DNA from: Neoasaia chiangmaiensis
Lineage (GTDB): Bacteria; Pseudomonadota; Alphaproteobacteria; Acetobacterales; Acetobacteraceae
Direction: 5' to 3'
Length of the DNA: 64,000 nucleotides
Assembly (NCBI RefSeq): GCF_002005465.1
Contig: NZ_CP014691.1
Span: 3,255,001-3,319,000 of the forward strand
Part shown: in pieces, positions 1 through 64,000 of the stretch
Position numbering within the stretch: position 1 is the first letter of the stretch
Layout: every line of letters begins with the position of its first letter
The notes under the pieces: model-generated
The model's database searches: none
What the model was told of the DNA's origin: nothing
Seen by the model: only the letters and a program-made list of their open reading frames with translations
Position numbers and translations under genes: made by a program

Positions 1-1570
<1,570 letters not shown>

Positions 1571-1688
1571 ACAACGCCTCCTCACCACAGCGTGACGGTA
1601 GGCACACACATGCACAGCAGTCATCCACGCAACACACACACACAACCCATCACCAACCTATCCCACCCCCAAAAAGGGTGGTTCAGAA
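1571..1688 (+). other. 23S-5S intergenic spacer
   Basis: This 118-bp spacer lies between 23S and 5S rRNA. It is rich in CA repeats (cacacacac near 1625-1645), and the palindromic stretch around 1670-1682 may be part of the processing stem that flanks 5S rRNA. No gene is visible in it. Confidence 0.7.
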
Positions 1689-1806
1689 GACCTGGTGGCC
1701 ATGGCGGGAGACTTCCACCCGATCCCTTCCCGAACTCGGCCGTGAAACGCCCCAGCGCCTATGATACTGCATCTCAAGATGCGGAAAAGTCGGTCGCCGC
1801 CAGGTC
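1689..1806 (+). rRNA. rrf: 5S ribosomal RNA
   Basis: The 5' end gacctggtgg pairs with the 3' end ccaggtc. The conserved core cccgaactcggccgtgaaac lies between them, as in alphaproteobacterial 5S rRNA. The length of about 118 nt is normal. It lies downstream of 23S and upstream of tRNA-fMet, the standard end of an alphaproteobacterial rrn operon. Confidence 0.93.
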
Positions 1807-1832
1807 CCCTGAACTACCCACACAATCACCAA

Positions 1833-3545
<1,713 letters not shown>

Positions 3546-3558
3546 GACGAGGTATCCC

Positions 3559-3747
3559 TTACGGTCCGGAGCGGCGGCGCTGCTCCTGTTGCTGTGACCG
3601 GAACCAGTCCCGTGCCGCGCGGCGTGCCATGAGGCGGACCAGCGCCACCAGACGCGGGTCGGGAGTGTTGGGGCGCAGGACGAGCCGCAACTCGGGCTCG
3701 GGCGGCCGATACGCCGGGGCAATGGACTGGCAGGGTCTGTCCGTCAT
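3559..3747 (-). CDS. Small basic protein upstream of the serine recombinase
   Basis: This 62-aa Arg/Pro-rich protein starts at the ATG at 3747 and ends 13 bp before the recombinase start, so the two are probably co-transcribed. It is strongly basic at the C-terminus (ARRAARDWFRSQQQEQRRR). I recognise no domain. Position and charge suggest an accessory DNA-binding protein of the recombinase, such as a directionality factor, but that is inference from context. A longer start at 3789 (76 aa) is possible. Upstream, 3748-3941 holds no gene and probably contains their promoter. Confidence 0.5.
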   Translation of the reverse strand: MTDRPCQSIAPAYRPPEPELRLVLRPNTPDPRLVALVRLMARRAARDWFRSQQQEQRRRSGP

Positions 3748-3941
3748 CGTCGCTCTCTTCCGACCGCAAGGCAAGGAAAACAGACACACGATCTGGACAG
3801 ATCGCTGTTATTTCAATGGAAATCCGCACTATGGACAGGCGTGCTCAGGCGTATTCCAGCGTACGGAATCGTAGTTACGGCTGGTCCCGGATACAGGCGC
3901 GTCGTACAAATACTGGCTAATGGCGGTATCCAGAAGAACAA

Positions 3942-4160
3942 ATGAATACGCACGTCACCGAAATCGCATTTACGGAAGCGCCGGCAGGTTTTGTGGAACT
4001 GGTCACGTTTCACAAGGCGGAGAGCGGCTGGTCTACGTCACTACTGTCTACAAGAGCCGGTGGACTGTTGTGCTGCGGAGATATCGTTGCGGTATTACGT
4101 ATGCCATGCTGGTATGGAACCTATTCTACACAGATAGCATGCCAGGGGCTTGGTCAATTC
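3942..4160 (+). pseudogene. Decayed 5' fragment of a recD2-like helicase gene
   Basis: The translated start (EAPAGFVELVTFHKAESGW) aligns with the N-terminus of the intact RecD2 gene at 40109 (EALAGLVERVTFHNAENGF). After about 30 codons the resemblance moves to another frame and fades, with no helicase motifs following. This looks like an old remnant of the OB-fold N-terminus of a recD2 copy. It shows that recD2 is part of the element backbone and that this end has been remodelled. The 4161-4338 stretch after it holds no gene and should contain the promoter of the defence operon; I could not pick a convincing -35/-10 pair. Confidence 0.5.
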
Positions 4161-4338
4161 GTTCACACTAGGCTATCTTTTTTAGCGGCTTAAGTTCCTA
4201 ATTTGCATAACGAAGCAGTAGTAACGTCGAGCAACAAAGGGGGAGGCGGGCGATGAATACCGAGAAGGCTTTGGCAGCGTCGCTTGTCTTGGCACATGTC
4301 GCACAATCGATGCCAGCGTACTGACTCGTCGGCGAAGG

Positions 4339-7179
4339 ATGTCAAGCACATTTGCAGAATGGACTACACGTCTTGAAGCGCATTTTAAGGCTCTCGCGGA
4401 ACTGCGTCGAGCCCATGGTCTTCCCGTGTTCGCTCTCGAGCATGGACTCGACGAGAATGAACAGCGGAGTCTTGGTAAAAAACTCAATACATCTCTAGCA
4501 AAAGGCGAAAGCACGTCAAAATATTGGCTGTTGTGGGTCGTTTATTCAGCTGAACAAGGTTACGATTATGATGGTGAGGAATTTTGGGAGACTTTTGAAA
4601 GAAGAACTCCTTATTGGACGCGATATTGCGATCGACGGTCACTTAGAGACTGGTTTGTAAAATTCCACCAACGCTTTGACGGGTTCAAGCCAACAGGCCC
4701 ATGGGCTTCATGGTTCTCGATCATCGCGTGGCCGATAACGCATGCGTTATTGCCGCGAGATCTGCAGCTACAACTGGCAAAGGCACTCTATGAGTGGCGC
4801 TATGCATTGGCTGCGCGGATCGACTCACCTCCTGCAGAACTAGGTCGCTTTCTCGCGACGGTGAGCGACGAGGCGAGTTCGCGCTTTCGTAATTTCCTCC
4901 AACAGGAGGAGGTCGCAGGTAGGATCGTGTTTGCGCTGCTCGGAGGTAGAAACGAAGCCGTCGAACATTTCATCCATTCCAGTACGCTCGACCGAATCGT
5001 CACCGACCTCCAAAAAGCTGCCAGCGGAAGGGCATGGTTACACGACGCGCGAAAAGTCGTTGAACGCGCGCGCTTTCATGGAACATCATCTGTAAATCAG
5101 ACAACCAATATGGCTGATGTCTATCGCAGGGACACTGGAACTCATGAGCAAAGGCCAGAAATCCGGCCGGCGTTGACGCTACGGCGAGTATCGGCTCATG
5201 AGTGGAGGCCGGTCATGGAGTTGCCCTCGTTGAGACCCATTGCCGAGATCAACTCAGACCTGAATAAGTTCCTTCGGCAAACCCGTTGTCAGGTTGCTGG
5301 TTCATTAGGCGCCCTGCCGGCGGGCTGGTTACTGCAGGGCGACCAGAGGCGTGTCCTGACCAGTTGGCCTTCACCGAACAACCCCGTGGTCAAATTCGAC
5401 CGCGAGCAGCCAGTTTTGGAGCACCTTCTGCGCGTCGACGGGTGTATAACTTCAGGTCTGGCATGGCTTTTTCGGGTTGGATCGGACGGTCTTGCGCGCG
5501 AGATTATCAGTCGTGTTGTTCGCCCCGGGGGCCGATACATCTATGTTTCGTCCGAGCAAATTGCAGCCCCATCTTTTGGTGAGGAGATCAGTCTGACCGC
5601 TAGCGGCGTGACCGGACTGGCGCTCGATCTCCCAAACGTCCTTGCGTCAGTGGAGATTGATGCGCTGAGGGCGTTGCATCTTAGCGTCTCCAAGAATGTG
5701 AGGCTCGTGCCCGTTGGCCTCGGTGCGAGGCGGTGGGACGGCGAAGGTTTTGCAGAATGGATGGATGGCGAGACACCCTGCGTGTCACTCCTTGCCGATT
5801 TTGGGGTCGATAGTTACTGCGTAAAGCTCGACGCAGAATTCGTGCATGTCGACGTCAATGGGCGATCTGATCCAATATTACTCAGATTCTCAGATTTGAG
5901 CCTAGGTCTCCATTCTCTGACAGTCGAGGTCCGCCCAAGCGACAAGACCAGCCCGGTGATTTCGGGCCTTCTTCAGATATCGATGCGGCATGCTCGACCG
6001 TGGATAGCTGGCACTTCCGCGCATATCGGCTTGGTCACGACCATCGAGCCCGAAGAGCCGAGCCTAGATCGCCTCTGGGAGGGGGACGTGAAATTGCAGG
6101 TCTTCGGACCCGCCGACCACCATGTTCGCGTGAGCGTAGATTTGCTCGATGCTGCTGGCGCGAAGCTCGGCAGTGAATTTATTGCCGACCTGCCATTGCC
6201 GGTGACAGCCGAACGCTGGGAGCGCGCGCTTTCAATCTTTCTCTCAAAGGAGACAGATCCCTGGGCATTCCTGCGCGCCACTTCGGGGCGCCTCGTTGTC
6301 GAAGGCGATCAACTGGGCGTTCGTCAGATCAGTCTCCAGCGCGAAGTCGCTCCCGTCCGCTGGGTGTGGCACAAGACAGGGCACGGCACGACCTTGCGGC
6401 TGGTTGACGACCATGAAAGCAATGATCTGCCAGAACTGAGTTTCTATCCCTTCTCCCATCCGGCCCGGCTTGAGCCCATCAGTCTCGAACTCGCGACCGA
6501 GGGCTTCCTACCTGAGAATGAGGGAGGCCTCTGCGTCGTCTCATATGGGGAGATCCAGCAGGCCCTGATCGTGAGTATGCCGACTGTCGTCGGAGGCTTC
6601 CGTGGGCTGCTCGTTCAGCCGAGTTTGGCGAACCTTCTACCTTATTCGATGTCGATGATGCCGCGCATTGCTAGCCTCATAGAGATTTGGTCCACGGCTA
6701 AGCTCGTAGGCCCACTCGCGGGAAATCGACGTGACAGGGCTGTAACCGCGCTTCGAGGCGTCTTGTGTGAGTTCGTGTGTGGGAGAGACTGGATCGACGC
6801 TGAGAATGAGTATGCCAGTTCGCCGAAAGGTGTGTCCAATCTGAAGCGCTTCGCTGGCGCGACCGGGGCACCAGCCGCCTTTAATTTCGTTCTGGCCCGC
6901 GACGTCGCTCGGTTTCAAATGATCCCGCCCACTGAACGCACGAAGGATCTCATCGACCTAGCCCAACGTTACAAAATTGCTTCGCGTGAGGCCTGTTCTG
7001 ATGCGCTCCAAGTTGCGTCCTGGCTGGAGCAGGGCGACCGATGGTCGGAGGCGATCGCTGAACGTATCACCTCTTCCAAAGACGCTGCGAGCCTGACGCG
7101 AGCCGCTCGCTTTATCACTACAGCGACGTCATTACCGTTCGAAGGGCAACCGACGGTGCCACAGGTAACTCGCCGATGA
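4339..7179 (+). CDS. Large protein of unknown function, first gene of a Druantia-like operon
   Basis: This 946-aa soluble protein opens a tight four-gene operon; it overlaps the next gene by 4 bp (ATGA). No catalytic motif is visible. The N-terminal 200 residues are rich in Trp, Phe and Tyr (YWLLWVVYSAEQGYDYDGEE, residues 63-82, then WFVKFHQRFDGFKP and GPWASWFSIIAWPITHALL) and remind me of the STY4851/ECs_5259 family found in enterobacterial defence islands. The middle and C-terminal parts look beta-rich. Position directly upstream of a DruE-like helicase is like DruH of Druantia type III, but I cannot show homology. The start is uncertain: a GGCGAAGG stretch abuts the ATG with no spacer. The protein is probably a structural or target-recognition partner of the helicase. 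Confidence 0.75.
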   Translation: MSSTFAEWTTRLEAHFKALAELRRAHGLPVFALEHGLDENEQRSLGKKLNTSLAKGESTSKYWLLWVVYSAEQGYDYDGEEFWETFERRTPYWTRYCDRRSLRDWFVKFHQRFDGFKPTGPWASWFSIIAWPITHALLPRDLQLQLAKALYEWRYALAARIDSPPAELGRFLATVSDEASSRFRNFLQQEEVAGRIVFALLGGRNEAVEHFIHSSTLDRIVTDLQKAASGRAWLHDARKVVERARFHGTSSVNQTTNMADVYRRDTGTHEQRPEIRPALTLRRVSAHEWRPVMELPSLRPIAEINSDLNKFLRQTRCQVAGSLGALPAGWLLQGDQRRVLTSWPSPNNPVVKFDREQPVLEHLLRVDGCITSGLAWLFRVGSDGLAREIISRVVRPGGRYIYVSSEQIAAPSFGEEISLTASGVTGLALDLPNVLASVEIDALRALHLSVSKNVRLVPVGLGARRWDGEGFAEWMDGETPCVSLLADFGVDSYCVKLDAEFVHVDVNGRSDPILLRFSDLSLGLHSLTVEVRPSDKTSPVISGLLQISMRHARPWIAGTSAHIGLVTTIEPEEPSLDRLWEGDVKLQVFGPADHHVRVSVDLLDAAGAKLGSEFIADLPLPVTAERWERALSIFLSKETDPWAFLRATSGRLVVEGDQLGVRQISLQREVAPVRWVWHKTGHGTTLRLVDDHESNDLPELSFYPFSHPARLEPISLELATEGFLPENEGGLCVVSYGEIQQALIVSMPTVVGGFRGLLVQPSLANLLPYSMSMMPRIASLIEIWSTAKLVGPLAGNRRDRAVTALRGVLCEFVCGRDWIDAENEYASSPKGVSNLKRFAGATGAPAAFNFVLARDVARFQMIPPTERTKDLIDLAQRYKIASREACSDALQVASWLEQGDRWSEAIAERITSSKDAASLTRAARFITTATSLPFEGQPTVPQVTRR

Positions 7180-8243
7180 TCGAGATCGTGAACGTGGATG
7201 AGATCATCGCCTCCGCGCGCCGTGATCTCGGGCTTCCCGTCGGGAGCGAGGTGGACAGCGCCTATTGGTTCGCCGGCTTGCGGCGCCTCGCCGGGCAATT
7301 GTGCCCGTGCTCGCCACGCACCCTCGTTTCGTCGATGGGGGGCAGTCATCGCGTCTTTGCGCTCGACGTGCCCGATCTAGTCGGCCACCTTGAGGATTGC
7401 GTGGACGCGCTCGTTGCCGTTGGTGATTTGCTCGAGTTCCACGACGTGACAACGCTGGACGAGAAAGTGAAGGCGACATGGGTCTTCGCCGCGCCGCCCT
7501 CATTCGTCATGCATCCGTCGGGTGCGGCTTACATATTGGGACTAGCGCCTGACGACGCGCTTCCTCTGCCGATTGCATGGAGGGAGCGCGTGGTCTCGAG
7601 GGGCCCTGTCCGGGTGCTCGAGCCTCTGCCTGGTGAAGATCTCGACGCATCGCTCAAGAGCATCGGCTTTCGATCCTTGTCTCTTAATGCATGGATGCGG
7701 AGCCCTAGGCTGGAGAGCGCGGCCTCCCTCATCGCCGGGCTTGACGCCAAGCTGGCAGCGCTGGGTCCGGCCGGCCACGTTCCAGATCTGAAGGTTTTCG
7801 ACGGGGCAAAGGACACGCGTAGCTACCGGGCACGGTGGGTCGCCCCATCGGGGCAGGACGGCAATTACATCGTCCGTCGCCCGCAGGCCTATGGAGCGGA
7901 CCTTTGGGGTTATGCGCGCCTCGAACGGGGTGAACTTACGAAACTCGTCGACTTTCCTGTCCCCGGATCCCGGTATCGGGGGTGCGACATGGCATGGCGC
8001 GTCCAACTTGCGATCGACGCTTTGTTAAAGAAGCCACAGCGATACCGGATCGTGCCATTGGACGGGGCCAAGCGCTTCGACCTGTTCTTCCCATTGCCGG
8101 ATTGGGCACGGCGGCGTCTCTCGACGATCGGGCAGGAAGTGGCTCCCGACAAATGTCTGATGTCGTTCTGTCTTCCGCTTGATTCTGTGAGAGCGGAACA
8201 GGCCTTCCTAAAAGAATATCTTTTTCTCGAATGTGAAGAGTAA
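7176..8243 (+). CDS. Unknown protein, second gene of the Druantia-like operon
   Basis: This 355-aa protein begins in the ATGA overlap with the 946-aa gene and ends 12 bp before the helicase gene, so all three should be translated together. I recognise no family. The sequence looks globular, with no membrane segment or signal peptide. It has a helical N-terminal part (SAYWFAGLRRLAGQL), a beta-rich middle (KATWVFAAPPSFVMHPSG) and a C-terminal DLFFPLPDWARRRL stretch. No nuclease or NTPase motif is visible. Coupled translation with the helicase suggests it works in the same complex, perhaps as an adaptor. That role is inference from context alone. Confidence 0.75.
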   Translation: MIEIVNVDEIIASARRDLGLPVGSEVDSAYWFAGLRRLAGQLCPCSPRTLVSSMGGSHRVFALDVPDLVGHLEDCVDALVAVGDLLEFHDVTTLDEKVKATWVFAAPPSFVMHPSGAAYILGLAPDDALPLPIAWRERVVSRGPVRVLEPLPGEDLDASLKSIGFRSLSLNAWMRSPRLESAASLIAGLDAKLAALGPAGHVPDLKVFDGAKDTRSYRARWVAPSGQDGNYIVRRPQAYGADLWGYARLERGELTKLVDFPVPGSRYRGCDMAWRVQLAIDALLKKPQRYRIVPLDGAKRFDLFFPLPDWARRRLSTIGQEVAPDKCLMSFCLPLDSVRAEQAFLKEYLFLECEE

Positions 8244-8255
8244 GGACTGAATTGT

Positions 8256-11200
8256 ATGGCTGCGACGATACAAGAGACGATTGAACAACTGCACACTTCA
8301 CTCAGGGATTATATCGAGGCAACCTACCATATCGGCGACGCGACACTTATCAGCCAACGCCAAACACTACTGAAGAGGACCGGCGTTACTCACCAGATCC
8401 CTTACCTCGAATCTACGCCCAAATATCAACTCGGCCAGAATTTCGCAAAGATCGAGGGTCTGCCTCCCGCGGCCCTTGCAGTGTATTCGGCGTTGGCGAA
8501 GACTGATGGCAAGCAGCCAAGACTGCTCTTCGACCCGCCTTATCGGCACCAGGCGGATGCTATCAAGCATTCGCTGATCGGCGGGCAGAACCTCGTCATC
8601 ATGACCGGCACCGGCTCGGGCAAGACGGAATCGTTCCTCCTGCCGATCCTCGGGAAGTTCGCCCGCGAGGCGGCGACGAATCCCAAGGCTTTCGGCAGCC
8701 AACACGGTGTCCGGGCGCTGCTGCTCTATCCGATGAATGCGCTCGTGAATGACCAGCTTGGCCGTTTGAGGGCCATTTTCGGCGATCCCCGCTTGGCGGC
8801 GGCGTTCACCGAATGGGCAGGCAGACCACCGACGTTCGCGCGCTACACCAGCCGTACGCCCTATGCTGGTGTCCGCACCAGTAAGCGCGACAGTAAGAAG
8901 TTCATGTCGTTTGAGAGCTTCTATGTTGAGATCGAGCGTCAGGCGTCGGGTCCAGAATCAGAGGATCAGCAACGCGCGTCGAAGCTTCGCAGCGAACTGA
9001 AGGCGCGCGGAAAATGGCCGGCGAAGCCCGACCTCGAAAAATGGTTCGGGGCGAAGGGATCGAAGTGGGCGGACCCGAAGACTGGCGAACCGTTGCGGGC
9101 AGTCACCCTACCAGAGGATTCCGAACTGATTACGCGGCATGAGGCGCAGCATGCCGCGCCGGATATGCTGGTCACCAACTATTCGATGCTGGAATATATG
9201 CTGATGCGTCCGATCGAGCGGACCATCTTCGATCAGACGAGCGCTTGGCTCGCTGCGAACCCGGACGAGAAATTCACGGTTGTCCTCGACGAGGCCCACC
9301 TCTACCGGGGCGCTGCTGGTGCGGAAGTCGGATTGCTGATGCGGCGGCTGCGCGCGCGGCTCGGTATCTCAGTCGAGCGGTTCCAAGTGATCTGCGCCAC
9401 AGCGAGCTTCAACGAGAAGGAGCATGCGGGCGACTTCGGATCGCAGTTGACCGGGGTTGATGCAGACAGCTTCGTGGCGGTCACCGGCGACCTCGATCTG
9501 CGGCCGCACGCGGCCACGGGAAGTAAAGCGGACGCAGATTTGCTGGCAGGGGTCGATCTGGCAGGCTTCTATGACTCCGACGAGGACAAGCGGCGAGCGG
9601 CCATCGCTCCAGTCCTCCAGCATTGTGGCATTACGCCGACCGGAGATATCGGCCCCGATCTGTATGCGGCCCTCGAGACCTTTCCGCCGCTCGGCCTATT
9701 GGTGAACAAGACGATGAAGGCCCCGCGTCCGGTGGCCGGCCTCGGCTCCGAGCTTTTCCCGGATACGCCCGATCAGGCGGACCGCGCTGTGACGACGCTG
9801 CTGGCGCTCGGAAGTGTCGCCCGGGAAAATCCGGAAGCTGCCGGTCTGCTACCCTGCCGTATCCACAATTTCTATCGGGGCTTGCCCGGCCTCTGGATAT
9901 GCATGGATCCCGATTGCACCGAACTCGGCGCCGACGAGCATTCAGGAATCTGCGGCAAAATGTATAGCCAGCCCCGCGAGATATGTGGTTGCGGCGCCCG
10001 CGTGCTCCAATTCTACACCTGTCGGAATTGCGGCGCAGCCCATGCGCGCGCCCATTCTGATGACGTCGACACGCCGAACGCTTTGTGGTCAGAGCCGGGG
10101 CGGCGTCTGAAGATGCCGGGAATGGAGACCTCGCCGCTCCTCGATCTTGATCTCCTGCTGGAAGAACCTCGGCATCCGGATCTCGCGGAGATAGCGGAAT
10201 ATGATCTCGAGACGGGCCGGATAAACCCGCTCAATCAGAGTCCGCGGACCCGTACCGTGTATCTGCGTAAGGATCGCGTCACCCCGTCATTCGACGATGA
10301 GGGAAATCAGGACAGTCGGTTGGAGGTGCGCGGCCAGTTCACACCCTGTGCGGTTTGTGGCGATACGGCTGCCTTTGGGCGAACCTCGGTTCAGGATCAC
10401 CAGACCAAGGGGGATCAGCCTTTCCAGGCCCTGGTCGCACGCCAGATTCAGGTCCAGCCACCTGGGCCGCAGCCGGCATCGAGCTTTGCGCCGCTGCGTG
10501 GACGCAAGGTACTGGTATTCAGCGATTCCCGTCAGGTTGCCGCCCGCCTCGCGCCGAACCTCCAACTCTATTCGGTGCGCGATGCGCTTCGAACGCTGAT
10601 CGTATGGGGCTTCGACCGGCTTCGTCAGCACCCGATGATCACATCGATGCTCAGCCTCGATGATCTATATTTCGCCGCGCTCCTTGCGTCCAAGGGCCTC
10701 GGTGTCCGGCTCCGACCCGAGATCAAGGTGGGGGAGAACTTTGCCGCCGAAGCCGCGATCGAAGCCGGTGTTCAGGCCGGCGCGCTCGATGATCCGACCC
10801 AGTTCATGATGCTCTGGATGAAGAACAGGGGCGATCGTCCGCCGGAGGGCTTGCTCGACGATATCGTCAAGACCGTCAGGGACCGTCATCTCGGACTCGA
10901 AGCGCTCGCGCTCGCCTCGCTGTGCGAGAGTGTCGACAAGGCGGCGGCGGTTCATGCGTTGCCGGCAATCCCGGGAATTGCGGATACCAACGAAGACAAG
11001 ATCGCACTGGCTCGTGCCTGGCTGCGATGCTGGAGGCCGAAGGCCTTCTGGCTGAACGCCATGCCGAACACCTGGTACAAGCGCGGTGGCGGAAGCGGGA
11101 CCAGCGTGCGATCGCAAAAGGGCTCGTTCAAGGCGATGCGCCGCGTGCTCCCCGACAAGACCGCTTACTCGCTCTTCGACAAGCAATGGCAGCCTGCCCT

Positions 11201-13799
11201 GATGCAGATCTTTGCCGAAGAGATGGAAAGCGGGTTCAAGCGCCTCGCTGGCAAGAACCTCTCGCTGCTCATGGATGGCGAGTGGGTGCGCTGCGGCGCA
11301 TGCCGTTCGGTTCACCGACCCGTGCCGAAGCTGCCGCATTGCCTCGATTGCGGCAGCAGGGAGATCGTCTCCCTCGATCCCGCTACGGACCCTGTCTTCG
11401 TCGCACGCAAAGGCTATTATCGGGCACCCGTCATAGCGGCGCTCCATGATCCCGAGCACAGGCCGATGGCATTGATCGCGGCCGAACATACGGCGCAGCT
11501 AAACGCGCCGCAGAGCGAAGACGTCTTTTCACGCGCGGAGGAAAATGAGCTTCTCTTCCAGGACGTGGCGCTCGATTGGGGCGCGGCGGCGAACCGCTCG
11601 ACTGCGATCGATATCCTTTCGAGCACGACCACGATGGAGGTCGGCATCGACATTGGCGCGCTCTCTGGCGTGGCGCTTCGCAACATGCCTCCTGGTCGCG
11701 CGAACTACCAGCAGCGTGCTGGTCGTGCCGGCCGCCGGGGCAACGCGGTCGCGACCGTGGTGGCCTTCGGAAGCGCCGATAGCCATGACGAGCATTACTT
11801 CAGCGACCCCGAGGCGATGATCGCAGGGCCGGTGGTCGACCCCCAACTCACCCTCAACAACCCCGACATTGTGCGTCGCCATGTCCGGGCTTATCTGCTC
11901 CAGCGCTATCACCAAGATCGGATTCCGGGGTTCGATCCCGACGTCGATCCCAACTTGTTTTCGGTATTGGGCACCGTCACCGGATTCCAATCGGGAGATG
12001 AAGTCCTCAACCGCGCCGATTTCGAAGCGTGGCTGAAGAAGAATGCCAAGTCGCTCCGGGACTCCGTCGCCGACTGGATTCCAATTCAGTTGTCGCCGGA
12101 GGATCGGCAGGAATTGCTCGATGATATGGCGGCCGACTGCCTGAAAGCGATCGATGACGCCCTCAAGGGCAAGGTGCTGGGCGGCGAGAAGGTCTTCGAG
12201 GAGCCTGACGGGGAAGGCGTCGAGGTTCAGGAAGAGGAAGGCGAAGAAGTTCCGCCCGAGAAGGCACAGACTGGCAAATTGCTGGACCGGCTGCTGTATA
12301 GTGGCGTGCTGCCGCGCTACGCATTTCCAACCGATGTGGCGCCGTTCAATGTGTTCGACATCGACCGATCGACGGACTTCCGCCCGGTGATGAAATTTGC
12401 CCCGTCGCAGTCTCTGCCGGTCGCGCTGTCGCAATATGCGCCTGGCAAGACGGTTTGGATCTCGGGCAAGTGCTATACGTCAGGAGCGATCTATTCGCCG
12501 ATGTGGGAGGACCGTGTCGAGGCGTGGCAAAATCGCCGCCTCTATCGCGAATGCTCCGAATGCCATTTCGCGCAGACGGTGCCGCTCGACGAGGGCCTCA
12601 AACCCGGCGTGATTGACAACTGTCACGCTTGCGGCGGCGAAAGCACGTTCGGACCGACGCAATATTGGCTGCGTCCGCCAGGCTTTGCCCATCCCGTCTA
12701 TGTGGACGAGATGACCTCGCCCGACGACATGCCCGAAACGGCTCACGCGACGCGGGCGAAGTTGACGATGCCAACCCCGGCCGACACTGAGAAGTGGATC
12801 GCGATTAACGACCGGATCCGTGGCATGCCCGATCGCAAGCATCTGCTGGTGTCCAACACCGGGCCGAAGCAGAAGGGCTATAATTACTGCACGAAATGTG
12901 GTGTGATCGAGGCCAGTGCCGAGAGCACGGCGATGCTCGGCGGGCCTCACAGGAAACCCTATCCCGACGAGAAGGAACCGATGTGCGAAGGCGCGGGCAC
13001 GACCCGGCACCTTGTTCTCGGCACGGACTTCATCACAGATATTGCATTGTTCTCGCTGCGCGTGGCGGCGCCGCTCAAGCTGAAGCCCGGCTTCTATCCG
13101 ACGGATGTCGCGCTGCGGACGGTGAGCGAGGCGATCGCCAAGGCCGCCTCATCGATGCTCGAGATCGAGCCCGGTGAACTCATGGCGGAATATCGACCGG
13201 CGTTGACGCCAGCGGGAATAAGCGGGCTCGAGGCGGAAATCTTTCTCTACGACACCCTCCCCGGCGGCGCCGGCTTTTCAGGCCAGTTGGCCCACCGCGG
13301 CGAAGAGTTATTCCAACGCGCGCTTACCCTGATGAAGACATGCCCGGAGAATTGCGATACATCGTGCTATCGTTGCCTGCGTAGCTTCAAGAACAAGTTC
13401 GAGCATGGGTTGCTCGATCGGCATGTCGGCGCGGAACTGCTCGCATATCTGATCAGCGGCGAGATGCAGCCCTTCGACACTCGCCGAATCAAGGCCTCGA
13501 CCGTCCTGCTCCACCAGGATCTCGAGCGCCAGGCTGACGGTGTCCGGTTCGGCCTCGATATCGACGTCGATGTACCGGGGATGGGGCCGGTGACGATCCC
13601 GATCCTCGCCAAGCGCTCGGATGGTCGGCGGTTTGCGATCGCGCTTGCCGGCGGATTGACCGGTGACCATCCGGCCGATCCAAGGATTGTGGAGATGCGT
13701 GAGAGGTGGCCGGATCTCCTCGTCATTCCGGTAAACGAACTGCTGGTCAGGGGCAACTTGCCGGCGGCATCGCGCTCTGTTCTTTCCGCGATCGCCTGA
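8256..13799 (+). CDS. DruE-like superfamily 2 helicase with DUF1998 domain
   Basis: This 1847-aa protein has a DEAD/DEAH helicase split over a long protein. Walker A (TGTGSGKTES) is near residue 117, motif Ia includes LLLYPMNALVNDQLGRL, the DEAH box (VVLDEAHLYRGAAGAE) is near 345, and lobe 2 has MEVGIDIGAL and the arginine-finger motif QQRAGRAGRRG near 1151. Cysteine clusters that could bind zinc lie between the lobes (CGCGAR...CRNCGAAH, CGACRS...CLDCGS) and after lobe 2. The C-terminus (about 1655-1725) is a DUF1998 domain (YDTLPGGAGFSGQL, then C...C..C). This size and domain order match DruE of Druantia, the gene shared by all described types. DISARM DrmB also has DUF1998 but is shorter and has other partners. 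An RBS (taagga) lies 9 nt upstream. Confidence 0.88.
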   Translation: MAATIQETIEQLHTSLRDYIEATYHIGDATLISQRQTLLKRTGVTHQIPYLESTPKYQLGQNFAKIEGLPPAALAVYSALAKTDGKQPRLLFDPPYRHQADAIKHSLIGGQNLVIMTGTGSGKTESFLLPILGKFAREAATNPKAFGSQHGVRALLLYPMNALVNDQLGRLRAIFGDPRLAAAFTEWAGRPPTFARYTSRTPYAGVRTSKRDSKKFMSFESFYVEIERQASGPESEDQQRASKLRSELKARGKWPAKPDLEKWFGAKGSKWADPKTGEPLRAVTLPEDSELITRHEAQHAAPDMLVTNYSMLEYMLMRPIERTIFDQTSAWLAANPDEKFTVVLDEAHLYRGAAGAEVGLLMRRLRARLGISVERFQVICATASFNEKEHAGDFGSQLTGVDADSFVAVTGDLDLRPHAATGSKADADLLAGVDLAGFYDSDEDKRRAAIAPVLQHCGITPTGDIGPDLYAALETFPPLGLLVNKTMKAPRPVAGLGSELFPDTPDQADRAVTTLLALGSVARENPEAAGLLPCRIHNFYRGLPGLWICMDPDCTELGADEHSGICGKMYSQPREICGCGARVLQFYTCRNCGAAHARAHSDDVDTPNALWSEPGRRLKMPGMETSPLLDLDLLLEEPRHPDLAEIAEYDLETGRINPLNQSPRTRTVYLRKDRVTPSFDDEGNQDSRLEVRGQFTPCAVCGDTAAFGRTSVQDHQTKGDQPFQALVARQIQVQPPGPQPASSFAPLRGRKVLVFSDSRQVAARLAPNLQLYSVRDALRTLIVWGFDRLRQHPMITSMLSLDDLYFAALLASKGLGVRLRPEIKVGENFAAEAAIEAGVQAGALDDPTQFMMLWMKNRGDRPPEGLLDDIVKTVRDRHLGLEALALASLCESVDKAAAVHALPAIPGIADTNEDKIALARAWLRCWRPKAFWLNAMPNTWYKRGGGSGTSVRSQKGSFKAMRRVLPDKTAYSLFDKQWQPALMQIFAEEMESGFKRLAGKNLSLLMDGEWVRCGACRSVHRPVPKLPHCLDCGSREIVSLDPATDPVFVARKGYYRAPVIAALHDPEHRPMALIAAEHTAQLNAPQSEDVFSRAEENELLFQDVALDWGAAANRSTAIDILSSTTTMEVGIDIGALSGVALRNMPPGRANYQQRAGRAGRRGNAVATVVAFGSADSHDEHYFSDPEAMIAGPVVDPQLTLNNPDIVRRHVRAYLLQRYHQDRIPGFDPDVDPNLFSVLGTVTGFQSGDEVLNRADFEAWLKKNAKSLRDSVADWIPIQLSPEDRQELLDDMAADCLKAIDDALKGKVLGGEKVFEEPDGEGVEVQEEEGEEVPPEKAQTGKLLDRLLYSGVLPRYAFPTDVAPFNVFDIDRSTDFRPVMKFAPSQSLPVALSQYAPGKTVWISGKCYTSGAIYSPMWEDRVEAWQNRRLYRECSECHFAQTVPLDEGLKPGVIDNCHACGGESTFGPTQYWLRPPGFAHPVYVDEMTSPDDMPETAHATRAKLTMPTPADTEKWIAINDRIRGMPDRKHLLVSNTGPKQKGYNYCTKCGVIEASAESTAMLGGPHRKPYPDEKEPMCEGAGTTRHLVLGTDFITDIALFSLRVAAPLKLKPGFYPTDVALRTVSEAIAKAASSMLEIEPGELMAEYRPALTPAGISGLEAEIFLYDTLPGGAGFSGQLAHRGEELFQRALTLMKTCPENCDTSCYRCLRSFKNKFEHGLLDRHVGAELLAYLISGEMQPFDTRRIKASTVLLHQDLERQADGVRFGLDIDVDVPGMGPVTIPILAKRSDGRRFAIALAGGLTGDHPADPRIVEMRERWPDLLVIPVNELLVRGNLPAASRSVLSAIA

Positions 13800-13817
13800 A
13801 ACGGTAGGATGTAGCCC

Positions 13818-15803
13818 ATGATCGAGATTTTGGGTGTTAACAGCGGCCAAGAGTATGAGGCCGCTGTTCACTTGCGCAAGCAGATACTGAAGCTGTGGCC
13901 CGACCTCGCACAGAGCAAGGACGATATCGTCAAGATATTCGTCGGGTTCAAAATGTATGGATATAAATTCCAGGATATCGACATCATCGTCGTCGGCAGC
14001 TTCGCGACGCCGAGATCGTTCGATGCCGAGATGAAATTCTATCCTTCTGAGGGGGAGCCATTCATTCCGAAAGGCGCGTCTATTCGGAACTTTGCCCTAC
14101 TGATCGAGGAGAAATCCCATAACGCTCTCGGTGTTCGATTTGAGGGCAGAACCGCCACTGTTAAATACAGAAACAAAAAAGACGGGGAGTGCGTCACCGA
14201 GAAGGCGTTCAAACAGATGTTCGAGTTCAAGAAATATCTGCGCGATCGGAATGGCGGGAACATTTTCGTTCAGGAACTAGTGCTTTTTTCGGGGCTGAAG
14301 GAAGCACAACTTCCGCCAAGACCTCATAATTTCATCGCGAGCGACACGAGTTTCGAGAGGCTTCTGAACACGTTGGGGCAAACCTCCAGTCCTGTCAGAT
14401 CCGGCCCTTTCGCCAATCTGAACTTCGGAGCAACGGAAGTCTTCCGAAAGATATTGGACCCAAACTTTGCGCTTTTCGACGTCCTCGAACCGACGCCTCT
14501 CGATCGGAAGCGCATGGACCTAATCGCGAAACAGGCGCTGCCGGACGATTGGGTCGAGGACATGGGTGAAAAGCAGATACTGCTGAAGGGGCGCGGTGGC
14601 GTCGGCAAGACCGTTATCCTCTTGCAGATGGCGTATCGAGCCTACCAGTTCGAAGAGAAGCGTTCACTGGTCCTGACCTTCAACAAGGCGCTCGTCGCGG
14701 ACCTCCGTCGATCGATGGCCCTTCTCGGTGTGCCCCGTGCTGTGGAGACTGGGGGCATCGGTATTGAAACGGCGCACGGGTTCTTTGGCCGCCTCATGAT
14801 GGCCCTCGGCATCATCGAAGGCTACGCCGACTTCCTCGAGCGCTATGGCGAGCACAAGCAAGCGTTGCTCGCTTATCTCGATTCAGGTGCAGTCAGCCGC
14901 GATGATATAGACAAGCTTATTCGCGATCAGGCTGATCAGTTCGGCTGGGACAATGTGCTCGTCGACGAGGGGCAGGACTGGCCGTCGGACGAGATTGCAA
15001 TTCTGCGGAAGATCTATGGCTTGGAAAGCCTGGTCATCTCCGACGGTGTCGATCAGTTAGTTCGCGGGACTGTGGCCGACTGGAGTACCGGTGTCGGCAA
15101 GGCGTTATTGCGCAAGCGACGGCTGACGCGCTGCATGCGGATGAAAGCTAATTTGGCGGCGTTCGTGTCCGATATGGCGACAAATCTCGGGATTGATGAT
15201 TGGGTTCTGGAGCCGAACACGGATGCCGCTGGCGGCCGTATCATCATCGTCGATGGCGACCTGAGTTCACAACCGGAGCGTTTGAAGGAATGGTGCGACG
15301 AGGCAGAGGCGCTGAAGAACGCGCCGGTCGATCTTCTGGCCTGCGTGCCCCCATCATTGGTCGGCACGGTCCGCGACTGCCTGTGCAAGCCTGCTAGAGA
15401 ATTCGTTTCCCTGGGGCACCGCGTCTGGGACGGTACGAGCCGCGACGTACGGGAGCATTTCGCGACGAGCCGTGACCAGTTGAGATTCGTCCAGTACGAT
15501 TCATGCCGCGGCCTCGAAGGTTGGACTGTTATCAATTACGGCTTGGACGAACTCTGGGATTATAAGTATGCCCAGTGGGTCAACGAAGGCCATCAGGTCG
15601 ATGACCTTTATACCTCTGTCGAGGATCTCGCCAAACTGCATGCGTCTCGATGGGTGATGATTCCCCTGACGCGCGCGATTGATACGCTCGTCATTAACAT
15701 CGGAGCCCAACAGAGCTTCGTACGCGATGCCCTGTTGAAGGTGGCAAAGGCACGGCCCGATATCATCGATTGGATCGGCTTCGAAGACGCTGCAGCGTTC
15801 TGA
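13818..15803 (+). CDS. NERD-like nuclease fused to UvrD-like helicase
   Basis: This 661-aa protein starts 18 bp after the helicase gene. Its first 170 residues look like a nuclease-related (NERD) domain: an early Gly-Glu helix (GQEYEAAVHL), then FQDIDIIVVGSF and a later Glu-x-Lys (IEEKSHN). A superfamily 1 helicase follows, with Walker A GRGGVGKTV near 260, Ia-like LVLTFNKALV, Walker B VLVDEGQDWPSDE near 382 and a UvrD-like C-terminal half with PLTRAIDTLVI. Such proteins are common in defence islands and resemble DUF2075/UvrD-like anti-phage helicases. It ends 17 bp before the convergent DruA-like gene. The tight spacing with the DUF1998 helicase suggests two motors and one nuclease acting on foreign DNA. 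Confidence 0.82.
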   Translation: MIEILGVNSGQEYEAAVHLRKQILKLWPDLAQSKDDIVKIFVGFKMYGYKFQDIDIIVVGSFATPRSFDAEMKFYPSEGEPFIPKGASIRNFALLIEEKSHNALGVRFEGRTATVKYRNKKDGECVTEKAFKQMFEFKKYLRDRNGGNIFVQELVLFSGLKEAQLPPRPHNFIASDTSFERLLNTLGQTSSPVRSGPFANLNFGATEVFRKILDPNFALFDVLEPTPLDRKRMDLIAKQALPDDWVEDMGEKQILLKGRGGVGKTVILLQMAYRAYQFEEKRSLVLTFNKALVADLRRSMALLGVPRAVETGGIGIETAHGFFGRLMMALGIIEGYADFLERYGEHKQALLAYLDSGAVSRDDIDKLIRDQADQFGWDNVLVDEGQDWPSDEIAILRKIYGLESLVISDGVDQLVRGTVADWSTGVGKALLRKRRLTRCMRMKANLAAFVSDMATNLGIDDWVLEPNTDAAGGRIIIVDGDLSSQPERLKEWCDEAEALKNAPVDLLACVPPSLVGTVRDCLCKPAREFVSLGHRVWDGTSRDVREHFATSRDQLRFVQYDSCRGLEGWTVINYGLDELWDYKYAQWVNEGHQVDDLYTSVEDLAKLHASRWVMIPLTRAIDTLVINIGAQQSFVRDALLKVAKARPDIIDWIGFEDAAAF

Positions 15804-15820
15804 TGTGGTTTTAGCCGGTA

Positions 15821-17749
15821 TCAGGTCGGAAGCAGAGACGGATCCGACCCCGGCGAGATCAATGTCGCATGGACGCTTTGTGGACCAAGCTTTCTGATAG
15901 CGGCGAGGGTTTCCGAGCGTTTGGATCGCTGCAGCAGCCAGCGACGGCGCCACGCGGCGCCTATCGACGCTGCGTTGGAAAGCAATGGTGGTTCGGAGTG
16001 CATCCCGAGGAGTGCATCGCGCGATGCCGAGCCGAGTTCACACGCGTAAAAGAGCCGTGGGGTAGCGTGGTGTAGAATAGCGTCGCTGTCGATGCCGAGA
16101 GCATCGAGACCTTCTCTAATTTGCCGAAGCCGAGGACTTGTTCCTTCGCCAAAGCGGTTGTTCACGCGTCTGGAGTTGTGACGGGCTTGTGCCATCTGCC
16201 CCAGCGCGTGCGCCGTCTCGTTGCCCAAATGCAGAGTACCGAAACCGCCGGTAAGGCTCTTGCCTATGGCATCCCAATGGACATCGTGGCCCAACTCGTC
16301 GTGATCGCTCGCGCGCAGGAGAAGCCGGTTATATTGGCTCGAACCCACGCCGTAGAGGCTCGTCGTTGTCAGGATTCGGAGGTCGGCAGGTTTGCAGATC
16401 GCGCGGCCTGCCATCTGGGACGCGATGATGCTGACCTGTGAACCGTACCGTTCGGCGTAATAATCGTGGATTTCCCGCGACGCGAGGATGAGGGCGACTA
16501 GTTTTCCGCCGAGCAACTCATTGTAGGGATGGATCGCACCACAGATACTGACGTCAGCAACTTGGCTCGATAGGCCGGCCTTACGAAACTCGGTGAGGAC
16601 GATATCGATCGCACGCTGACCGGTCTTCGCGGCGAGAAGTTGCTCGATCGCGGCGCGCGGATTCTTTGCAAGGCCGGCCGCGCGAAACATTTGCTTAGCG
16701 AATAGAAGTTGCGCCAGAAGTTCCGATCGTTTGCGCACGAAAAGGAGATCTTCCGACGCTGCGCGCCAGTCGGCATCGCCATGTGCGTCTTTTACGTTGC
16801 CGCGCATCGGCCGCACGCTGCCGTCGGCAACTCGGTTGTCCTCATAATGGGCGCGGAGTTGGAGATCACGCGAGTGTGCCGCGCCCGAGGCCTTTTGCTC
16901 CAATCGCAGGATCGTCGTTTCGACGGGTGACCGGATCTCGCTTTTAGACGCTAGGTCGTCCCACCTGAGATTGGCGATCGACGCATCGATCCGCCCCAGA
17001 AAGGCCTTCGCGATATCTTCGGGTACCCATTCGCCGGTGAGGAAGCGCGTCTCCATCGATTCTCGGAGCCAACCGATCCAGCGGTCGCGCGCTGTGACCC
17101 GCATGACGGGGCTCGCAAGCATGGCAATGCCCATGACCGGGCGATTAGGGCGGGCAGCGTTTCGGATCAGCACCAGCAACTGGCGACCAGGGATCGGGCG
17201 ATATTCGTGCGCCCAAGTGTGGCGGAAATAGCGCCAGATATCGTTGAGCGGCAGACCGGTTGCGGAGCAGCGGTCGCCGGCCTTGCAGATCTCGACGACC
17301 GGATCGACGACGTCCGCCAACGCAGCCTCCTGCTGATCGGAGGGAAGTGACGCGATCCGTTGGAACTCGGTGGCGAGGTCGGAGCCGTTGTCAACCACGT
17401 CGAGAACGCAACTACGCACCCCGGCCGCGCGAAGCGTCCGGCGTTCCATGCGCCGGACAAAGGTTTGGACGGAGGGCTCCTGCAGTTGTCTTTGTCGTGC
17501 GGCTTGCAGGGCATGGCGAATGCGACGCTTCACGTCATCGACAGATTGCTCCGATTGCCGCGCGATGCCGGGCGCCTCGAAGAGAATGTGGTCGTCTTCG
17601 ACGGCGACGCGCCAGCCTTGCTCAAAAAGGTCGGCGACGAGGAGGCAGACGGTGCGGAGCTTCCGGCTCTCACCATCATCGATGTAGCGACGCGCCAACG
17701 TGCGCATTTCCTCGGCGAAGGAGGGCTGGGGGGCACCCTCGAAGCTCAT
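15821..17749 (-). CDS. DUF4338 protein, DruA-like
   Basis: This 642-aa protein starts at the ATG at 17749 with a purine-rich RBS upstream; a 32-residue longer ORF reaches 17845. The middle part (about 165-240) has YFRHTWAHEYRPIPGRQLLV followed by VTARDRWIGW, the signature I know from DUF4338. A second conserved block (about 425-510) reads NELLGGKLVALILASREI, AERYGSQVSIIASQMAGR and TTTSLYGVGSSQYNR. DUF4338 defines DruA of Druantia type I and also occurs beside transposons. Its catalytic role is unknown to me. The gene is convergent with the helicase operon and is probably co-transcribed with the GHKL ATPase upstream (198 bp gap). DruA opposite a DruE-like gene, without recognisable DruB-D, is unusual. 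Confidence 0.72.
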   Translation of the reverse strand: MSFEGAPQPSFAEEMRTLARRYIDDGESRKLRTVCLLVADLFEQGWRVAVEDDHILFEAPGIARQSEQSVDDVKRRIRHALQAARQRQLQEPSVQTFVRRMERRTLRAAGVRSCVLDVVDNGSDLATEFQRIASLPSDQQEAALADVVDPVVEICKAGDRCSATGLPLNDIWRYFRHTWAHEYRPIPGRQLLVLIRNAARPNRPVMGIAMLASPVMRVTARDRWIGWLRESMETRFLTGEWVPEDIAKAFLGRIDASIANLRWDDLASKSEIRSPVETTILRLEQKASGAAHSRDLQLRAHYEDNRVADGSVRPMRGNVKDAHGDADWRAASEDLLFVRKRSELLAQLLFAKQMFRAAGLAKNPRAAIEQLLAAKTGQRAIDIVLTEFRKAGLSSQVADVSICGAIHPYNELLGGKLVALILASREIHDYYAERYGSQVSIIASQMAGRAICKPADLRILTTTSLYGVGSSQYNRLLLRASDHDELGHDVHWDAIGKSLTGGFGTLHLGNETAHALGQMAQARHNSRRVNNRFGEGTSPRLRQIREGLDALGIDSDAILHHATPRLFYACELGSASRDALLGMHSEPPLLSNAASIGAAWRRRWLLQRSKRSETLAAIRKLGPQSVHATLISPGSDPSLLPT

Positions 17750-17947
17750 GAGGCTGCGAAACTCTTTCTTCTGAGTGCCGCGTAGGAAAGGGGACACGGT
17801 TCGCACTTGACCCGGACCCGACCGCAACCTCCTTTCCGACATCAATCATAACCCCCTTTTCAACACCGTTATCCTGTGTGTGTTTATGCCAAAAATTGCC
17901 CCGAAATTCCAGTGCGATCAGGCGCGAAAACTGGCAGCAGGCCAGTT

Positions 17948-19546
17948 TCAATATGTCTCGGAAGCAAGAATGTCTGTGATCGACGATAAGCCTGGATCGA
18001 GCGACCGTCCCCAATCCGTAAGGATTTCGACAACAATCCTGCGACGGATGTCGGTATCGTCCCGTCGCCCATTAGTGATAGCCGATAAAAGAGCCTCCAG
18101 CGCAGTTTGAAGAGTGATCGGGTTAGGTCGGCCGCCATGCGCGAAGACCGGATGATCTGTGTTGAGGCTAAGTGATCCATTGCTAGCACGGAAGAGGAGA
18201 AGAGGGCGGTGGCCTTTTTCCCGAGCGGATGAAGTCGTCTTTGATCTGGCGATTGATTCTTGCTTGTCGCGGGCTACGGCCTTAGGAAAGGCGCAAACTG
18301 TGTTCTTCAGGGTGCGTGCGGTCTTCAACGATCTCACTCGACCGCGAAGTTGCTCGATCGCTTTGACAAGCCCGGCTTCCTGGAGCCGATCCCACATTTC
18401 CGGTGACACGGAAATTTGTTGCTTTGCAGTAGTGACGCCGAATAACTCGTCTAGGGACGCCGGGAACTCCACCTCGATCCGGATATACCGGTCATTGTTG
18501 ATAAAGGTGGTCCAGGGGGTTTTGGTCTTGCAATCGATAAGGCGGCCATTTCGACTGAAGATGATGCCGTGATAGTCTTTTAGGATCGGAAATCTCTCAT
18601 TGGCGTTGAGCCCGACGGCATCTCTGCTTTTGTCGATCGATGCGAAGCTCGGCGGTAGGTACGAATAGCGGAGGAGAATCCGCGCTGGCCCAGTAGGCAT
18701 GTTTACTATTAGAGACACGGGTTCGAGCGCGATGGCTCGGTCGTTATCAATCCGGCAGAGGGTGTGGCTCGGATCGAGGAATAGTGGATCGGTCGGCGAG
18801 ACGGGATTTCCATTAATAAATATCAATGTCGATATTAGCAGTTTATGATATGTAACGCCGAAGCATTGATCTAAATGCTTTGCAAAGCCAAGTGTCGTCG
18901 TCCAGTCAAGACGATCGAGTTTCTCGATAAGAATAATGGTCCCTGATTCCCAACCGTCTAGATATAGAAGGTTGATATAGTTAGACAGAAACTGGGGAAT
19001 CTCTGCGTCGCACGGTAACGGAATAACTGTGTCGCCCTCATTGTCTGTGTATTTACCATTGTTCAGATCATCGAGGTCAAGTGTGACTTGTTTGGCTGAT
19101 CTACCAGCGACTTTGGATATGACGGTGAAGCGCTTTCCGATACTCATGGTCGAACACGGCAATCCGTAGCCGTAGCGACCTAGCCCGGATCGATCATTTT
19201 CACGATGAGTTCCGCCCCACATCATAGCTAATTGGATCATGTCCGGCGTCATGCCGTGCCCATCGTCGAGAACAGCGATCTGGGTCGGCTTCTTTTGAGA
19301 GTCTGTACCGTCGTAGCCGAAGACGATGTCGACATGCTCTGCATATGCCTGGATGGCGTTGTCGACGAGTTCTGCGATCGCTTCGACGTTACTTCGATAT
19401 CCAAGATGGCGAATGCCGCGAACAAATGCATCTGGCACAGTAAGTCCTAACTTTCTGGCTTTATGCTTTTGTATGGAATATTGAGCCTGTGCCGAGATAT
19501 CGGCGGTCGCGCGTTTCGTTGCACTTCGACGTGAATTCAGGCGCAT
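17948..19546 (-). CDS. MORC/Hsp90-like GHKL ATPase
   Basis: This 532-aa protein has a GHKL (Hsp90, MutL, histidine kinase) ATP-binding domain in its first 250 residues. The N box ELVDNAIQAY starts near residue 59, the G1 box DDGHGM is at 94-99 and the G2 glycine lid GLGRYGYGLP is at 121-130. No histidine-kinase phosphoacceptor or receiver domain is visible, so it is not a two-component sensor. Iyer, Abhiman and Aravind (2008) described prokaryotic MORC-like GHKL ATPases next to restriction and helicase genes, which fits here. Such proteins act as ATP-driven clamps. It starts at the ATG at 19546 with cgaaagagg upstream and is transcribed towards the DruA-like gene. It is probably a component of the same defence cassette. 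Confidence 0.83.
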   Translation of the reverse strand: MRLNSRRSATKRATADISAQAQYSIQKHKARKLGLTVPDAFVRGIRHLGYRSNVEAIAELVDNAIQAYAEHVDIVFGYDGTDSQKKPTQIAVLDDGHGMTPDMIQLAMMWGGTHRENDRSGLGRYGYGLPCSTMSIGKRFTVISKVAGRSAKQVTLDLDDLNNGKYTDNEGDTVIPLPCDAEIPQFLSNYINLLYLDGWESGTIILIEKLDRLDWTTTLGFAKHLDQCFGVTYHKLLISTLIFINGNPVSPTDPLFLDPSHTLCRIDNDRAIALEPVSLIVNMPTGPARILLRYSYLPPSFASIDKSRDAVGLNANERFPILKDYHGIIFSRNGRLIDCKTKTPWTTFINNDRYIRIEVEFPASLDELFGVTTAKQQISVSPEMWDRLQEAGLVKAIEQLRGRVRSLKTARTLKNTVCAFPKAVARDKQESIARSKTTSSAREKGHRPLLLFRASNGSLSLNTDHPVFAHGGRPNPITLQTALEALLSAITNGRRDDTDIRRRIVVEILTDWGRSLDPGLSSITDILASETY

Positions 19547-19689
19547 AGGGGCCTCTTTCGATTGCTTGTTACTGCTCCGGTAGGCCTTGTGAGTTTGACG
19601 ATCTGCTTGGAATCTGAACAGACTGACCGATCATGTTCACTCCTTCTTTTTCTCGTTTCGACTGTAGGGCCGAATCTAGTTCCGTGGCC

Positions 19690-19960
19690 GGTTCGTTGCT
19701 CCCTCTTCAAAACCATTTTGTCGGGTGAAGACTCTCTGACAGGGAAGCAACTCCTGTGTAATCATTGATCGGGCCAACTGTCATGAAGAAGTTGAGCGGA
19801 CGTCTGTTTCTGTCCATGACTGGATGCAGTTTCGTATTTATGCCGCCTTTGGTACAGCCAATCAGTCACTGTAGATTTTTTACTCGAAGGCTCAAAGCCT
19901 TGCGGTGTGCCTTGAAAATAGGTCGTATTAATCACGACGGTCGATGATCTGGAGCTGTGA
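19690..19960 (-). pseudogene. IS5-family transposase remnant (copy 1)
   Basis: On the - strand a short reading frame gives CTKGGINTKLHPVMDRNRRP followed by LNFFMTVGPINDYTG. This is the conserved DDE-transposase core of IS5-type elements common in acetic acid bacteria (KGG-N-T-K-LHAV-D--GRP). Neither end of the gene nor clear terminal repeats can be seen. The same segment recurs in the remnant at 62377 (DRNGCPLDFFMTAGQISDY), so the same or a sister IS once flanked this element on both sides. The stretch 19547-19689 holds no gene. Confidence 0.75.
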
Positions 19961-20140
19961 TTTTTCGAAAGCTAGCCCAGCAAAGGAAGAAAAAGCTAAT
20001 GGCTCCGCCCTCGCGCCGGCAAGGGTTCGCGTCAGCGAGTTGACGCCGCCCGATGGGGTGTCCCCGATCTTCCTGCGCTGCGCTGCGCTCCGTGCAGACC
20101 GGGCGATACCCCTCCCCATCGGTCGCTCTTGCCGTTGCTA

Positions 20141-20207
20141 CCCCGCTGCTCGCCGCGAGGCAGAGGGACAGCGGGGGCTGTTCCTCGCGGAACAAAAGGC
20201 AAAGACC
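20141..20207 (+). promoter_or_regulatory. Interlocked-palindrome leader of methyltransferase copy A
   Basis: Two inverted repeats are interleaved just before the start codon. Arm A (ccccgctg, 20141-20148) pairs with A' (cagcgggg, 20169-20176), and arm B (ccgcgagg, 20153-20160) pairs with B' (cctcgcgg, 20183-20190). The order A-B-A'-B' allows either a pseudoknot or two mutually exclusive hairpins ending 17 nt before the ATG at 20208. The same arms with the same spacing precede the second methyltransferase at 55549. A role in translational control or self-binding by the methylase is inference. Confidence 0.55.
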
Positions 20208-20888
20208 ATGACCAGCTACACCAACACAGCGACCGATTTCCGCAATGCCATCCTCAACGGGGACAGCGTGCAGTTGATGCGCGCACTTCCCCGTAATGCG
20301 GTGGATTTCATCCTGACAGACCCGCCCTATCTGGTGAACTATCAAGGCAGGGATGGCCGGAAGGTTCGCAATGATGACAATGCGCGCTGGCTTCGTCCCG
20401 CTTTCAACCAGATGCACCGTGTCCTGAAATGGGGTGGGTTTGCCGTCAGCTTCTACGGATGGAACCGGATAGACTTATTCGCCGATGCCTGGAAGGCGGC
20501 CGGGTTCCGTATGGTCGGGCATATCGTTTTTCGCAAATCCTATTCATCCTCTTCCCGTTTTCTTCGGTATGAACACGAAAGTGCCTACCTGCTGGCCAAG
20601 GGGAACGTGACGCCGCCCGCGAAGCCCATCCCGGACGTGATCGACATGCCCTATTCGGGCAACAAACTGCACCCGACACAAAAGCCGGTGGCTTCACTCC
20701 TGCCCCTGGTGGAAGCCTTCTGCCCGGTGGGCGGTCTGGTTCTGGACCCGTTCGCGGGTTCGGGTTCGTCGCTGGTGGCGGCCCAGCGTCTTGGCCGCGA
20801 CTGGCTGGGCATGGAACTGGACCCGGATCACGCCGCGACGGCAACCCGTCGGCTGGCCTGGCACGGGACGGGGAGGGCGGCGGCGTAG
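20208..20888 (+). CDS. DNA methyltransferase (N6-adenine/N4-cytosine type), copy A
   Basis: This 226-aa protein has the catalytic motif IV DPPYLVNYQG near residue 40 and the SAM-binding motif I DPFAGSGSSL near 185, so the motifs are in the beta-class order. No restriction partner or target-recognition expansion is visible, and it looks like the orphan DNA methylases carried by alphaproteobacterial plasmids and ICEs. I chose the ATG at 20208 because similarity to copy B continues from there and the bases upstream form a structured leader; an in-frame extension to 19944 exists but is unlikely to be translated. It differs from copy B (55549) at 14 positions by eye, half of them in the first 14 residues. 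Confidence 0.88.
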   Translation: MTSYTNTATDFRNAILNGDSVQLMRALPRNAVDFILTDPPYLVNYQGRDGRKVRNDDNARWLRPAFNQMHRVLKWGGFAVSFYGWNRIDLFADAWKAAGFRMVGHIVFRKSYSSSSRFLRYEHESAYLLAKGNVTPPAKPIPDVIDMPYSGNKLHPTQKPVASLLPLVEAFCPVGGLVLDPFAGSGSSLVAAQRLGRDWLGMELDPDHAATATRRLAWHGTGRAAA

Positions 20889-21253
20889 GCCGCCCCTTCT
20901 TTACCTCACCGGACGGCCAGAAAATCGCGCCGGTCCCGATGGCCTGGCGCCGGGCGCGCGCCGCTGCCCGGCGCGTGCGGCGCTCGCCGGCGGGGCCGGC
21001 TCGCACTTTTCTTTCTGGATGAATGTACGAGATTTTTCCCCGTCAGCCACCCGCAACGCTGCCTGGGCAACGCGCCATGTCCAGGGCGCGAGCGGAAGGC
21101 GCCAACAGGTGGCGCCCAGGTCGTAGTCCAGCGCGCTCCGCGCACTGTCCAGATCGTGAAAACAGATACAGAAAACCCACTTCTATTTCATGGATATTCC
21201 TGAATCGTCTCGGCATGTGTGTGGTGTTCCCTCCCGTGGAAAGGACGCGATCC
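20889..21253 (+). other. GC-rich gap after methyltransferase A
   Basis: This 365-bp stretch has no convincing gene. Its first 120 bp resemble the bases after methyltransferase B (56230 onward: gccgcccctt, caccggacgg, cgccggtcccgatgg), so the duplication extends past the gene. The rest contains short GC palindromes such as ggcgcc-aacag-gtggcgcc near 21097-21115. Similarity to copy B then stops, marking a module breakpoint. Confidence 0.5.
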
Positions 21254-21670
21254 ATGCTGCTCGGTCTCGGTATTATCCTTGGCTTCGCCAGTATCTGTTT
21301 CCTGTGCTGGCTGCTGTTTCTCTGCGCGGTCTATGCCGCGCCCCTTTTCGTGGCGGCGATGGCCTGCACTCTGCTCTACGACCATGCCATGATGTCTGGC
21401 GCCCATGCCATTCTCGCCGGCATTGCCGCCGGGATCATGGTGCTCGCACTCGGTCAGGCGATCCTCGCCTCCTCGCGCGATCCCTCTTTGCGGGTTGTGG
21501 TGTCAGCGCTGCTTGCCCTACCAGCCGCACTGGCGGGGTTCGGCATGACGCTGGGGTTCAGCGGTATGGGCGACATGGGCACTATTCCGGCCTACCTTTT
21601 CGCGACGTTCGGCGCGCTGTGCGTGGGCGGGGCCGCGTGGGCACGGCTCTGCGCCATCCAGCCTGCGTAA
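21254..21670 (+). CDS. Small multi-pass membrane protein
   Basis: This 138-aa, very hydrophobic protein has about four predicted membrane segments (LGLGIILGFASICFLCWLLF, APLFVAAMACTLLY, ILAGIAAGIMVLALGQAIL, VVVSALLALPAALAGFGMTL) and short polar linkers. The start at 21254 is chosen because ggaaagga lies 8 nt upstream; an in-frame ATG at 21212 is less likely. I recognise no family. It lies between the methyltransferase and the traF remnant, where other copies of this module carry regulatory and replication genes, and it has no counterpart in copy B. A role in transfer is possible, but there is no direct evidence. Confidence 0.6.
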   Translation: MLLGLGIILGFASICFLCWLLFLCAVYAAPLFVAAMACTLLYDHAMMSGAHAILAGIAAGIMVLALGQAILASSRDPSLRVVVSALLALPAALAGFGMTLGFSGMGDMGTIPAYLFATFGALCVGGAAWARLCAIQPA

Positions 21671-22197
21671 GTTCCCGGTGGCAGAATCACAGTTTCGGCC
21701 AGGTCAGAAAGGTCAGCGTGGGGTGGTCAGTCCCCGTTGCGCGAGTACGGGCGGACCAGGGTTCAGGATAGGGCAGCGCCTTTCCTTCTGCGAGAGATGC
21801 CTGGCACAGGCCCAACCGGAGTGAAACGTCGGTCAGCTTTAGTACGAAAATCGCATGTCGTTCTGCCGGCGTGACTGGTGGCCCGGCGTCAACGTCCCGT
21901 CTGTCGAGCGGGAAGAGCAGGGAACATGGTAAGACCAGCGGGTTCTCCCGGCGATGGATACTGTTCGGTCTGTATTCTATCTGGAAACGGATATTCCCCC
22001 GACAACCCGCGCCCCTGTCATGGAACACGACGGACTGACCTGTCCCAGTAACGCTGACGGCACCGCACACCATGGCCTCTCGATATGGCCGATCTGCCCG
22101 AAGATCGGCTTCGCCTCGCCCGGCTATGGCGCAACGGCATCCCGCAACTTTCTTCCCCTGGGCTTCGCCCATTCCTCGCGAGACAACAAAGTTCCGT
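21671..22197. other. Degenerate gap between membrane protein and traF remnant
   Basis: No gene is convincing here. A - strand open frame (21687-22172) has a plausible composition towards its end but lacks a good start, RBS or recognisable family, so I leave it uncalled. By comparison with copy B, this interval stands where the HTH gene, repA and most of traF should be. It is therefore probably the scar of their loss. Confidence 0.45.
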
Positions 22198-22350
22198 GCC
22201 GCCGTGCCGGTTCATGTCCGGACCGGTGAAGCCGAACCACCGCCACCGCATTTCGATCCTCTTCCGGAACTTGGCGCTTCGATCCGGGAGCGGCCGCTCC
22301 TAGCGCCGCCGATGATGCCCATGAAACCCGGTGAACCATCCATCCAATGA
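22198..22350 (+). pseudogene. 3' remnant of a TraF-type S26 signal peptidase gene
   Basis: The frame reads AAVPVHVRTGEAEPPPPHFD then LLAPPMMPMKPGEPSIQ. It matches the last 51 residues of the intact TraF at 58542 (RAVPVHVRTGDAERPPRHFD, LLAPPMMPMKQSEPPIE). The catalytic part is gone. The fragment ends 46 bp before the DUF736 gene, as in copy B, which proves that copy A once had the same order. Confidence 0.8.
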
Positions 22351-22396
22351 TGGTCACCAGCCATTAAATTTTCATACTCCCGAAAGGACTTCTCTC

Positions 22397-22738
22397 ATGA
22401 GCCAGATCGGATTTTTCACGCGCACGTCGGATGGTTTCGCCGGACGTGTGCGCACCCTGTCGCTGGACGCCGAACTGACCTTCGTGCCAGCGGAAAACAG
22501 CGGCGCGGAGCATGCACCCGATTACCGCATCCATCTCGGGGATGGAGAGTCCGGACCCGAACTGGGAGCGGGATGGAAACGCACCGGGGAACGTGCCGGC
22601 GAATACATTTCTATCGTGCTGGATGATCCCTCTTTCACGCAGCCAATCCGCGCCACGCTGTTCCAGGCCGGGCGCGGCGGGCGTGAGTGGCAACTCGTGT
22701 GGAACCGGCCTTTGAGACGTCCCGGAGGGCGGGAATGA
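22397..22738 (+). CDS. DUF736 family protein, copy A
   Basis: This 113-aa protein matches DUF736 along its full length (MSQIGFFTRTSDGFAGRVRT, YRIHLG, GAGWKRTGERAGEYIS, QPIRATLFQ). DUF736 proteins are nearly always found in conjugative elements of alpha- and gammaproteobacteria, between a TraF peptidase and a lytic transglycosylase. Their function is unknown. The ATG at 22397 has gaaagga 8 nt upstream. The stop overlaps the transglycosylase start (ATGA). It differs from copy B (59230) at nine positions. Confidence 0.93.
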   Translation: MSQIGFFTRTSDGFAGRVRTLSLDAELTFVPAENSGAEHAPDYRIHLGDGESGPELGAGWKRTGERAGEYISIVLDDPSFTQPIRATLFQAGRGGREWQLVWNRPLRRPGGRE

Positions 22739-23406
22739 GCCGCCGGTTTTTCCTGTCCGCTGGCGTGCTGGCCGTGCTAGCGCTGCCGCTCTCGCCGACC
22801 ATTGTCCGGGCGCAGGATTTTGACGATCTCGTGCGGCAGGCAGCGGAGCAAAACGCGATCCCGGCGACATGGGTGCGGGCGGTCCTTCGGGCTGAAAGCG
22901 CTGGCGATCCGCACGCGGTTTCCGGTGCCGGTGCGATGGGCCTGATGCAACTCATGCCGGGCACATGGAAGGATGTCCGGCGCGCGCTCAATCTGGGCGC
23001 CGATCCCTTCGATCCGCATGACAATATCGCGGCAGGGGCAGCCTATCTGCGATGGCTGCACGACCGCTATGGCGATGCGGGTTTTCTCGCCGCCTACAAT
23101 GCCGGTCCCGGTCGCTATGACGACCATCTGGCGACCGGCCGGCCATTGCCTGCCGAGACGGTTTCCTACGTGGAATTCGTCACACGGCTGATGAAAAACC
23201 GATCGTCTGACATTCATCTGCCCGTTTCCTTTTTGTCCTTTCCAACTCGCTCCTGGGTGACGGCCGCGCTCTTCGTTTCAGGCTATCCCGATGCGTTTCG
23301 AGCACCCATGGCACGTCATGTCGCTGCTCCCGACAACCTCTTCGCAGGACATGCCGGGGAGAGGTCCGGCATGGTCCCGCTGAGGGGATCGGATCAGGTC
23401 CAGTGA
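22735..23406 (+). CDS. Lytic transglycosylase (VirB1/TrbN-like), copy A
   Basis: This 223-aa secreted enzyme cleaves peptidoglycan to let the conjugation channel through the wall. It has a signal peptide (RRFFLSAGVLAVLALPLS...VRAQ, cut near residue 26) and an SLT domain with the catalytic Glu in VLRAESAGDPHAVS, the GAMGLMQLMPGTW signature and FLAAYNAGPGRYD. The start ATG overlaps the DUF736 stop. The C-terminal 70 residues differ completely from copy B after VETVSYV-like residues, so one copy has been recombined or frameshifted at its tail. It precedes the oriT-like repeat and relaxase. Confidence 0.92.
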   Translation: MSRRFFLSAGVLAVLALPLSPTIVRAQDFDDLVRQAAEQNAIPATWVRAVLRAESAGDPHAVSGAGAMGLMQLMPGTWKDVRRALNLGADPFDPHDNIAAGAAYLRWLHDRYGDAGFLAAYNAGPGRYDDHLATGRPLPAETVSYVEFVTRLMKNRSSDIHLPVSFLSFPTRSWVTAALFVSGYPDAFRAPMARHVAAPDNLFAGHAGERSGMVPLRGSDQVQ

Positions 23407-23506
23407 GGCGTGAAAAACCCGGAAAGCCAACAGAAAAGTGAGGGCTGGATAAAAGGCCGCACATCGCGGCTCGGTTGGGATGGTGGTTTTCCGGGGTTTT
23501 TGAAGT

Positions 23507-23547
23507 CTTGTCGCGAGGTGCGTGGAAATTCCGCACCTCGCGACAAG
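23507..23547 (+). other. Candidate oriT: 16-bp perfect inverted repeat before relaxase A
   Basis: The arm cttgtcgcgaggtgcg (23507-23522) and its exact reverse complement cgcacctcgcgacaag (23532-23547) flank a 9-nt loop. The repeat sits in the 193-bp gap between the transglycosylase and the relaxase, 52 bp before the relaxase ATG. This is the usual place for an origin of transfer, where a long inverted repeat lies beside the nick site. It has no following T-run and so is a poor terminator. The oriT role is inference. Confidence 0.6.
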
Positions 23548-23599
23548 GTGTCATCTCTTTGATCCGACGCGATCTTTCGCGCGGTGCAGGACATTTTTC

Positions 23600-25339
23600 A
23601 TGAACAGGGACGAAAAATTCCTGGTCCGGCCAGGGCGTATCCGCTCCACCCGCGCCCGGCAGGCGCGACCCTTCGTGACGCAGGTGCTGGCCTCCGTGCA
23701 GCGGGCCGGCGGCAGGGTGTCCCGGGCTGGGAAAATCAGCTCGGGTGGGCGGTCCATCTTCGGGCGCGGCCGGGCCGCCGCTCATGCTGCTAATCGCCTT
23801 CTGACCAGCCGTTCGCGGGGCGTTGTCATCAAGGCCCGCGTCGTGCGCCATGCCCCGCGCGCGACACCACTGGCGGCGCATCTTCGCTATCTCCGCCGGG
23901 AAGGGGTAACGCGGGACGGAGAGGATGCGCGCCTGTTCGGGAAGGACAGTGACGACATCCGCGCCTCGGACTTCGCGGATCGCTGCGATGGCGACCGCCA
24001 CCATTTCCGCTTCATCGTCTCGCCCGAGGACGCGCCGGAGATGTCGGACCTGCGGACCTTCGCCCGCGATCTGATGGGGCAGATGGAAACCGATCTCGGC
24101 ACGAAACTCGACTGGGTTGCCGTCGATCACTGGAACACCGCACACCCCCATTTGCACGTCATCGTTCGGGGTGTCGCGGAGGACGGTTCCGACCTGGTGA
24201 TCGCGCGGGATTATATTCGCGAGGGGATGCGCGCCCGTGCCCAGGATCTGGTGACGCTGGAACTCGGGCCACGCACCGATCGCGATATTCATCAGGCGGT
24301 CGAGCGGCAGGTGAACGCCGACCGCTGGACCCAGCTTGACCGTCAGCTTCAGAAGGACGCGGGAGAGGATGGCGTCATCAATCTCGGGCGCGCGCCGGGC
24401 GAAACACCGGACGCCTTCGCGACAGTGAAGCTGGGGCGCCTGCGCCGTCTGGAGACCATGGGGCTGGCGCACCAGGTCGGGCCAGATCGCTGGCGGATGG
24501 ACGAAGGTGCGGAGGCGACGCTGCGGGAGGTCAGCGAGCGCAACGACATCATCAAGAGGATCCACCGGGGCCTAGCGGAACAGAAGATCGACCGCGCCGC
24601 ATCTTCCTGGGTGCTGGCGGGGGAGGGCACCACCGAACCCGTTATCGGCCGGCTGGTCGATCGTGGTCTGGATGACGAGCTGCGCGGTACGGCCTATGCG
24701 GTCATCGACGGGATCGACGGACGGACGCACCATGTCCGCCTGCCGCACGTCGAAGCCGCCGGTGACGGAGCAGCCGGTTCCATCGTGGAATTGCGACATT
24801 TTACCGATAAACAGGGCCGTAACCGTTCTGCGCTGGCCGTGCGCTCGGACGTCACGCTGGAGCAGCAGGTGACGGCGGAGGGCGCGACCTGGCTTGACCG
24901 GCAGGCCATCGCGCGGGAGCCTCCTGCTCTGGCGTCCACCGGGTTCGGCGCCGATGTCAAAGAGGCGATGGAAAAACGCACGGATCATGTGGTGGAGCAG
25001 GGTCTGGCCAGTCGTGACGGCGGGAGCGTCCGCTACGCCCGGAACCTGATCGCCACGCTGCGCCAGCGGGAGCTGGACGCGCTGGTTCGGAACCTCGCCG
25101 GGAAGTCGGGGATGCCGTTCCGGGGGAGCGGGGAGGGCGATCCCGTTACCGGCATCTACCGTCAGCGTTTCAACCTGGCGTCGGGCCGGTTTGCCATGAT
25201 CGACGACGGGCTGGGATTTGAGCTGGTGCCATGGTCGCCGTCGCTGGAAAAACAGCGAGGGCGGGAGGTATCGGGAATCATACGCGGCGACGGAGGGATC
25301 GATTGGTCGTTCGCGCGCAAGCGGGGACTTGGATTGTGA
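23600..25339 (+). CDS. DUF3363 relaxase/mobilisation nuclease, copy A (intact)
   Basis: This 579-aa protein is a VirD2-like relaxase that nicks oriT and pilots the strand. The N-terminal 40-130 region is very Arg-rich. The catalytic domain shows YLRREGVTRDG, HHFRFIVSPEDA near residue 133 and the metal-binding triad motif HWNTAHPHLHVIVRG near 175. The C-terminal half is the DUF3363 domain, ending with QRFNLASGRFAMIDDGLGFE and WSPSLEKQ. The ATG at 23600 is preferred over upstream starts because copy B aligns from MARDEDFRVRPGRI. The gene is intact, unlike copy B at 60447, so it is the only full-length relaxase in the window. TraG would receive its DNA complex. Confidence 0.92.
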   Translation: MNRDEKFLVRPGRIRSTRARQARPFVTQVLASVQRAGGRVSRAGKISSGGRSIFGRGRAAAHAANRLLTSRSRGVVIKARVVRHAPRATPLAAHLRYLRREGVTRDGEDARLFGKDSDDIRASDFADRCDGDRHHFRFIVSPEDAPEMSDLRTFARDLMGQMETDLGTKLDWVAVDHWNTAHPHLHVIVRGVAEDGSDLVIARDYIREGMRARAQDLVTLELGPRTDRDIHQAVERQVNADRWTQLDRQLQKDAGEDGVINLGRAPGETPDAFATVKLGRLRRLETMGLAHQVGPDRWRMDEGAEATLREVSERNDIIKRIHRGLAEQKIDRAASSWVLAGEGTTEPVIGRLVDRGLDDELRGTAYAVIDGIDGRTHHVRLPHVEAAGDGAAGSIVELRHFTDKQGRNRSALAVRSDVTLEQQVTAEGATWLDRQAIAREPPALASTGFGADVKEAMEKRTDHVVEQGLASRDGGSVRYARNLIATLRQRELDALVRNLAGKSGMPFRGSGEGDPVTGIYRQRFNLASGRFAMIDDGLGFELVPWSPSLEKQRGREVSGIIRGDGGIDWSFARKRGLGL

Positions 25340-25350
25340 TGGGCGAATCT

Positions 25351-26247
25351 TCAGAGATGCTCAGCATGTTGGGGCAGGGTGCGATGTTCCTGGCGTTCCC
25401 AGGTTTCGATCAGGAACAGTGCCAACGAACTCGCCGCATTGATGGCAAGCCGAGCAATCCGCGCGTCAATGCGCCGGAAACCTTTTTCGCGACCATGCGC
25501 ATCTCCACCGTGCGTTCGTAATGCGCCAATGCCTTTGGCAACGGAGGTGAGACCACTGAGCGTCTGACGGATGTCCGCTTCTATTTCCGACGGGAGATCG
25601 GTACGCCCAGGAGATAGGCCAAGTGGTATCTGCACAGCGCGGATCAGCCCATCAATATCCTTTTTGGGCGGCAGTGGCAGGGCAAGTTCCACGAGGATCG
25701 AACGGCACACCGCCTCAATCAGGGAACAGGCCGCTGTAACCGCATCTTCCGGATCGCTTTCCAGATTGGGGAGAGCCCGTGCGATTTCCATCTGGACCGT
25801 GTCGAAATCCAGCGTGGCCACTTTCTTGATAAATGGTTCGACAATTCCGCCGGCTCCCTGACGCTCTGTCAGAACAGCCTTCCCGCCGACGATAACGACG
25901 GCCAACTGGTCAGCTCCAAGAGCCTTGTTGAGATGCTCGCGTACAGCGGTCGCTCTGTCAGGATGCTCCAGATAGGTGCGGGGGTCACAGACCTGTTCGA
26001 TAATCCGGGTGAGATAGACCTCAGCGTTACCATCAGGGTGGTTGGCGACCCTGCGGAGGAAGTCAGTTGTGGCCGGGACGCGCGAACTCGCGCCAATACG
26101 CATGTCGAGGCCACAGTTGAGAAAGAACTGCTCGATTTGGGGGCCTGAGCGATAGACCCCGATTGGGGGTGTATTATCGTTTCCAGCACCACCCGTGATT
26201 GTGTCGACCAAGGCTTTGATGACAAACGGAGAGAACTTGTTGGTCAT
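25351..26247 (-). CDS. Abortive infection protein, Abi_C type
   Basis: This 298-aa protein ends in the Abi_C domain signature: LIRAVQIPLGLSP, LSGLTSVAKGIGALRTHGGD, AHGREKGFRRIDARIARLAI and ALFLIETWE. Such abortive-infection proteins are proposed to stop growth of phage-infected cells. The ATG at 26247 overlaps the stop of the upstream Abi_2-like gene (ATGA), making a two-gene operon. It is convergent with the relaxase, 11 bp apart. The pair interrupts the usual relaxase-traG order, so it was inserted as cargo. Alternative: an immunity partner of the upstream HEPN protein. Confidence 0.82.
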   Translation of the reverse strand: MTNKFSPFVIKALVDTITGGAGNDNTPPIGVYRSGPQIEQFFLNCGLDMRIGASSRVPATTDFLRRVANHPDGNAEVYLTRIIEQVCDPRTYLEHPDRATAVREHLNKALGADQLAVVIVGGKAVLTERQGAGGIVEPFIKKVATLDFDTVQMEIARALPNLESDPEDAVTAACSLIEAVCRSILVELALPLPPKKDIDGLIRAVQIPLGLSPGRTDLPSEIEADIRQTLSGLTSVAKGIGALRTHGGDAHGREKGFRRIDARIARLAINAASSLALFLIETWERQEHRTLPQHAEHL

Positions 26248-26906
26248 GGCTTCATCGCGAGCAGGGTGAGAACGGTCTGCTTTCGGTCCATCCAGGCGGC
26301 GGCCACCTGACTGCGCCATGCGATCATGTCATGGATCCGTTGATAATCATCGGCGATATTGCGAGTGAAGATTGGTTCGTGATGCGCGATCCGGTTCCTC
26401 AGACGTCGAATGATCTGGAGGTCCGCATAGGCCGCTGCCCGCAATTGCGGTATCGTTTGTCCTGATGGGGCTCCGGGGAAACAGTTACGCAAATGTGTGT
26501 TCCAGATGCGACTGTCCTGACCAGCAGTGAAAATGTTCTCCCAGAATGCAAACTTTAATTCGGCTATAATTTTGCCGGTGGTAGGCAGTATCGCGGCGCG
26601 AGCTTGAAGATCGATCGCCGGGTTACATCGTGCCCGCCCCTTCGGGCGAGGCAGGCTTCGGATGAAACCATTGTTCCATGGCCAGTTGGCACCATGGACG
26701 TGCTCAATCGCTTCAGCGATGCCATTGCGGACAGCAACCTCGCAGACCTGAAGCGGGATGATCAGCGCCGATGAAACGTCGAGATTCCACTCATAAAGCG
26801 CGAGAGCCTTTTCCCGGTCGTTGCCCATGGCTTGCAGGTATGTTGCAAAGCGTGGTGCGGAAATGACGACGGGCAGATCCTGTATCTCGGCCGGGGAGAA
26901 AGGCAA
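26244..26906 (-). CDS. Abi_2-like protein with HEPN-type RNase motif
   Basis: This 220-aa helical protein resembles the Abi_2 (AbiD/AbiF) family: LYEWNLDVSSALIIPLQVCE, VAVRNGIAEAI, and RNRIAHHEPIF near residue 170. The last contains an R-x4-H motif (RNRIAH), the catalytic signature of HEPN ribonucleases. This suggests RNA cleavage during phage attack, though catalysis is inferred. It overlaps the Abi_C gene by 4 bp and should be the first gene of the pair. The promoter should be at 26907-27010. The pairing suggests either a toxin-antitoxin logic or a two-protein abortive infection system. Confidence 0.82.
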   Translation of the reverse strand: MPFSPAEIQDLPVVISAPRFATYLQAMGNDREKALALYEWNLDVSSALIIPLQVCEVAVRNGIAEAIEHVHGANWPWNNGFIRSLPRPKGRARCNPAIDLQARAAILPTTGKIIAELKFAFWENIFTAGQDSRIWNTHLRNCFPGAPSGQTIPQLRAAAYADLQIIRRLRNRIAHHEPIFTRNIADDYQRIHDMIAWRSQVAAAWMDRKQTVLTLLAMKP

Positions 26907-27019
26907 TGAGGAGTTCCTGTAGGCACGATATTGACGGTGGCATCAGAGCCACGATATAAGAACGCAGCGGCTTTGAGAACGCGGGCTTATGCCCCCCCTC
27001 ATCGTCCAAGGATATATTA

Positions 27020-27047
27020 AGGCCCGCCGAAAGGCGGGCCTTTTTCT
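27020..27047 (+). terminator. Rho-independent terminator
   Basis: The stem aggcccgcc (27020-27028) pairs with ggcgggcct (27033-27041) around the small loop gaaa and is followed by ttttt. The hairpin is strong, with the T-run on the + strand. No + strand gene ends just before it, so it probably belonged to a gene lost when the Abi pair was inserted, or it shields the Abi promoter. Confidence 0.75.
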
Positions 27048-27095
27048 TTATATTGCCCGTCAAGCGCCTTGGCCAGAGTGACTATGGCGGGCAGT

Positions 27096-27248
27096 TCAAA
27101 GCGTTGGAAATTCATCGCTCAGGAAGCCGTGCCCTGTGTGCAATGCGTTCACCGCATCAATCACATGGTCGAGCTTCCGCTGTTCCTCCGTGCATTGCTG
27201 ATCGACGGTATCGTCAGACGGGGGGAAGAGGGGCGATGATCCGGTCAT
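27096..27248 (-). CDS. Small acidic protein, 50 aa
   Basis: A - strand ATG at 27248 has an excellent RBS (ggaagga, about 8 nt upstream) and opens a 50-codon frame: MTGSSPLFPPSDDTVDQQ, then a helical stretch EEQRKLDHVIDAVNALHTG and the tail FLSDEFPTL. It lies between the Abi pair and traG, and its start faces traG. I recognise no family; the size, charge and helical C-terminus resemble an antitoxin, but no toxin gene is beside it. It could also be a small regulator of the transfer operon. Confidence 0.5.
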   Translation of the reverse strand: MTGSSPLFPPSDDTVDQQCTEEQRKLDHVIDAVNALHTGHGFLSDEFPTL

Positions 27249-27420
27249 GGCTCGACTCCTTCCGGGGTTATTCTGCGCATGATGTGCGGGTTTGGCTGTA
27301 GTCCGCAACGTGCAAGTATTTCTTCGCTCCTGCCCGCTCCTGTACGACGGCCTCCAGTTCGCGCTTGCTTCCCGGAAAACCCCGGTTCTTCGCTGTCTCC
27401 CATAACGAGGGGAGGACACG

Positions 27421-29421
27421 ATGGACCAGCCGGGAACACGTATCCAGTGGGGACAGGCGCTCGTGGTCCTGTCCATGATCGTGCTGTCCTGGTGGACGGC
27501 GACACAATGGACGGCCTGGGAGCTTGCGTTCCAGCCGGAACTCGGTCCGCCATGGTTCACGGTCCTGCATCGCTGGCCGGTCTATGCCCCGCCGCTGTTC
27601 TTCTGGTGGTGGTACGAGTTCGACGCCTATGCGCCGGCGATCTTCGCGCGCGGCGCCTGGATCGCGGGCTCCGGCGGTGTGCTGGCTTTTGCCGCCGCAG
27701 TGGCGCTGTCCGTCCATCGCGCCCGTGAAGCGAAGCGCGCCGCGACCTATGGCTCCGCCCGCTGGGCCGAGGATGCGGAAATCCGCGCGGCCGGATTGCT
27801 GGGCGAGGATGGCGTGGTGCTGGGCAAATACCGCCGCGACTATCTCCGGCATGACGGTCCCGAGCATGTCCTGACCTTCGCGCCGACGCGCACCGGCAAG
27901 GGGGTGGGTATGGTGATCCCCACACTCCTGACCTGGCCGGGGTCGGCCATCATCCATGACATCAAGGGGGAGAACTGGCAGATCACCGCCGGTTTCCGGA
28001 ATCGCTTCGGGCGGGTGCTGCTGTTCGATCCTACCAATCCAGCATCCTCGGCCTATAATCCGCTGCTAGAGGTGCGGCGCGGGGCGTCGGAAGTTCGCGA
28101 CGTGCAGAACATCGCCGACATCCTGGTCGATCCCGAAGGCTCGCTGGAGCGGCGCAATCACTGGGAGAAAACCTCCCATGCCCTGCTGGTTGGCGCGATC
28201 CTGCATGTGCTCTACGCCGAGGACGATAAGACCCTCGCCGGCGTAGCGAAATTCCTCTCCGACCCGAAGCGGTCGATCGAGGCGACCCTGTCCGCCATGA
28301 TGCGGACACCGCATCTCGGGAAAGCGGGGCCACACCCTGTCGTAGCGTCGGCGGCGCGGGAACTGCTGAACAAGTCGGATAACGAGCGCTCCGGCGTGCT
28401 ATCCACCGCCATGTCGTTCCTCGGTCTCTACCGTGATCCCGTAGTGGCCTCCGTGACCAGTCGTTGCGAATGGCGGATCGGCGATCTGCTGGAGGGTGAA
28501 CAGCCTGTCTCGCTGTATTTCGTCATCCCGCCGTCGGATATCAGCCGCACCAAGCCGCTGATCCGCCTGATCCTCAACCAGATCGGGCGGCGGCTGACGG
28601 AGGATCTATCCGGCCGGGAAGGGCGGCGTCGCCTGCTGCTGATGCTCGACGAGTTTCCGGCTCTTGGCCGCCTGGACTTCTTCGAGAGCGCGCTGGCCTT
28701 TATGGCGGGCTATGGGATCAAGGCGTTCCTGATCGCGCAATCCCTCAACCAGATCGACAAGGCATACGGCCAGAACAACAGCATCCTGGACAATTGTCAC
28801 GTCAGGGTCAGTTTCGCCACGAACGATGAACGCACCGCGAAGCGGGTGTCCGATGGACTGGGCGTGGCGACCGAGATTCGGTCGCAGAAGAACTATGCCG
28901 GGCACCGGCTGTCGCCCTGGCTCGGGCATCTCATGGTCTCGCGTCAGGAGAGCGCGCGGCCCCTGATGACGGTGGGCGAAGTCATGCAGCTTCCGGCGCG
29001 GGATGAGGTCGTCATGGTGGCAGGCTGTCCGCCGATCCGAGCACGGAAGGCACGGTATTTCCGGGATCGCCGTTTTGTCGAGCGTATCCTGCCGCCGCCT
29101 GATCCGGTGCAACTGCCACGGCCGGTCCGGCCTGATGACTGGCGTGACCGTCCATCTCCTGTCACCCCGCCACCGGAGCAGACGGGGTCGCCGGCAGCAC
29201 CGGATAAACCCGGCGATGCCGATAGTGATGAATCCCTCGGCACGGGACGGAAATGGTCGCGCGAGCATGACCCAGCGGATATCGGCAAGCACAGGAAGCC
29301 CACAGCGCCCGACCTCTTTGGCGAGGAACCACCACCGGATCCGGAAGCACGGGATCGCGCCGACCTGACGCGGATTGCCCGGCAGGCCGGGCTCGATCGT
29401 GGCAACGATCTCGGGCTGTGA
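27421..29421 (+). CDS. traG: TraG/VirD4 coupling protein
   Basis: This 666-aa inner-membrane ATPase links the relaxase-DNA complex to the Trb secretion channel. The N-terminus has two to three membrane segments (residues about 10-30, 45-65 and 75-95). Walker A is APTRTGKGVGMVIPTL near 155 and Walker B is LLLMLDEFPALGRLD near 400, with SLNQIDKAYGQNNSI after it. The C-terminal 80 residues are Pro/Asp-rich and variable. The start is preceded by cgaggggagg. It heads a long transfer operon (traG, copG, trb genes). Confidence 0.95.
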   Translation: MDQPGTRIQWGQALVVLSMIVLSWWTATQWTAWELAFQPELGPPWFTVLHRWPVYAPPLFFWWWYEFDAYAPAIFARGAWIAGSGGVLAFAAAVALSVHRAREAKRAATYGSARWAEDAEIRAAGLLGEDGVVLGKYRRDYLRHDGPEHVLTFAPTRTGKGVGMVIPTLLTWPGSAIIHDIKGENWQITAGFRNRFGRVLLFDPTNPASSAYNPLLEVRRGASEVRDVQNIADILVDPEGSLERRNHWEKTSHALLVGAILHVLYAEDDKTLAGVAKFLSDPKRSIEATLSAMMRTPHLGKAGPHPVVASAARELLNKSDNERSGVLSTAMSFLGLYRDPVVASVTSRCEWRIGDLLEGEQPVSLYFVIPPSDISRTKPLIRLILNQIGRRLTEDLSGREGRRRLLLMLDEFPALGRLDFFESALAFMAGYGIKAFLIAQSLNQIDKAYGQNNSILDNCHVRVSFATNDERTAKRVSDGLGVATEIRSQKNYAGHRLSPWLGHLMVSRQESARPLMTVGEVMQLPARDEVVMVAGCPPIRARKARYFRDRRFVERILPPPDPVQLPRPVRPDDWRDRPSPVTPPPEQTGSPAAPDKPGDADSDESLGTGRKWSREHDPADIGKHRKPTAPDLFGEEPPPDPEARDRADLTRIARQAGLDRGNDLGL

Positions 29422-29428
29422 GGGCGTG

Positions 29429-29860
29429 ATGAGGACATCCCCCAAGAAGGCACGACTGTCGGTCTATCTGGAACCGAAGCTGCTGGACGCCCTGACCGCT
29501 CATGCGGCGCGGCGCGATCTGTCCCTCTCCCTGGTGGCGGAAGCGGCCATCGCATCCTTCCTGTCCCCTGATGCTGATGAACGGCGGGAGGCGGCGATGA
29601 GCCGCAGGCTGGACCGTCTTGACCGGCAGGTCGCCCGCATGGAGCGGGATCTCGGGATCAGCCTTGAGACGCTGGCTCTGTTCATCCGCTATTGGATGAC
29701 GGTCAGTCCACCCTTGCCGGAACCAGCGGCCGCTGCGGCACGGGCACAAGGGGCGGAACGGTATGAGGCGTTCGTGGCGGCCCTCGGTCGGCGACTCAGC
29801 CGGGGGCCGTTCTTCCGGCAGGAGATCCCGGAGGATGTGCCTCCCACATCGGAATTATGA
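29429..29860 (+). CDS. CopG-like ribbon-helix-helix regulator of the transfer operon
   Basis: This 143-aa protein starts 7 bp after traG. Residues 8-50 ([38 protein letters not shown]) fit a ribbon-helix-helix DNA-binding fold, with a beta strand followed by two helices. The rest is a coiled-coil-like helix ([18 protein letters not shown]) and a possible short hydrophobic segment. In related clusters a CopG-type gene sits at this place between traG and trbB. It may repress transfer genes. The 149 bp before trbB contain no gene and may hold an internal promoter. Confidence 0.8.
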
Positions 29861-30009
29861 GGTCCGCAGTCAGCAAGTAAAAGCCGCATCTGTTACGATC
29901 CTGTACGACCGCAGGAAAATACTGTTGAAATCGGGAGAAAACAGCACTCTCTAATGATCCCCGTCGTCGTCCGGGCAGGCCGGATGACCCAAGCAGACGG
30001 GGGATTCCC

Positions 30010-30987
30010 ATGGCGGTCACACCGATTGAAAGTGCCGTCCGACAGCGTGGGATTTCTATGCTGCGTACAGCGATGGGAGCAGCGATCGCGGGGCACCTTG
30101 CCGATCCTGCCGTGGTCGAGGTGATGCTCAATCCGGATGGGCGGCTGTGGATTGACCGGCTGTCCGAAGGGTTATCCGATACGGGTGAAACCGTCACCCC
30201 GGCAGATGCGGAGCGCATCGTGCGTCTGGTGGCCCACCATGTCGGGGCGGAAGTGCATGAAGCAGCACCCCGCGTGTCGGCCGAACTGCCAACCGGGGAA
30301 CGGTTCGAGGGATTGCTGCCGCCCGTTGTGACAGCTCCCAGTTTCGCCATCCGCAAGCCCGCCGTCGCCGTGTTCACCCTCGACGATTATGTCGCAGCCC
30401 GGATCATGACCGATGCTCAGGCCCGTTTCCTGCGTGGGGCCGTCGCGGAGCGAAAGAACATTCTGGTTGCAGGCGGCACCTCGACCGGCAAGACCACGTT
30501 GGTCAATGCCCTGCTGGCCGAGGTCGCGAAAACCGACGACCGGGTCGTGCTGATCGAAGATACGCGCGAACTGCAATGTGCGGCACGCAATCTTGTCTCG
30601 CTCCGCACCCGCGACGGCATCGTGACCCTGTCCGAACTGGTCCGTTCGGCCCTGCGTCTGCGCCCCGACCGTATCCCGATCGGCGAGGTGCGCGGCCCCG
30701 AGGCGCTCGACCTGCTCAAGGCGTGGGGCACCGGCCATCCCGGCGGGATCGGCACGCTCCACGCTGGTACCGCCATCGGCGCCCTGCATCGTATGGAGCA
30801 GCTCATTCAGGAGATCGTCGTCACGGTGCCGCGCGCGCTGATCGCGGAAACCATCGACGTGATCGCTGTCCTGTCCGGACGCGGCAATGCCCGCCGGTTG
30901 TCCGAACTCGTCACCGTGGACGGGCTCGACCCCACCACAGGCGCCTATCGTATTCATTCAATTGATATCGATGGAGATTTCCAATGA
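30010..30987 (+). CDS. trbB: TrbB, VirB11-type ATPase
   Basis: This 325-aa cytoplasmic hexameric ATPase powers pilus and channel assembly. Walker A is [15 protein letters not shown] near residue 155, followed by the Asp box IEDTRELQC, Walker B-region [19 protein letters not shown] and the His box [14 protein letters not shown]. Length and motif order are normal. The stop overlaps the trbC start by 4 bp. It is the first of nine trb genes with overlaps or very short gaps. Confidence 0.95.
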
Positions 30988-31316
30988 CCCCCACGCTGTT
31001 GCGCGTGCGTCGCCACGCGCCTGGCCTTTCCGCCATGCTGCTTCTGTCCATCGCATGGTGCTCCTCGGCTCTGGCGTCTGGGTCGGACATGCCATGGGAG
31101 GAACCGCTCAACCAGATCCTGGAATCCGTGCAGGGACCGGTGGCGCGTATCGTGTCGGTGATCATCATCACCGTGACCGGCCTGACCCTGGCGTTCGGGG
31201 AAACCTCGGGCGGGTTCCGTCGCCTGATCCAGATCGTTTTTGGCCTGTCCATCGCTTTTGCCGCGTCCAGCTTCTTCTTGTCGTTCTTCTCCTTCTCCGG
31301 TGGAGCACTAATCTGA
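30984..31316 (+). CDS. trbC: TrbC, VirB2-type prepilin
   Basis: This 110-aa pilin precursor has a long signal sequence (LSAMLLLSIAWCSSALASG) and two hydrophobic segments (RIVSVIIITVTGLTLAFGE and FGLSIAFAASSFFLSFFSF) joined by a short basic loop. This is the VirB2/TrbC layout. In RP4, TrbC is trimmed and cyclised by TraF. Here the only intact TraF is in the second module (58542), so pilin maturation may depend on that copy. Confidence 0.92.
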   Translation: MTPTLLRVRRHAPGLSAMLLLSIAWCSSALASGSDMPWEEPLNQILESVQGPVARIVSVIIITVTGLTLAFGETSGGFRRLIQIVFGLSIAFAASSFFLSFFSFSGGALI

Positions 31317-31594
31317 TGGCCGCCGGATATGACGATGACGCGGTACCGGGTTTTCATGTCCCGGTGCATCGCTCGCTTACCGATCCGATCCTGCTGGGCG
31401 GGGCACCCCGGACACTCGCGATTGCCAACGGCACGCTGGGGGCGGCGATTTCGCTGGGCCTGCGGCTCTGGCTGGTCGGGGCCGTGTTCTGGATCGTCGG
31501 GCACAGCCTCGCGGTCTGGTGCGCTAGGCGCGATCCGCTGTTCGTGGAAGTCGGCCGGCGGCATCTTCGCTATCCCGCCTGGCTGCGGGCATAG
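31316..31594 (+). CDS. trbD: TrbD, VirB3-type membrane protein
   Basis: This 92-aa protein matches VirB3/TrbD: FHVPVHRSLTDPILLGGAPR followed by membrane segments (IANGTLGAAISLGLRLWLVG and AVFWIVGHSLAVW) and a basic end (RHLRYPAWLRA). The start overlaps the trbC stop by one base (TGATG). VirB3-type proteins sit in the inner membrane with the VirB4 ATPase, and trbE follows 12 bp later. Confidence 0.92.
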   Translation: MAAGYDDDAVPGFHVPVHRSLTDPILLGGAPRTLAIANGTLGAAISLGLRLWLVGAVFWIVGHSLAVWCARRDPLFVEVGRRHLRYPAWLRA

Positions 31595-31606
31595 GAGGTA
31601 TCGATC

Positions 31607-34048
31607 ATGATGTCCCTTGGCGAATATCGCAACCGTGCTGCCCTCCTGTCCGACTTCCTGCCATGGGCGGCGCTGGTCGAGAAAGGTGTCGTCCTGAACA
31701 AGGACGGTTCGTTCCAGCGCACAGCAAAGATACGCGGTCCCGATCTCGATAGCGCCACGCCTGCCGAACTGGTGGGTGTGACGGGACGGCTGAACAATGC
31801 CCTGCGTCGGCTTGGCTCCGGCTGGGCGGTGTTCGTGGAGGCCCAGCGCGTGCCGGCCACGCTCTATCCCGAGAGCGACTTTCCTAATGCGGCCAGCCAG
31901 ATGGTCGATCTCGAACGGCGCGAACAGTTCGAGGATGAGGGCGCGCATTTCGAGAGCCGGTATTTCCTCACCCTGGTCTGGCTGCCCCCTGCGGAATCAT
32001 CAGGCTGGGCCGAGCGTTTTCTGTATGAAGGCAGGGAACGCGATGGTCCCGATCCGTATGGCATGCTCCATGCCTTCGTGGATCGCTCCGACCGGATGCT
32101 GGCTCTGCTGGATGGGTTCATGCCCGAGGCGGCGTGGCTGAATGACGCCGAGACGCTGACCTATCTGCACAGCACCATCTCGACCAGGAATCAGCGCGTC
32201 AGAGTGCCGGAAATTCCGATGCACCTCGATGCGCTCCTGGTCGACCAGCCGCTCGCGGGCGGCCTGGAACCGAAGCTCGGTGATGCGTTTCTGAAAACCC
32301 TGACGATCACAGGTTTCCCCAGCCGGACTTTCCCCGGAATTCTGGACGACCTGAACCGGCTGGCCATGCCGTATCGCTGGTCCACCCGTGCCATCCTGCT
32401 CGATAAGACGGATGCGACGAAGGTGCTGACGAAGATCCGTCGACAGTGGTTCGCAAAGCGCAAGAGCATCGCAGCCATTGTCCGGGAGGTCATGACCAAC
32501 GAGGCCTCGGTTCTTGTGGACAATGACGCCGCCAACAAGGCGGCGGATGCCGACCTGGCCTTGCAATCACTGGGCGCCGATGATGTCGGGCAGGCTTACA
32601 TCACCGCGACCGTCACGGTGTGGGACGGCTCCGCGTCGATTGCCGCCGAAAAATTGCGGCTGGTCGAGAAGATCATTCAGGGCCGCGACTTCACCTGCAT
32701 GACGGAAAGCCTCAACGCCGTGGAAGCCTGGCTCGGCTCTCTTCCCGGCCATGTCTACGCCAATGTCCGCCAGCCCCCGGTCTCGACCCTGAATCTGGCG
32801 CATATGATCCCCCTATCTGCCGTGTGGGCCGGGCCGGAGCAAGACGGGCATTTCAGGGCAGCACCGCTGTTCTACGGCAGGACGGCGGGTGCCACACCGT
32901 TCCGGTTTTCCCTGCATGTCGGCGATGTGGGTCACACGCTGATCGCGGGACCAACAGGAGCCGGAAAATCTGTCCTGCTGGCGCTGATGGCGCTCCAGTT
33001 CCGCCGCTATGCGGGATCGCAGATTTTTGCCTTCGATTTTGGTGGCTCCATGCGTGCGGCGACGATGGCAATGGGAGGAGATTGGCACGATCTCGGCGGC
33101 GGCTTGACCGATGATGATCCATCGGAAGAACAGGGTGGCAGTGTATCGCTCCAGCCGCTGGCACAGATTGACGATCCCGACGAGCGCAAATGGGCCAGTG
33201 AGTGGCTGGGGCAGATCCTCGTGGGTGAGGGGATAACGCTTAACCCCGAGGTGAAGTCCCATCTCTGGTCGGCCCTGAATTCCCTCGCGTCATCGCCCGA
33301 CCATGAATGCACGATCTCCGGCCTAGTGGCGCTCCTCCAGTCCAACGTCCTGAAGCAGGCTCTCGCCTCATACTGCCTCGGTGGTCCTTATGGCCGGTTG
33401 CTGGATGCGGACGCCGAGCGGCTGGGCGATGCCGATGTCGTGGTGTTTGAAACCGAGGGGCTGATCGGTTCTGATGCAGCCTCTTCCGTGCTGTCCTATC
33501 TGTTCCACCGCATTGAGGGCCGTCTGGATGGTCGCCCGACCCTGCTGGTCATTGATGAGGGATGGCTGGTTCTCGATGACGGCGACTTTGCTGGCCAGCT
33601 CCGCGAATGGCTGAAAACCCTGCGCAAGAAGAACGCGTCGGTGATTTTTGCCACTCAGTCCCTGTCCGATATTGCCAATTCCCCCATTGCTCCGGCTGTG
33701 GTCGAAAGCTGCCCGACGCGGATATTCCTGCCGAACGAGCGGGCGATCGAACCGCAGATCATGGCGCTCTATCAGGATTTCGGCCTGAATGACCGGCAGA
33801 TCACGATCATCGCCCATGCGGCGTCCAAGCGGGAGTATTACTGCCAGACCCAGAGGGGAAACCGCCTGTTCGAACTGGGCCTCGGTCCTGTGGCGCTGGC
33901 ATTGTGCGCTGCGTCCGGCAAAGACGATCATCGACTGATCGATAGCGTGCTGACCAAGCACGGGCGGGATGGTTTCCTGCCTGCGTGGTTCGAGGCACGT
34001 GGTGTCATGTGGGCCGCCGATCTTCTGCGGGAAGGGGGCGCGTCATGA
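31607..34048 (+). CDS. trbE: TrbE, VirB4-type ATPase
   Basis: This 813-aa protein is the main ATPase of the mating-pair channel. The CagE/TrbE-type N-terminal domain covers about residues 1-400. Walker A GPTGAGKSVLLALM lies near 447, Walker B LLVIDEGWLVLDD near 645, and the conserved FATQSLSDIANSPIAPAVVE follows. The RBS aggaggt lies upstream. The stop overlaps the trbJ start. Length is normal. Confidence 0.95.
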   Translation: MMSLGEYRNRAALLSDFLPWAALVEKGVVLNKDGSFQRTAKIRGPDLDSATPAELVGVTGRLNNALRRLGSGWAVFVEAQRVPATLYPESDFPNAASQMVDLERREQFEDEGAHFESRYFLTLVWLPPAESSGWAERFLYEGRERDGPDPYGMLHAFVDRSDRMLALLDGFMPEAAWLNDAETLTYLHSTISTRNQRVRVPEIPMHLDALLVDQPLAGGLEPKLGDAFLKTLTITGFPSRTFPGILDDLNRLAMPYRWSTRAILLDKTDATKVLTKIRRQWFAKRKSIAAIVREVMTNEASVLVDNDAANKAADADLALQSLGADDVGQAYITATVTVWDGSASIAAEKLRLVEKIIQGRDFTCMTESLNAVEAWLGSLPGHVYANVRQPPVSTLNLAHMIPLSAVWAGPEQDGHFRAAPLFYGRTAGATPFRFSLHVGDVGHTLIAGPTGAGKSVLLALMALQFRRYAGSQIFAFDFGGSMRAATMAMGGDWHDLGGGLTDDDPSEEQGGSVSLQPLAQIDDPDERKWASEWLGQILVGEGITLNPEVKSHLWSALNSLASSPDHECTISGLVALLQSNVLKQALASYCLGGPYGRLLDADAERLGDADVVVFETEGLIGSDAASSVLSYLFHRIEGRLDGRPTLLVIDEGWLVLDDGDFAGQLREWLKTLRKKNASVIFATQSLSDIANSPIAPAVVESCPTRIFLPNERAIEPQIMALYQDFGLNDRQITIIAHAASKREYYCQTQRGNRLFELGLGPVALALCAASGKDDHRLIDSVLTKHGRDGFLPAWFEARGVMWAADLLREGGAS

Positions 34049-34818
34049 TGGAAAAACTTTTGCGTATCCGGGCAAAAGATTTCCGCTCCGGATATGTCGT
34101 GGCCGTGGGAACGGCTCTGGTTTTTCTCGTGCCGGTCGTGCCTGCCTATGCGCAGTGGGCGGTCTATGACGGCGCGAACCACGTCGAGAACGTGCTGATC
34201 GCGGCCCGGACGCTCCAGCAGATCGACAATCAGATTACCTCGCTGGCCAATCAGGCGCAGATGCTGGTCAATCAGGGCCGTAATCTGGCGAGCCTGCCGC
34301 TTTCGACATTGGGCACACTGCAATCAACAATTTCCCAGACCACTTCGCTGCTCGTGGAGGCGCAGAACATCGCCTACAGCGTCCAGTCCGTCGAGCAGCA
34401 ATACCGGCAGGCGTACACGTCCGTGTCCTCTGGCATGTCCGACAGCGCCCTGTTCGGTCAGGCACAGACACGCTGGCAGAATTCCGTCGGCGGGTTCGAG
34501 GATGCCCTGAAATTGCAGGCCCGCGTGGTGGGGAACATCCCGAGCGACAGCAGCGCCATGACGCAACTGATCTCGGCCAGCCAGACCTCCGCCGGGGCGT
34601 TGCAGGCCGCGCAGGCGGGCAATCAGCTGATGGCCCTGCAATCCCGCCAATTGTCCGACATTCAGGCCGAACTTGCCGCCAACGGTCGCGCCACGGCCCT
34701 GCAACAAGCACGCGATGCCGCGACGGAAGCGGAAAGTGATGCGCAGTATCAGCATTTCTCGCAGCATGACGTCTATGTGCCCGGCACGGTGTCCATGTTC
34801 GGCAGCAGCGGGAACTGA
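34045..34818 (+). CDS. trbJ: TrbJ, VirB5-type pilus-tip protein
   Basis: This 257-aa secreted protein has a signal peptide ending near VVPAYAQW and then long helices typical of TrbJ (NVLIAARTLQQIDNQITSLA, TSLLVEAQNIAYSVQSVEQQ). The C-terminus (AQYQHFSQHDVYVPGTVSM) is not the end usually seen but fits a P-type TrbJ. The start overlaps trbE (ATGATG, so the ATG at 34048 is equally possible). Only 5 bp separate it from trbL, leaving no room for trbK, the entry-exclusion gene found here in RP4-like operons. Confidence 0.92.
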   Translation: MMEKLLRIRAKDFRSGYVVAVGTALVFLVPVVPAYAQWAVYDGANHVENVLIAARTLQQIDNQITSLANQAQMLVNQGRNLASLPLSTLGTLQSTISQTTSLLVEAQNIAYSVQSVEQQYRQAYTSVSSGMSDSALFGQAQTRWQNSVGGFEDALKLQARVVGNIPSDSSAMTQLISASQTSAGALQAAQAGNQLMALQSRQLSDIQAELAANGRATALQQARDAATEAESDAQYQHFSQHDVYVPGTVSMFGSSGN

Positions 34819-34823
34819 CGGCC

Positions 34824-36254
34824 ATGGCTACCAATGACGTGGGCGTTATTGATACATTCCTCAATACTTTCACGACCACGATCGACAGCGGCTTCGGTCT
34901 GCTGAAAGGAAACGTCGTTTCTCTGGCCGGAACACTCTCCGTGCTGGATATCGCGCTGGCCGGTCTGTTCTGGGCCTGGGCGGCGGATGAGGACATCATC
35001 CAGCGTCTGGTGAAGAAGACGCTGTATATTGGCTTCTTTGCGTTCCTGATCAACAATTTTGACCATCTTGCGAAGGTGGTGTTTGACAGTTTCGCCGCTA
35101 TGGGCCTGAAGGCCGGGGGTGGCAATCTGACATTGTCGGACTTCCTCCGTCCCGGACGGCTGGCCGCGACCGGGTTCGATGCGGCCCAGCCGCTGCTGGA
35201 GTCCGTTCATAATCTTCTCGGTCCCGTCGCGTTTTTCAAAAACTTCATCCAGATTTTTGTGCTGTGCCTGTCATGGCTGATCGTGCTGGCGGCGTTCTTC
35301 ATTCTCGCCGTGCAGCTTTTCGTGGCGCTGATCGAGTTCAAGCTGACCAGCCTCGCCGGTTTCGTGCTGATCCCCTTTGCCCTGTTCAACCGGACGGCCT
35401 TCCTGGCGGAGAAGGTGCTGGGCAATGTCGTGTCATCGGGCGTGAAGGTGATGGTGCTGGCGGTGATCTCCGCCATCGCCTCGGTGCTCTTCCGGCAGTT
35501 CAACACCTCGTATGGTGATGCCGTACCAACCATCGGTCAGGCGGTCTCTGTCGTGCTGGCCTCGATATCGATCGTGGGCCTGTCCATTTATGGCGGCAGC
35601 ATTGCCAATGGGCTGATCTCCGGCGCCCCCCAGCTTGGCGCGGGCGCCGCTGTCGGCACGGGTATGGCGGTCGGCGCCATGGGCGCTGCTGCCGTGGCCG
35701 CACCCGCTGCGATCGCATCTGGCACCGGGGCCGCCCTCGGCGCGACGGCTGCTGCCGCACGGGGAGGGGCTACGATCGCGGGGGCTGCCACGACGGCCTA
35801 CAGCGCCGGGGCAGAAGGAGCCGGCGGCGCCGGAGGTGTGGCGGCCGGGATCGGCGGCATGGGCCGGGCGGTCGGTGGTGCTGCCATGAACGCGGCGAAG
35901 GGCAAGGCCAGCGCGGCAGGCTCATCATTGAAGGAAAGCTATGCCGCCGGTGGCCGCTGGGCCGCGCGCGGGATGGGTAGTGGGAATGGCGGCGGCGGAA
36001 GCGGCGGTGGTTCCGGTACGGGGCCATTGGGGTCAGGTGGGGATGGCAATCCCGGAGGTGGCAGTCCTTCGGGTAACGGCCCATCGGGAGATGGCGATCA
36101 CCCTGGTTCCCCGCCCAGCGGCGAGCCACCGCGCTGGGCGGGGAACATGAAGCGCCGCAAGGCCGCAACCCATGCCGCCGAGGCGGCTCATGTCATCCGC
36201 TCGGCCGATGGCGGCGGCGGCAGTTCCAGCATCGATCTGTCGGAAAAGGAATGA
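34824..36254 (+). CDS. trbL: TrbL, VirB6-type channel protein
   Basis: This 476-aa inner-membrane protein has several membrane helices in its first 270 residues (for example SLAGTLSVLDIALAGLFW, IFVLCLSWLIVLAAFFILAV, VSVVLASISIVGLSIYGGSI). The remaining 200 residues are low-complexity, first Ala/Gly and then Gly/Ser/Pro (GNGGGGSGGGSGTGPLGSGG). Such tails are common in TrbL and vary between elements. The stop overlaps trbF. Confidence 0.93.
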   Translation: MATNDVGVIDTFLNTFTTTIDSGFGLLKGNVVSLAGTLSVLDIALAGLFWAWAADEDIIQRLVKKTLYIGFFAFLINNFDHLAKVVFDSFAAMGLKAGGGNLTLSDFLRPGRLAATGFDAAQPLLESVHNLLGPVAFFKNFIQIFVLCLSWLIVLAAFFILAVQLFVALIEFKLTSLAGFVLIPFALFNRTAFLAEKVLGNVVSSGVKVMVLAVISAIASVLFRQFNTSYGDAVPTIGQAVSVVLASISIVGLSIYGGSIANGLISGAPQLGAGAAVGTGMAVGAMGAAAVAAPAAIASGTGAALGATAAAARGGATIAGAATTAYSAGAEGAGGAGGVAAGIGGMGRAVGGAAMNAAKGKASAAGSSLKESYAAGGRWAARGMGSGNGGGGSGGGSGTGPLGSGGDGNPGGGSPSGNGPSGDGDHPGSPPSGEPPRWAGNMKRRKAATHAAEAAHVIRSADGGGGSSSIDLSEKE

Positions 36255-36943
36255 GGATGATGTTCCGTCGCTCGACCACACGCTACGGGACCACGCCCGA
36301 ACCCGTGACCCCGTATCAAAAAGCCGCGCAGGCGTGGGATGAACGGATCGGCTCTGCCCGTATCCAGGCCCGTAGCTGGCGGCTGATGGCCTTTGGTTCG
36401 TTGTTCCTGTCCGCAGGCCTTGGGGCCGGGCTGGTCTGGCAGTCCGCGCGCGGCACCATCACGCCATGGGTCGTGCAGGTGGACCGTCTGGGGCAGGCGC
36501 AGATCGTGGCGCCAGCAACGGCGGGTTATACGCCCACCGATCCGCAGATCGCCTGGTATCTGGCGCAGTTCGTTCACGACGTGCGTTCCCTGTCGTCGGA
36601 CGCTGTGGTGGTCCGGCACAACTGGCTTCGTGCCTATGATTTCACCAGCGTTTCCGGCGCGGTTGCCCTGAACGATTACGCCCGCCTGAACGACCCGTTT
36701 TCGCGGATCGGCCGCGAGCAGGTCGAGGTGGACATCGCCTCGGTGATCCGGGCCTCTTCCGGCAGTTTCCGTGTCGCCTGGACCGAGCGCCATTACCGCG
36801 ACGGGGCCTTTGTGGGCACCGAGCGATGGACCGCCATCGTGTCTGTCGTGCTGCGGACGCCCCGTGATGCCGATCATCTGCGGAAAAATCCCCTCGGAAT
36901 CTACGTCTCCGCCATCAACTGGTCGAAGGAACTCGGACAATGA
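36251..36943 (+). CDS. trbF: TrbF, VirB8-type protein
   Basis: This 230-aa protein has a cytoplasmic N-terminus (TPYQKAAQAWDERIGSAR), one membrane segment (LMAFGSLFLSAGLGAGLVW) and a periplasmic NTF2-like VirB8 domain (VVQVDRLGQA, NDPFSRIGREQVEVDIASV, WTERHYRDGAFVGTERWTA, NPLGIYVSAINWSKEL). It bridges the inner-membrane complex. Starts at 36251 (ATGAGG) or 36257 are both possible. Its stop overlaps trbG. Confidence 0.93.
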   Translation: MRMMFRRSTTRYGTTPEPVTPYQKAAQAWDERIGSARIQARSWRLMAFGSLFLSAGLGAGLVWQSARGTITPWVVQVDRLGQAQIVAPATAGYTPTDPQIAWYLAQFVHDVRSLSSDAVVVRHNWLRAYDFTSVSGAVALNDYARLNDPFSRIGREQVEVDIASVIRASSGSFRVAWTERHYRDGAFVGTERWTAIVSVVLRTPRDADHLRKNPLGIYVSAINWSKELGQ

Positions 36944-37941
36944 TCCGCACGCTCACGCGCGCCCTGCCGTTGCTGATCCTGCCCCTGGCCGGATGCGCGC
37001 AGCATTATCATCCGCCCGTCATCCGTTACGATGACGCTGTTCAGGCCACGCGCCTGCCGGACCCACCGAAACCGGTTCAGGTGGTCGAAGTCCCGAAACT
37101 GCTTCCCCTGCCGGGCCAGCTCAAGCCGGTGCCCTCACGACGCGCGGTCCATCCGGCCCCTGAAGTCTCGGACCCCACAACTCGTGTGACGCAGGCCAAT
37201 CTGGCAGCGCGCATTCAGCCCACGCGAGCCGGGTTCATCAATGCGGTGCAGGTCTATCCTTATTATCCGGGCGCCCTCTATCAGGTCTATGCCTCACCCG
37301 GCGAGATTACCGACATCATGCTCCAGCAGGGCGAAAAGCTGGTCGGCACCGGACCGGTCGCCGCCGGCGATACGGTACGCTGGATTATCGGCGATACCGA
37401 GAGCGGGGCGGGGGCCACGAAGCGGATTCATATCCTGGTCAAGCCAACGCGGCCGGACCTGACCACCAACCTGATCGTCAACACCGACCGGCGGACCTAC
37501 CTCGCCGAACTGAGATCGACGCCCGCGACCTATATGGCGTCTGTGTCCTGGGACTATCCAGAAGACGATCTGATTGCCCTGCACCGGCAGGACAGTGCGG
37601 CCGATGATGCTGACCCTGTTGATGCGGGGCTGGATCTGAACGCGCTGAATTTCCGTTATGCCATCCAGCCGGTGAAAGGTGGCACGCCGCCCTGGCTGCC
37701 CGGCCGGGCGTTCGATGACGGCCACAAGGTCTACATCGCCTTTCCAGCCGGCATAGGGCAGGGGGAACTGCCGCCACTTTTCGTGCTGGGGGCGGATGGT
37801 GGCCCGGAACTGGTCAATTATCGGGTCCGGCAGAACTGGATGATCGTCGACCGCCTGTTTGCCGCCGCCGAACTGCGCCTGGGTGACAAGCATTCCGAGC
37901 AGCGTGTGCGGATCGTGCGCACCGATGGACGGCGGATATGA
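36940..37941 (+). CDS. trbG: TrbG, VirB9-type outer-membrane-complex protein
   Basis: This 333-aa protein has a lipoprotein signal peptide (LPLLILPLAGCAQ, lipobox LAGC). A Pro-rich linker and the CagX/VirB9 domain follow, with IQPTRAGFINAVQVYPYYPG, VRWIIGD, LIVNTDRRTYLAEL, FRYAIQPV and NYRVRQNWMIVDRLF near the end. It forms the outer-membrane core with TrbI. The start overlaps trbF and the stop overlaps trbI. Confidence 0.94.
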   Translation: MIRTLTRALPLLILPLAGCAQHYHPPVIRYDDAVQATRLPDPPKPVQVVEVPKLLPLPGQLKPVPSRRAVHPAPEVSDPTTRVTQANLAARIQPTRAGFINAVQVYPYYPGALYQVYASPGEITDIMLQQGEKLVGTGPVAAGDTVRWIIGDTESGAGATKRIHILVKPTRPDLTTNLIVNTDRRTYLAELRSTPATYMASVSWDYPEDDLIALHRQDSAADDADPVDAGLDLNALNFRYAIQPVKGGTPPWLPGRAFDDGHKVYIAFPAGIGQGELPPLFVLGADGGPELVNYRVRQNWMIVDRLFAAAELRLGDKHSEQRVRIVRTDGRRI

Positions 37942-39113
37942 CCGGGCAGGCCCCGACAGCGGGAAGCCCCGCAGGTGCTGCGTCACCGCCACCGCCCGAT
38001 CTGCGTCTGCGGGCCGATCGGCCGCGCGTGGTCCGTCTGTCGCGCACCGTGGTCTGGTCGCTGGGTGGGGTCGGGATGGTCGCGGTGGCCTTCGCGCTGG
38101 GCTATGCTCTTCAGGCCAGCCATCGGCCGCCATCCCCGCCCGCTACGCAGGACACCGATGTGCGTCCCTCGGCCGACGGGCTGGCCGGACTGCCGTCCGA
38201 TTATGTCGGAAATGGCGTGCCGAATCTGGGGTCGCCCCTGCCCGGTGATTTGGGCGGGCCGATCCTCAATGCGCAGCGGCAGGGACGTGCGGGGCCGGTT
38301 CCCGGCATGGGGGATCGTCGCGGCGAGCAGGAGATGGAAGCAGCGCGGACCAGTCGGCTGTTTGCGCAGGTCGAGGCGCGGGAGGGGCGGAGTGGGCAAG
38401 TGGTCCCGGCACAGGCAGTGTCCGGAGCGCAGGCATCATCGGCAGGAACCGACCAGCAGGCTGGCAATCGCGCTTTTCTGGCGGGCCAGCCGGACCGTGC
38501 GACGGTCAGCCCGGACCGAATTATGCCGCCTGCGTCCCCTTATATCCTTCAGGCGGGCACTGTCATCGCTGGTGCGCTGAACACGAAAATCAGCTCCGAC
38601 CTGCCAGGCCAGATCACTGGCCACGTCACCCAGAACGTCTATGACAGCCCGACCGGGCGCTATCTCCTGATCCCGCAGGGCAGCACCCTGTTCGGAGCCT
38701 ATAACAGCAGCGTCTCCTTCGGGCAGCAACGCACCCAGATCATCTGGACCCGGTTGATTTACCCGAACGGGGAGAGCCTCGTGCTGGAAAAGCTCCCCGG
38801 TGGCAACGCTATCGGCCAGTCAGGCCTGTCCGATGAGGTGAACAATCACTGGGGCCAACTGTTCCGCGCAGCCCTTGTCACGACCCTGCTCAGTGTGGGT
38901 TCGGAAGCGGGCACGTCATGGAATGAGAATAACCTGATGCAGGCGATCCGCAGCGGCGCCAGCAATGGCTTCTCCATGGTCGGCAACCGGCTGATCGATC
39001 GCAGCCTGAACGTCCAGCCCACGCTGACCGACCGGCCGGGGCTGCCATTCACAGTCCTGGTCGGGCACGACCTGCTGCTCAAACCCTATCGGGATCAGGG
39101 AGATATACGATGA
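37938..39113 (+). CDS. trbI: TrbI, VirB10-type channel protein
   Basis: This 391-aa protein has a cytoplasmic Pro-rich N-terminus, one membrane helix (VVWSLGGVGMVAVAFALGYA), a flexible periplasmic linker (about 60-200) and the VirB10 barrel domain (LQAGTVIAGALNTKISSDLP, GQITGHVTQNVYDSPTG, LIPQGSTLFGAYNS, PGLPFTVLVGHDLLLKPY). It spans both membranes and couples ATP use to channel opening. It is the last trb gene; trbH is absent, as is common in this alphaproteobacterial layout. Confidence 0.94.
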   Translation: MTGQAPTAGSPAGAASPPPPDLRLRADRPRVVRLSRTVVWSLGGVGMVAVAFALGYALQASHRPPSPPATQDTDVRPSADGLAGLPSDYVGNGVPNLGSPLPGDLGGPILNAQRQGRAGPVPGMGDRRGEQEMEAARTSRLFAQVEAREGRSGQVVPAQAVSGAQASSAGTDQQAGNRAFLAGQPDRATVSPDRIMPPASPYILQAGTVIAGALNTKISSDLPGQITGHVTQNVYDSPTGRYLLIPQGSTLFGAYNSSVSFGQQRTQIIWTRLIYPNGESLVLEKLPGGNAIGQSGLSDEVNNHWGQLFRAALVTTLLSVGSEAGTSWNENNLMQAIRSGASNGFSMVGNRLIDRSLNVQPTLTDRPGLPFTVLVGHDLLLKPYRDQGDIR

Positions 39114-39343
39114 CGGACCTGAAAATCAGGGAACTGCCTGATGAGAAACCGGTCAGAATGACCGTGGCGTTACCTCCCGATATCCATCGCGACCTGCTTG
39201 CCTACGCAGCACTTCTTTCCGGTAGCGGTGAGGCAATGGATCCAGCCCTGCTGGTGGCACCCATGCTCCGGCAGTTCATGATGTCGGACAAGGGATTTGG
39301 CAGGGCGCGGCGGCAGGCAAAAGCAGCATCACCGGAAAAGTAG
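39110..39343 (+). CDS. DUF2274 family small protein
   Basis: This 77-aa protein starts in the overlap with trbI (ATGA). Its sequence (DEKPVRMTVALPPDIHRDLL, YAALLSG, VAPMLRQFMMSDKGFGRAR) matches DUF2274, which regularly follows trbI in such clusters. The N-terminal strand plus helices resemble a ribbon-helix-helix regulator. Function is unknown; position suggests control or accessory action in transfer. Confidence 0.9.
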   Translation: MTDLKIRELPDEKPVRMTVALPPDIHRDLLAYAALLSGSGEAMDPALLVAPMLRQFMMSDKGFGRARRQAKAASPEK

Positions 39344-39345
39344 CC

Positions 39346-39716
39346 TCACGGTCGAAGGGATTCGAGATACCGGACGAAGGTTTGGGCGCAGGGATTTTCA
39401 TTGTCGGGCCGCCAGACAATGCCGAATTCCAGATGGGAGGAACCTTCCGTATCCCGGATTTCCACGATTGCGATGTCATGGCCATGCTGGTCGCGGATCA
39501 GGGGCAGCCACGAGGCTGGAAGCAGGGCGATGCCTTCGCGGTTCTGGACGAGTGCGATGACCCGGTTGCTGCCGATATCATGACGGCGGATTCCGGGATG
39601 CGTATCGGCTTCGCCGAGTTTTCGCCGGATAAGTTCCTTGAAATCCTGACCGGCATTATCACGTCCGATCAGGAATGTTTCATGACGCAGGTCTGATCGT
39701 ACTGCGACGCCGTGAC
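39346..39716 (-). pseudogene. 3' part of a LysR-type regulator gene, truncated
   Basis: On the - strand a frame reads DLRHETFLIGRDNAGQDFKE, then REGIALLPASWLPLI, VEIRDTEGSSHLEFGIVWR and PDNENPCAQTFVRYLESLRP before a TGA at 39348. This is the end of a LysR substrate-binding domain, about 120 residues. The helix-turn-helix and first subdomain are missing. Upstream, the sequence switches to the truncated tag gene on the other strand near 39700-39716. LysR genes often face the trb cluster here, so this is a deletion remnant. Confidence 0.75.
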
Positions 39717-40112
39717 GGCTTTCGTCGGGCGTTCGCGAATTTCGATCCCGACATCGTCGCGCGCTTTGACGAGCACGATGTCGAACGCCTGATGGCCGAT
39801 CCCGGGATCATCCGTGCCCGGGCCAAGATCGAGGCGACGATCGGTAACGCGCTTGCCTATCTCGCCATGCAGGAGCGGGGCGAGGACTTTTCAGGGTTCG
39901 CGTGGGGCATGGTGCCGGACGCGCCGATCCGGAACACGACCGGTGCCGTGCTGCCGCAGTCGCCGCTCTCGCAGGCGATGTCGAGGGCCCTGAAAGCGCG
40001 GGGATTCAAGTTTGTCGGGCCGGTGATCGTTTACGCCTGGATGCAGGCGGTCGGGATGATCGATGATCATGACCCTGTCTGCTTCCGGCATCACCAGCAT
40101 AGGGCAGGGTGA
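39700..40112 (+). pseudogene. tag: 3-methyladenine DNA glycosylase I (tag), 5'-truncated
   Basis: About 135 residues match the C-terminal two-thirds of Tag: LRRRDGFRRAFANFDPDIVA, DVERLMADPGIIRARAKIEA, LKARGFKFVGPVIVYAWMQA and a final VGMIDDHDPVCFRH. The N-terminal part with the first zinc ligands is missing, because sequence before 39700 belongs to an opposed lysR remnant. The stop overlaps the recD2 start (GTGA), showing that tag and recD2 were once one operon. An ATG in the lysR part (39675) could start a chimeric 145-aa product, probably inactive. Confidence 0.75.
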
Positions 40113-42292
40113 ACGGGCAGACTTCTTCCGCGCCGACCGAGGCGCTGGCGGGACTGGTGGAACGGGTGACGTTTCACAACGCCGAGAACGGCTTCTGCGT
40201 CCTGCGGGTGAAGGTGCGCGGACAGCGCGATCTGGCCACTGTTGTCGGCCATGCCGCCATGATCTCGGCAGGCGAGTTCGTGCAGATGTCGGGGCGCTGG
40301 TTCAACGACCACACCCACGGCCTCCAGTTCAAGGCGGAGTTTCTGAAGGCCAGCCCGCCGACCACGGTCGAGGGCATTGAGCGCTATCTGGGCTCCGGCA
40401 TGATCCGGGGCATCGGCCCGGTTTATGCGAAGAAGCTGGTGAAAGCATTCGGCGAGGCCGTGTTCGACCTGATCGAGCAGGAGCCCGGCCGTCTACGGGA
40501 GGTGATGGGGATTGGCCCGAAGCGGGCCGGACGGATCGTCGCCGGCTGGGCGGATCAGAAGGTGATCCGCGAGATCATGCTGTTCCTGCATAGCAACGGC
40601 GTCGGCACCTCGCGGGCGGTGCGGATCTTCAAGACCTATGGCCAGGACGCGGTTAAACTGATCAGCGAGAACCCGTACCGGCTGGCGAAGGATATTCGCG
40701 GGATCGGGTTCAAGACCGCGGATCAGATCGCCAGGAAGATGGGCATCGCGCCCGACGCCATGATCCGGGTACGGGCAGGGATTTCCTATGCGCTCGGCGA
40801 GGCGATGGATGAAGGGCATTGCGGCCTGCCGGTCGGGGAATTGCTGACCAGCACCGCTGAACTGCTGGAGGTTGCCACCCCTCTGATCGAGACGGCCCTC
40901 GCGCTGGAACTGGAAGCGGGAGATGTGGTCGCTGACAGTGTTGGCGAAACAGACTGCATCTTTCTGGCTGGTCTCTATCGCGCCGAGCAGAGTATTGCCG
41001 AACGGCTGCGCGCCTGCGCCGTCGGTCGTCCGCCCTGGCCGGAGATCGATGCTGACAAGGCCATGACCTGGGTGGAAAGGAAGACCGGGCTGGCTCTGGC
41101 CCCCAGCCAGCAGGAGGCGGTGCGCCTGGCCCTGCGCAGCAAGGTCCTGGTGATCACCGGTGGTCCCGGTGTCGGCAAGACCACGCTGGTCAACGCCATC
41201 CTGAAGATCGTGACGGCCAAGGGCACGGACGTGCAGCTCTGCGCGCCGACGGGCCGCGCGGCGAAACGCCTGTCGGAAAGCACGGGGCTGGAGGGGAAGA
41301 CCATCCACCGCCTGCTGGAGACGGACCCAGCAACCGGCAGTTTCAAGCGGGACGATACCAACCCGCTGATCTGCGATCTGCTGGTCGTGGACGAGGCCAG
41401 CATGGTGGACGTGCTGCTGATGCGCTCCCTGCTGCGTGCATTGCCCGATAGCGCAGCCCTGCTGATCGTGGGCGACGTGGACCAGTTGCCGTCGGTCGGA
41501 CCGGGGCAGGTGCTGGCCGACATCATCGGCTCCAACGCCGTGCCGGTGGTGCGGCTGACGGAGGTGTTTCGCCAGGCAGCGCAGAGCCGGATCATCACCA
41601 ATGCGCACCGGATCAATGAGGGCAGGATGCCCGAACTGAGTGCGGAAGAGGGATCGGATTTCTACTTCGTCGAAGCGGCCGACCCGGAGATCGGGCTGCG
41701 CAAGCTGCTGGCGCTGGTGAAGGACCGCATCCCGGCGCGGTTCGGGTTGGACCCGGTTCGCGACGTACAGGTGCTTTGCCCGATGAATCGGGGCGGCCTT
41801 GGGGCGCGGTCCCTGAATATCGAACTGCAGCAGGCGCTGAATCCGCCGGGCGAGGTGAAGGTCGAACGGTTCGGCTGGACCTATGGGCCGGGCGACAAGG
41901 TGATGCAGATCGCCAACGATTATGACCGGGATGTCTTCAACGGGGACCTCGGCGTTATCGACAGGATTGATGTGGAAGAGGGCGAACTGACGGTCTTATT
42001 CGATGGTCGGGAGGTCGTTTATGGTTTTGGGGAACTGGACGAGCTGGTGCTCGCCTACGCCACGACCATCCACAAGAGCCAGGGATCGGAATACCCGGCC
42101 GTCGTCATCCCGCTGGTGACCCAGCATTACGCCATGCTGGCGCGGAACCTGCTCTATACGGGTGTGACACGGGGGCGGAAGCTCGTTGTGCTGGTCGGGC
42201 AGAAGAAGGCGCTGGCCATCGCCGTGCGGAATCAGGGCGGCAGACGGCGGTGGTCGAAGCTCAGGGAATGGCTGGTAGACAGCACCGCATGA
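40109..42292 (+). CDS. recD2: RecD2-like ATP-dependent DNA helicase
   Basis: This 727-aa superfamily 1B helicase starts at a GTG overlapping the tag stop. Its layout is that of RecD2: an N-terminal OB-like domain (LVERVTFHNAENGFCVLRVK), helix-hairpin-helix repeats (GSGMIRGIGPVYAKKLVKAF, MGIGPKRAGRIVAGW), Walker [18 protein letters not shown] near 350, Walker B LLVVDEASMVDVLLM near 427, and a C-terminal SH3/UvrD-like part with TIHKSQGSEYPAVVIPL. RecD2 enzymes unwind DNA 5'-3' and act in repair. Here it is an element backbone gene, because a decayed copy lies at 3942. The 42293-42516 gap holds no gene. Confidence 0.93.
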   Translation: MNGQTSSAPTEALAGLVERVTFHNAENGFCVLRVKVRGQRDLATVVGHAAMISAGEFVQMSGRWFNDHTHGLQFKAEFLKASPPTTVEGIERYLGSGMIRGIGPVYAKKLVKAFGEAVFDLIEQEPGRLREVMGIGPKRAGRIVAGWADQKVIREIMLFLHSNGVGTSRAVRIFKTYGQDAVKLISENPYRLAKDIRGIGFKTADQIARKMGIAPDAMIRVRAGISYALGEAMDEGHCGLPVGELLTSTAELLEVATPLIETALALELEAGDVVADSVGETDCIFLAGLYRAEQSIAERLRACAVGRPPWPEIDADKAMTWVERKTGLALAPSQQEAVRLALRSKVLVITGGPGVGKTTLVNAILKIVTAKGTDVQLCAPTGRAAKRLSESTGLEGKTIHRLLETDPATGSFKRDDTNPLICDLLVVDEASMVDVLLMRSLLRALPDSAALLIVGDVDQLPSVGPGQVLADIIGSNAVPVVRLTEVFRQAAQSRIITNAHRINEGRMPELSAEEGSDFYFVEAADPEIGLRKLLALVKDRIPARFGLDPVRDVQVLCPMNRGGLGARSLNIELQQALNPPGEVKVERFGWTYGPGDKVMQIANDYDRDVFNGDLGVIDRIDVEEGELTVLFDGREVVYGFGELDELVLAYATTIHKSQGSEYPAVVIPLVTQHYAMLARNLLYTGVTRGRKLVVLVGQKKALAIAVRNQGGRRRWSKLREWLVDSTA

Positions 42293-42516
42293 TGGGATGC
42301 GGGGGGCGTGTCTCCATGTCGGGTTCCGCCCGCAACTCGGTCATCGAAAGCACGCTGATTCATTCCACGAAGCGGACAGTCCGAAACGCAGAATAGTTGG
42401 CCATGCGTGCTTCAAGCGACGCAAGGTGCCCGATTGACAACAGATTCGTTCCGAAATCACAATAGGGCAGCCGCTTTTGATTGTGGTAAATTCGATGATA
42501 ATACGGACACTTGACG

Positions 42517-44703
42517 ATGCAATCCCCCATGCGGCCTCGTTTTTCTCCTGCCATCGTTATCGCCAGTGTCTTTCTGTCGTCACACATCGCAGTTGCCCAG
42601 GCTCCGGCCGAGCGGGCCAACCAAGCTGTCAAATCGATGTCGCTGGAAGAGCAACTGGCTGTTGTCTACAGCCGGGACGGCGGTGGTTTTGGTGCAGCTT
42701 CCATTCCTGAGGGGGCTCTCGGTTCTGCCGCCTTCCTCCGGTTTCCCGCGCGCCTCGGCTTACCCAATCTCGAATACTCCGATGCAGGATTAGGCGTCGG
42801 AGATCCACGTCACGTGCGCCCTCACGGGGTTGCTGTTTCGCTCCCGGCGGGTCTGACAACGGCCGCCACCTGGGATCCAGACATGGCGCGCGAAGCCGGT
42901 CGGATGATCGGCTCCGAAGCCTGGCACGCTGGCTTCAATGTTTTGCTGGCGGGCGGTGCGGATCTGACTCGCGATCCGCGCAATGGCCGCAATTTCGAAT
43001 ATGCGGGCGAAGATCCGCTGCTTACGGGGCGTATCGTCGGCGCGACAATCGCGGGCATTCAGTCCCAGCACGTTATTTCTACGGTCAAACACTTCGCGAT
43101 GAACGATCTCGAAACTTCGCGGATGACCATGAGCGCCAATATCAGCCCCCAAGCCATGAGAGAAAGCGATCTGCTGGCTTTCGAGATCGCGATCGAGATT
43201 GGGCATCCGGGGTCGGTGATGTGTTCCTACAACCGCGTGAATGATCTCTACGCCTGCGAGAATTCATATCTTCTGACCAAGACCCTCAAGCAGGATTGGC
43301 ATTATCCCGGTTTCGTCATGTCAGACTGGGGCGCCGATCACACGACCGTACGTGCCGCGCTTGCCGGTCTCGACCAGGAGTCGTCCGGAAATACGATCGA
43401 TTCACGCCTCTTTTTCGGAAAGATGCTGGCGGAAGCTGTCCACAGGGGCGACGTCCCAAAAGATCGAATAGCCGATATGGCGCAACGCATCCTGTACGCG
43501 GTGTATGACATTGACCTGCCCGCACATCCCCCGGTGGTCGGACCCATCGACGTTTCAGATGACATGGCCGTGGCCCAAAAGGACGAAGAGGAAGGCGCGG
43601 TCCTGCTGAGGAATGTGCATAATATCCTTCCGCTACGTCGAGATATGCACGTTCTGGTCGTGGGAGGGCACGCCGATGCCGGCGTTCTGTCGGGCGGTGG
43701 ATCGGCGCAGGTTCCGGCGATCGGCGGAAACGCGGTTCCGATGAACGACGCCAATTTTCCCTGGCCCGGTGCGCCCGTCTATTTTCGCTCGTCTCCATTC
43801 AAGGCCATGCAGGCGCTCGGGTTGGGCTCTGTGACATACGAGCCCGGGACAGATATCCCGCGAGCCAGCAATGCAGCACGCTATGCCGACGCCGTCGTGG
43901 TTTTTGCGACCAAATGGTCGGTGGAATCCATCGACTCTTCCGATATGGCACTTCCGGAAAGACAGAACGATTTGATCGCCGCACTAGCGAGGGCCAACCA
44001 CCATGTCGTCGTGGTCCTCGAAACAGGCAATCCGGTTGACATGCCGTGGATAAACGACGTCGAAGGCGTCATGGAAGCCTGGTATCCTGGCGCGGCAGGC
44101 GGACATGCCATCGCGCGCCTGCTCTATGGTCGCGCCAATCCGTCTGGCCATCTCCCCATGACCTTTCCGCGAAGCGCAACGCAACTGGCCCATCCGGATA
44201 TTGCCGGTGTGGATGCGAGAACCGCCTTTGACGTGCAATTCCACACTGATCAGGAACTCTTCTATGATGAGGGAAGCGAAGTCGGTTATCGCTGGTTCGA
44301 TAGCCAACGCCAGACGCCACTATTTCCTTTCGGCTTCGGGCTGTCTTACTCACAATTTCGCCTGAGCAACCTCCAGCTTCATCCCGGGCCGAAGACCCTG
44401 TCAGCCAGCTTCACCGTCACCAATACCAGCCAGCGCGAAGGCGTCGCGGTGCCGCAAATCTATGTCACCCTCCCGGACGGAGGCGGCCGTAGACTGGCGG
44501 GGTGGCAACGCATCATTCTGGCTCCCGGCAAAAGCAAAGCCACCACCGTTGCGCTTGGTCCGCGTATTCTCGCCCATTTCGATGCCGCGCATGATTGCTG
44601 GCGCGTACCTGCTGGCGATTTCCGCGTGCGCCTTGCGGAAACGGCATTGGACGACGGCGCCGCACGTGTCGTTACTCTACCGTCATGGATAATGGCCCCG
44701 TGA
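42517..44703 (+). CDS. GH3 beta-glucosidase, BglX-like, secreted
   Basis: This 728-aa enzyme has a signal peptide (AIVIASVFLSSHIAVAQ), a GH3 N-terminal barrel with KHFAMNDLETSR and the catalytic nucleophile Asp in GFVMSDWGAD near residue 270, a C-terminal GH3 domain (GAVLLRNVHNILPL) and a fibronectin III-like end (FTVTNTSQREGVAVPQIYVT). It should hydrolyse beta-linked glucosides or cello-oligosaccharides in the periplasm. Size and sequence recall the BglxA enzyme encoded beside the cellulose synthase operon of Komagataeibacter, but no bcs gene is nearby, so here it is mobile cargo. A TTG at 42511 is an alternative start. Confidence 0.9.
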   Translation: MQSPMRPRFSPAIVIASVFLSSHIAVAQAPAERANQAVKSMSLEEQLAVVYSRDGGGFGAASIPEGALGSAAFLRFPARLGLPNLEYSDAGLGVGDPRHVRPHGVAVSLPAGLTTAATWDPDMAREAGRMIGSEAWHAGFNVLLAGGADLTRDPRNGRNFEYAGEDPLLTGRIVGATIAGIQSQHVISTVKHFAMNDLETSRMTMSANISPQAMRESDLLAFEIAIEIGHPGSVMCSYNRVNDLYACENSYLLTKTLKQDWHYPGFVMSDWGADHTTVRAALAGLDQESSGNTIDSRLFFGKMLAEAVHRGDVPKDRIADMAQRILYAVYDIDLPAHPPVVGPIDVSDDMAVAQKDEEEGAVLLRNVHNILPLRRDMHVLVVGGHADAGVLSGGGSAQVPAIGGNAVPMNDANFPWPGAPVYFRSSPFKAMQALGLGSVTYEPGTDIPRASNAARYADAVVVFATKWSVESIDSSDMALPERQNDLIAALARANHHVVVVLETGNPVDMPWINDVEGVMEAWYPGAAGGHAIARLLYGRANPSGHLPMTFPRSATQLAHPDIAGVDARTAFDVQFHTDQELFYDEGSEVGYRWFDSQRQTPLFPFGFGLSYSQFRLSNLQLHPGPKTLSASFTVTNTSQREGVAVPQIYVTLPDGGGRRLAGWQRIILAPGKSKATTVALGPRILAHFDAAHDCWRVPAGDFRVRLAETALDDGAARVVTLPSWIMAP

Positions 44704-44869
44704 TGCCGGAGATGCGTAGGCTCTCATAACCAGTGGTTGGGGCTATCTCGATGAGATGTCTGCTTCTGATTGCTTTAAGTCCATAGCGGACCTTCCGTTT
44801 GTTCCCCCGTACATGACGGCTCCCCGCAAGATAATATCAGACAGTGATTTGGCTAATAATGAGAAACGT

Positions 44870-45709
44870 ATGTCCGTCAGAATGAAACAGTTTTATCTGG
44901 CGGTCCTGATCGTCTTCGGCCTGGGCGCGGCATCCGTAGAGGCGCGGGAGGTCATTCCCCTTGAGGTAGACGACCAAGATATCGCTGCGACCCTGGCTAT
45001 GGTTGACGGCCAGAGCGGTCTCTTCATGTTCGATAGCGGCATCGGCACCTCTGGCATCACGCCCGCTACGGCAAAACGGATCGGGTGCATTCCATGGGGC
45101 AAGGTCACCGGCTTTCGGGCGATTGGCGAGCGGCTCGATCTTTCCCGATGCAACACGACAAGCGTGACCGTTGGCGCATTTCGCGTATCGATGCCGCAGG
45201 TGGTTGTCATCGACCTCGAAAAGTTCATGGGGCCGTCGGCCCGGAAGTTCGCTGGTATCCTGGGCCTCGATCTCTTTGCCGGACAGATCGTGACCCTTGA
45301 TGTCGCCGATAACCGCGTCGTTTTAGAGGATCACCGGAGCCTTGCGGAGATCAGACGTGCCGCTACCGAGGTGCCGATACGGTTGGTCAGGGCAGCTGAG
45401 GGGGCCGCGCTCACGGTCGACCTTGGCGTTCCCACGCGACAGGGACTGCTCTGGATGGAGATCGACACGGGTAATTACGGTCCCTCGCTGATCGATAGGA
45501 AGGCAGCGCCGCTCGTCAGCCTCGATGTAAACACGACAGCCCGACAGGACTGGCGCGTGAGGCCCAGGCTGGGCCTTGAAGCTTCAGGGAGCGCCGTGGT
45601 GCGTGACCTGATTCTGGACGGCGATCTGGGGCGCGACGTGTTGCGTCACTGGCTCGTCACCCTTGACTTGGCGACAGGCCAGGGCTGGATCAGGCAGTCG
45701 GAGCAATAA
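44870..45709 (+). CDS. Pepsin/retropepsin-like protein with two D-(S/T)-G motifs
   Basis: This 279-aa protein has a signal peptide (FYLAVLIVFGLGAASVEA) and two aspartic-protease signatures: FMFDSGIGTSGI, where DSG replaces DTG, and MEIDTGNYGPSLI. ILGLDLFAGQIVTLDV follows the first half and DLGRDVLRHWLVTLDL follows the second, both like the aspartyl-protease family. The two-lobed pattern suggests a secreted bacterial aspartyl protease or a related binding protein. Bacterial relatives are poorly characterised. The start could also be 44882 (MKQFYLAV). It follows the beta-glucosidase by 166 bp and may be cargo with it. Confidence 0.75.
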   Translation: MSVRMKQFYLAVLIVFGLGAASVEAREVIPLEVDDQDIAATLAMVDGQSGLFMFDSGIGTSGITPATAKRIGCIPWGKVTGFRAIGERLDLSRCNTTSVTVGAFRVSMPQVVVIDLEKFMGPSARKFAGILGLDLFAGQIVTLDVADNRVVLEDHRSLAEIRRAATEVPIRLVRAAEGAALTVDLGVPTRQGLLWMEIDTGNYGPSLIDRKAAPLVSLDVNTTARQDWRVRPRLGLEASGSAVVRDLILDGDLGRDVLRHWLVTLDLATGQGWIRQSEQ

Positions 45710-46054
45710 TGCGTAAAAACCGCTTCGCTGCATGGCTTTGCAACGAGATCCGCTTTGCCTGTCCTGTTGCCCATTTGCGGACAGACCGGTTTCCCCCGAA
45801 CCCGCCCGTCGGCTCCACGGTTTCGGAGCAGACAGGCGGGACTCGCCCTCTAAGTCGGTCATAAACTGGTTGCACGGGCGTTCCCGAAAGCGGACGCTCA
45901 GCTTAATGCAAAATTCACGGAGCCGCACCGTGCGTGGCGCGAGGTAGACTGAGCTTCGATCATGCCAACCAATGGAAAGTGACGTGAAAAAACCTGCAGA
46001 GCCGCAAGATTACGTCATCTTCCCAGAGGAGGCCATGAAGTATCTGCCCAAAGA
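45710..46054. other. Gap with an out-of-frame 5' extension of the next gene
   Basis: The first 250 bp show no gene. From the ATG at 45972, a short frame reads MESDVKKPAEPQDYVIFPEE, AMKYLPKEWKN and runs towards the next gene, but in a different frame. At the run of five A (46059-46063), one added base would join it to KHLHAIKEEGQG of the following gene. This suggests a frameshift in a homopolymer at the true 5' end of that gene. Confidence 0.45.
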
Positions 46055-46666
46055 GTGGAAAAACACCTGCATGCGATCAAAGAAGAAGGGCAGGGCATTT
46101 TAGACGCGGCAGATGAGAATCTGACCATCTTGAATCGTATCGTCCATGCATATCCCACTATGGCTAGTCTTCGTTACATTCAGCAGCGGCTCGCCTCCAT
46201 CGGGTTTGAAGCGACGACGGAGTGGGTGCTTGAGAACGATATGCTTACATTGGCCTTCGTAATTACATATGCTCGTCTTGTCCAAGGTGGCATCGGCAGT
46301 GGTGTTTCACGAAAAACGCTACCAGCCGAGCTTCGCCCCGTTCATGACAACATCATTGAGCTTCGTAATAAACGCTATGCCCACAGCGACGAACACGAAT
46401 CGATAACGAGGCGTCTAGAAGTCGGTTTCGAAGAGGGAAAGTTCGACATCAACGTCAATGTCAGCATGGGCTTTCATGTCGGGGGCGCACGCGAATGGAA
46501 ACCTCTCGTTGCGCTTCTTGATGAATTAATGGTTAGTCGGCTTCATACCCAACTTGAAAAGTTGAAGGAGAAGACGGGTCGCGAATGGTCCTTCCCTAGC
46601 GGGCCGCCACCAGAATGGGTCCGATTTGACCCCGATAATTCGGCTTCGGCAGATGATGACATCTAA
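46055..46666 (+). CDS. HEPN-like protein, possibly frameshifted at its 5' end
   Basis: This 203-aa soluble helical protein has no clear family. A motif ELRNKRYAHSDEHES near residue 105 has R-x5-H (or R-x2-H) spacing close to the R-x4-6-H of HEPN RNases. LRPVHDNIIELRNKRYAH is typical of HEPN-like domains with an R-N-K-x-x-A-H helix. The GTG start at 46055 has no RBS; the gene may truly begin at 45972 and be broken by one base at the A-run. Base composition is lower in GC than the trb region, suggesting separate transfer. It could be an abortive-infection-type toxin, but function is unproven. Confidence 0.55.
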   Translation: MEKHLHAIKEEGQGILDAADENLTILNRIVHAYPTMASLRYIQQRLASIGFEATTEWVLENDMLTLAFVITYARLVQGGIGSGVSRKTLPAELRPVHDNIIELRNKRYAHSDEHESITRRLEVGFEEGKFDINVNVSMGFHVGGAREWKPLVALLDELMVSRLHTQLEKLKEKTGREWSFPSGPPPEWVRFDPDNSASADDDI

Positions 46667-46850
46667 CGTACGTTCATGAATCAAGGTTTTTGAAACGTGC
46701 GACACCACGCTAAATCTTCGTCGGGGCGCGACGCCAGGCCAAGCTTACTTTCATCATTCTCGGCTTCTCCGCCGTCTCCCACCGGTTCTTCTGCTCCTCT
46801 GACGGGTTTCAACAACCTAGCAGGCGCCGCTTGCCCGCGCCCTGCAGCTC

Positions 46851-47453
46851 ATGCATCATTTCGGCATGCGTAGACCCTGTGTCATTTGCGGTTCGACAAA
46901 AACGGTGCGCTCCCACCTTTTGCCCGCCGCCTTTGGGCGCGATCTACGGGGCAAAGGGACAAATTTTTGGATAGGAAACACGGAGCGGCCCGGCAAAACA
47001 ATAAGCCAATCTGGTGTATTTGACCAATTCCTGTGTGATGAACATGAAACACAGATTCATGATTACGAAAATTATGCGATTGAATTCATCCGCAATTTCT
47101 CACTCTCGCAGGCCGAAATTGACGCAAGAGCTTTCCGACGCGTTACCTTCGGCGGAAACGTGTATCAAGCCCCCGACGTCTTTATGTCAGCGATCCACCA
47201 GACCGTGCTTCCTAAGGATGCCTTTATGCTGACCCCCGCCCGAGGCGTGCAATGGGAGCAGCAAGTGATCCAATTCTCCCTCAACGGTCTGGCGTTTAAT
47301 ACGAAATTAGATCACGGCGAGTGGCCGCCCGTTATCCAAGGCGCAGTACTCAACCAGACACCGAACTGGCTCGCAAGTGGAGTCCATCACTGGGGTGAGA
47401 GGGAGTGGGAAGGATTCAAGGCGGCAGCAGCTCAAATGCAGAGCGGTGCATAA
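46851..47453 (+). CDS. Small protein with HNH/treble-clef-like zinc motif
   Basis: This 200-aa protein starts with RPCVICGSTKTVRSHLLPAA, a C-x2-C pair followed by a His, and later has FLCDEHETQIHDYENYA. Cys/Cys/His/Cys/His spacing of this kind occurs in HNH endonuclease-like domains, but the full HNH active site is not evident. ATG at 46851 or 46866 could be used. It is 184 bp after the HEPN-like gene and on the same strand. The bases before it hold no gene. Together with the 331-aa gene downstream it looks like accessory, perhaps defence, cargo. Confidence 0.6.
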   Translation: MHHFGMRRPCVICGSTKTVRSHLLPAAFGRDLRGKGTNFWIGNTERPGKTISQSGVFDQFLCDEHETQIHDYENYAIEFIRNFSLSQAEIDARAFRRVTFGGNVYQAPDVFMSAIHQTVLPKDAFMLTPARGVQWEQQVIQFSLNGLAFNTKLDHGEWPPVIQGAVLNQTPNWLASGVHHWGEREWEGFKAAAAQMQSGA

Positions 47454-47740
47454 AATCCATGAATCACGTACCACCAATTGAGGCGCAGGATAAAAATCAT
47501 CTAGCCTGGAGATATCGCCTGCGAATGTCTGGTAGCCGCTCGCTTTGCCCGAAAGCTGCCAATCCGCTCTCCCCCAAAGCCGCCTGTTTGCGCCTTCACG
47601 ACCGTTGGTCAAAGTGGCGTGTATCAAAGTTCTTAACTACTTTTGAGGCAAATCATGCATACTGTCGCACGATCCCGGCACCGCCATTACGGTGGCGGCC
47701 GCGTGCTACGATCCGATTTAAGTGAAATAGACGTCAGACC

Positions 47741-48736
47741 ATGCGCGGTAACGAAACACGCAATCAGCACTTTGTATCCCAGGTTGAGCAGAGGCTCAAC
47801 GCGAGCAATCCAAACAGCACCAACGGTAATTCCCGGATTTACTCGTTTCGCATCAAGGATCGAGAGGCTTACCGGATTGAGCTAGAGAATCCCCGTGGGC
47901 GTACGATCGCATCGACCTTATCGATGCTTGACCTCTTCAGCTTCGACGTGCCGGGAGGTGGCCCGCTGCGTATGAATCTCGAGGCGCTGTTCCACAAGTA
48001 CGAAGCGAATGTCGCGATCCACACCAAAAGCCTGCTCGAGAAGCTGGCAGCGGGTAGCGCGGACATCAAAACTGAGCTTATCGATCTGTTCGCCGCGAAA
48101 TTGCTGAACTTCGTCCGCAATCCTTTCTGCATCCAGAAGGTGTTGAACAGCTTTTCCGGTGTTGGACAATACGAGCCTACTGATCCGGAACTGCTCGCCG
48201 TCTATAGACGGATCGTCAAAGGACAGAAGCCGCATCAGGCCCATCTATGCCAGCAAATCGACGTATCGCAGGAAGCCTATGTTGAGTGGCTCCGGCTGAT
48301 CTTCGTTCTGTTGATGCAAATCGGGGACGACCAGCCGAACCTGTTCGAAGGCATGATCAAGGGGCTTTTTGAGGCGCGTGACACGCAGGCTGCAGCCTTT
48401 GTCTGGACCTACAACCAAGGCGTCTGCCTGCTATCAGATCGAAGCTACTGCCAGCCCATTCCAGACGGCGCTCACATGGCGATGTCCTTCAATCTATGCT
48501 CCACCGCCTTCGTAGACTACGTTTTCGCCGACGCCGCGACCCTGGTTGAAGGTCGCGCTGCGCCTGCGTTTGTGGCGAATGCCTTAACCGCCTGGCGGCA
48601 GCGGCCCCAGGCCACAATTAATGTGACAGTGACAAAGAACAATCGCCCAATGTTGGCCCGCTACAATCGGAGAATTATCGAGCAGGCACGCGAACGGGTC
48701 TACTGTGCGGAGAAGACTGGCATCATGCTGGCATAG
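47741..48736 (+). CDS. Unknown protein, DUF4238-like N-terminus
   Basis: This 331-aa protein begins NETRNQHFVSQVEQRLNASN, which recalls the NQHYVPQ start of DUF4238 proteins, a family without known function that is frequent in accessory regions. The rest is mostly helical (HKYEANVAIHTKSLLEKLAA, YVEWLRLIFVLLMQIGDD), with a beta segment near LLSDRSYCQPIPDG. No catalytic motif is obvious. It is separated by 287 bp without a gene from the HNH-like gene. The low GC of 45.9-48.8 kb suggests a common origin for these three genes. The similarity is weak. Confidence 0.6.
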   Translation: MRGNETRNQHFVSQVEQRLNASNPNSTNGNSRIYSFRIKDREAYRIELENPRGRTIASTLSMLDLFSFDVPGGGPLRMNLEALFHKYEANVAIHTKSLLEKLAAGSADIKTELIDLFAAKLLNFVRNPFCIQKVLNSFSGVGQYEPTDPELLAVYRRIVKGQKPHQAHLCQQIDVSQEAYVEWLRLIFVLLMQIGDDQPNLFEGMIKGLFEARDTQAAAFVWTYNQGVCLLSDRSYCQPIPDGAHMAMSFNLCSTAFVDYVFADAATLVEGRAAPAFVANALTAWRQRPQATINVTVTKNNRPMLARYNRRIIEQARERVYCAEKTGIMLA

Positions 48737-48888
48737 CCAACCTGGCGCAGGTTAATGGCAACTTTTCTAAACATTTGGCGACCAAAACCCTTCGGTCCTC
48801 TCCCGCCTTCAAAGCCGACAATCCTTACGCAGTTGGTTAACTTCGCAATCTGGTCGGTGCGGGCAGAGCCGTTGAGGCAAAGCGAGCA

Positions 48889-51800
48889 TTAGCCTGTTAA
48901 ATCAATTCCAACGACTGCTAGCCTCACCTGATGGTTCAACTGCACCTCAAGGCTGGTTGCAAAGCTGTGCAGCCGCCCCAGCAGGGCCGAGAAATCAATC
49001 GCGGATCCGGTATCCGGGCATCGCCAAGTGCGGCGCTCGTTCATGGTCACAAGTAGGCAACCCGCCCGGCAATCATCATGTTGCATATACTGCCCGACTA
49101 GCTGGCATTCCAAAGCCTTCTCGAGATCGACAACGGAATACCCATTATTGGCAAGTTTCAATTCGATCACGGCCTTCGCATTCGAGCGCACCGAGAGGAG
49201 ACGAATGTCCGTTTCCTTGTCATTGACCACGAGCGCCTCACGATCGACACGATAAGCTCCATTCTCGCGTTCCTGCAGGCGCTTGGCGAACCATACCTGC
49301 ATATCCTTTTCCTTTTCGATACCGACCAGGATCGATCGCTCGGAAAACTCGTGCGCGCGAATATCGTGCTGTAAATCGGCAAGCCGATCCATCATCAGCC
49401 GGAACATGCCGTTGCAGCCCACCTGCGGGGCTTCGCCATAAAGCTCGATCTGCGAAAGATCGCGATCGGCCAGTGGGGGCCCTTCAGCTTCACTGGCCGC
49501 TTTCTCGCGCGCAATCTGGTCAAGCCTGTCTTTGAAACGGGCAAACAACGGGTCATTGCGCATAGCCTGCTTGATGGCCCAAGCCTCAGCGCCAGTGTGG
49601 GCGAGCAGAGCACTCAACACCGCTCCACGGCCATCCTGCGCCTCGTCGCGCGCAGTCGGACTGAAGACTCCGCCGCCCGCCCGGTCAATATCATCAGAGA
49701 GGCGGATTTCGGCATAGGCCAGCCTGACCAGTGAAAGAAGCATGGCGGGGGTGAAGTCCTGGTCAGTTAAATCGAGACAGAAGCGGACGCTGCGTCGGTC
49801 ACCGAGCATGGCGAACAAATTTTCGCACAGGCGATACCGGGTTGGCGGATCAAGCATTCCGATATGTTGTTCCAGCAACCCAATAGCCTGTTGCGGCGCA
49901 GTGCTCAGCAAGAGCATCAACCAGAGCAGCGCGAAAGGCTTGCCAAGGCCATCCGACAAGTGGTTCTGCGCCAGAGTGATCAGACAGGATCGGTCGAATG
50001 AACTTCGAAGCAGGTAATCAATCGCCCCCTCAAGATGCCCATTCATTCGAGCCTGCTGCTGGTCACCGTCGAACGCCGCATTGGTTGTCGACAGCCACGC
50101 CCATACGCGCGGTGCGCAGAACTCAAGGACACGCTGGTCAGCCTGCAAGAGAAACCCGAGCAATCTCGGAAATTCAAAACTAACGGCATCATCTAGCTCG
50201 GCTAAAAGCTCCTTGCCAAGCGTGGCCTCAACGGCCTCAGGCTGATGCGTGACCAGATCCGCTATCCATGGGGGCAAGCCATTGAGCTCGACAAGTGCCA
50301 AGCGAGTTGCTGTCTCGGCATACTTACGTTCGAGATCACGTGCCCAACCCGGTTGCTCCGCCTCCGCATAAACCCCTGCGAGCGCATGGATCCACGTGTT
50401 CCAAACAGTGTTTCGTTCATCAGCAGCGCGCTCGCTGCGCAGCGGAACCTCGATAGTGCGCCAATAGGCGCAGAACACAGCGCGCACTCGTTCGGTGATC
50501 GCATCGTTGAAATGGGCCGAGATTGATGTGCTGTCCCAACGGGCACCCCAACATAGGTCTTTGGGGTCACTTTCAAGAGTCTGCGCAAAATCCCAAACTA
50601 TCTTGGAAATACTCGCCTTTGAGAAATAGGCGTTAGGATCACGCAAGACGTCCTGCCGCCAGTCGATCCAAGTCTGGACAGCCGCAGCTTCCTCCGCCTC
50701 GCGCGCCTCTGTCTGCTTCTTCCACTCTGCTTCCTGCGCCACATAGGACTGATCCGGCTTCGCAGGAACGAGCCATCGCTCCAGCTTTTCGAGCCAAGCC
50801 GGATTATCTTTCGCAACGTCGCGCAGCGCTGCGACCCTGTCCTCAACCATCTGACCATCGACACGAGGCAGATATAGAGCGTCGCGGAAAGCCCCGGCTC
50901 GGATGCGCTGATCAAGTCCGGTGTCAGCCGCCACCTCCAACAACCAGTCGAAATCATCATAGTCAATTGGATTAACGGTCGAGCCGTAAACGATGTTCAT
51001 TCCGAACTCGTCGTCATTACGGGCCGGCACATGGGCAGCGCAAAAGTGCCCCTCCGCTAAGTAGATGAATTTTCGCCAACTTCTAGGAGCATGGCGGAGC
51101 CACTCGATCACTTCTTCTGCAGGCTTTTTATCGCCAAATTCATTGTCCTTCAGGCGGGCAGCGATCACGGCGGCCTCGACCAATCCCTCGGGAGGCCGAA
51201 GGGTGTTGTCGAATTGACGCAGGCAAAACGCTGCCAGCGCCGACGTGAGGTGCCGATATCTGCTCGCATAATGCGGCCAGTGTTCGACGCGCTCGATGCT
51301 GTCTTCGATCAGGCGCGCTAACAAGTCGCGCAGCAACGTAACCTCCCCGTCAGGAAGCGTCCAAAGCGGTATCAGCCTTGGCAGTGTCCATTCGATCCCG
51401 CCGACATTGCGTTTGTCGACGTTAATCTGTCCAAGAAGCCGGACGAACTCTTCAGCTGAAAGATGCTTAGGAAAAAGTGGGTCAATCACCCCCTCCTTCA
51501 CGCGCGATGGCCAGTGCGGCTCGCTCAGTAGTGATGCGACCAGGTTCGACAGCTCGCCGGGTGCTGTCATCTCTGCAAGAGCCGTAACAGCCGTCACACG
51601 ATCGGTCGGCAACGCCTGGGGATCATTCGCCACTTCTGTTGCAATATCGCAGCAGTCTTCGATGCGCGCCGCTTGTATGAGATCGATCAGCAGTTCGCGG
51701 ACTTCTGGGCTGGTGCTTCGTTCTTGCCAAAGCCTGCGGACGGTAGGCGACAGATCGGACGACGCAAAACGCAATACCTGAGGATAGGGAATGCGCACCC

Positions 51801-53250
51801 CGCGCCAGCCATCGCCTCCATAGCGTTCGACATAGGCCGCGAGGATACGGGAGCGCGCATTTACAGAAAAACTCTCCGGGTCGCCGTCATCCATCAAGGC
51901 CTCGGGCTCTCGGCGCACCATCTCGTCACGTACAGCGTCGTTTGTTATCGCCAACCAAGCCGCGACTGGGCGCATTGAAGGGAATACCAGATCCCGACCA
52001 TAGCATTCGCCGAACAGGAGTCGAAACAACGCTGCCCTTGACATTTGGCCATCGGCGCTGAGGCGCTGAAGTCGTTGGGCCGCGAGAAATTCGGAAGTTG
52101 ACCGGTGGTGAAACCGGACACGTCCATAACTGGCAAACCCGAACAACGGACGCTGCAGCAATTCAGCTCGGTCGCTTTCCGACCAGTCATGGAGAATGAT
52201 CGACGGGTCGATCGCTGCTTCTGCCTCGTGTGCGTCAAGCGACAGGTCTGAAAAACGGATGGTTCTCTTGCGAGTCAGCACCTGCGCGAGTGCCAGCCGC
52301 TCGGCACCATCAAGGGCTCGTGCATCGGGCAGGCGGATGTGGCGCTTGCGCTCCCCTGTTTCCTGAAGTTTGTGACGGATATCTTCGGCGATCTGTTCAG
52401 AGCGGGTCCCCAGACGCTTATATTCGTTCCAATACGCACAGATCTCGATCAGTTCTTGAGGGCGTCGAGCGAACTCCCAAGCACGTTTATGGTCAATCTC
52501 CGCTAGTATTCCAGCTATGTTCTTGACTTTCTTGACTTCAGCAATCTGCTTGATCTGCTCGTTGCTCAACGGTGTGAGCCCGACGATACGGACGCCACTT
52601 TGCGGGTCATGGTCGAGCGGTGTTTTTTTCGTTTGTGACCGCTGCTTGCGTACCTCGCCGCTAATCAGACGCCGGAACTCTGCATCAGGATCTCTAGCAA
52701 TATCCGGCGGCGGTGCTGGTTCGACGACAGGCACTTCACTAGCAAATGCATCAAAATCGAGCGCAATCGGCCGACTGGTGACGACAATCTTTGCCCGGTG
52801 AAGCTGGCCACCTATCGCGAGCGTGAGTTTGCGCAACGCGAGCCGGAAGCTGCCGTGAGACAACAGGAGTTCGTCGGCAGAATCGAGAAAGAAATGCGCT
52901 TCGGAGTGACCGTCGGCCAACCACTGCCGATAGCGCATCGTCTGTTCTCGGTCGAACAGGAGCGATAGTTCAGTCGTCGCAACAGCTTCGAGGCTGAGAA
53001 AGAACGCAGCCTTTTCATCGGCGAACAACCGCCTCGCCGTCTCCCGGCATTCATGGGTCTTGCCGGCCCCTGCGGCCGAGATCAGCAAAACCCTAGGTAA
53101 TACTAGCAAATCATCCCATGTGAGACGCCCGCCAAGCCCCATAGCCCCGAGCGCATCCAGCTTGTCGGGGTCGCTGACTTCCTTCCGGCCGAGATCACGA
53201 AACGATCGCTGAACAGTGGAATTTTGATACTGCTTCTGAGCGCCTGCCAT
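48889..53250 (-). CDS. NACHT/STAND-like NTPase with C-terminal PD-(D/E)xK-like domain
   Basis: This 1453-aa protein has a NACHT-like ATPase in its first 350 residues: Walker A LISAAGAGKTHECRE near 61, Walker B AHFFLDSADELLL near 120 and the sensor IVVTSRPIALDF. A very long helical middle follows (about 400-1250), probably alpha-solenoid repeats that sense a ligand. Near residues 1340-1365, KETDIRLLSV and KAVIELKLANN give the D...E-x-K pattern of PD-(D/E)xK nucleases. Such sensor-ATPase-nuclease proteins resemble anti-phage STAND systems (Avs-like), though Avs nucleases are usually N-terminal. It is monocistronic, with start ATG at 53250. It probably cuts DNA after phage recognition; that is inference. 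Confidence 0.78.
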   Translation of the reverse strand: MAGAQKQYQNSTVQRSFRDLGRKEVSDPDKLDALGAMGLGGRLTWDDLLVLPRVLLISAAGAGKTHECRETARRLFADEKAAFFLSLEAVATTELSLLFDREQTMRYRQWLADGHSEAHFFLDSADELLLSHGSFRLALRKLTLAIGGQLHRAKIVVTSRPIALDFDAFASEVPVVEPAPPPDIARDPDAEFRRLISGEVRKQRSQTKKTPLDHDPQSGVRIVGLTPLSNEQIKQIAEVKKVKNIAGILAEIDHKRAWEFARRPQELIEICAYWNEYKRLGTRSEQIAEDIRHKLQETGERKRHIRLPDARALDGAERLALAQVLTRKRTIRFSDLSLDAHEAEAAIDPSIILHDWSESDRAELLQRPLFGFASYGRVRFHHRSTSEFLAAQRLQRLSADGQMSRAALFRLLFGECYGRDLVFPSMRPVAAWLAITNDAVRDEMVRREPEALMDDGDPESFSVNARSRILAAYVERYGGDGWRGVRIPYPQVLRFASSDLSPTVRRLWQERSTSPEVRELLIDLIQAARIEDCCDIATEVANDPQALPTDRVTAVTALAEMTAPGELSNLVASLLSEPHWPSRVKEGVIDPLFPKHLSAEEFVRLLGQINVDKRNVGGIEWTLPRLIPLWTLPDGEVTLLRDLLARLIEDSIERVEHWPHYASRYRHLTSALAAFCLRQFDNTLRPPEGLVEAAVIAARLKDNEFGDKKPAEEVIEWLRHAPRSWRKFIYLAEGHFCAAHVPARNDDEFGMNIVYGSTVNPIDYDDFDWLLEVAADTGLDQRIRAGAFRDALYLPRVDGQMVEDRVAALRDVAKDNPAWLEKLERWLVPAKPDQSYVAQEAEWKKQTEAREAEEAAAVQTWIDWRQDVLRDPNAYFSKASISKIVWDFAQTLESDPKDLCWGARWDSTSISAHFNDAITERVRAVFCAYWRTIEVPLRSERAADERNTVWNTWIHALAGVYAEAEQPGWARDLERKYAETATRLALVELNGLPPWIADLVTHQPEAVEATLGKELLAELDDAVSFEFPRLLGFLLQADQRVLEFCAPRVWAWLSTTNAAFDGDQQQARMNGHLEGAIDYLLRSSFDRSCLITLAQNHLSDGLGKPFALLWLMLLLSTAPQQAIGLLEQHIGMLDPPTRYRLCENLFAMLGDRRSVRFCLDLTDQDFTPAMLLSLVRLAYAEIRLSDDIDRAGGGVFSPTARDEAQDGRGAVLSALLAHTGAEAWAIKQAMRNDPLFARFKDRLDQIAREKAASEAEGPPLADRDLSQIELYGEAPQVGCNGMFRLMMDRLADLQHDIRAHEFSERSILVGIEKEKDMQVWFAKRLQERENGAYRVDREALVVNDKETDIRLLSVRSNAKAVIELKLANNGYSVVDLEKALECQLVGQYMQHDDCRAGCLLVTMNERRTWRCPDTGSAIDFSALLGRLHSFATSLEVQLNHQVRLAVVGIDLTG

Positions 53251-53797
53251 TCGTTTCTAACTGCCCATCTTATTCTGCTGGCGCAAGTACAATTCATGCC
53301 GAGGCCTGCCGCCTGCGTCGCCTATCGGCCGCTTCTGTCTGAACCCGACGGTCATGGTGGCTGTGGTGAATGGTCGACATGGCTGAAAGCTGCCGCACCG
53401 TCGACCCGGGCACGCAAGTATTGGGCAATAGTGTGGAAACGGCGTTTCGCTATTCTGTTGGTGGTGTGCGGTGACCGGCGGGAATTTCGGGTCACAGCGA
53501 GAAATCGGCGGGTTTGCGGACTAATTGGAATTCGAACACCTACAACGAATTAATCGATTGGTGCTTGGCTAACTCTGAGTAAATGCCGCTTTTCAGAGAG
53601 GCGGACAACTTATTTGAACGGCCGGGATGCGGTAAAAGCCTTCGCGAACGTCGCCCATGTGGATATCCGCTTCTTGCTTACACAAAGCCGATCTTCTGTC
53701 CTCCTCCCTTCTTGTCCGATAGCGGATATTCCGCCTTCCCCCCTTTTTCGAAGTCCCATGTATTTACCGCACATCAGCAAGCTGTCTATGGCGTCCT
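53251..53797. other. 547-bp gap without a recognisable gene
   Basis: Short frames occur on both strands (for example - strand 53610-53801), but none has an RBS, plausible codon use or a family I know. The stretch lies between the divergently placed NACHT gene start and the LLM oxidoreductase stop. It should contain the NACHT promoter near 53251-53400. Confidence 0.5.
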
Positions 53798-54817
53798 TCA
53801 ACGCCAGCCGAGGACTGGCGCCACGTGCGTGAGGATCGCCTCGATGACATGGGCGTTATACGCAACACCAAGCTGGTTCGGCACGGTCAGCAGGAGCGTG
53901 TCGGCCTCGGCGATCGCTTCATCCCCACGAAGCTGCTCGATCAGCACGTCCGGCTCCGCAGCATAACTGCGCCCGAAGATCGCGCGCGTGGTCTCGTCGA
54001 GCATGCCGACATGGTCGGCGTCCTGACGGCCGCCGAAATACGCACGATCCCTATCGTTCACCAGTGCGAAGATGCTGCGGCTGACCGAGACACGCGGGGC
54101 GCGGGCATGCCCAGCGTCCTTCCACGCCGCGCGATAGGCGCGGATTTGCCGGGCCTGCTGGACATGAAACGGCTCGCCGGTCTCGTCGTCCTTCAGCGTC
54201 GAGCTTTGTAGGTTCATCCCCATCTTCGCTGCCCAGATGGCAGTCGCATCCGAGCCTGACCCCCACCAGATGCGGTCCCGCAGCCCTTCGGAGAATGGCT
54301 CCAGTCGCAGCAGGCCATGCGGGTTGGGGAACATCGGGTTTGGGTTGGGTCGGGCGAAGCCTTCTCCCCTGAGTAGCTCGAGAAACACCTCGGCGTGCTG
54401 TCGCCCCATATCGGCGTCGGTCTGGCCCTCGGCTGGCTGGTAGCCGAAATGCCGCCAGCCATCGACGACCTGCTCGGGGGAGCCACGGCTGATGCCGAGT
54501 TGCAGCCGACCCCCAGCGATCAGATCGGCCGAGCTTGCGTCCTCGACCATGTAGAACGGGTTTTCATACCGCATGTCGATCACGCCGGTGCCGATCTCGA
54601 TGCGGCTGGTCTTCGCCCCCACGGCGGCGAGCAGCGGGAAGGGCGAGGCAAGCTGCCGTGCGAAGTGATGGACGCGGAAATAGGCGCCGTCCGCACCCAG
54701 TTCCTCGGCCGCCACGGCGAGATCGATGGATTGCAGCAGGACGTCGGCCGCCGAACGTGCCTGCGATTGCGGCGACGGCGTCCAGTGTCCAAACGAGAGA
54801 AAGCCAATCTTCTTCAT
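53798..54817 (-). CDS. LLM-class flavin-dependent oxidoreductase
   Basis: This 339-aa luciferase-like monooxygenase starts MKKIGFLSFGHWTPSP and contains AEELGADGAYFRVHHFARQL, IEIGTGVIDMRYENPFYMVE and RLQLGISRGSPEQVVDGW, all typical of the family that uses FMN/F420 in a TIM barrel. The substrate cannot be read from sequence. It is intact and 78 bp from the HU gene on the same strand. It looks like chromosomal-type metabolic cargo. Confidence 0.88.
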   Translation of the reverse strand: MKKIGFLSFGHWTPSPQSQARSAADVLLQSIDLAVAAEELGADGAYFRVHHFARQLASPFPLLAAVGAKTSRIEIGTGVIDMRYENPFYMVEDASSADLIAGGRLQLGISRGSPEQVVDGWRHFGYQPAEGQTDADMGRQHAEVFLELLRGEGFARPNPNPMFPNPHGLLRLEPFSEGLRDRIWWGSGSDATAIWAAKMGMNLQSSTLKDDETGEPFHVQQARQIRAYRAAWKDAGHARAPRVSVSRSIFALVNDRDRAYFGGRQDADHVGMLDETTRAIFGRSYAAEPDVLIEQLRGDEAIAEADTLLLTVPNQLGVAYNAHVIEAILTHVAPVLGWR

Positions 54818-54895
54818 CGGATCCTACGCCCCAATCTGTGCAACGGCCTGTAGTTTGCCATGTCTTTCCGACTGGAAAGAGATGCCCCGGCTTCG

Positions 54896-55270
54896 TTAGG
54901 TCCGCTTGCGGCCTGCCGCCTTTGGCGGGGCTGCCTTTACTGCCACCTTCTTGGCTGCTGGCGCTTTCGCGGGGGTTTTCTTCGCAGGGGGCTTCGGGAG
55001 CGCCAGCGCGTCTTTCGCACCCTTTCCGGCCGAGAAGGCCAGTTTGCGCGACGCCGGGATCTCGATGCTCTCGCCGGTGGCCGGATTGCGGCCCTGCCGA
55101 GCGGCGAGCTGACGGGCGGAGAATTTTCCAAAGCCGGTCAGCGTCACGTCCTCGCCCTTCTTCGCGGCGGCAAGAATGCCATCCAGCAGGGCGTCCAGAA
55201 CCTCCCTGACCTCGGTCTTGGAGCGGTCGGTCGACTGGGCAATCTGATCGATCAGGTCGGATGTCTTCAT
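54896..55270 (-). CDS. HU-family DNA-binding protein with Lys/Ala/Pro tail
   Basis: This 124-aa protein has a complete HU fold (MKTSDLIDQIAQSTDRSKTE, GFGKFSARQLAARQGRNPAT, IPASRKLAFSAGKGAK; residues 1-90). A 34-residue basic tail then runs PKPPAKKTPAKAPAAKKVAV to RKRT, like the histone H1-type extension of some actinobacterial and alphaproteobacterial HU proteins. The tail would add non-specific DNA binding. The start at 55270 gives the canonical HU N-terminus; a 27-residue upstream extension is in frame but not HU-like. It is a chromosome-architecture protein carried as cargo. Confidence 0.9.
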   Translation of the reverse strand: MKTSDLIDQIAQSTDRSKTEVREVLDALLDGILAAAKKGEDVTLTGFGKFSARQLAARQGRNPATGESIEIPASRKLAFSAGKGAKDALALPKPPAKKTPAKAPAAKKVAVKAAPPKAAGRKRT

Positions 55271-55481
55271 GGCGAGTCCAATGGTCCGGTGTTGATTTTG
55301 ATGTCCAGCACAGTGAAGCAGGGAAGCCTGTTCGACAATTCTGAATGTCATCGAAGAAACCGCTCAAAGCATTAAAAACTTGGGGCACTGCCCCCGGCGC
55401 ACTTCGTAACGTCTTCCGCCCGGCTTCCTTCGCTGCGCTCCGTGCAGCCGGTTCCCCGCGAAGCCGTCACGCCGTTTGCAC

Positions 55482-55548
55482 CCCCGCTGCTCGCCGCGAG
55501 GCAGAGGAACAGCGGGGGCTGTTCCTCGCGGAACAAAGGGCAAAGACC
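55482..55548 (+). promoter_or_regulatory. Interlocked-palindrome leader of methyltransferase copy B
   Basis: The arms A ccccgctg (55482-55489), B ccgcgagg (55494-55501), A' cagcgggg (55510-55517) and B' cctcgcgg (55524-55531) repeat the layout before copy A with identical spacing. Between A and the start codon there are only two base differences from copy A, both outside the paired arms. This supports an RNA or DNA structure rather than coding sequence. Confidence 0.55.
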
Positions 55549-56229
55549 ATGACCGGCAACATCACCTCGGCGGCCGATTTCCGCAACACCATCCTCAACG
55601 GTGACAGCGTGCAACTCATGCGCGCACTCCCCCGCAATGCTGTGGATTTCATCCTGACCGATCCGCCTTATCTGGTGAATTATCAGGGCAGAGACGGCCG
55701 GAAAGTCCGCAACGACGATAATGCGCGCTGGCTCCGGCCTGCCTTCAACCAGATGCACCGTGTCCTGAAATGGGGCGGGTTCGCTGTCAGCTTTTACGGC
55801 TGGAACCGTATCGACCTGTTCGCCGATGCCTGGAAAGCGGCCGGGTTCCGCATGGTCGGGCATATCGTCTTTCGCAAGTCCTATTCATCCTCTTCCCGGT
55901 TTCTCAGGTATGAACACGAGAGCGCCTACCTGCTGGCCAAGGGTAACGTGACGCCGCCCGCAAAGCCCGTCCCGGACGTGATCGGCATGCCCTATTCGGG
56001 AAACAAGCTGCATCCGACGCAAAAGCCGGTGGCGGCACTCCTGCCCCTGGTGGAAGCCTTTTGCCCGGTGGGTGGTCTGGTGTTGGACCCGTTCGCCGGT
56101 TCGGGTTCATCCCTGGTCGCGGCACAGCATCTTGGGCGCGACTGGCTGGGCATGGAACTGGACCCGGACCATGCCGCCACGGCGACCCGTCGGCTGGCTA
56201 GGCGCGGGGCGGGGAGGGCGGCGGCGTAA
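55549..56229 (+). CDS. DNA methyltransferase (N6-adenine/N4-cytosine type), copy B
   Basis: This 226-aa paralogue of the 20208 gene has the same motifs (DPPYLVNYQG and DPFAGSGSSL). The ATG at 55549 follows the conserved leader. The upstream open frame to 55345 is not counted as coding because its upstream part differs wholly from copy A. It stands at the head of the second mobilisation module. Two near-identical methyltransferases in one element could protect it at the same DNA motif; the target motif cannot be read here. Confidence 0.88.
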   Translation: MTGNITSAADFRNTILNGDSVQLMRALPRNAVDFILTDPPYLVNYQGRDGRKVRNDDNARWLRPAFNQMHRVLKWGGFAVSFYGWNRIDLFADAWKAAGFRMVGHIVFRKSYSSSSRFLRYEHESAYLLAKGNVTPPAKPVPDVIGMPYSGNKLHPTQKPVAALLPLVEAFCPVGGLVLDPFAGSGSSLVAAQHLGRDWLGMELDPDHAATATRRLARRGAGRAAA

Positions 56230-56666
56230 GCCGCCCCTTTCTTCACCGGACGGCCGGAACATCGCGCCGGTCCCGATGGACCGGCGGCCGCCGCGCGCCG
56301 CTGGCCGGCGGGGCCGGCTCGCGGAGAGTGTGGCCGGAAAGGGGACGTTCCTGGTTTCGTTGCCACAACGCTGCCGGGAAGGGCTTTCCCCGTCGCCGGG
56401 TTACGCGGCCCGGATGGCTGACACATCTTCGCCTCACGTTCCTGCGATCGTGGCGTCGTTGCTGGTCCCGGGTGAGATCGCTGTCATCACCGCACTGCTG
56501 CCGGCAGATCCCGGTCGTTCGTCATGTCTGTTGCTGATCCAGCCGGCTTTTCGTCGCGGGATCACGGCCCGGTGGGCCTGCTCCCGTGCTCCGTGATGCG
56601 ATCCCGGCACCTATGCCGTCCCGTTCCATCCGGGGCATTCCCGGAGCATGAGGGGAGACGTGTCGC
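56230..56666. other. Gap between methyltransferase B and the regulator remnant
   Basis: The first 100 bp match the bases after copy A, then the copies diverge. The remaining stretch is GC-rich and holds no convincing gene on either strand. A regulatory region for the regulator-HTH-repA genes may lie at its end (cgtgggagacgtgtcgc-like bases before 56667). Confidence 0.4.
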
Positions 56667-56991
56667 ATGATCGATGGCGCATGGGATTGGCGGGATGATG
56701 ACGCGGCGGTCGACCTGCGGCGCGCCGAGAGCGTGGTGCTCGCGCAGGAGTTCCTGCGCTGCAACCCGGTTTATGCGTCCAGCCGTCAGCAGTTGATGCG
56801 CGCACTGTCTCCCGCAGGTGCCTCCCGAGAGGCGGAACTGGCCGGCTTCGCCTGGCCATGGGGGTTGAGCTTTCCCGTTCGATCCCGCCCATAGCTGGTG
56901 GCAGGAACCGGCTTTCTGGCGGCCGGAACTGCTCGACAGCGCCATTACGATCGGCGCCATACACACACCGGACGCCCGGAGAAGAAGCTAG
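56667..56991 (+). pseudogene. DUF6499-type regulator, frameshifted
   Basis: The frame begins MIDGAWDWRDDDAAVDLRRA with VLAQEFLRCNPVY and a later WPWGLSFPV, resembling the small DUF6499 proteins that precede the HTH gene in plasmid and ICE backbones. A stop at 56894 breaks it. The other frame then continues SWWQEPAFWRPELLDSA to a stop at 56991. One extra base near 56885-56890 (in cgccca) explains the break. It may be inactive. The following HTH gene starts 3 bp after the second stop, which shows the original gene end. Confidence 0.55.
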
Positions 56992-56993
56992 TG

Positions 56994-57215
56994 ATGACGC
57001 CCGAGGCCGCCCGGCTGGTCGGGCTGTCCCCGCGCACGCTGGAGACGTTCCGCTGCCGTGGCAGCGGTCCCGTCTTCCGCAAGATCGGCGGGCGGGTGCT
57101 CTACGCGACCGATGACCTCCAGGCATGGGTGGACCGGGCGGCGTGCCGGTCCACCTCGGAGGACAGCTACGAGGCCGCGCTGGCGGCAAGCCGGGCGTGG
57201 AGGAAACGGGCATGA
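56994..57215 (+). CDS. Helix-turn-helix (HTH_17/excisionase-like) protein
   Basis: This 73-aa protein is a small winged HTH of the type TPEAARLVGLSPRTLETFRC then GPVFRKIGGRVLYATDDLQAW. This is the fold of AlpA/MerR-like excisionase and regulator proteins. The start at 56994 is chosen because a longer frame overlaps the regulator remnant and lacks similarity. The stop overlaps the repA start (ATGA), so it is probably co-translated with the initiator and may control its copy number. It has no counterpart in copy A. Confidence 0.82.
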   Translation: MTPEAARLVGLSPRTLETFRCRGSGPVFRKIGGRVLYATDDLQAWVDRAACRSTSEDSYEAALAASRAWRKRA

Positions 57216-58357
57216 ACGGCCAGTCGAATCCCCACGGGGCGATGATGCCCGCGCCCGGCGACTGGCGCGAACCCGACCGGCGTTTCGTGATCTCCGGTCC
57301 CGCCCGCCCCCGCGATCTGCGCGACCTCATGGGCCAGCCGTTTTTCGCGCTCGGGCGGCGATCGCACAGCGAACCGCTGCACTATCGCACACGCCAGGTG
57401 GATATTTCCGTCACGTCGGGCACATGCGGCATGGCCACGATCCGGGATGCCGACATCCTGCTCTGGCTGGGGGGCCAGATCGTTGATGCCCTCAATCACG
57501 GTCTCTGGGTCTCGCGCCATGTGCGTTTCACACCCTGGCGTCTGTTCGCCGATCTCGGCTGGGCTGACGGCGCGCACCAGTATCGCAGGTTTCACGGCGC
57601 GCTGATGCGGCTGTCGGGAACGCGCGTCGCGACCAGCCTGCGCAACGGTCCGGACTGGCAGGAGCGCGCCTTCACGTGGGTCAGTGACCTGCGGATATCC
57701 CATGAGGACGGTGTCGCGCTGACGCTTCCCGCCTGGTTCATGGAAGGGGTGTGCGACTGCGCGCGTGTCCTGAGCGTCGATCCTGCCTATTTCCGGCTGG
57801 ATGGCGGCCTGGAACGCTGGCTCTACCGCCTCGCGCGCCGCCATGCCGGTCGGCAGAAAGAGGGCTGGACCTTCGGCCTGGCCGATCTTCATGTCCGTTC
57901 CGGCAGTATGTCTCCCCGGCGTCGCTTCGCCGCCGGCATCGCCATGATTGTCCGTCGGCAGAGTGTTCCCGGCTACACGCTTCGCATCATTTCTGGCGGA
58001 AAACTGCCAGTGCTGCGGATTACACCAACGGTATCATCCACCGGCTCTGTGGATAACCGTGTGAGTCATACCGTTGCTTCAGTTACGCATGATACCGTTG
58101 GTCCAGTGACGGAAATACCGTTGGGTGAGTTCAGAATCGGCTCTCAAGCTATTGTTTTTGAACGAGAAATATCGTCCGTAACCTATATAACTAATATATA
58201 TACTCTTAGTACTTGTACGCCGCGCGCACGCCTGCACGCGCGACTCTATATTATAGATACCTACGCTATTCTGCGTCGGGCTACGACAACACTGCAACAG
58301 GCATGTGATGTCTTCCGGCCTAGGGTCGTGGAAAAAGCATTGGGGAGGGCGGCATGA
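57212..58357 (+). CDS. repA: Replication initiator protein A (RPA family)
   Basis: This 381-aa protein contains the RPA domain in its first 270 residues (QPFFALGRRSHSEPLHYRT, GMATIRDADILLWL, HQYRRFHGALMRLSGTRV, GGLERWLYRLARRHAG and LHVRSGS). RPA proteins start replication of plasmids and of element circles. The last 110 codons do not look like the family: they are read through an iteron-like, AT-rich DNA segment (58020-58265), so the reading frame may include the origin. The stop overlaps the next gene (ATGA). The equivalent gene is lost from copy A. Confidence 0.88.
   Translation: MNGQSNPHGAMMPAPGDWREPDRRFVISGPARPRDLRDLMGQPFFALGRRSHSEPLHYRTRQVDISVTSGTCGMATIRDADILLWLGGQIVDALNHGLWVSRHVRFTPWRLFADLGWADGAHQYRRFHGALMRLSGTRVATSLRNGPDWQERAFTWVSDLRISHEDGVALTLPAWFMEGVCDCARVLSVDPAYFRLDGGLERWLYRLARRHAGRQKEGWTFGLADLHVRSGSMSPRRRFAAGIAMIVRRQSVPGYTLRIISGGKLPVLRITPTVSSTGSVDNRVSHTVASVTHDTVGPVTEIPLGEFRIGSQAIVFEREISSVTYITNIYTLSTCTPRARLHARLYIIDTYAILRRATTTLQQACDVFRPRVVEKALGRAA
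58026..58265. other. Candidate oriV inside the 3' end of repA
   Basis: Three direct copies of ataccgttg lie at 58068, 58092 and 58115, 24 and 23 bp apart, with a fourth in inverted orientation at 58026 (caacggtat). A perfect DnaA-box complement (tgtggataa) is at 58048-58056. An AT-rich stretch (about 58150-58265, with ctatataactaatatatata) follows. Iterons, a DnaA box and an AT-rich unwinding region together are the layout of iteron-controlled plasmid origins, and the initiator gene overlaps them. The function is inference. Confidence 0.6.
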
Positions 58358-58545
58358 CGCCCATCTCCCCTCCCACGGGCATCGCGATGCCCTATGCGCT
58401 GCTGCGTGTGCTGGTCCTGCATCGTGGCGGCTTCTTCACCCTCGTCGTCCCGGACATCCCTGAAGCCATATGGCACGTCATCCTGCGCGTCGAAATGGCG
58501 CTGGATGCTGCGCTCGGACGTGGGACAGCGGGAGGTGTGTCATGA
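58354..58545 (+). CDS. Small hydrophobic protein between repA and traF
   Basis: This 63-aa protein overlaps repA and traF by 4 bp each, so it is translationally coupled. It has a hydrophobic N-terminal half (MPYALLRVLVLHRGGFFTLV) and a helix near IPEAIWHVILRVEMALDAAL. I recognise no family. In related clusters ParA and DUF2840 genes occupy this place; neither is present here, so the module has no visible partition gene. Confidence 0.55.
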   Translation: MTPISPPTGIAMPYALLRVLVLHRGGFFTLVVPDIPEAIWHVILRVEMALDAALGRGTAGGVS

Positions 58546-59171
58546 CCCGGCGCGGCTGGTTCTTCACCACGTATCTCGCGGCACTTGGCACGCTGGCCAC
58601 GGTCAACATCCATCCAACGCCACGCTGGGTCTGGAACGAAACGGCGAGTGTGCCGGTCGGGCTGTATCGCATCCAGCCCACGGTCCCGGTGCGCGTCGGC
58701 GATATTGTCGCCATTCGCCTGCCTGAGCACGAGGCGACGCTGCTGGCGACACGCGGCTACCTGCCCTTTGGCGTACCGCTACTCAAGCCGGTGGCGGCAC
58801 TCGCCGGGCAGAACGTCTGCCGTAACGGCGTGCATGTCACCGTTGACGGAAAGGCTATCGGTGACGCGAAAACCGTCGACCATCGGGGCCGCAAGCTGCC
58901 TGTCTGGCAGGGCTGTCAGCATCTTGGGCCGGGGCAGGTCTTTGTCATGAACGCCGCCGTGGCGACCAGCCTGGACGGGCGGTATTTCGGCGTCCTGCCG
59001 ATGGAAACAGTGATCGGCCGCGCCGTGCCCGTGCATGTCCGGACCGGTGACGCGGAGCGACCACCGCGGCATTTCGATTCCCTTCCGGAACCCGGCGCTC
59101 CGATCCGGGCGCGACCGCTCCTGGCGCCACCCATGATGCCCATGAAACAGAGCGAACCGCCGATCGAATGA
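58542..59171 (+). CDS. traF: TraF-type S26 signal peptidase
   Basis: This 209-aa protein starts with a signal/anchor (GWFFTTYLAALGTLATVNIH) and has the S26 layout. A Ser near NETASVPVGLYRI and a Lys in LLKPVAALAGQNVC are candidate catalytic dyad residues, with GQVFVMN and DGRYFGVLP later. RP4 TraF processes the TrbC pilin and is essential for conjugation. This is the only intact copy in the window; copy A keeps the last 51 residues. Its C-terminal Pro-rich tail is unusual. Confidence 0.85.
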   Translation: MTRRGWFFTTYLAALGTLATVNIHPTPRWVWNETASVPVGLYRIQPTVPVRVGDIVAIRLPEHEATLLATRGYLPFGVPLLKPVAALAGQNVCRNGVHVTVDGKAIGDAKTVDHRGRKLPVWQGCQHLGPGQVFVMNAAVATSLDGRYFGVLPMETVIGRAVPVHVRTGDAERPPRHFDSLPEPGAPIRARPLLAPPMMPMKQSEPPIE

Positions 59172-59229
59172 CAATCGTAAGGCACGCGGATTTTCCATCA
59201 TCTCTACCATTTCCGAAAGGATTTTTCCC

Positions 59230-59571
59230 ATGAGCCAGATCGGATTTTTCACCCGCACGTCGGATGGTTTTGCCGGGCGTGTGCGCACCCTGTCGCTGGA
59301 TGCCGAACTGACCTTCGTACCCGCGGAAAACAATGGCGCGGAGCATGCGCCGAATTATCGCATCCATCTCGGTGACGGAGAGTCCGGACCAGAACTAGGC
59401 GCGGGATGGAAACGCACCGGCGAACGTGCCGGCGAATACATTTCCGTCGTCCTGGACGATCCCAGTTTCATGCAGCCAATCCGCGCGACCTTGTTCCAGA
59501 CAGGGCGCGGCGGGCGTGAATGGCAACTAGTGTGGAACCGCGCGTCCAAACGTCCGGGAGCTCGGGAATGA
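59230..59571 (+). CDS. DUF736 family protein, copy B
   Basis: This 113-aa protein is a full-length DUF736 protein that differs from copy A (22397) at nine positions. The ATG at 59230 has gaaagga upstream. The stop overlaps the transglycosylase start (ATGA), the same coupling as in copy A. The function of the family is unknown; it always occurs in this kind of mobilisation module. Confidence 0.93.
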   Translation: MSQIGFFTRTSDGFAGRVRTLSLDAELTFVPAENNGAEHAPNYRIHLGDGESGPELGAGWKRTGERAGEYISVVLDDPSFMQPIRATLFQTGRGGREWQLVWNRASKRPGARE

Positions 59572-60218
59572 GCCGCCGGTTTTTCATGTCCGTCGGCATG
59601 CTGGCCATGCTCGTGCTGCCGCTCTCGCTCGCCACTGTCCACGCGCAGGATTGGGACGATCTCGTGCGGAAGGCGGCGGAGCAAAACGCGATTCCACCAG
59701 CGTGGGTGCGGGCGGTCCTTCGGGCTGAAAGCGCTGGCGATCCGCACGCGGTTTCCGGCGCTGGTGCGATGGGGCTGATGCAGCTTATGCCCAGCACATG
59801 GCAGGACGTCCGGCGTGCGCTCAATCTGGGCGCTGATCCCTTCGATCCGCACGACAATATCGCGGCTGGAGCAGCCTATCTGCGATGGCTGCACGACCGC
59901 TATGGCGATGCCGGATTCCTCGCCGCCTACAATGCCGGTCCTGCCCGTTACGACGAGCATCTGGCGACCGGTCGGCCCTTGCCAGCCGAGACGGTTTCCT
60001 ACGTTGCCTCTGTCGCCCGATTGCTGAATGGCGCCGGATCGGCTGCAATTTCGCGACAGATCGACAGCACGTCGGCGGCACCAGACTGGCGTTCCGGCGC
60101 CATGTTCGTGACGGCTGTTTCCTTATCGCCGGACGTCAATGCACAGCATTTCCGAAGCATAGGGACACCAGCGAACAATGCCCTCTTCGTCACTCGCTCC
60201 AGAGGTGAAATGCCATGA
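59568..60218 (+). CDS. Lytic transglycosylase (VirB1/TrbN-like), copy B
   Basis: This 216-aa protein has a signal peptide (RRFFMSVGMLAMLVLPLS) and an SLT domain with the catalytic Glu in VLRAESAGDPHAVSGAG, GAMGLMQLMPSTWQ and FLAAYNAGPARYD. It matches copy A closely up to ETVSYVA, and then the C-terminal 65 residues are unrelated. The tail here contains Ser/Ala-rich sequence. The 60219-60446 gap that follows holds no good gene but several hairpins (gccac-aaggt-gtggc near 60319) and would be the place for the second oriT. Confidence 0.92.
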   Translation: MSRRFFMSVGMLAMLVLPLSLATVHAQDWDDLVRKAAEQNAIPPAWVRAVLRAESAGDPHAVSGAGAMGLMQLMPSTWQDVRRALNLGADPFDPHDNIAAGAAYLRWLHDRYGDAGFLAAYNAGPARYDEHLATGRPLPAETVSYVASVARLLNGAGSAAISRQIDSTSAAPDWRSGAMFVTAVSLSPDVNAQHFRSIGTPANNALFVTRSRGEMP

Positions 60219-60446
60219 GAAGGTGTCTTTCAGGGCGCGGAGAACATTCCCGGCGATTGGCGGAAATCGGGCGTTTTTGGCCGGGAGGGGGTGGTTTGAA
60301 GGTGAAGCAAGATAAAAGCCACAAGGTGTGGCGCGGTCGGGGAGGGCAGTTTTTCAGGGGATTTTACAAGGTCTTTTTACCACCCCAAGGTGGCGGCCCT
60401 TGTGTTCCCTTTGTTTTCAATGTGATCGCACAAGGTCAGGGCCACC

Positions 60447-62188
60447 ATGGCGCGGGATGAGGATTTTCGGGTCCGGCCCGGCCGTATCCGTACTCCCCGT
60501 GCGCCGGGGCACGCGAAATCTTTCATCGGCAGCGTGCTGGCCGCGACCAATCGTGCTGGTGGCATGGGCCGTCCTGGCCGGGGCAATGGTGGCAATCGTC
60601 CCTCGACCTTCGGGCGGGGACGGGGCGCCGCCGTGCGCGCAAACCGCGTCCTCTCGCGCCGTACGCGTCATGTCGTGGTCAAGGCCCGCGTCGTGCGGCA
60701 TAGCGGAAAATCGTCGCTGCGCGCGCATCTCGCCTATCTCCGTCGCGAGGGCGTGACGAAGGACGGCGACACGGCGCGCCTGTTCGGAGCGGAGCGCGAT
60801 GATGTTCCTGCGTCGGAATTCGCGGCTCGCTGTGACAATGACCGGCATCATTTCCGCTTCATCATCGGTCCCGAAGACGCCACCGATATGGCGGATCTCA
60901 CGGCGTTCGCGCGCGACCTGATGAGCCAGGCCGAACAGGATCTCGGCACGAAGCTGGACTGGGTGGCCGTGTCGCACTGGAATACCGACAATCCACACCT
61001 CCATGTCATCGTGCGCGGCAAGGACCAGGAGGGAGAGGATCTGGTCATGTCCCGCGACTATATTCGCGAAGGCTTGCGTGCCCGCGCCCAGAACCTCGTG
61101 ACGCTGGAGCTTGGCCCCAGAACCGAGAACGAGATCAGACGATCGGTGGAGCGTCAGGTCGAGGCCGAACGCTGGACGCAGCTGGACCGGCAATTGCAGC
61201 AGGATGCCGGTGCCCGGGGGAACGTTACAGTCGCCCCCGAAGCAGGTCGTCAACCGGATATGTTTGCGGTGATGAAGACGGGTCGCCTGCGTTATCTGGA
61301 ACGCATGGGCCTCGCCCATGATCTCGAGGGCGGGCAATGGCGGGTTGACGAGACGGCCGAGTTGACGTTGCGCGAGATGGGCGAGCGCGACGACATCATC
61401 AAACGGATCCATCGCGCCCTGAGAGAGAAAGGCATCGATCGGGCGATGTCATCCTGGGTCGTAGCGGGAGAGCAGGCGAGCGGTCCGGTCGTTGGCCGGT
61501 TGGTCGATCGCGGTCTTGATGACGAGCTGAAGGGGAGTGCTTGGGCGATCGTCGATGGCGTGGACGGGCACACGCGTCATATCCGCCTGCCGACGCTCGA
61601 CGCGGCTTCGGATGCCCATGCGGGCGCTATCGTCGAACTGCGGGCGTTCAGGAGCGATGGCCGGCAACGCGTAGCACTTGCCGTACGGTCGGATCTGGCG
61701 ATCGAAGAGCAGGTGACGGCGCGGGGCGCGACGTGGTTGGATCGTCAGCTTATTGCGCGCGATCCGATCGCTCTTGGCGATGCCGGTTTGGCGTCCAGGT
61801 GAAGGACGCGCTGGTCCGTCGTCGGGCGCATCTGGTCGAACAGGGGATCGCCCGGCAGGATGGTGACAAGGTTTTCTATCCGCGCGGGATGCTGGCGACA
61901 TTGCAGCAGAGGGAACGGGACGATCTCGCCCGGCGGCTGGAGTGCGAGACGGGCATGAACCACAGCCCGCCGGCTGCGGGCGAGTATATTGCGGGCACCT
62001 ATCGTCAGCGTTTCACGCTGGCAGCGGGGAGGATGGCCATGATTGATGACGGGCTCCAGTTCCAGCTCGTGCCCTGGACGCCGTCGCTGGAGAAACAGCG
62101 CGGGCAGCATGTCTCGGGCGTCGGACGCGACGATGGTGGCGTGGACTGGTCGTTCGGTCGGAAACGGGACATGGGGATCGGGATTTAG
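60447..62188 (+). pseudogene. DUF3363 relaxase, copy B, broken by a frameshift
   Basis: The first 451 residues (60447-61802) align with relaxase A, including YLRREGVTKDG, HHFRFIIGPEDA and HWNTDNPHLHVIVRG. The frame stops at 61802 after DAGLASR. The remaining 130 residues (QVKDALVRRRAHL, QRFTLAAGRMAMIDDGLQ, WTPSLEKQ) continue in another frame. One base is missing near 61788: ggtttggcgt would be ggtttcggcgt. The catalytic domain is complete, so the short product might still nick, but the DUF3363 end is lost. It is therefore probably inactive or partial. Confidence 0.85.
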
Positions 62189-62376
62189 GCACGGGAACGG
62201 CCGCTGGATGACGGGGCGTTGCATGGCGACTATGTGGGGGAAAGTAGACTGTCGACTCTCGAAGGGAATAATCAGATAGCCGACATATGCATGAACGATG
62301 CCAAAGAGAGAAATGACTGCGATTGAATCGTAAACGGATATTATTTAGGAGGTAATAAAGCTACCAGTTCCTGAAA

Positions 62377-62880
62377 TTGGCCTCGGTGGTCAGAAATCCG
62401 AACAGGTCATCCGTCGTTTCTCCGTCCGCCAGTTTCCGCACCGAGGTCCATCGGCACCAAATCCCGGCAAAGAAAGCCAGCGACTCTCCATTTCTGCAGG
62501 CAAATCACACAGGCAGTGATTTTCCATCATGCAGACGTTCCGGTTCCGAGAACACCGTCAGCGTTAACAGGCAGCGATGCGCAACACCTTCCTATCGCTT
62601 CCACCATGCCGAGGTCGGATTGTCGATGCATGCCGTCACCGACCGGAACGGATGTCCACTGGACTTCTTCATGACAGCAGGTCAGATCAGTGATTATACC
62701 GGTGCCACGGCCCTTCTGGACAGTCTCCATCAGTCGAATGGATGCTGGCAGACCGAGGCCATGACGCTGACTGGTTCGGGGAGATCCTGGAGGAGAAAGG
62801 GATCAAACCCTGTATTCCTGATCGAAAATCTCACCGAATACCGATCAAATACGACAGGCGGAAATACAAAAGACGCAGGC
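62377..62880 (+). pseudogene. IS5-family transposase remnant (copy 2)
   Basis: The + strand frame reads LSMHAVTDRNGCPLDFFMTA, GQISDYTGATALLDSLHQS and EILEEKGIK-like bases in a shifted frame (tggaggagaaagggatcaaac), then EYRSNTTGGNTK-like sequence. This is the same transposase core as the remnant at 19690. Several frameshifts are present. The stretch 62189-62376 before it holds no gene. The remnant lies between the broken relaxase B and the TonB receptor gene. Confidence 0.72.
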
Positions 62881-62898
62881 GCCTTTAAGCAGGTATTT

Positions 62899-62946
62899 GT
62901 TAGCTTCTCTCTTGTTCGACTATGTGGGAAAAGCAGAGAAGCTAAC
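62899..62946 (-). terminator. Inverted repeat, possible terminator of the TonB receptor gene
   Basis: Arms gttagcttctct (62899-62910) and agagaagctaac (62935-62946) are perfect 12-bp complements around a 24-nt loop, ending 14 bp after the receptor stop (on the - strand). No strong T-run follows, so termination is uncertain. It could instead be an end structure of the adjacent IS remnant. Confidence 0.4.
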
Positions 62947-62960
62947 AATATACTGTAAAT

Positions 62961-64000
62961 TCAGAACGAAGTTTGAACGGAACCCATCATCGCGAAGCCA
63001 GAACCAACAAAATAAGATGGAGAGGAGCCTGCGATTGTGGATCCGAACACACCCCGGGAAGATTTCGCATTCAGGCCCGGATACGCTACGCCGGAAAGGT
63101 ATTTTGTATTTCCGACATTGATGAAATTCAGACGGAATTCCGGAGCCTTCGCAATCCAGACCTTCTTGAGCCGGACGCCAAGTGCAATATCGCCCGTAAC
63201 GTAGGACGGCATTTTCTCGTCATTCATGAAGGTTGAATACTGGCTGGAGACAAACTTCATGCCGCCATTGGCAAAGAACATCCCATCGTCATAGGAGAAC
63301 CCGGCCGCCACCTGCCAGTGGGGGCTGCGGACTGCGGTCTTCCCCGCCGTCTTCAGGTAATCGGTACCTGACGCGATGTTGTTGTCGGTCCTGGCATTCA
63401 GATATTCCAGGGACGCATAGGGGCTGACGTGATAATAGGGGCGTGTCCCGATTTCCGCGTCAAACCCGCGGGAGGTCTGGCCGCCTGCGTTCATGTAGGA
63501 GCTGACGAGGCTTCCGTTCTCGTTCAGAACCGTTGAAATCTGTCGGTTTGTAAAATTGTAGTTGAAGAAGGTGATCGATGCGATGATGTCCTTCTGATAC
63601 CGGTATCCGATTTCCTCTTGAATGGAATACTCGTCCTTGAGTTTGGTGTTCGACAGGCTGGTTATTGCGCCTGTTGCGATGCTGTAGCTGTTATACAGAT
63701 TGCTCGTCGCGGGAGGACGGAAGTTGCCGCTCGCGGAAATGAAGATCTGATTGTACTCGTTTGGCTTGTAGCTCATGGAAAACTGCGGAAGAGGTTCGGA
63801 CATGTTCTGTCCGACATGCCCCTGAGGACCGGGCAGATAGTTGTTGCCCGAGCGGGAGACCATCATTTCCTTGAAGCCCGCGTTGACCGTCAGCCTGTTG
63901 TTCAGCAGTGAAAAACTGTCGCCGATGTAGATGCCGTTTATCTGGGTGCGCGTGTAGTTGTCGCCAGCCAGAAGAAGTTGCCCGTTCGGATAGCGGATGC
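62961..64000 (-). CDS. TonB-dependent receptor, C-terminal part (5' end outside window)
   Basis: The frame stays open to the window end, giving about 346 residues of the beta-barrel of an outer-membrane receptor. It contains alternating aromatic strands (FSMSYKPNEYNQIFISASGN, IQEEIGYRYQKDIIASITFF, PYYHVSPYASLEYLNARTDN) and a C-terminal Phe (GSGFAMMGSVQTSF) typical of outer-membrane proteins sorted by BamA. The plug and TonB box lie beyond the window. The ligand cannot be read; such receptors take up iron chelates or sugars. It probably marks chromosomal sequence or further cargo. Confidence 0.85.
   Translation of the reverse strand, partial: IRYPNGQLLLAGDNYTRTQINGIYIGDSFSLLNNRLTVNAGFKEMMVSRSGNNYLPGPQGHVGQNMSEPLPQFSMSYKPNEYNQIFISASGNFRPPATSNLYNSYSIATGAITSLSNTKLKDEYSIQEEIGYRYQKDIIASITFFNYNFTNRQISTVLNENGSLVSSYMNAGGQTSRGFDAEIGTRPYYHVSPYASLEYLNARTDNNIASGTDYLKTAGKTAVRSPHWQVAAGFSYDDGMFFANGGMKFVSSQYSTFMNDEKMPSYVTGDIALGVRLKKVWIAKAPEFRLNFINVGNTKYLSGVAYPGLNAKSSRGVFGSTIAGSSPSYFVGSGFAMMGSVQTSF

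What the first reader, a model, noticed from the sequence alone, without database searches (positions are those of the whole stretch)
4339..19546. Druantia-like defence island with a gene set unlike the described types
A DruE-like DUF1998 helicase is in one tight operon with a 946-aa protein, a 355-aa protein and a NERD-like nuclease/UvrD-like helicase, and converges on a DUF4338 (DruA-like) gene and a MORC-like GHKL ATPase. As I know the sets (I: A-B-C-D-E; II: M-F-G-E; III: H-E), none combines DruE and DruA with a GHKL ATPase and a second helicase-nuclease. The two transcription units meet with 17 bp between the stops and are boxed by an integrase on one side and an IS remnant on the other, as expected of one cassette.
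Basis: partly seen in the sequence, partly recalled or inferred. Interest (0 to 1): 0.8.

Follow-up and report, generated by a model that had tools for sequence, protein, structure and literature searches.

The report
Druantia variant with MORC ATPase cassette
This bacterial genome carries a six-gene variant of the known anti-phage system Druantia type I, in which a swappable pair (a MORC-type ATPase and an enlarged DruA protein) and a swappable nuclease are plugged onto a shared helicase core, giving a testable clue to what these parts do.

Summary
The six genes are real and at the stated coordinates. DruB and DruC are absent; an unrelated 946-aa protein with Ig-like folds stands in their place. 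The set recurs. Of 43 loci with the 946-aa protein and DruE, 21 carry a long DruA and all 21 have the GHKL/MORC ATPase; 21 carry a short DruA and none has it; one is cut by a contig end. A viral contig has all six genes co-directional. Long DruA is short DruA plus a ~157-aa helical insert; in the loci read and scanned it lies beside, or is fused to, an ATPase (GHKL or SspF-like). GHKL and DruA form changed together at least four times on the DruE tree, and the pair has moved as a unit. A nuclease gene often follows DruE: here NERD-SF1 helicase, elsewhere Cas4-like or DUF4365. The pair also occurs where no DruE was found. Mechanism is inferred. Known kind, new variant.

The parts
4339..7179 (+). 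946-aa protein ('p946'): helical N-terminal region, Ig-like middle, helical C-terminus; in the place of DruB and DruC; no Pfam, NCBIfam or PADLOC match
   Evidence: found with DruE in 42 further loci; unrelated to DruB and DruC by hhalign; AlphaFold model pLDDT 85.5, pTM 0.44; Ig/FnIII-like match at 453-553, Z 9.1, rmsd 2.4, 86 aligned
7176..8243 (+). DruD (type I), 355 aa
   Evidence: PADLOC DruD1 8.7e-169; family hhalign to canonical DruD 99.4% probability
8256..13799 (+). DruE (type I), 1847 aa, YprA-family SF2 helicase; few conserved polar residues at the C-terminal end
   Evidence: PADLOC DruE1, 2045 bits; Pfam DEAD, Helicase_C, MZB; C-terminal conservation
13818..15803 (+). 661-aa protein: NERD-like PD-(D/E)xK nuclease joined to a UvrD-like SF1 helicase
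   Evidence: NERD+UvrD 2.2e-7; invariant D53, D55, E97, K99, Walker A, DEGQD and TRA motifs in 4 homologues
15821..17845 (-). DruA, long form, 674 aa (ATG at 17842 is a likelier start than TTG at 17845); GNAT-like core with a helical insert at residues 264-420
   Evidence: PADLOC DruA1 1063.7 bits; Pfam DruA; insert mapped against 29 short DruA; fold
17948..19546 (-). GHKL/MORC-type ATPase, 532 aa
   Evidence: HATPase_c_3 4.2e-21; MORC2 2.9e-13 for the family profile; conserved ATP-site motifs
4337..19582 (.). extent of the gene set as a transferred block
   Evidence: blastn against L017: 4337-17933 at 85% and 18310-19582 at 78%; outside it the two flanks differ or match other, rearranged parts of the window
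1866..3722 (-). 618-aa serine recombinase, left neighbour; outside the block shared with L017 and not counted as part of the system
   Evidence: Resolvase, Recombinase, Zn_ribbon_recom; CcrB-like, far under the cut-off

Best explanation
A variant of Druantia type I built from exchangeable modules. SHOWN: a core of p946, DruD and DruE; a DruA slot filled either by short DruA alone or by long DruA plus a GHKL/MORC ATPase; and an optional nuclease slot after DruE. INFERRED: p946 with DruD recognises infection or scaffolds DruE. DruE loads on and unwinds ssDNA-containing phage replication DNA. The NERD-SF1 helicase protein cuts in trans, since DruE's own C-terminal nuclease looks dead. The MORC ATPase closes as an ATP-driven dimer clamp on DNA and gates long DruA, whose ~157-aa helical insert is the predicted docking site. 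Short DruA lacks the insert and works without an ATPase.
For: Type I core. Replacement of DruB and DruC. Recurrence and the 21/21 against 0/21 split. At least four switches forced by starred branches of the DruE tree, DruA form and GHKL changing together in 4 of 4 independent pairs. All six window genes co-directional on L119. GHKL, long DruA, p946, DruD, DruE and a nuclease gene co-directional in L023, L025, L094. Cassette exchange: the window's GHKL and DruA trees put it with Paracoccus L103, whose DruE is only 36-45% identical, and L119 has a window-like core (DruE 73%) but a GHKL-DruA pair 85-88% identical to that of L108. Insert and ATPase partner. Alternative genes after DruE. Type I DruE carries an inactivated Vsr domain according to PMC12458937 (passage), in keeping.
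Against: No experiment. The DruE tree is a quick one with long branches flagged, L032 (one of the 21) among them. With four independent switches the sign test cannot go below p = 0.125. The excess of nuclease genes with long DruA (20 of 21 against 6 of 21) does not survive correction for kinship (on average 1.5 pairs for, 0.5 against). The GHKL-DruA pair also occurs where no DruE was found (Roseivivax plasmid record, G492; none near it on L116, L117), so it may have a life of its own. p946 as sensor: against L017 all six genes and five p946 segments are under purifying selection (omega 0.05-0.20) and the Ig-like segment is the most conserved of the five; against L018 the N-terminal segment is the most and the C-terminal one the least conserved. 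The fold matches have middling Z.
Confidence: 0.6

Rival explanations
1. Two independent systems sit side by side: a Druantia core on the + strand and a separate GHKL-DruA system on the - strand that merely meet in a defence island.
For: Convergent layout in the window. Roseivivax plasmid L104 keeps the GHKL-DruA part but lacks the ~15.5-kb DruE part that Leisingera L105 carries at the same place, with no DruE in that plasmid record. G492 has long DruA beside a divergent 359-aa GHKL-like protein (91 bits) but no DruE. Viral contigs L116 and L117 have the pair with no DruE in the roughly 10 kb held on each side.
Against: In 42 of 43 core loci exactly one DruA form is present, long replacing short (the 43rd ends near a contig edge). 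GHKL, long DruA and the core are co-directional in L023, L025, L094 and L119. DruA is itself a Druantia component.
Confidence: 0.2
2. Ordinary Druantia type I: the extra genes are neutral passengers and annotation as type I says all there is.
For: Three of six proteins match PADLOC type I profiles strongly, including a 675-aa DruA1 profile, so long DruA is already catalogued.
Against: DruB and DruC are absent and p946 is unrelated to them. The GHKL gene goes with one DruA form in 21 of 21 against 0 of 21 loci and changed with it in 4 of 4 independent pairs.
Confidence: 0.15
3. A modification-dependent restriction system: the GNAT-like DruA acylates DNA (as phage Mu Mom modifies adenine; recalled, not tested) and the helicase-nuclease part attacks DNA lacking the mark, MORC bridging sites as proposed for MORC-containing restriction systems.
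For: GNAT-like fold of DruA and the published reading of DUF4338 as a GNAT domain (PMC10853773, one passage). Published link of bacterial MORC genes to restriction systems with SF2 helicases (PMC2292703, passages).
Against: Nothing named Mom is among the rows shown (capped lists, so weak evidence); catalytic competence untested. In 15 of 21 short-DruA loci no nuclease gene of the profiled kinds follows DruE.
Confidence: 0.1

Closest known systems
Druantia type I (druABCDE; the set is recalled, and the order is seen in L066, L068, L069, L072, L077, L080)
   Same: DruE1, DruD1 and DruA1 all present; D directly before E
   Different: No DruB or DruC; unrelated 946-aa protein instead; long DruA with insert; added MORC-type ATPase and nuclease-helicase gene
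Druantia type III (DruH-DruE; PMC13192584 and PMC13316683, passages)
   Same: DruE with a large partner that has helical ends and Ig-like domains (DruH as described; p946)
   Different: p946 gave no PADLOC match; DruE here is type I; more genes. Likeness of design only
MORC/paraMORC restriction operons (PMC2292703, passages) and MZA MzaB
   Same: GHKL ATPase beside an SF2 helicase and a nuclease
   Different: Helicase here is DruE of the YprA family; MzaB score 72 bits against a cut-off of 850
DndFGH / SspFGH
   Same: SspF-like ATPases beside or fused to long DruA in other loci; DUF4338 fused to DndF in print
A related arrangement (Paracoccus L103, Leisingera L105, G193 in L108/L114)
   Same: GHKL, long DruA, DruE, NERD-UvrD and a p946-like gene in one locus; a weakly DruD-like gene (15-28 bits) in L103 and L105
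   Different: DruE ~2050-2090 aa, 33-45% identical in L103 and L105; order E, NERD-UvrD, D; a helicase of SNF2 type paired with p946

Membership tests
Druantia type I | DruE of the type I branch | tested here: met
   PADLOC DruE1 2045 bits over 2-1845; next best DruE2 613 bits
Druantia type I | DruD | tested here: met
   PADLOC DruD1 559.5 bits
Druantia type I | DruA (DUF4338) | tested here: met
   PADLOC DruA1 1063.7 bits, Pfam DruA 1.7e-32
Druantia type I | DruB and DruC | tested here: not met
   none of the six proteins matched the DruB1/DruC1 profiles that find both in L072; hhalign of p946 against DruB 0.6% and DruC 0.1% probability. Hence filed as a variant, not a standard member
Druantia type I | protection against phages | not testable with these tools
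   no experiment
MORC family | GHKL ATP-site motifs | tested here: met
   E59, D62-N63, D94-x-G96-x-G98-M99, G123-R124-x-G126-x-G128-L129-P130 in 90% or more of 19 rows, one of them (L047) cut short; MORC2 best PDB relative
MORC family | S5 domain after the GHKL domain | tested here: inconclusive
   K375-Q376 invariant; no S5 match by profile; not folded
MZA system (MzaB) | MzaB above NCBIfam cut-off | tested here: not met
   72.2 bits against 850
GNAT acyltransferase fold (DruA) | GNAT-like core | tested here: inconclusive
   the 50 VIA rows shown are mostly acetyl- or acyltransferases by title, besides FemX and malonyl-CoA decarboxylase; best Z 8.8, rmsd 4.6, 167 aligned; Foldseek itself best E 1.8. 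Supported in print (one passage)
Druantia type III | DruH partner | tested here: inconclusive
   946-aa protein matched no PADLOC family at E 0.01; whether the library holds a DruH profile was not checked

The most novel reading that the evidence does not exclude
Long DruA is a general ATPase-gated form of DruA. Its ~157-aa helical insert is a docking port for an interchangeable ATPase switch, a MORC-type GHKL clamp or an SspF/DndF-like ATPase, that licenses a GNAT-type activity on DNA or on the DruE complex. MORC proteins would then be DNA-topology clamps that gate a helicase-nuclease immune effector in bacteria, a parallel to eukaryotic MORC silencing of foreign DNA.
Probability: 0.3. Interest if true: 0.8.

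Novelty: new variant of a known kind. Interest (0 to 1): 0.56.

Why it matters
Druantia type I is a catalogued defence system, yet the passages seen here do not say what DruA, DruB, DruC or DruD do. Natural swaps (DruB+DruC against p946; short DruA against long DruA plus MORC; different nuclease-type genes after DruE) show which parts are interchangeable and give a division of labour that can be tested by simple part exchange. The tie between one inserted domain and the presence of an ATPase (21 of 21 against 0 of 21) is a specific prediction of a protein contact, and it puts a bacterial MORC into a defined immune context.

Tried and rejected
Considered and dropped: that p946 is a fused DruB-DruC (hhalign probabilities 0.6% and 0.1%; no PADLOC match); that the GHKL is MzaB (72 bits against 850); that the tRNA-Met at 1833-1909 is the element's attachment site (no stretch of 14 bases or more of it recurs on the + strand of the window; the other strand and sites outside the window were not searched); that the Ig-like segment of p946 shows an arms-race signature (the opposite against L017); that nuclease genes depend on long DruA (no support after kinship). 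No solved relative by sequence for long DruA up to E 1 or p661 up to E 0.1; for p946 the best was E 0.043. No match of the long DruA in 50,697 phage records. Literature: no paper holding both 'Druantia' and 'GHKL ATPase' or 'Druantia' and 'DruK'. Of 19 papers with two of Druantia, MORC, HATPase, DUF4365 and Cas4-like, 15 were listed and none of these 15 holds Druantia. Papers opened: PMC12458937 (abstract, passages, section 5), PMC8565338, PMC13192584, PMC13316683, PMC10853773, PMC2292703 (passages only); others were seen as listings. The original description of Druantia (Doron 2018) and supplements were not read.

Of 83 loci examined (window, L011, L012 and the 80), 43 had p946 and DruE above 1300 bits. 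Left out were L012 (DruE broken by an IS), L082 (fragment), L021, L030, L035, L046 (short contigs or contig ends), L070 (DruE lacks its start and no p946 although 9.8 kb is held upstream), and loci of other DruE branches. L048's 621-aa DruA ORF was counted as short (best match short DruA). For the nuclease count L034 and L040 were set by hand (only L034 was scanned), and that DUF4365 is a nuclease is recalled. Six plasmid records with long DruA were not opened (H48, H49, H50, H52, H53, H55).
Full report
OBSERVATION. The recombinase on the left is a 618-aa serine recombinase; the IS remnant on the right is a short degraded piece (family recalled). Against Sphingobium sp. C100 (L017) the collinear similarity starts at 4337 and ends at 19582, so the six genes travel as a block.

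WHAT IT IS. A genome scan with a DruE alignment gave 80 loci with flanks of up to 10 kb (best 80 of 563). Gene calling and iterated profiles show that close relatives of this DruE sit in a core p946-DruD-DruE. The ABCDE order (DruB1, DruC1 and DruD1 confirmed in L072) belongs to a more distant DruE branch (L072 DruE 34% identical). p946 is unrelated to DruB and DruC by profile comparison, while the DruD and DruA families do match theirs (99.4% and 100%).

THE DruA SLOT. In 43 core loci, 21 have long DruA and every one of these has the GHKL gene; 21 have short DruA and none has it; one (L026) ends near the core. The DruE tree needs at least four switches between the forms on starred branches, and DruA form and GHKL changed together in all four independent pairs. 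Near-copies inflate the raw 21 of 21; four events is the honest number, its sign test stops at p = 0.125, and the tree is a quick one with long rows flagged (L032 among them). Named hosts of the long form span Pseudomonadota, Thermodesulfobacteriota, Acidobacteriota, Gemmatimonadota and Actinomycetota. Orientation varies: convergent as in the window in 17 of 21, upstream and co-directional in L023, L025 and L094, upstream on the other strand in L032.

CASSETTE EXCHANGE. The window's DruA and GHKL group with Paracoccus L103 (66% and 59% identity), whose DruE is only 36-45% identical, whereas the window's DruE groups with L017 and L018 inside a branch of otherwise short-DruA loci. A viral contig (L118/L119, 92 kb) carries all six window genes co-directionally. 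Its core is close to the window's (DruE 73%, p661 62%, p946 47%), but its GHKL and DruA are only 32% and 35% identical to the window's and 88% and 85% identical to those of L108, a locus with a ~2057-aa DruE. So the same set was assembled with a different GHKL-DruA pair, the pair moving together.

THE INSERT. Long DruA differs from short DruA mainly by residues 264-420, a helical insert (helices in the model), besides three short stretches (4-16, 38-60, 158-175). The rest of the model matches enzymes of GNAT type: most of the 50 VIA rows shown are acetyl- or acyltransferases by title, others FemX and malonyl-CoA decarboxylase; best Z 8.8, rmsd 4.6, 167 aligned. These Z-scores are middling and Foldseek alone found nothing significant (best E 1.8), but one published sentence reads DUF4338 as a GNAT domain fused to DndF (PMC10853773, passage). 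In other loci long DruA stands beside SspF-like ATPases (L076, L096, L106, L015) or is fused to one (L107, L109, L113). In the long-DruA loci that I read and scanned there is thus an ATPase partner, GHKL or SspF-like; in L111 it is a divergent 359-aa GHKL-like protein (91 bits). Not settled: L112 (cut by the contig end), L091 (neighbours not scanned), and six plasmid records not opened.

THE NUCLEASE SLOT. Directly after DruE, 14 loci share a ~410-aa gene with PDDEXK_1 (8e-21 in L031) and, in 12 aligned rows, four invariant cysteines and invariant D201, D214, K216, a Cas4/AddB-like nuclease; it matches PADLOC DruK weakly (46 and 55 bits). The window, L017, L018, L055, L061 (there split), L119 and L120 have the NERD-SF1 gene there instead, and L034 a DUF4365 gene. 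Such a gene is present in 20 of 21 long and 6 of 21 short loci, but this is not significant after kinship. A published survey reports an inactivated Vsr domain in type I DruE (PMC12458937, passage); after residue 1725 only two polar residues, R1744 and D1755, are conserved in 90% of the rows, in keeping with that.

P946. The model has a helical N-terminal region, beta-rich domains and a helical C-terminus (pLDDT 85.5 but pTM 0.44, so the domain arrangement is unsure); the clearest match is a single FnIII/Ig-like domain at 453-553 (Z 9.1, rmsd 2.4, 86 aligned). DruH of type III was described with helical ends and three Ig-like domains and proposed as sensor (PMC13192584, passages). This suggests p946 works like DruH; it is not evidence of kinship. 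Against it: p946 diverges fast, but under purifying selection; its Ig-like segment is the most conserved of five against L017, and against L018 the C-terminal segment, not the Ig-like one, is the least conserved.

HOW IT LIKELY WORKS. Recognition by p946/DruD, DNA engagement by DruE, cutting in trans by the nuclease gene, and licensing by DruA, gated in this variant by a MORC clamp. Only the gene content, the swaps and the motifs are shown; every step of action is inferred, partly from type III work (PMC13192584, PMC13316683, passages).

COUNTER-EVIDENCE ON ONE SYSTEM. With long DruA as bait in 395 genomes of the order and 398 of the phylum (own genome in both) eight genomes had it. Four have GHKL beside it; DruE is present in three of these (window, G193 in the same locus, G291 23 kb away on the same contig) and not found in G492. 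Of the other four, G020 has DruE with an SspF-like partner; G259, G426 and G460 have none. Roseivivax THAF30 keeps the pair but lacks the DruE part that Leisingera has at the same place. The pair can therefore exist without DruE beside it.

NOVELTY. Known kind, new variant. Long DruA is already in PADLOC as DruA1. In the papers searched and passages seen, the tie of GHKL to long DruA, the p946 replacement and the nuclease swaps were not found (supplements and Doron 2018 not read).

Noticed in passing
window 22687-34048: Conjugative-element genes to the right of the cassette: SLT transglycosylase (22687-23406), relaxase with DUF3363 (23522-25339), T4SS coupling protein (27421-29421), TrbE/VirB4-like ATPase (31607-34048).
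   Followed up: partly
window 25351-26319 -: A 322-aa protein with an Abi_C (abortive infection C-terminus) domain lies among the conjugation genes, a possible further defence gene.
   Followed up: no
window 19944-20888 and 55345-56229: Two DNA methyltransferase genes of the same Pfam family (N6_N4_Mtase), one beside the cassette and one near a replication initiator (RPA, 57125-58357).
   Followed up: no
window 48889-53250 -: A 1453-aa protein with no Pfam family above cut-off (weak HEAT) in a lower-GC stretch, 46-54 kb.
   Followed up: no
window 300-3545: The recombinase block is 76-80% identical to blocks on large replicons of Shinella, Paracoccus, Novosphingobium and others (the eight best rows), so it looks like a widespread unit of its own.
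   Followed up: partly
L103, L105, L108, L014, L062: p946-like proteins lie next to a helicase of SNF2 type in several loci, and in Azospirillum L014 opposite DUF1998 and NERD/helicase genes: a wider family of helicase partners.
   Followed up: partly
L050:1075-4209 and L050:5986-8892: Mycobacterium sp. E2733 has two p946 paralogues in one locus, and its DruE is split in two frames.
   Followed up: no
L105:13581-17863 and L117:6516-9838: Two GHKL genes in a row before long DruA (also in L104), which may point to a heterodimeric ATPase.
   Followed up: no
L057, L058, L073 (Myxococcota/Deltaproteobacteria): A gene related to the 410-aa nuclease family overlaps the end of DruE by four bases in a distinct DruE branch with other partners.
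   Followed up: no
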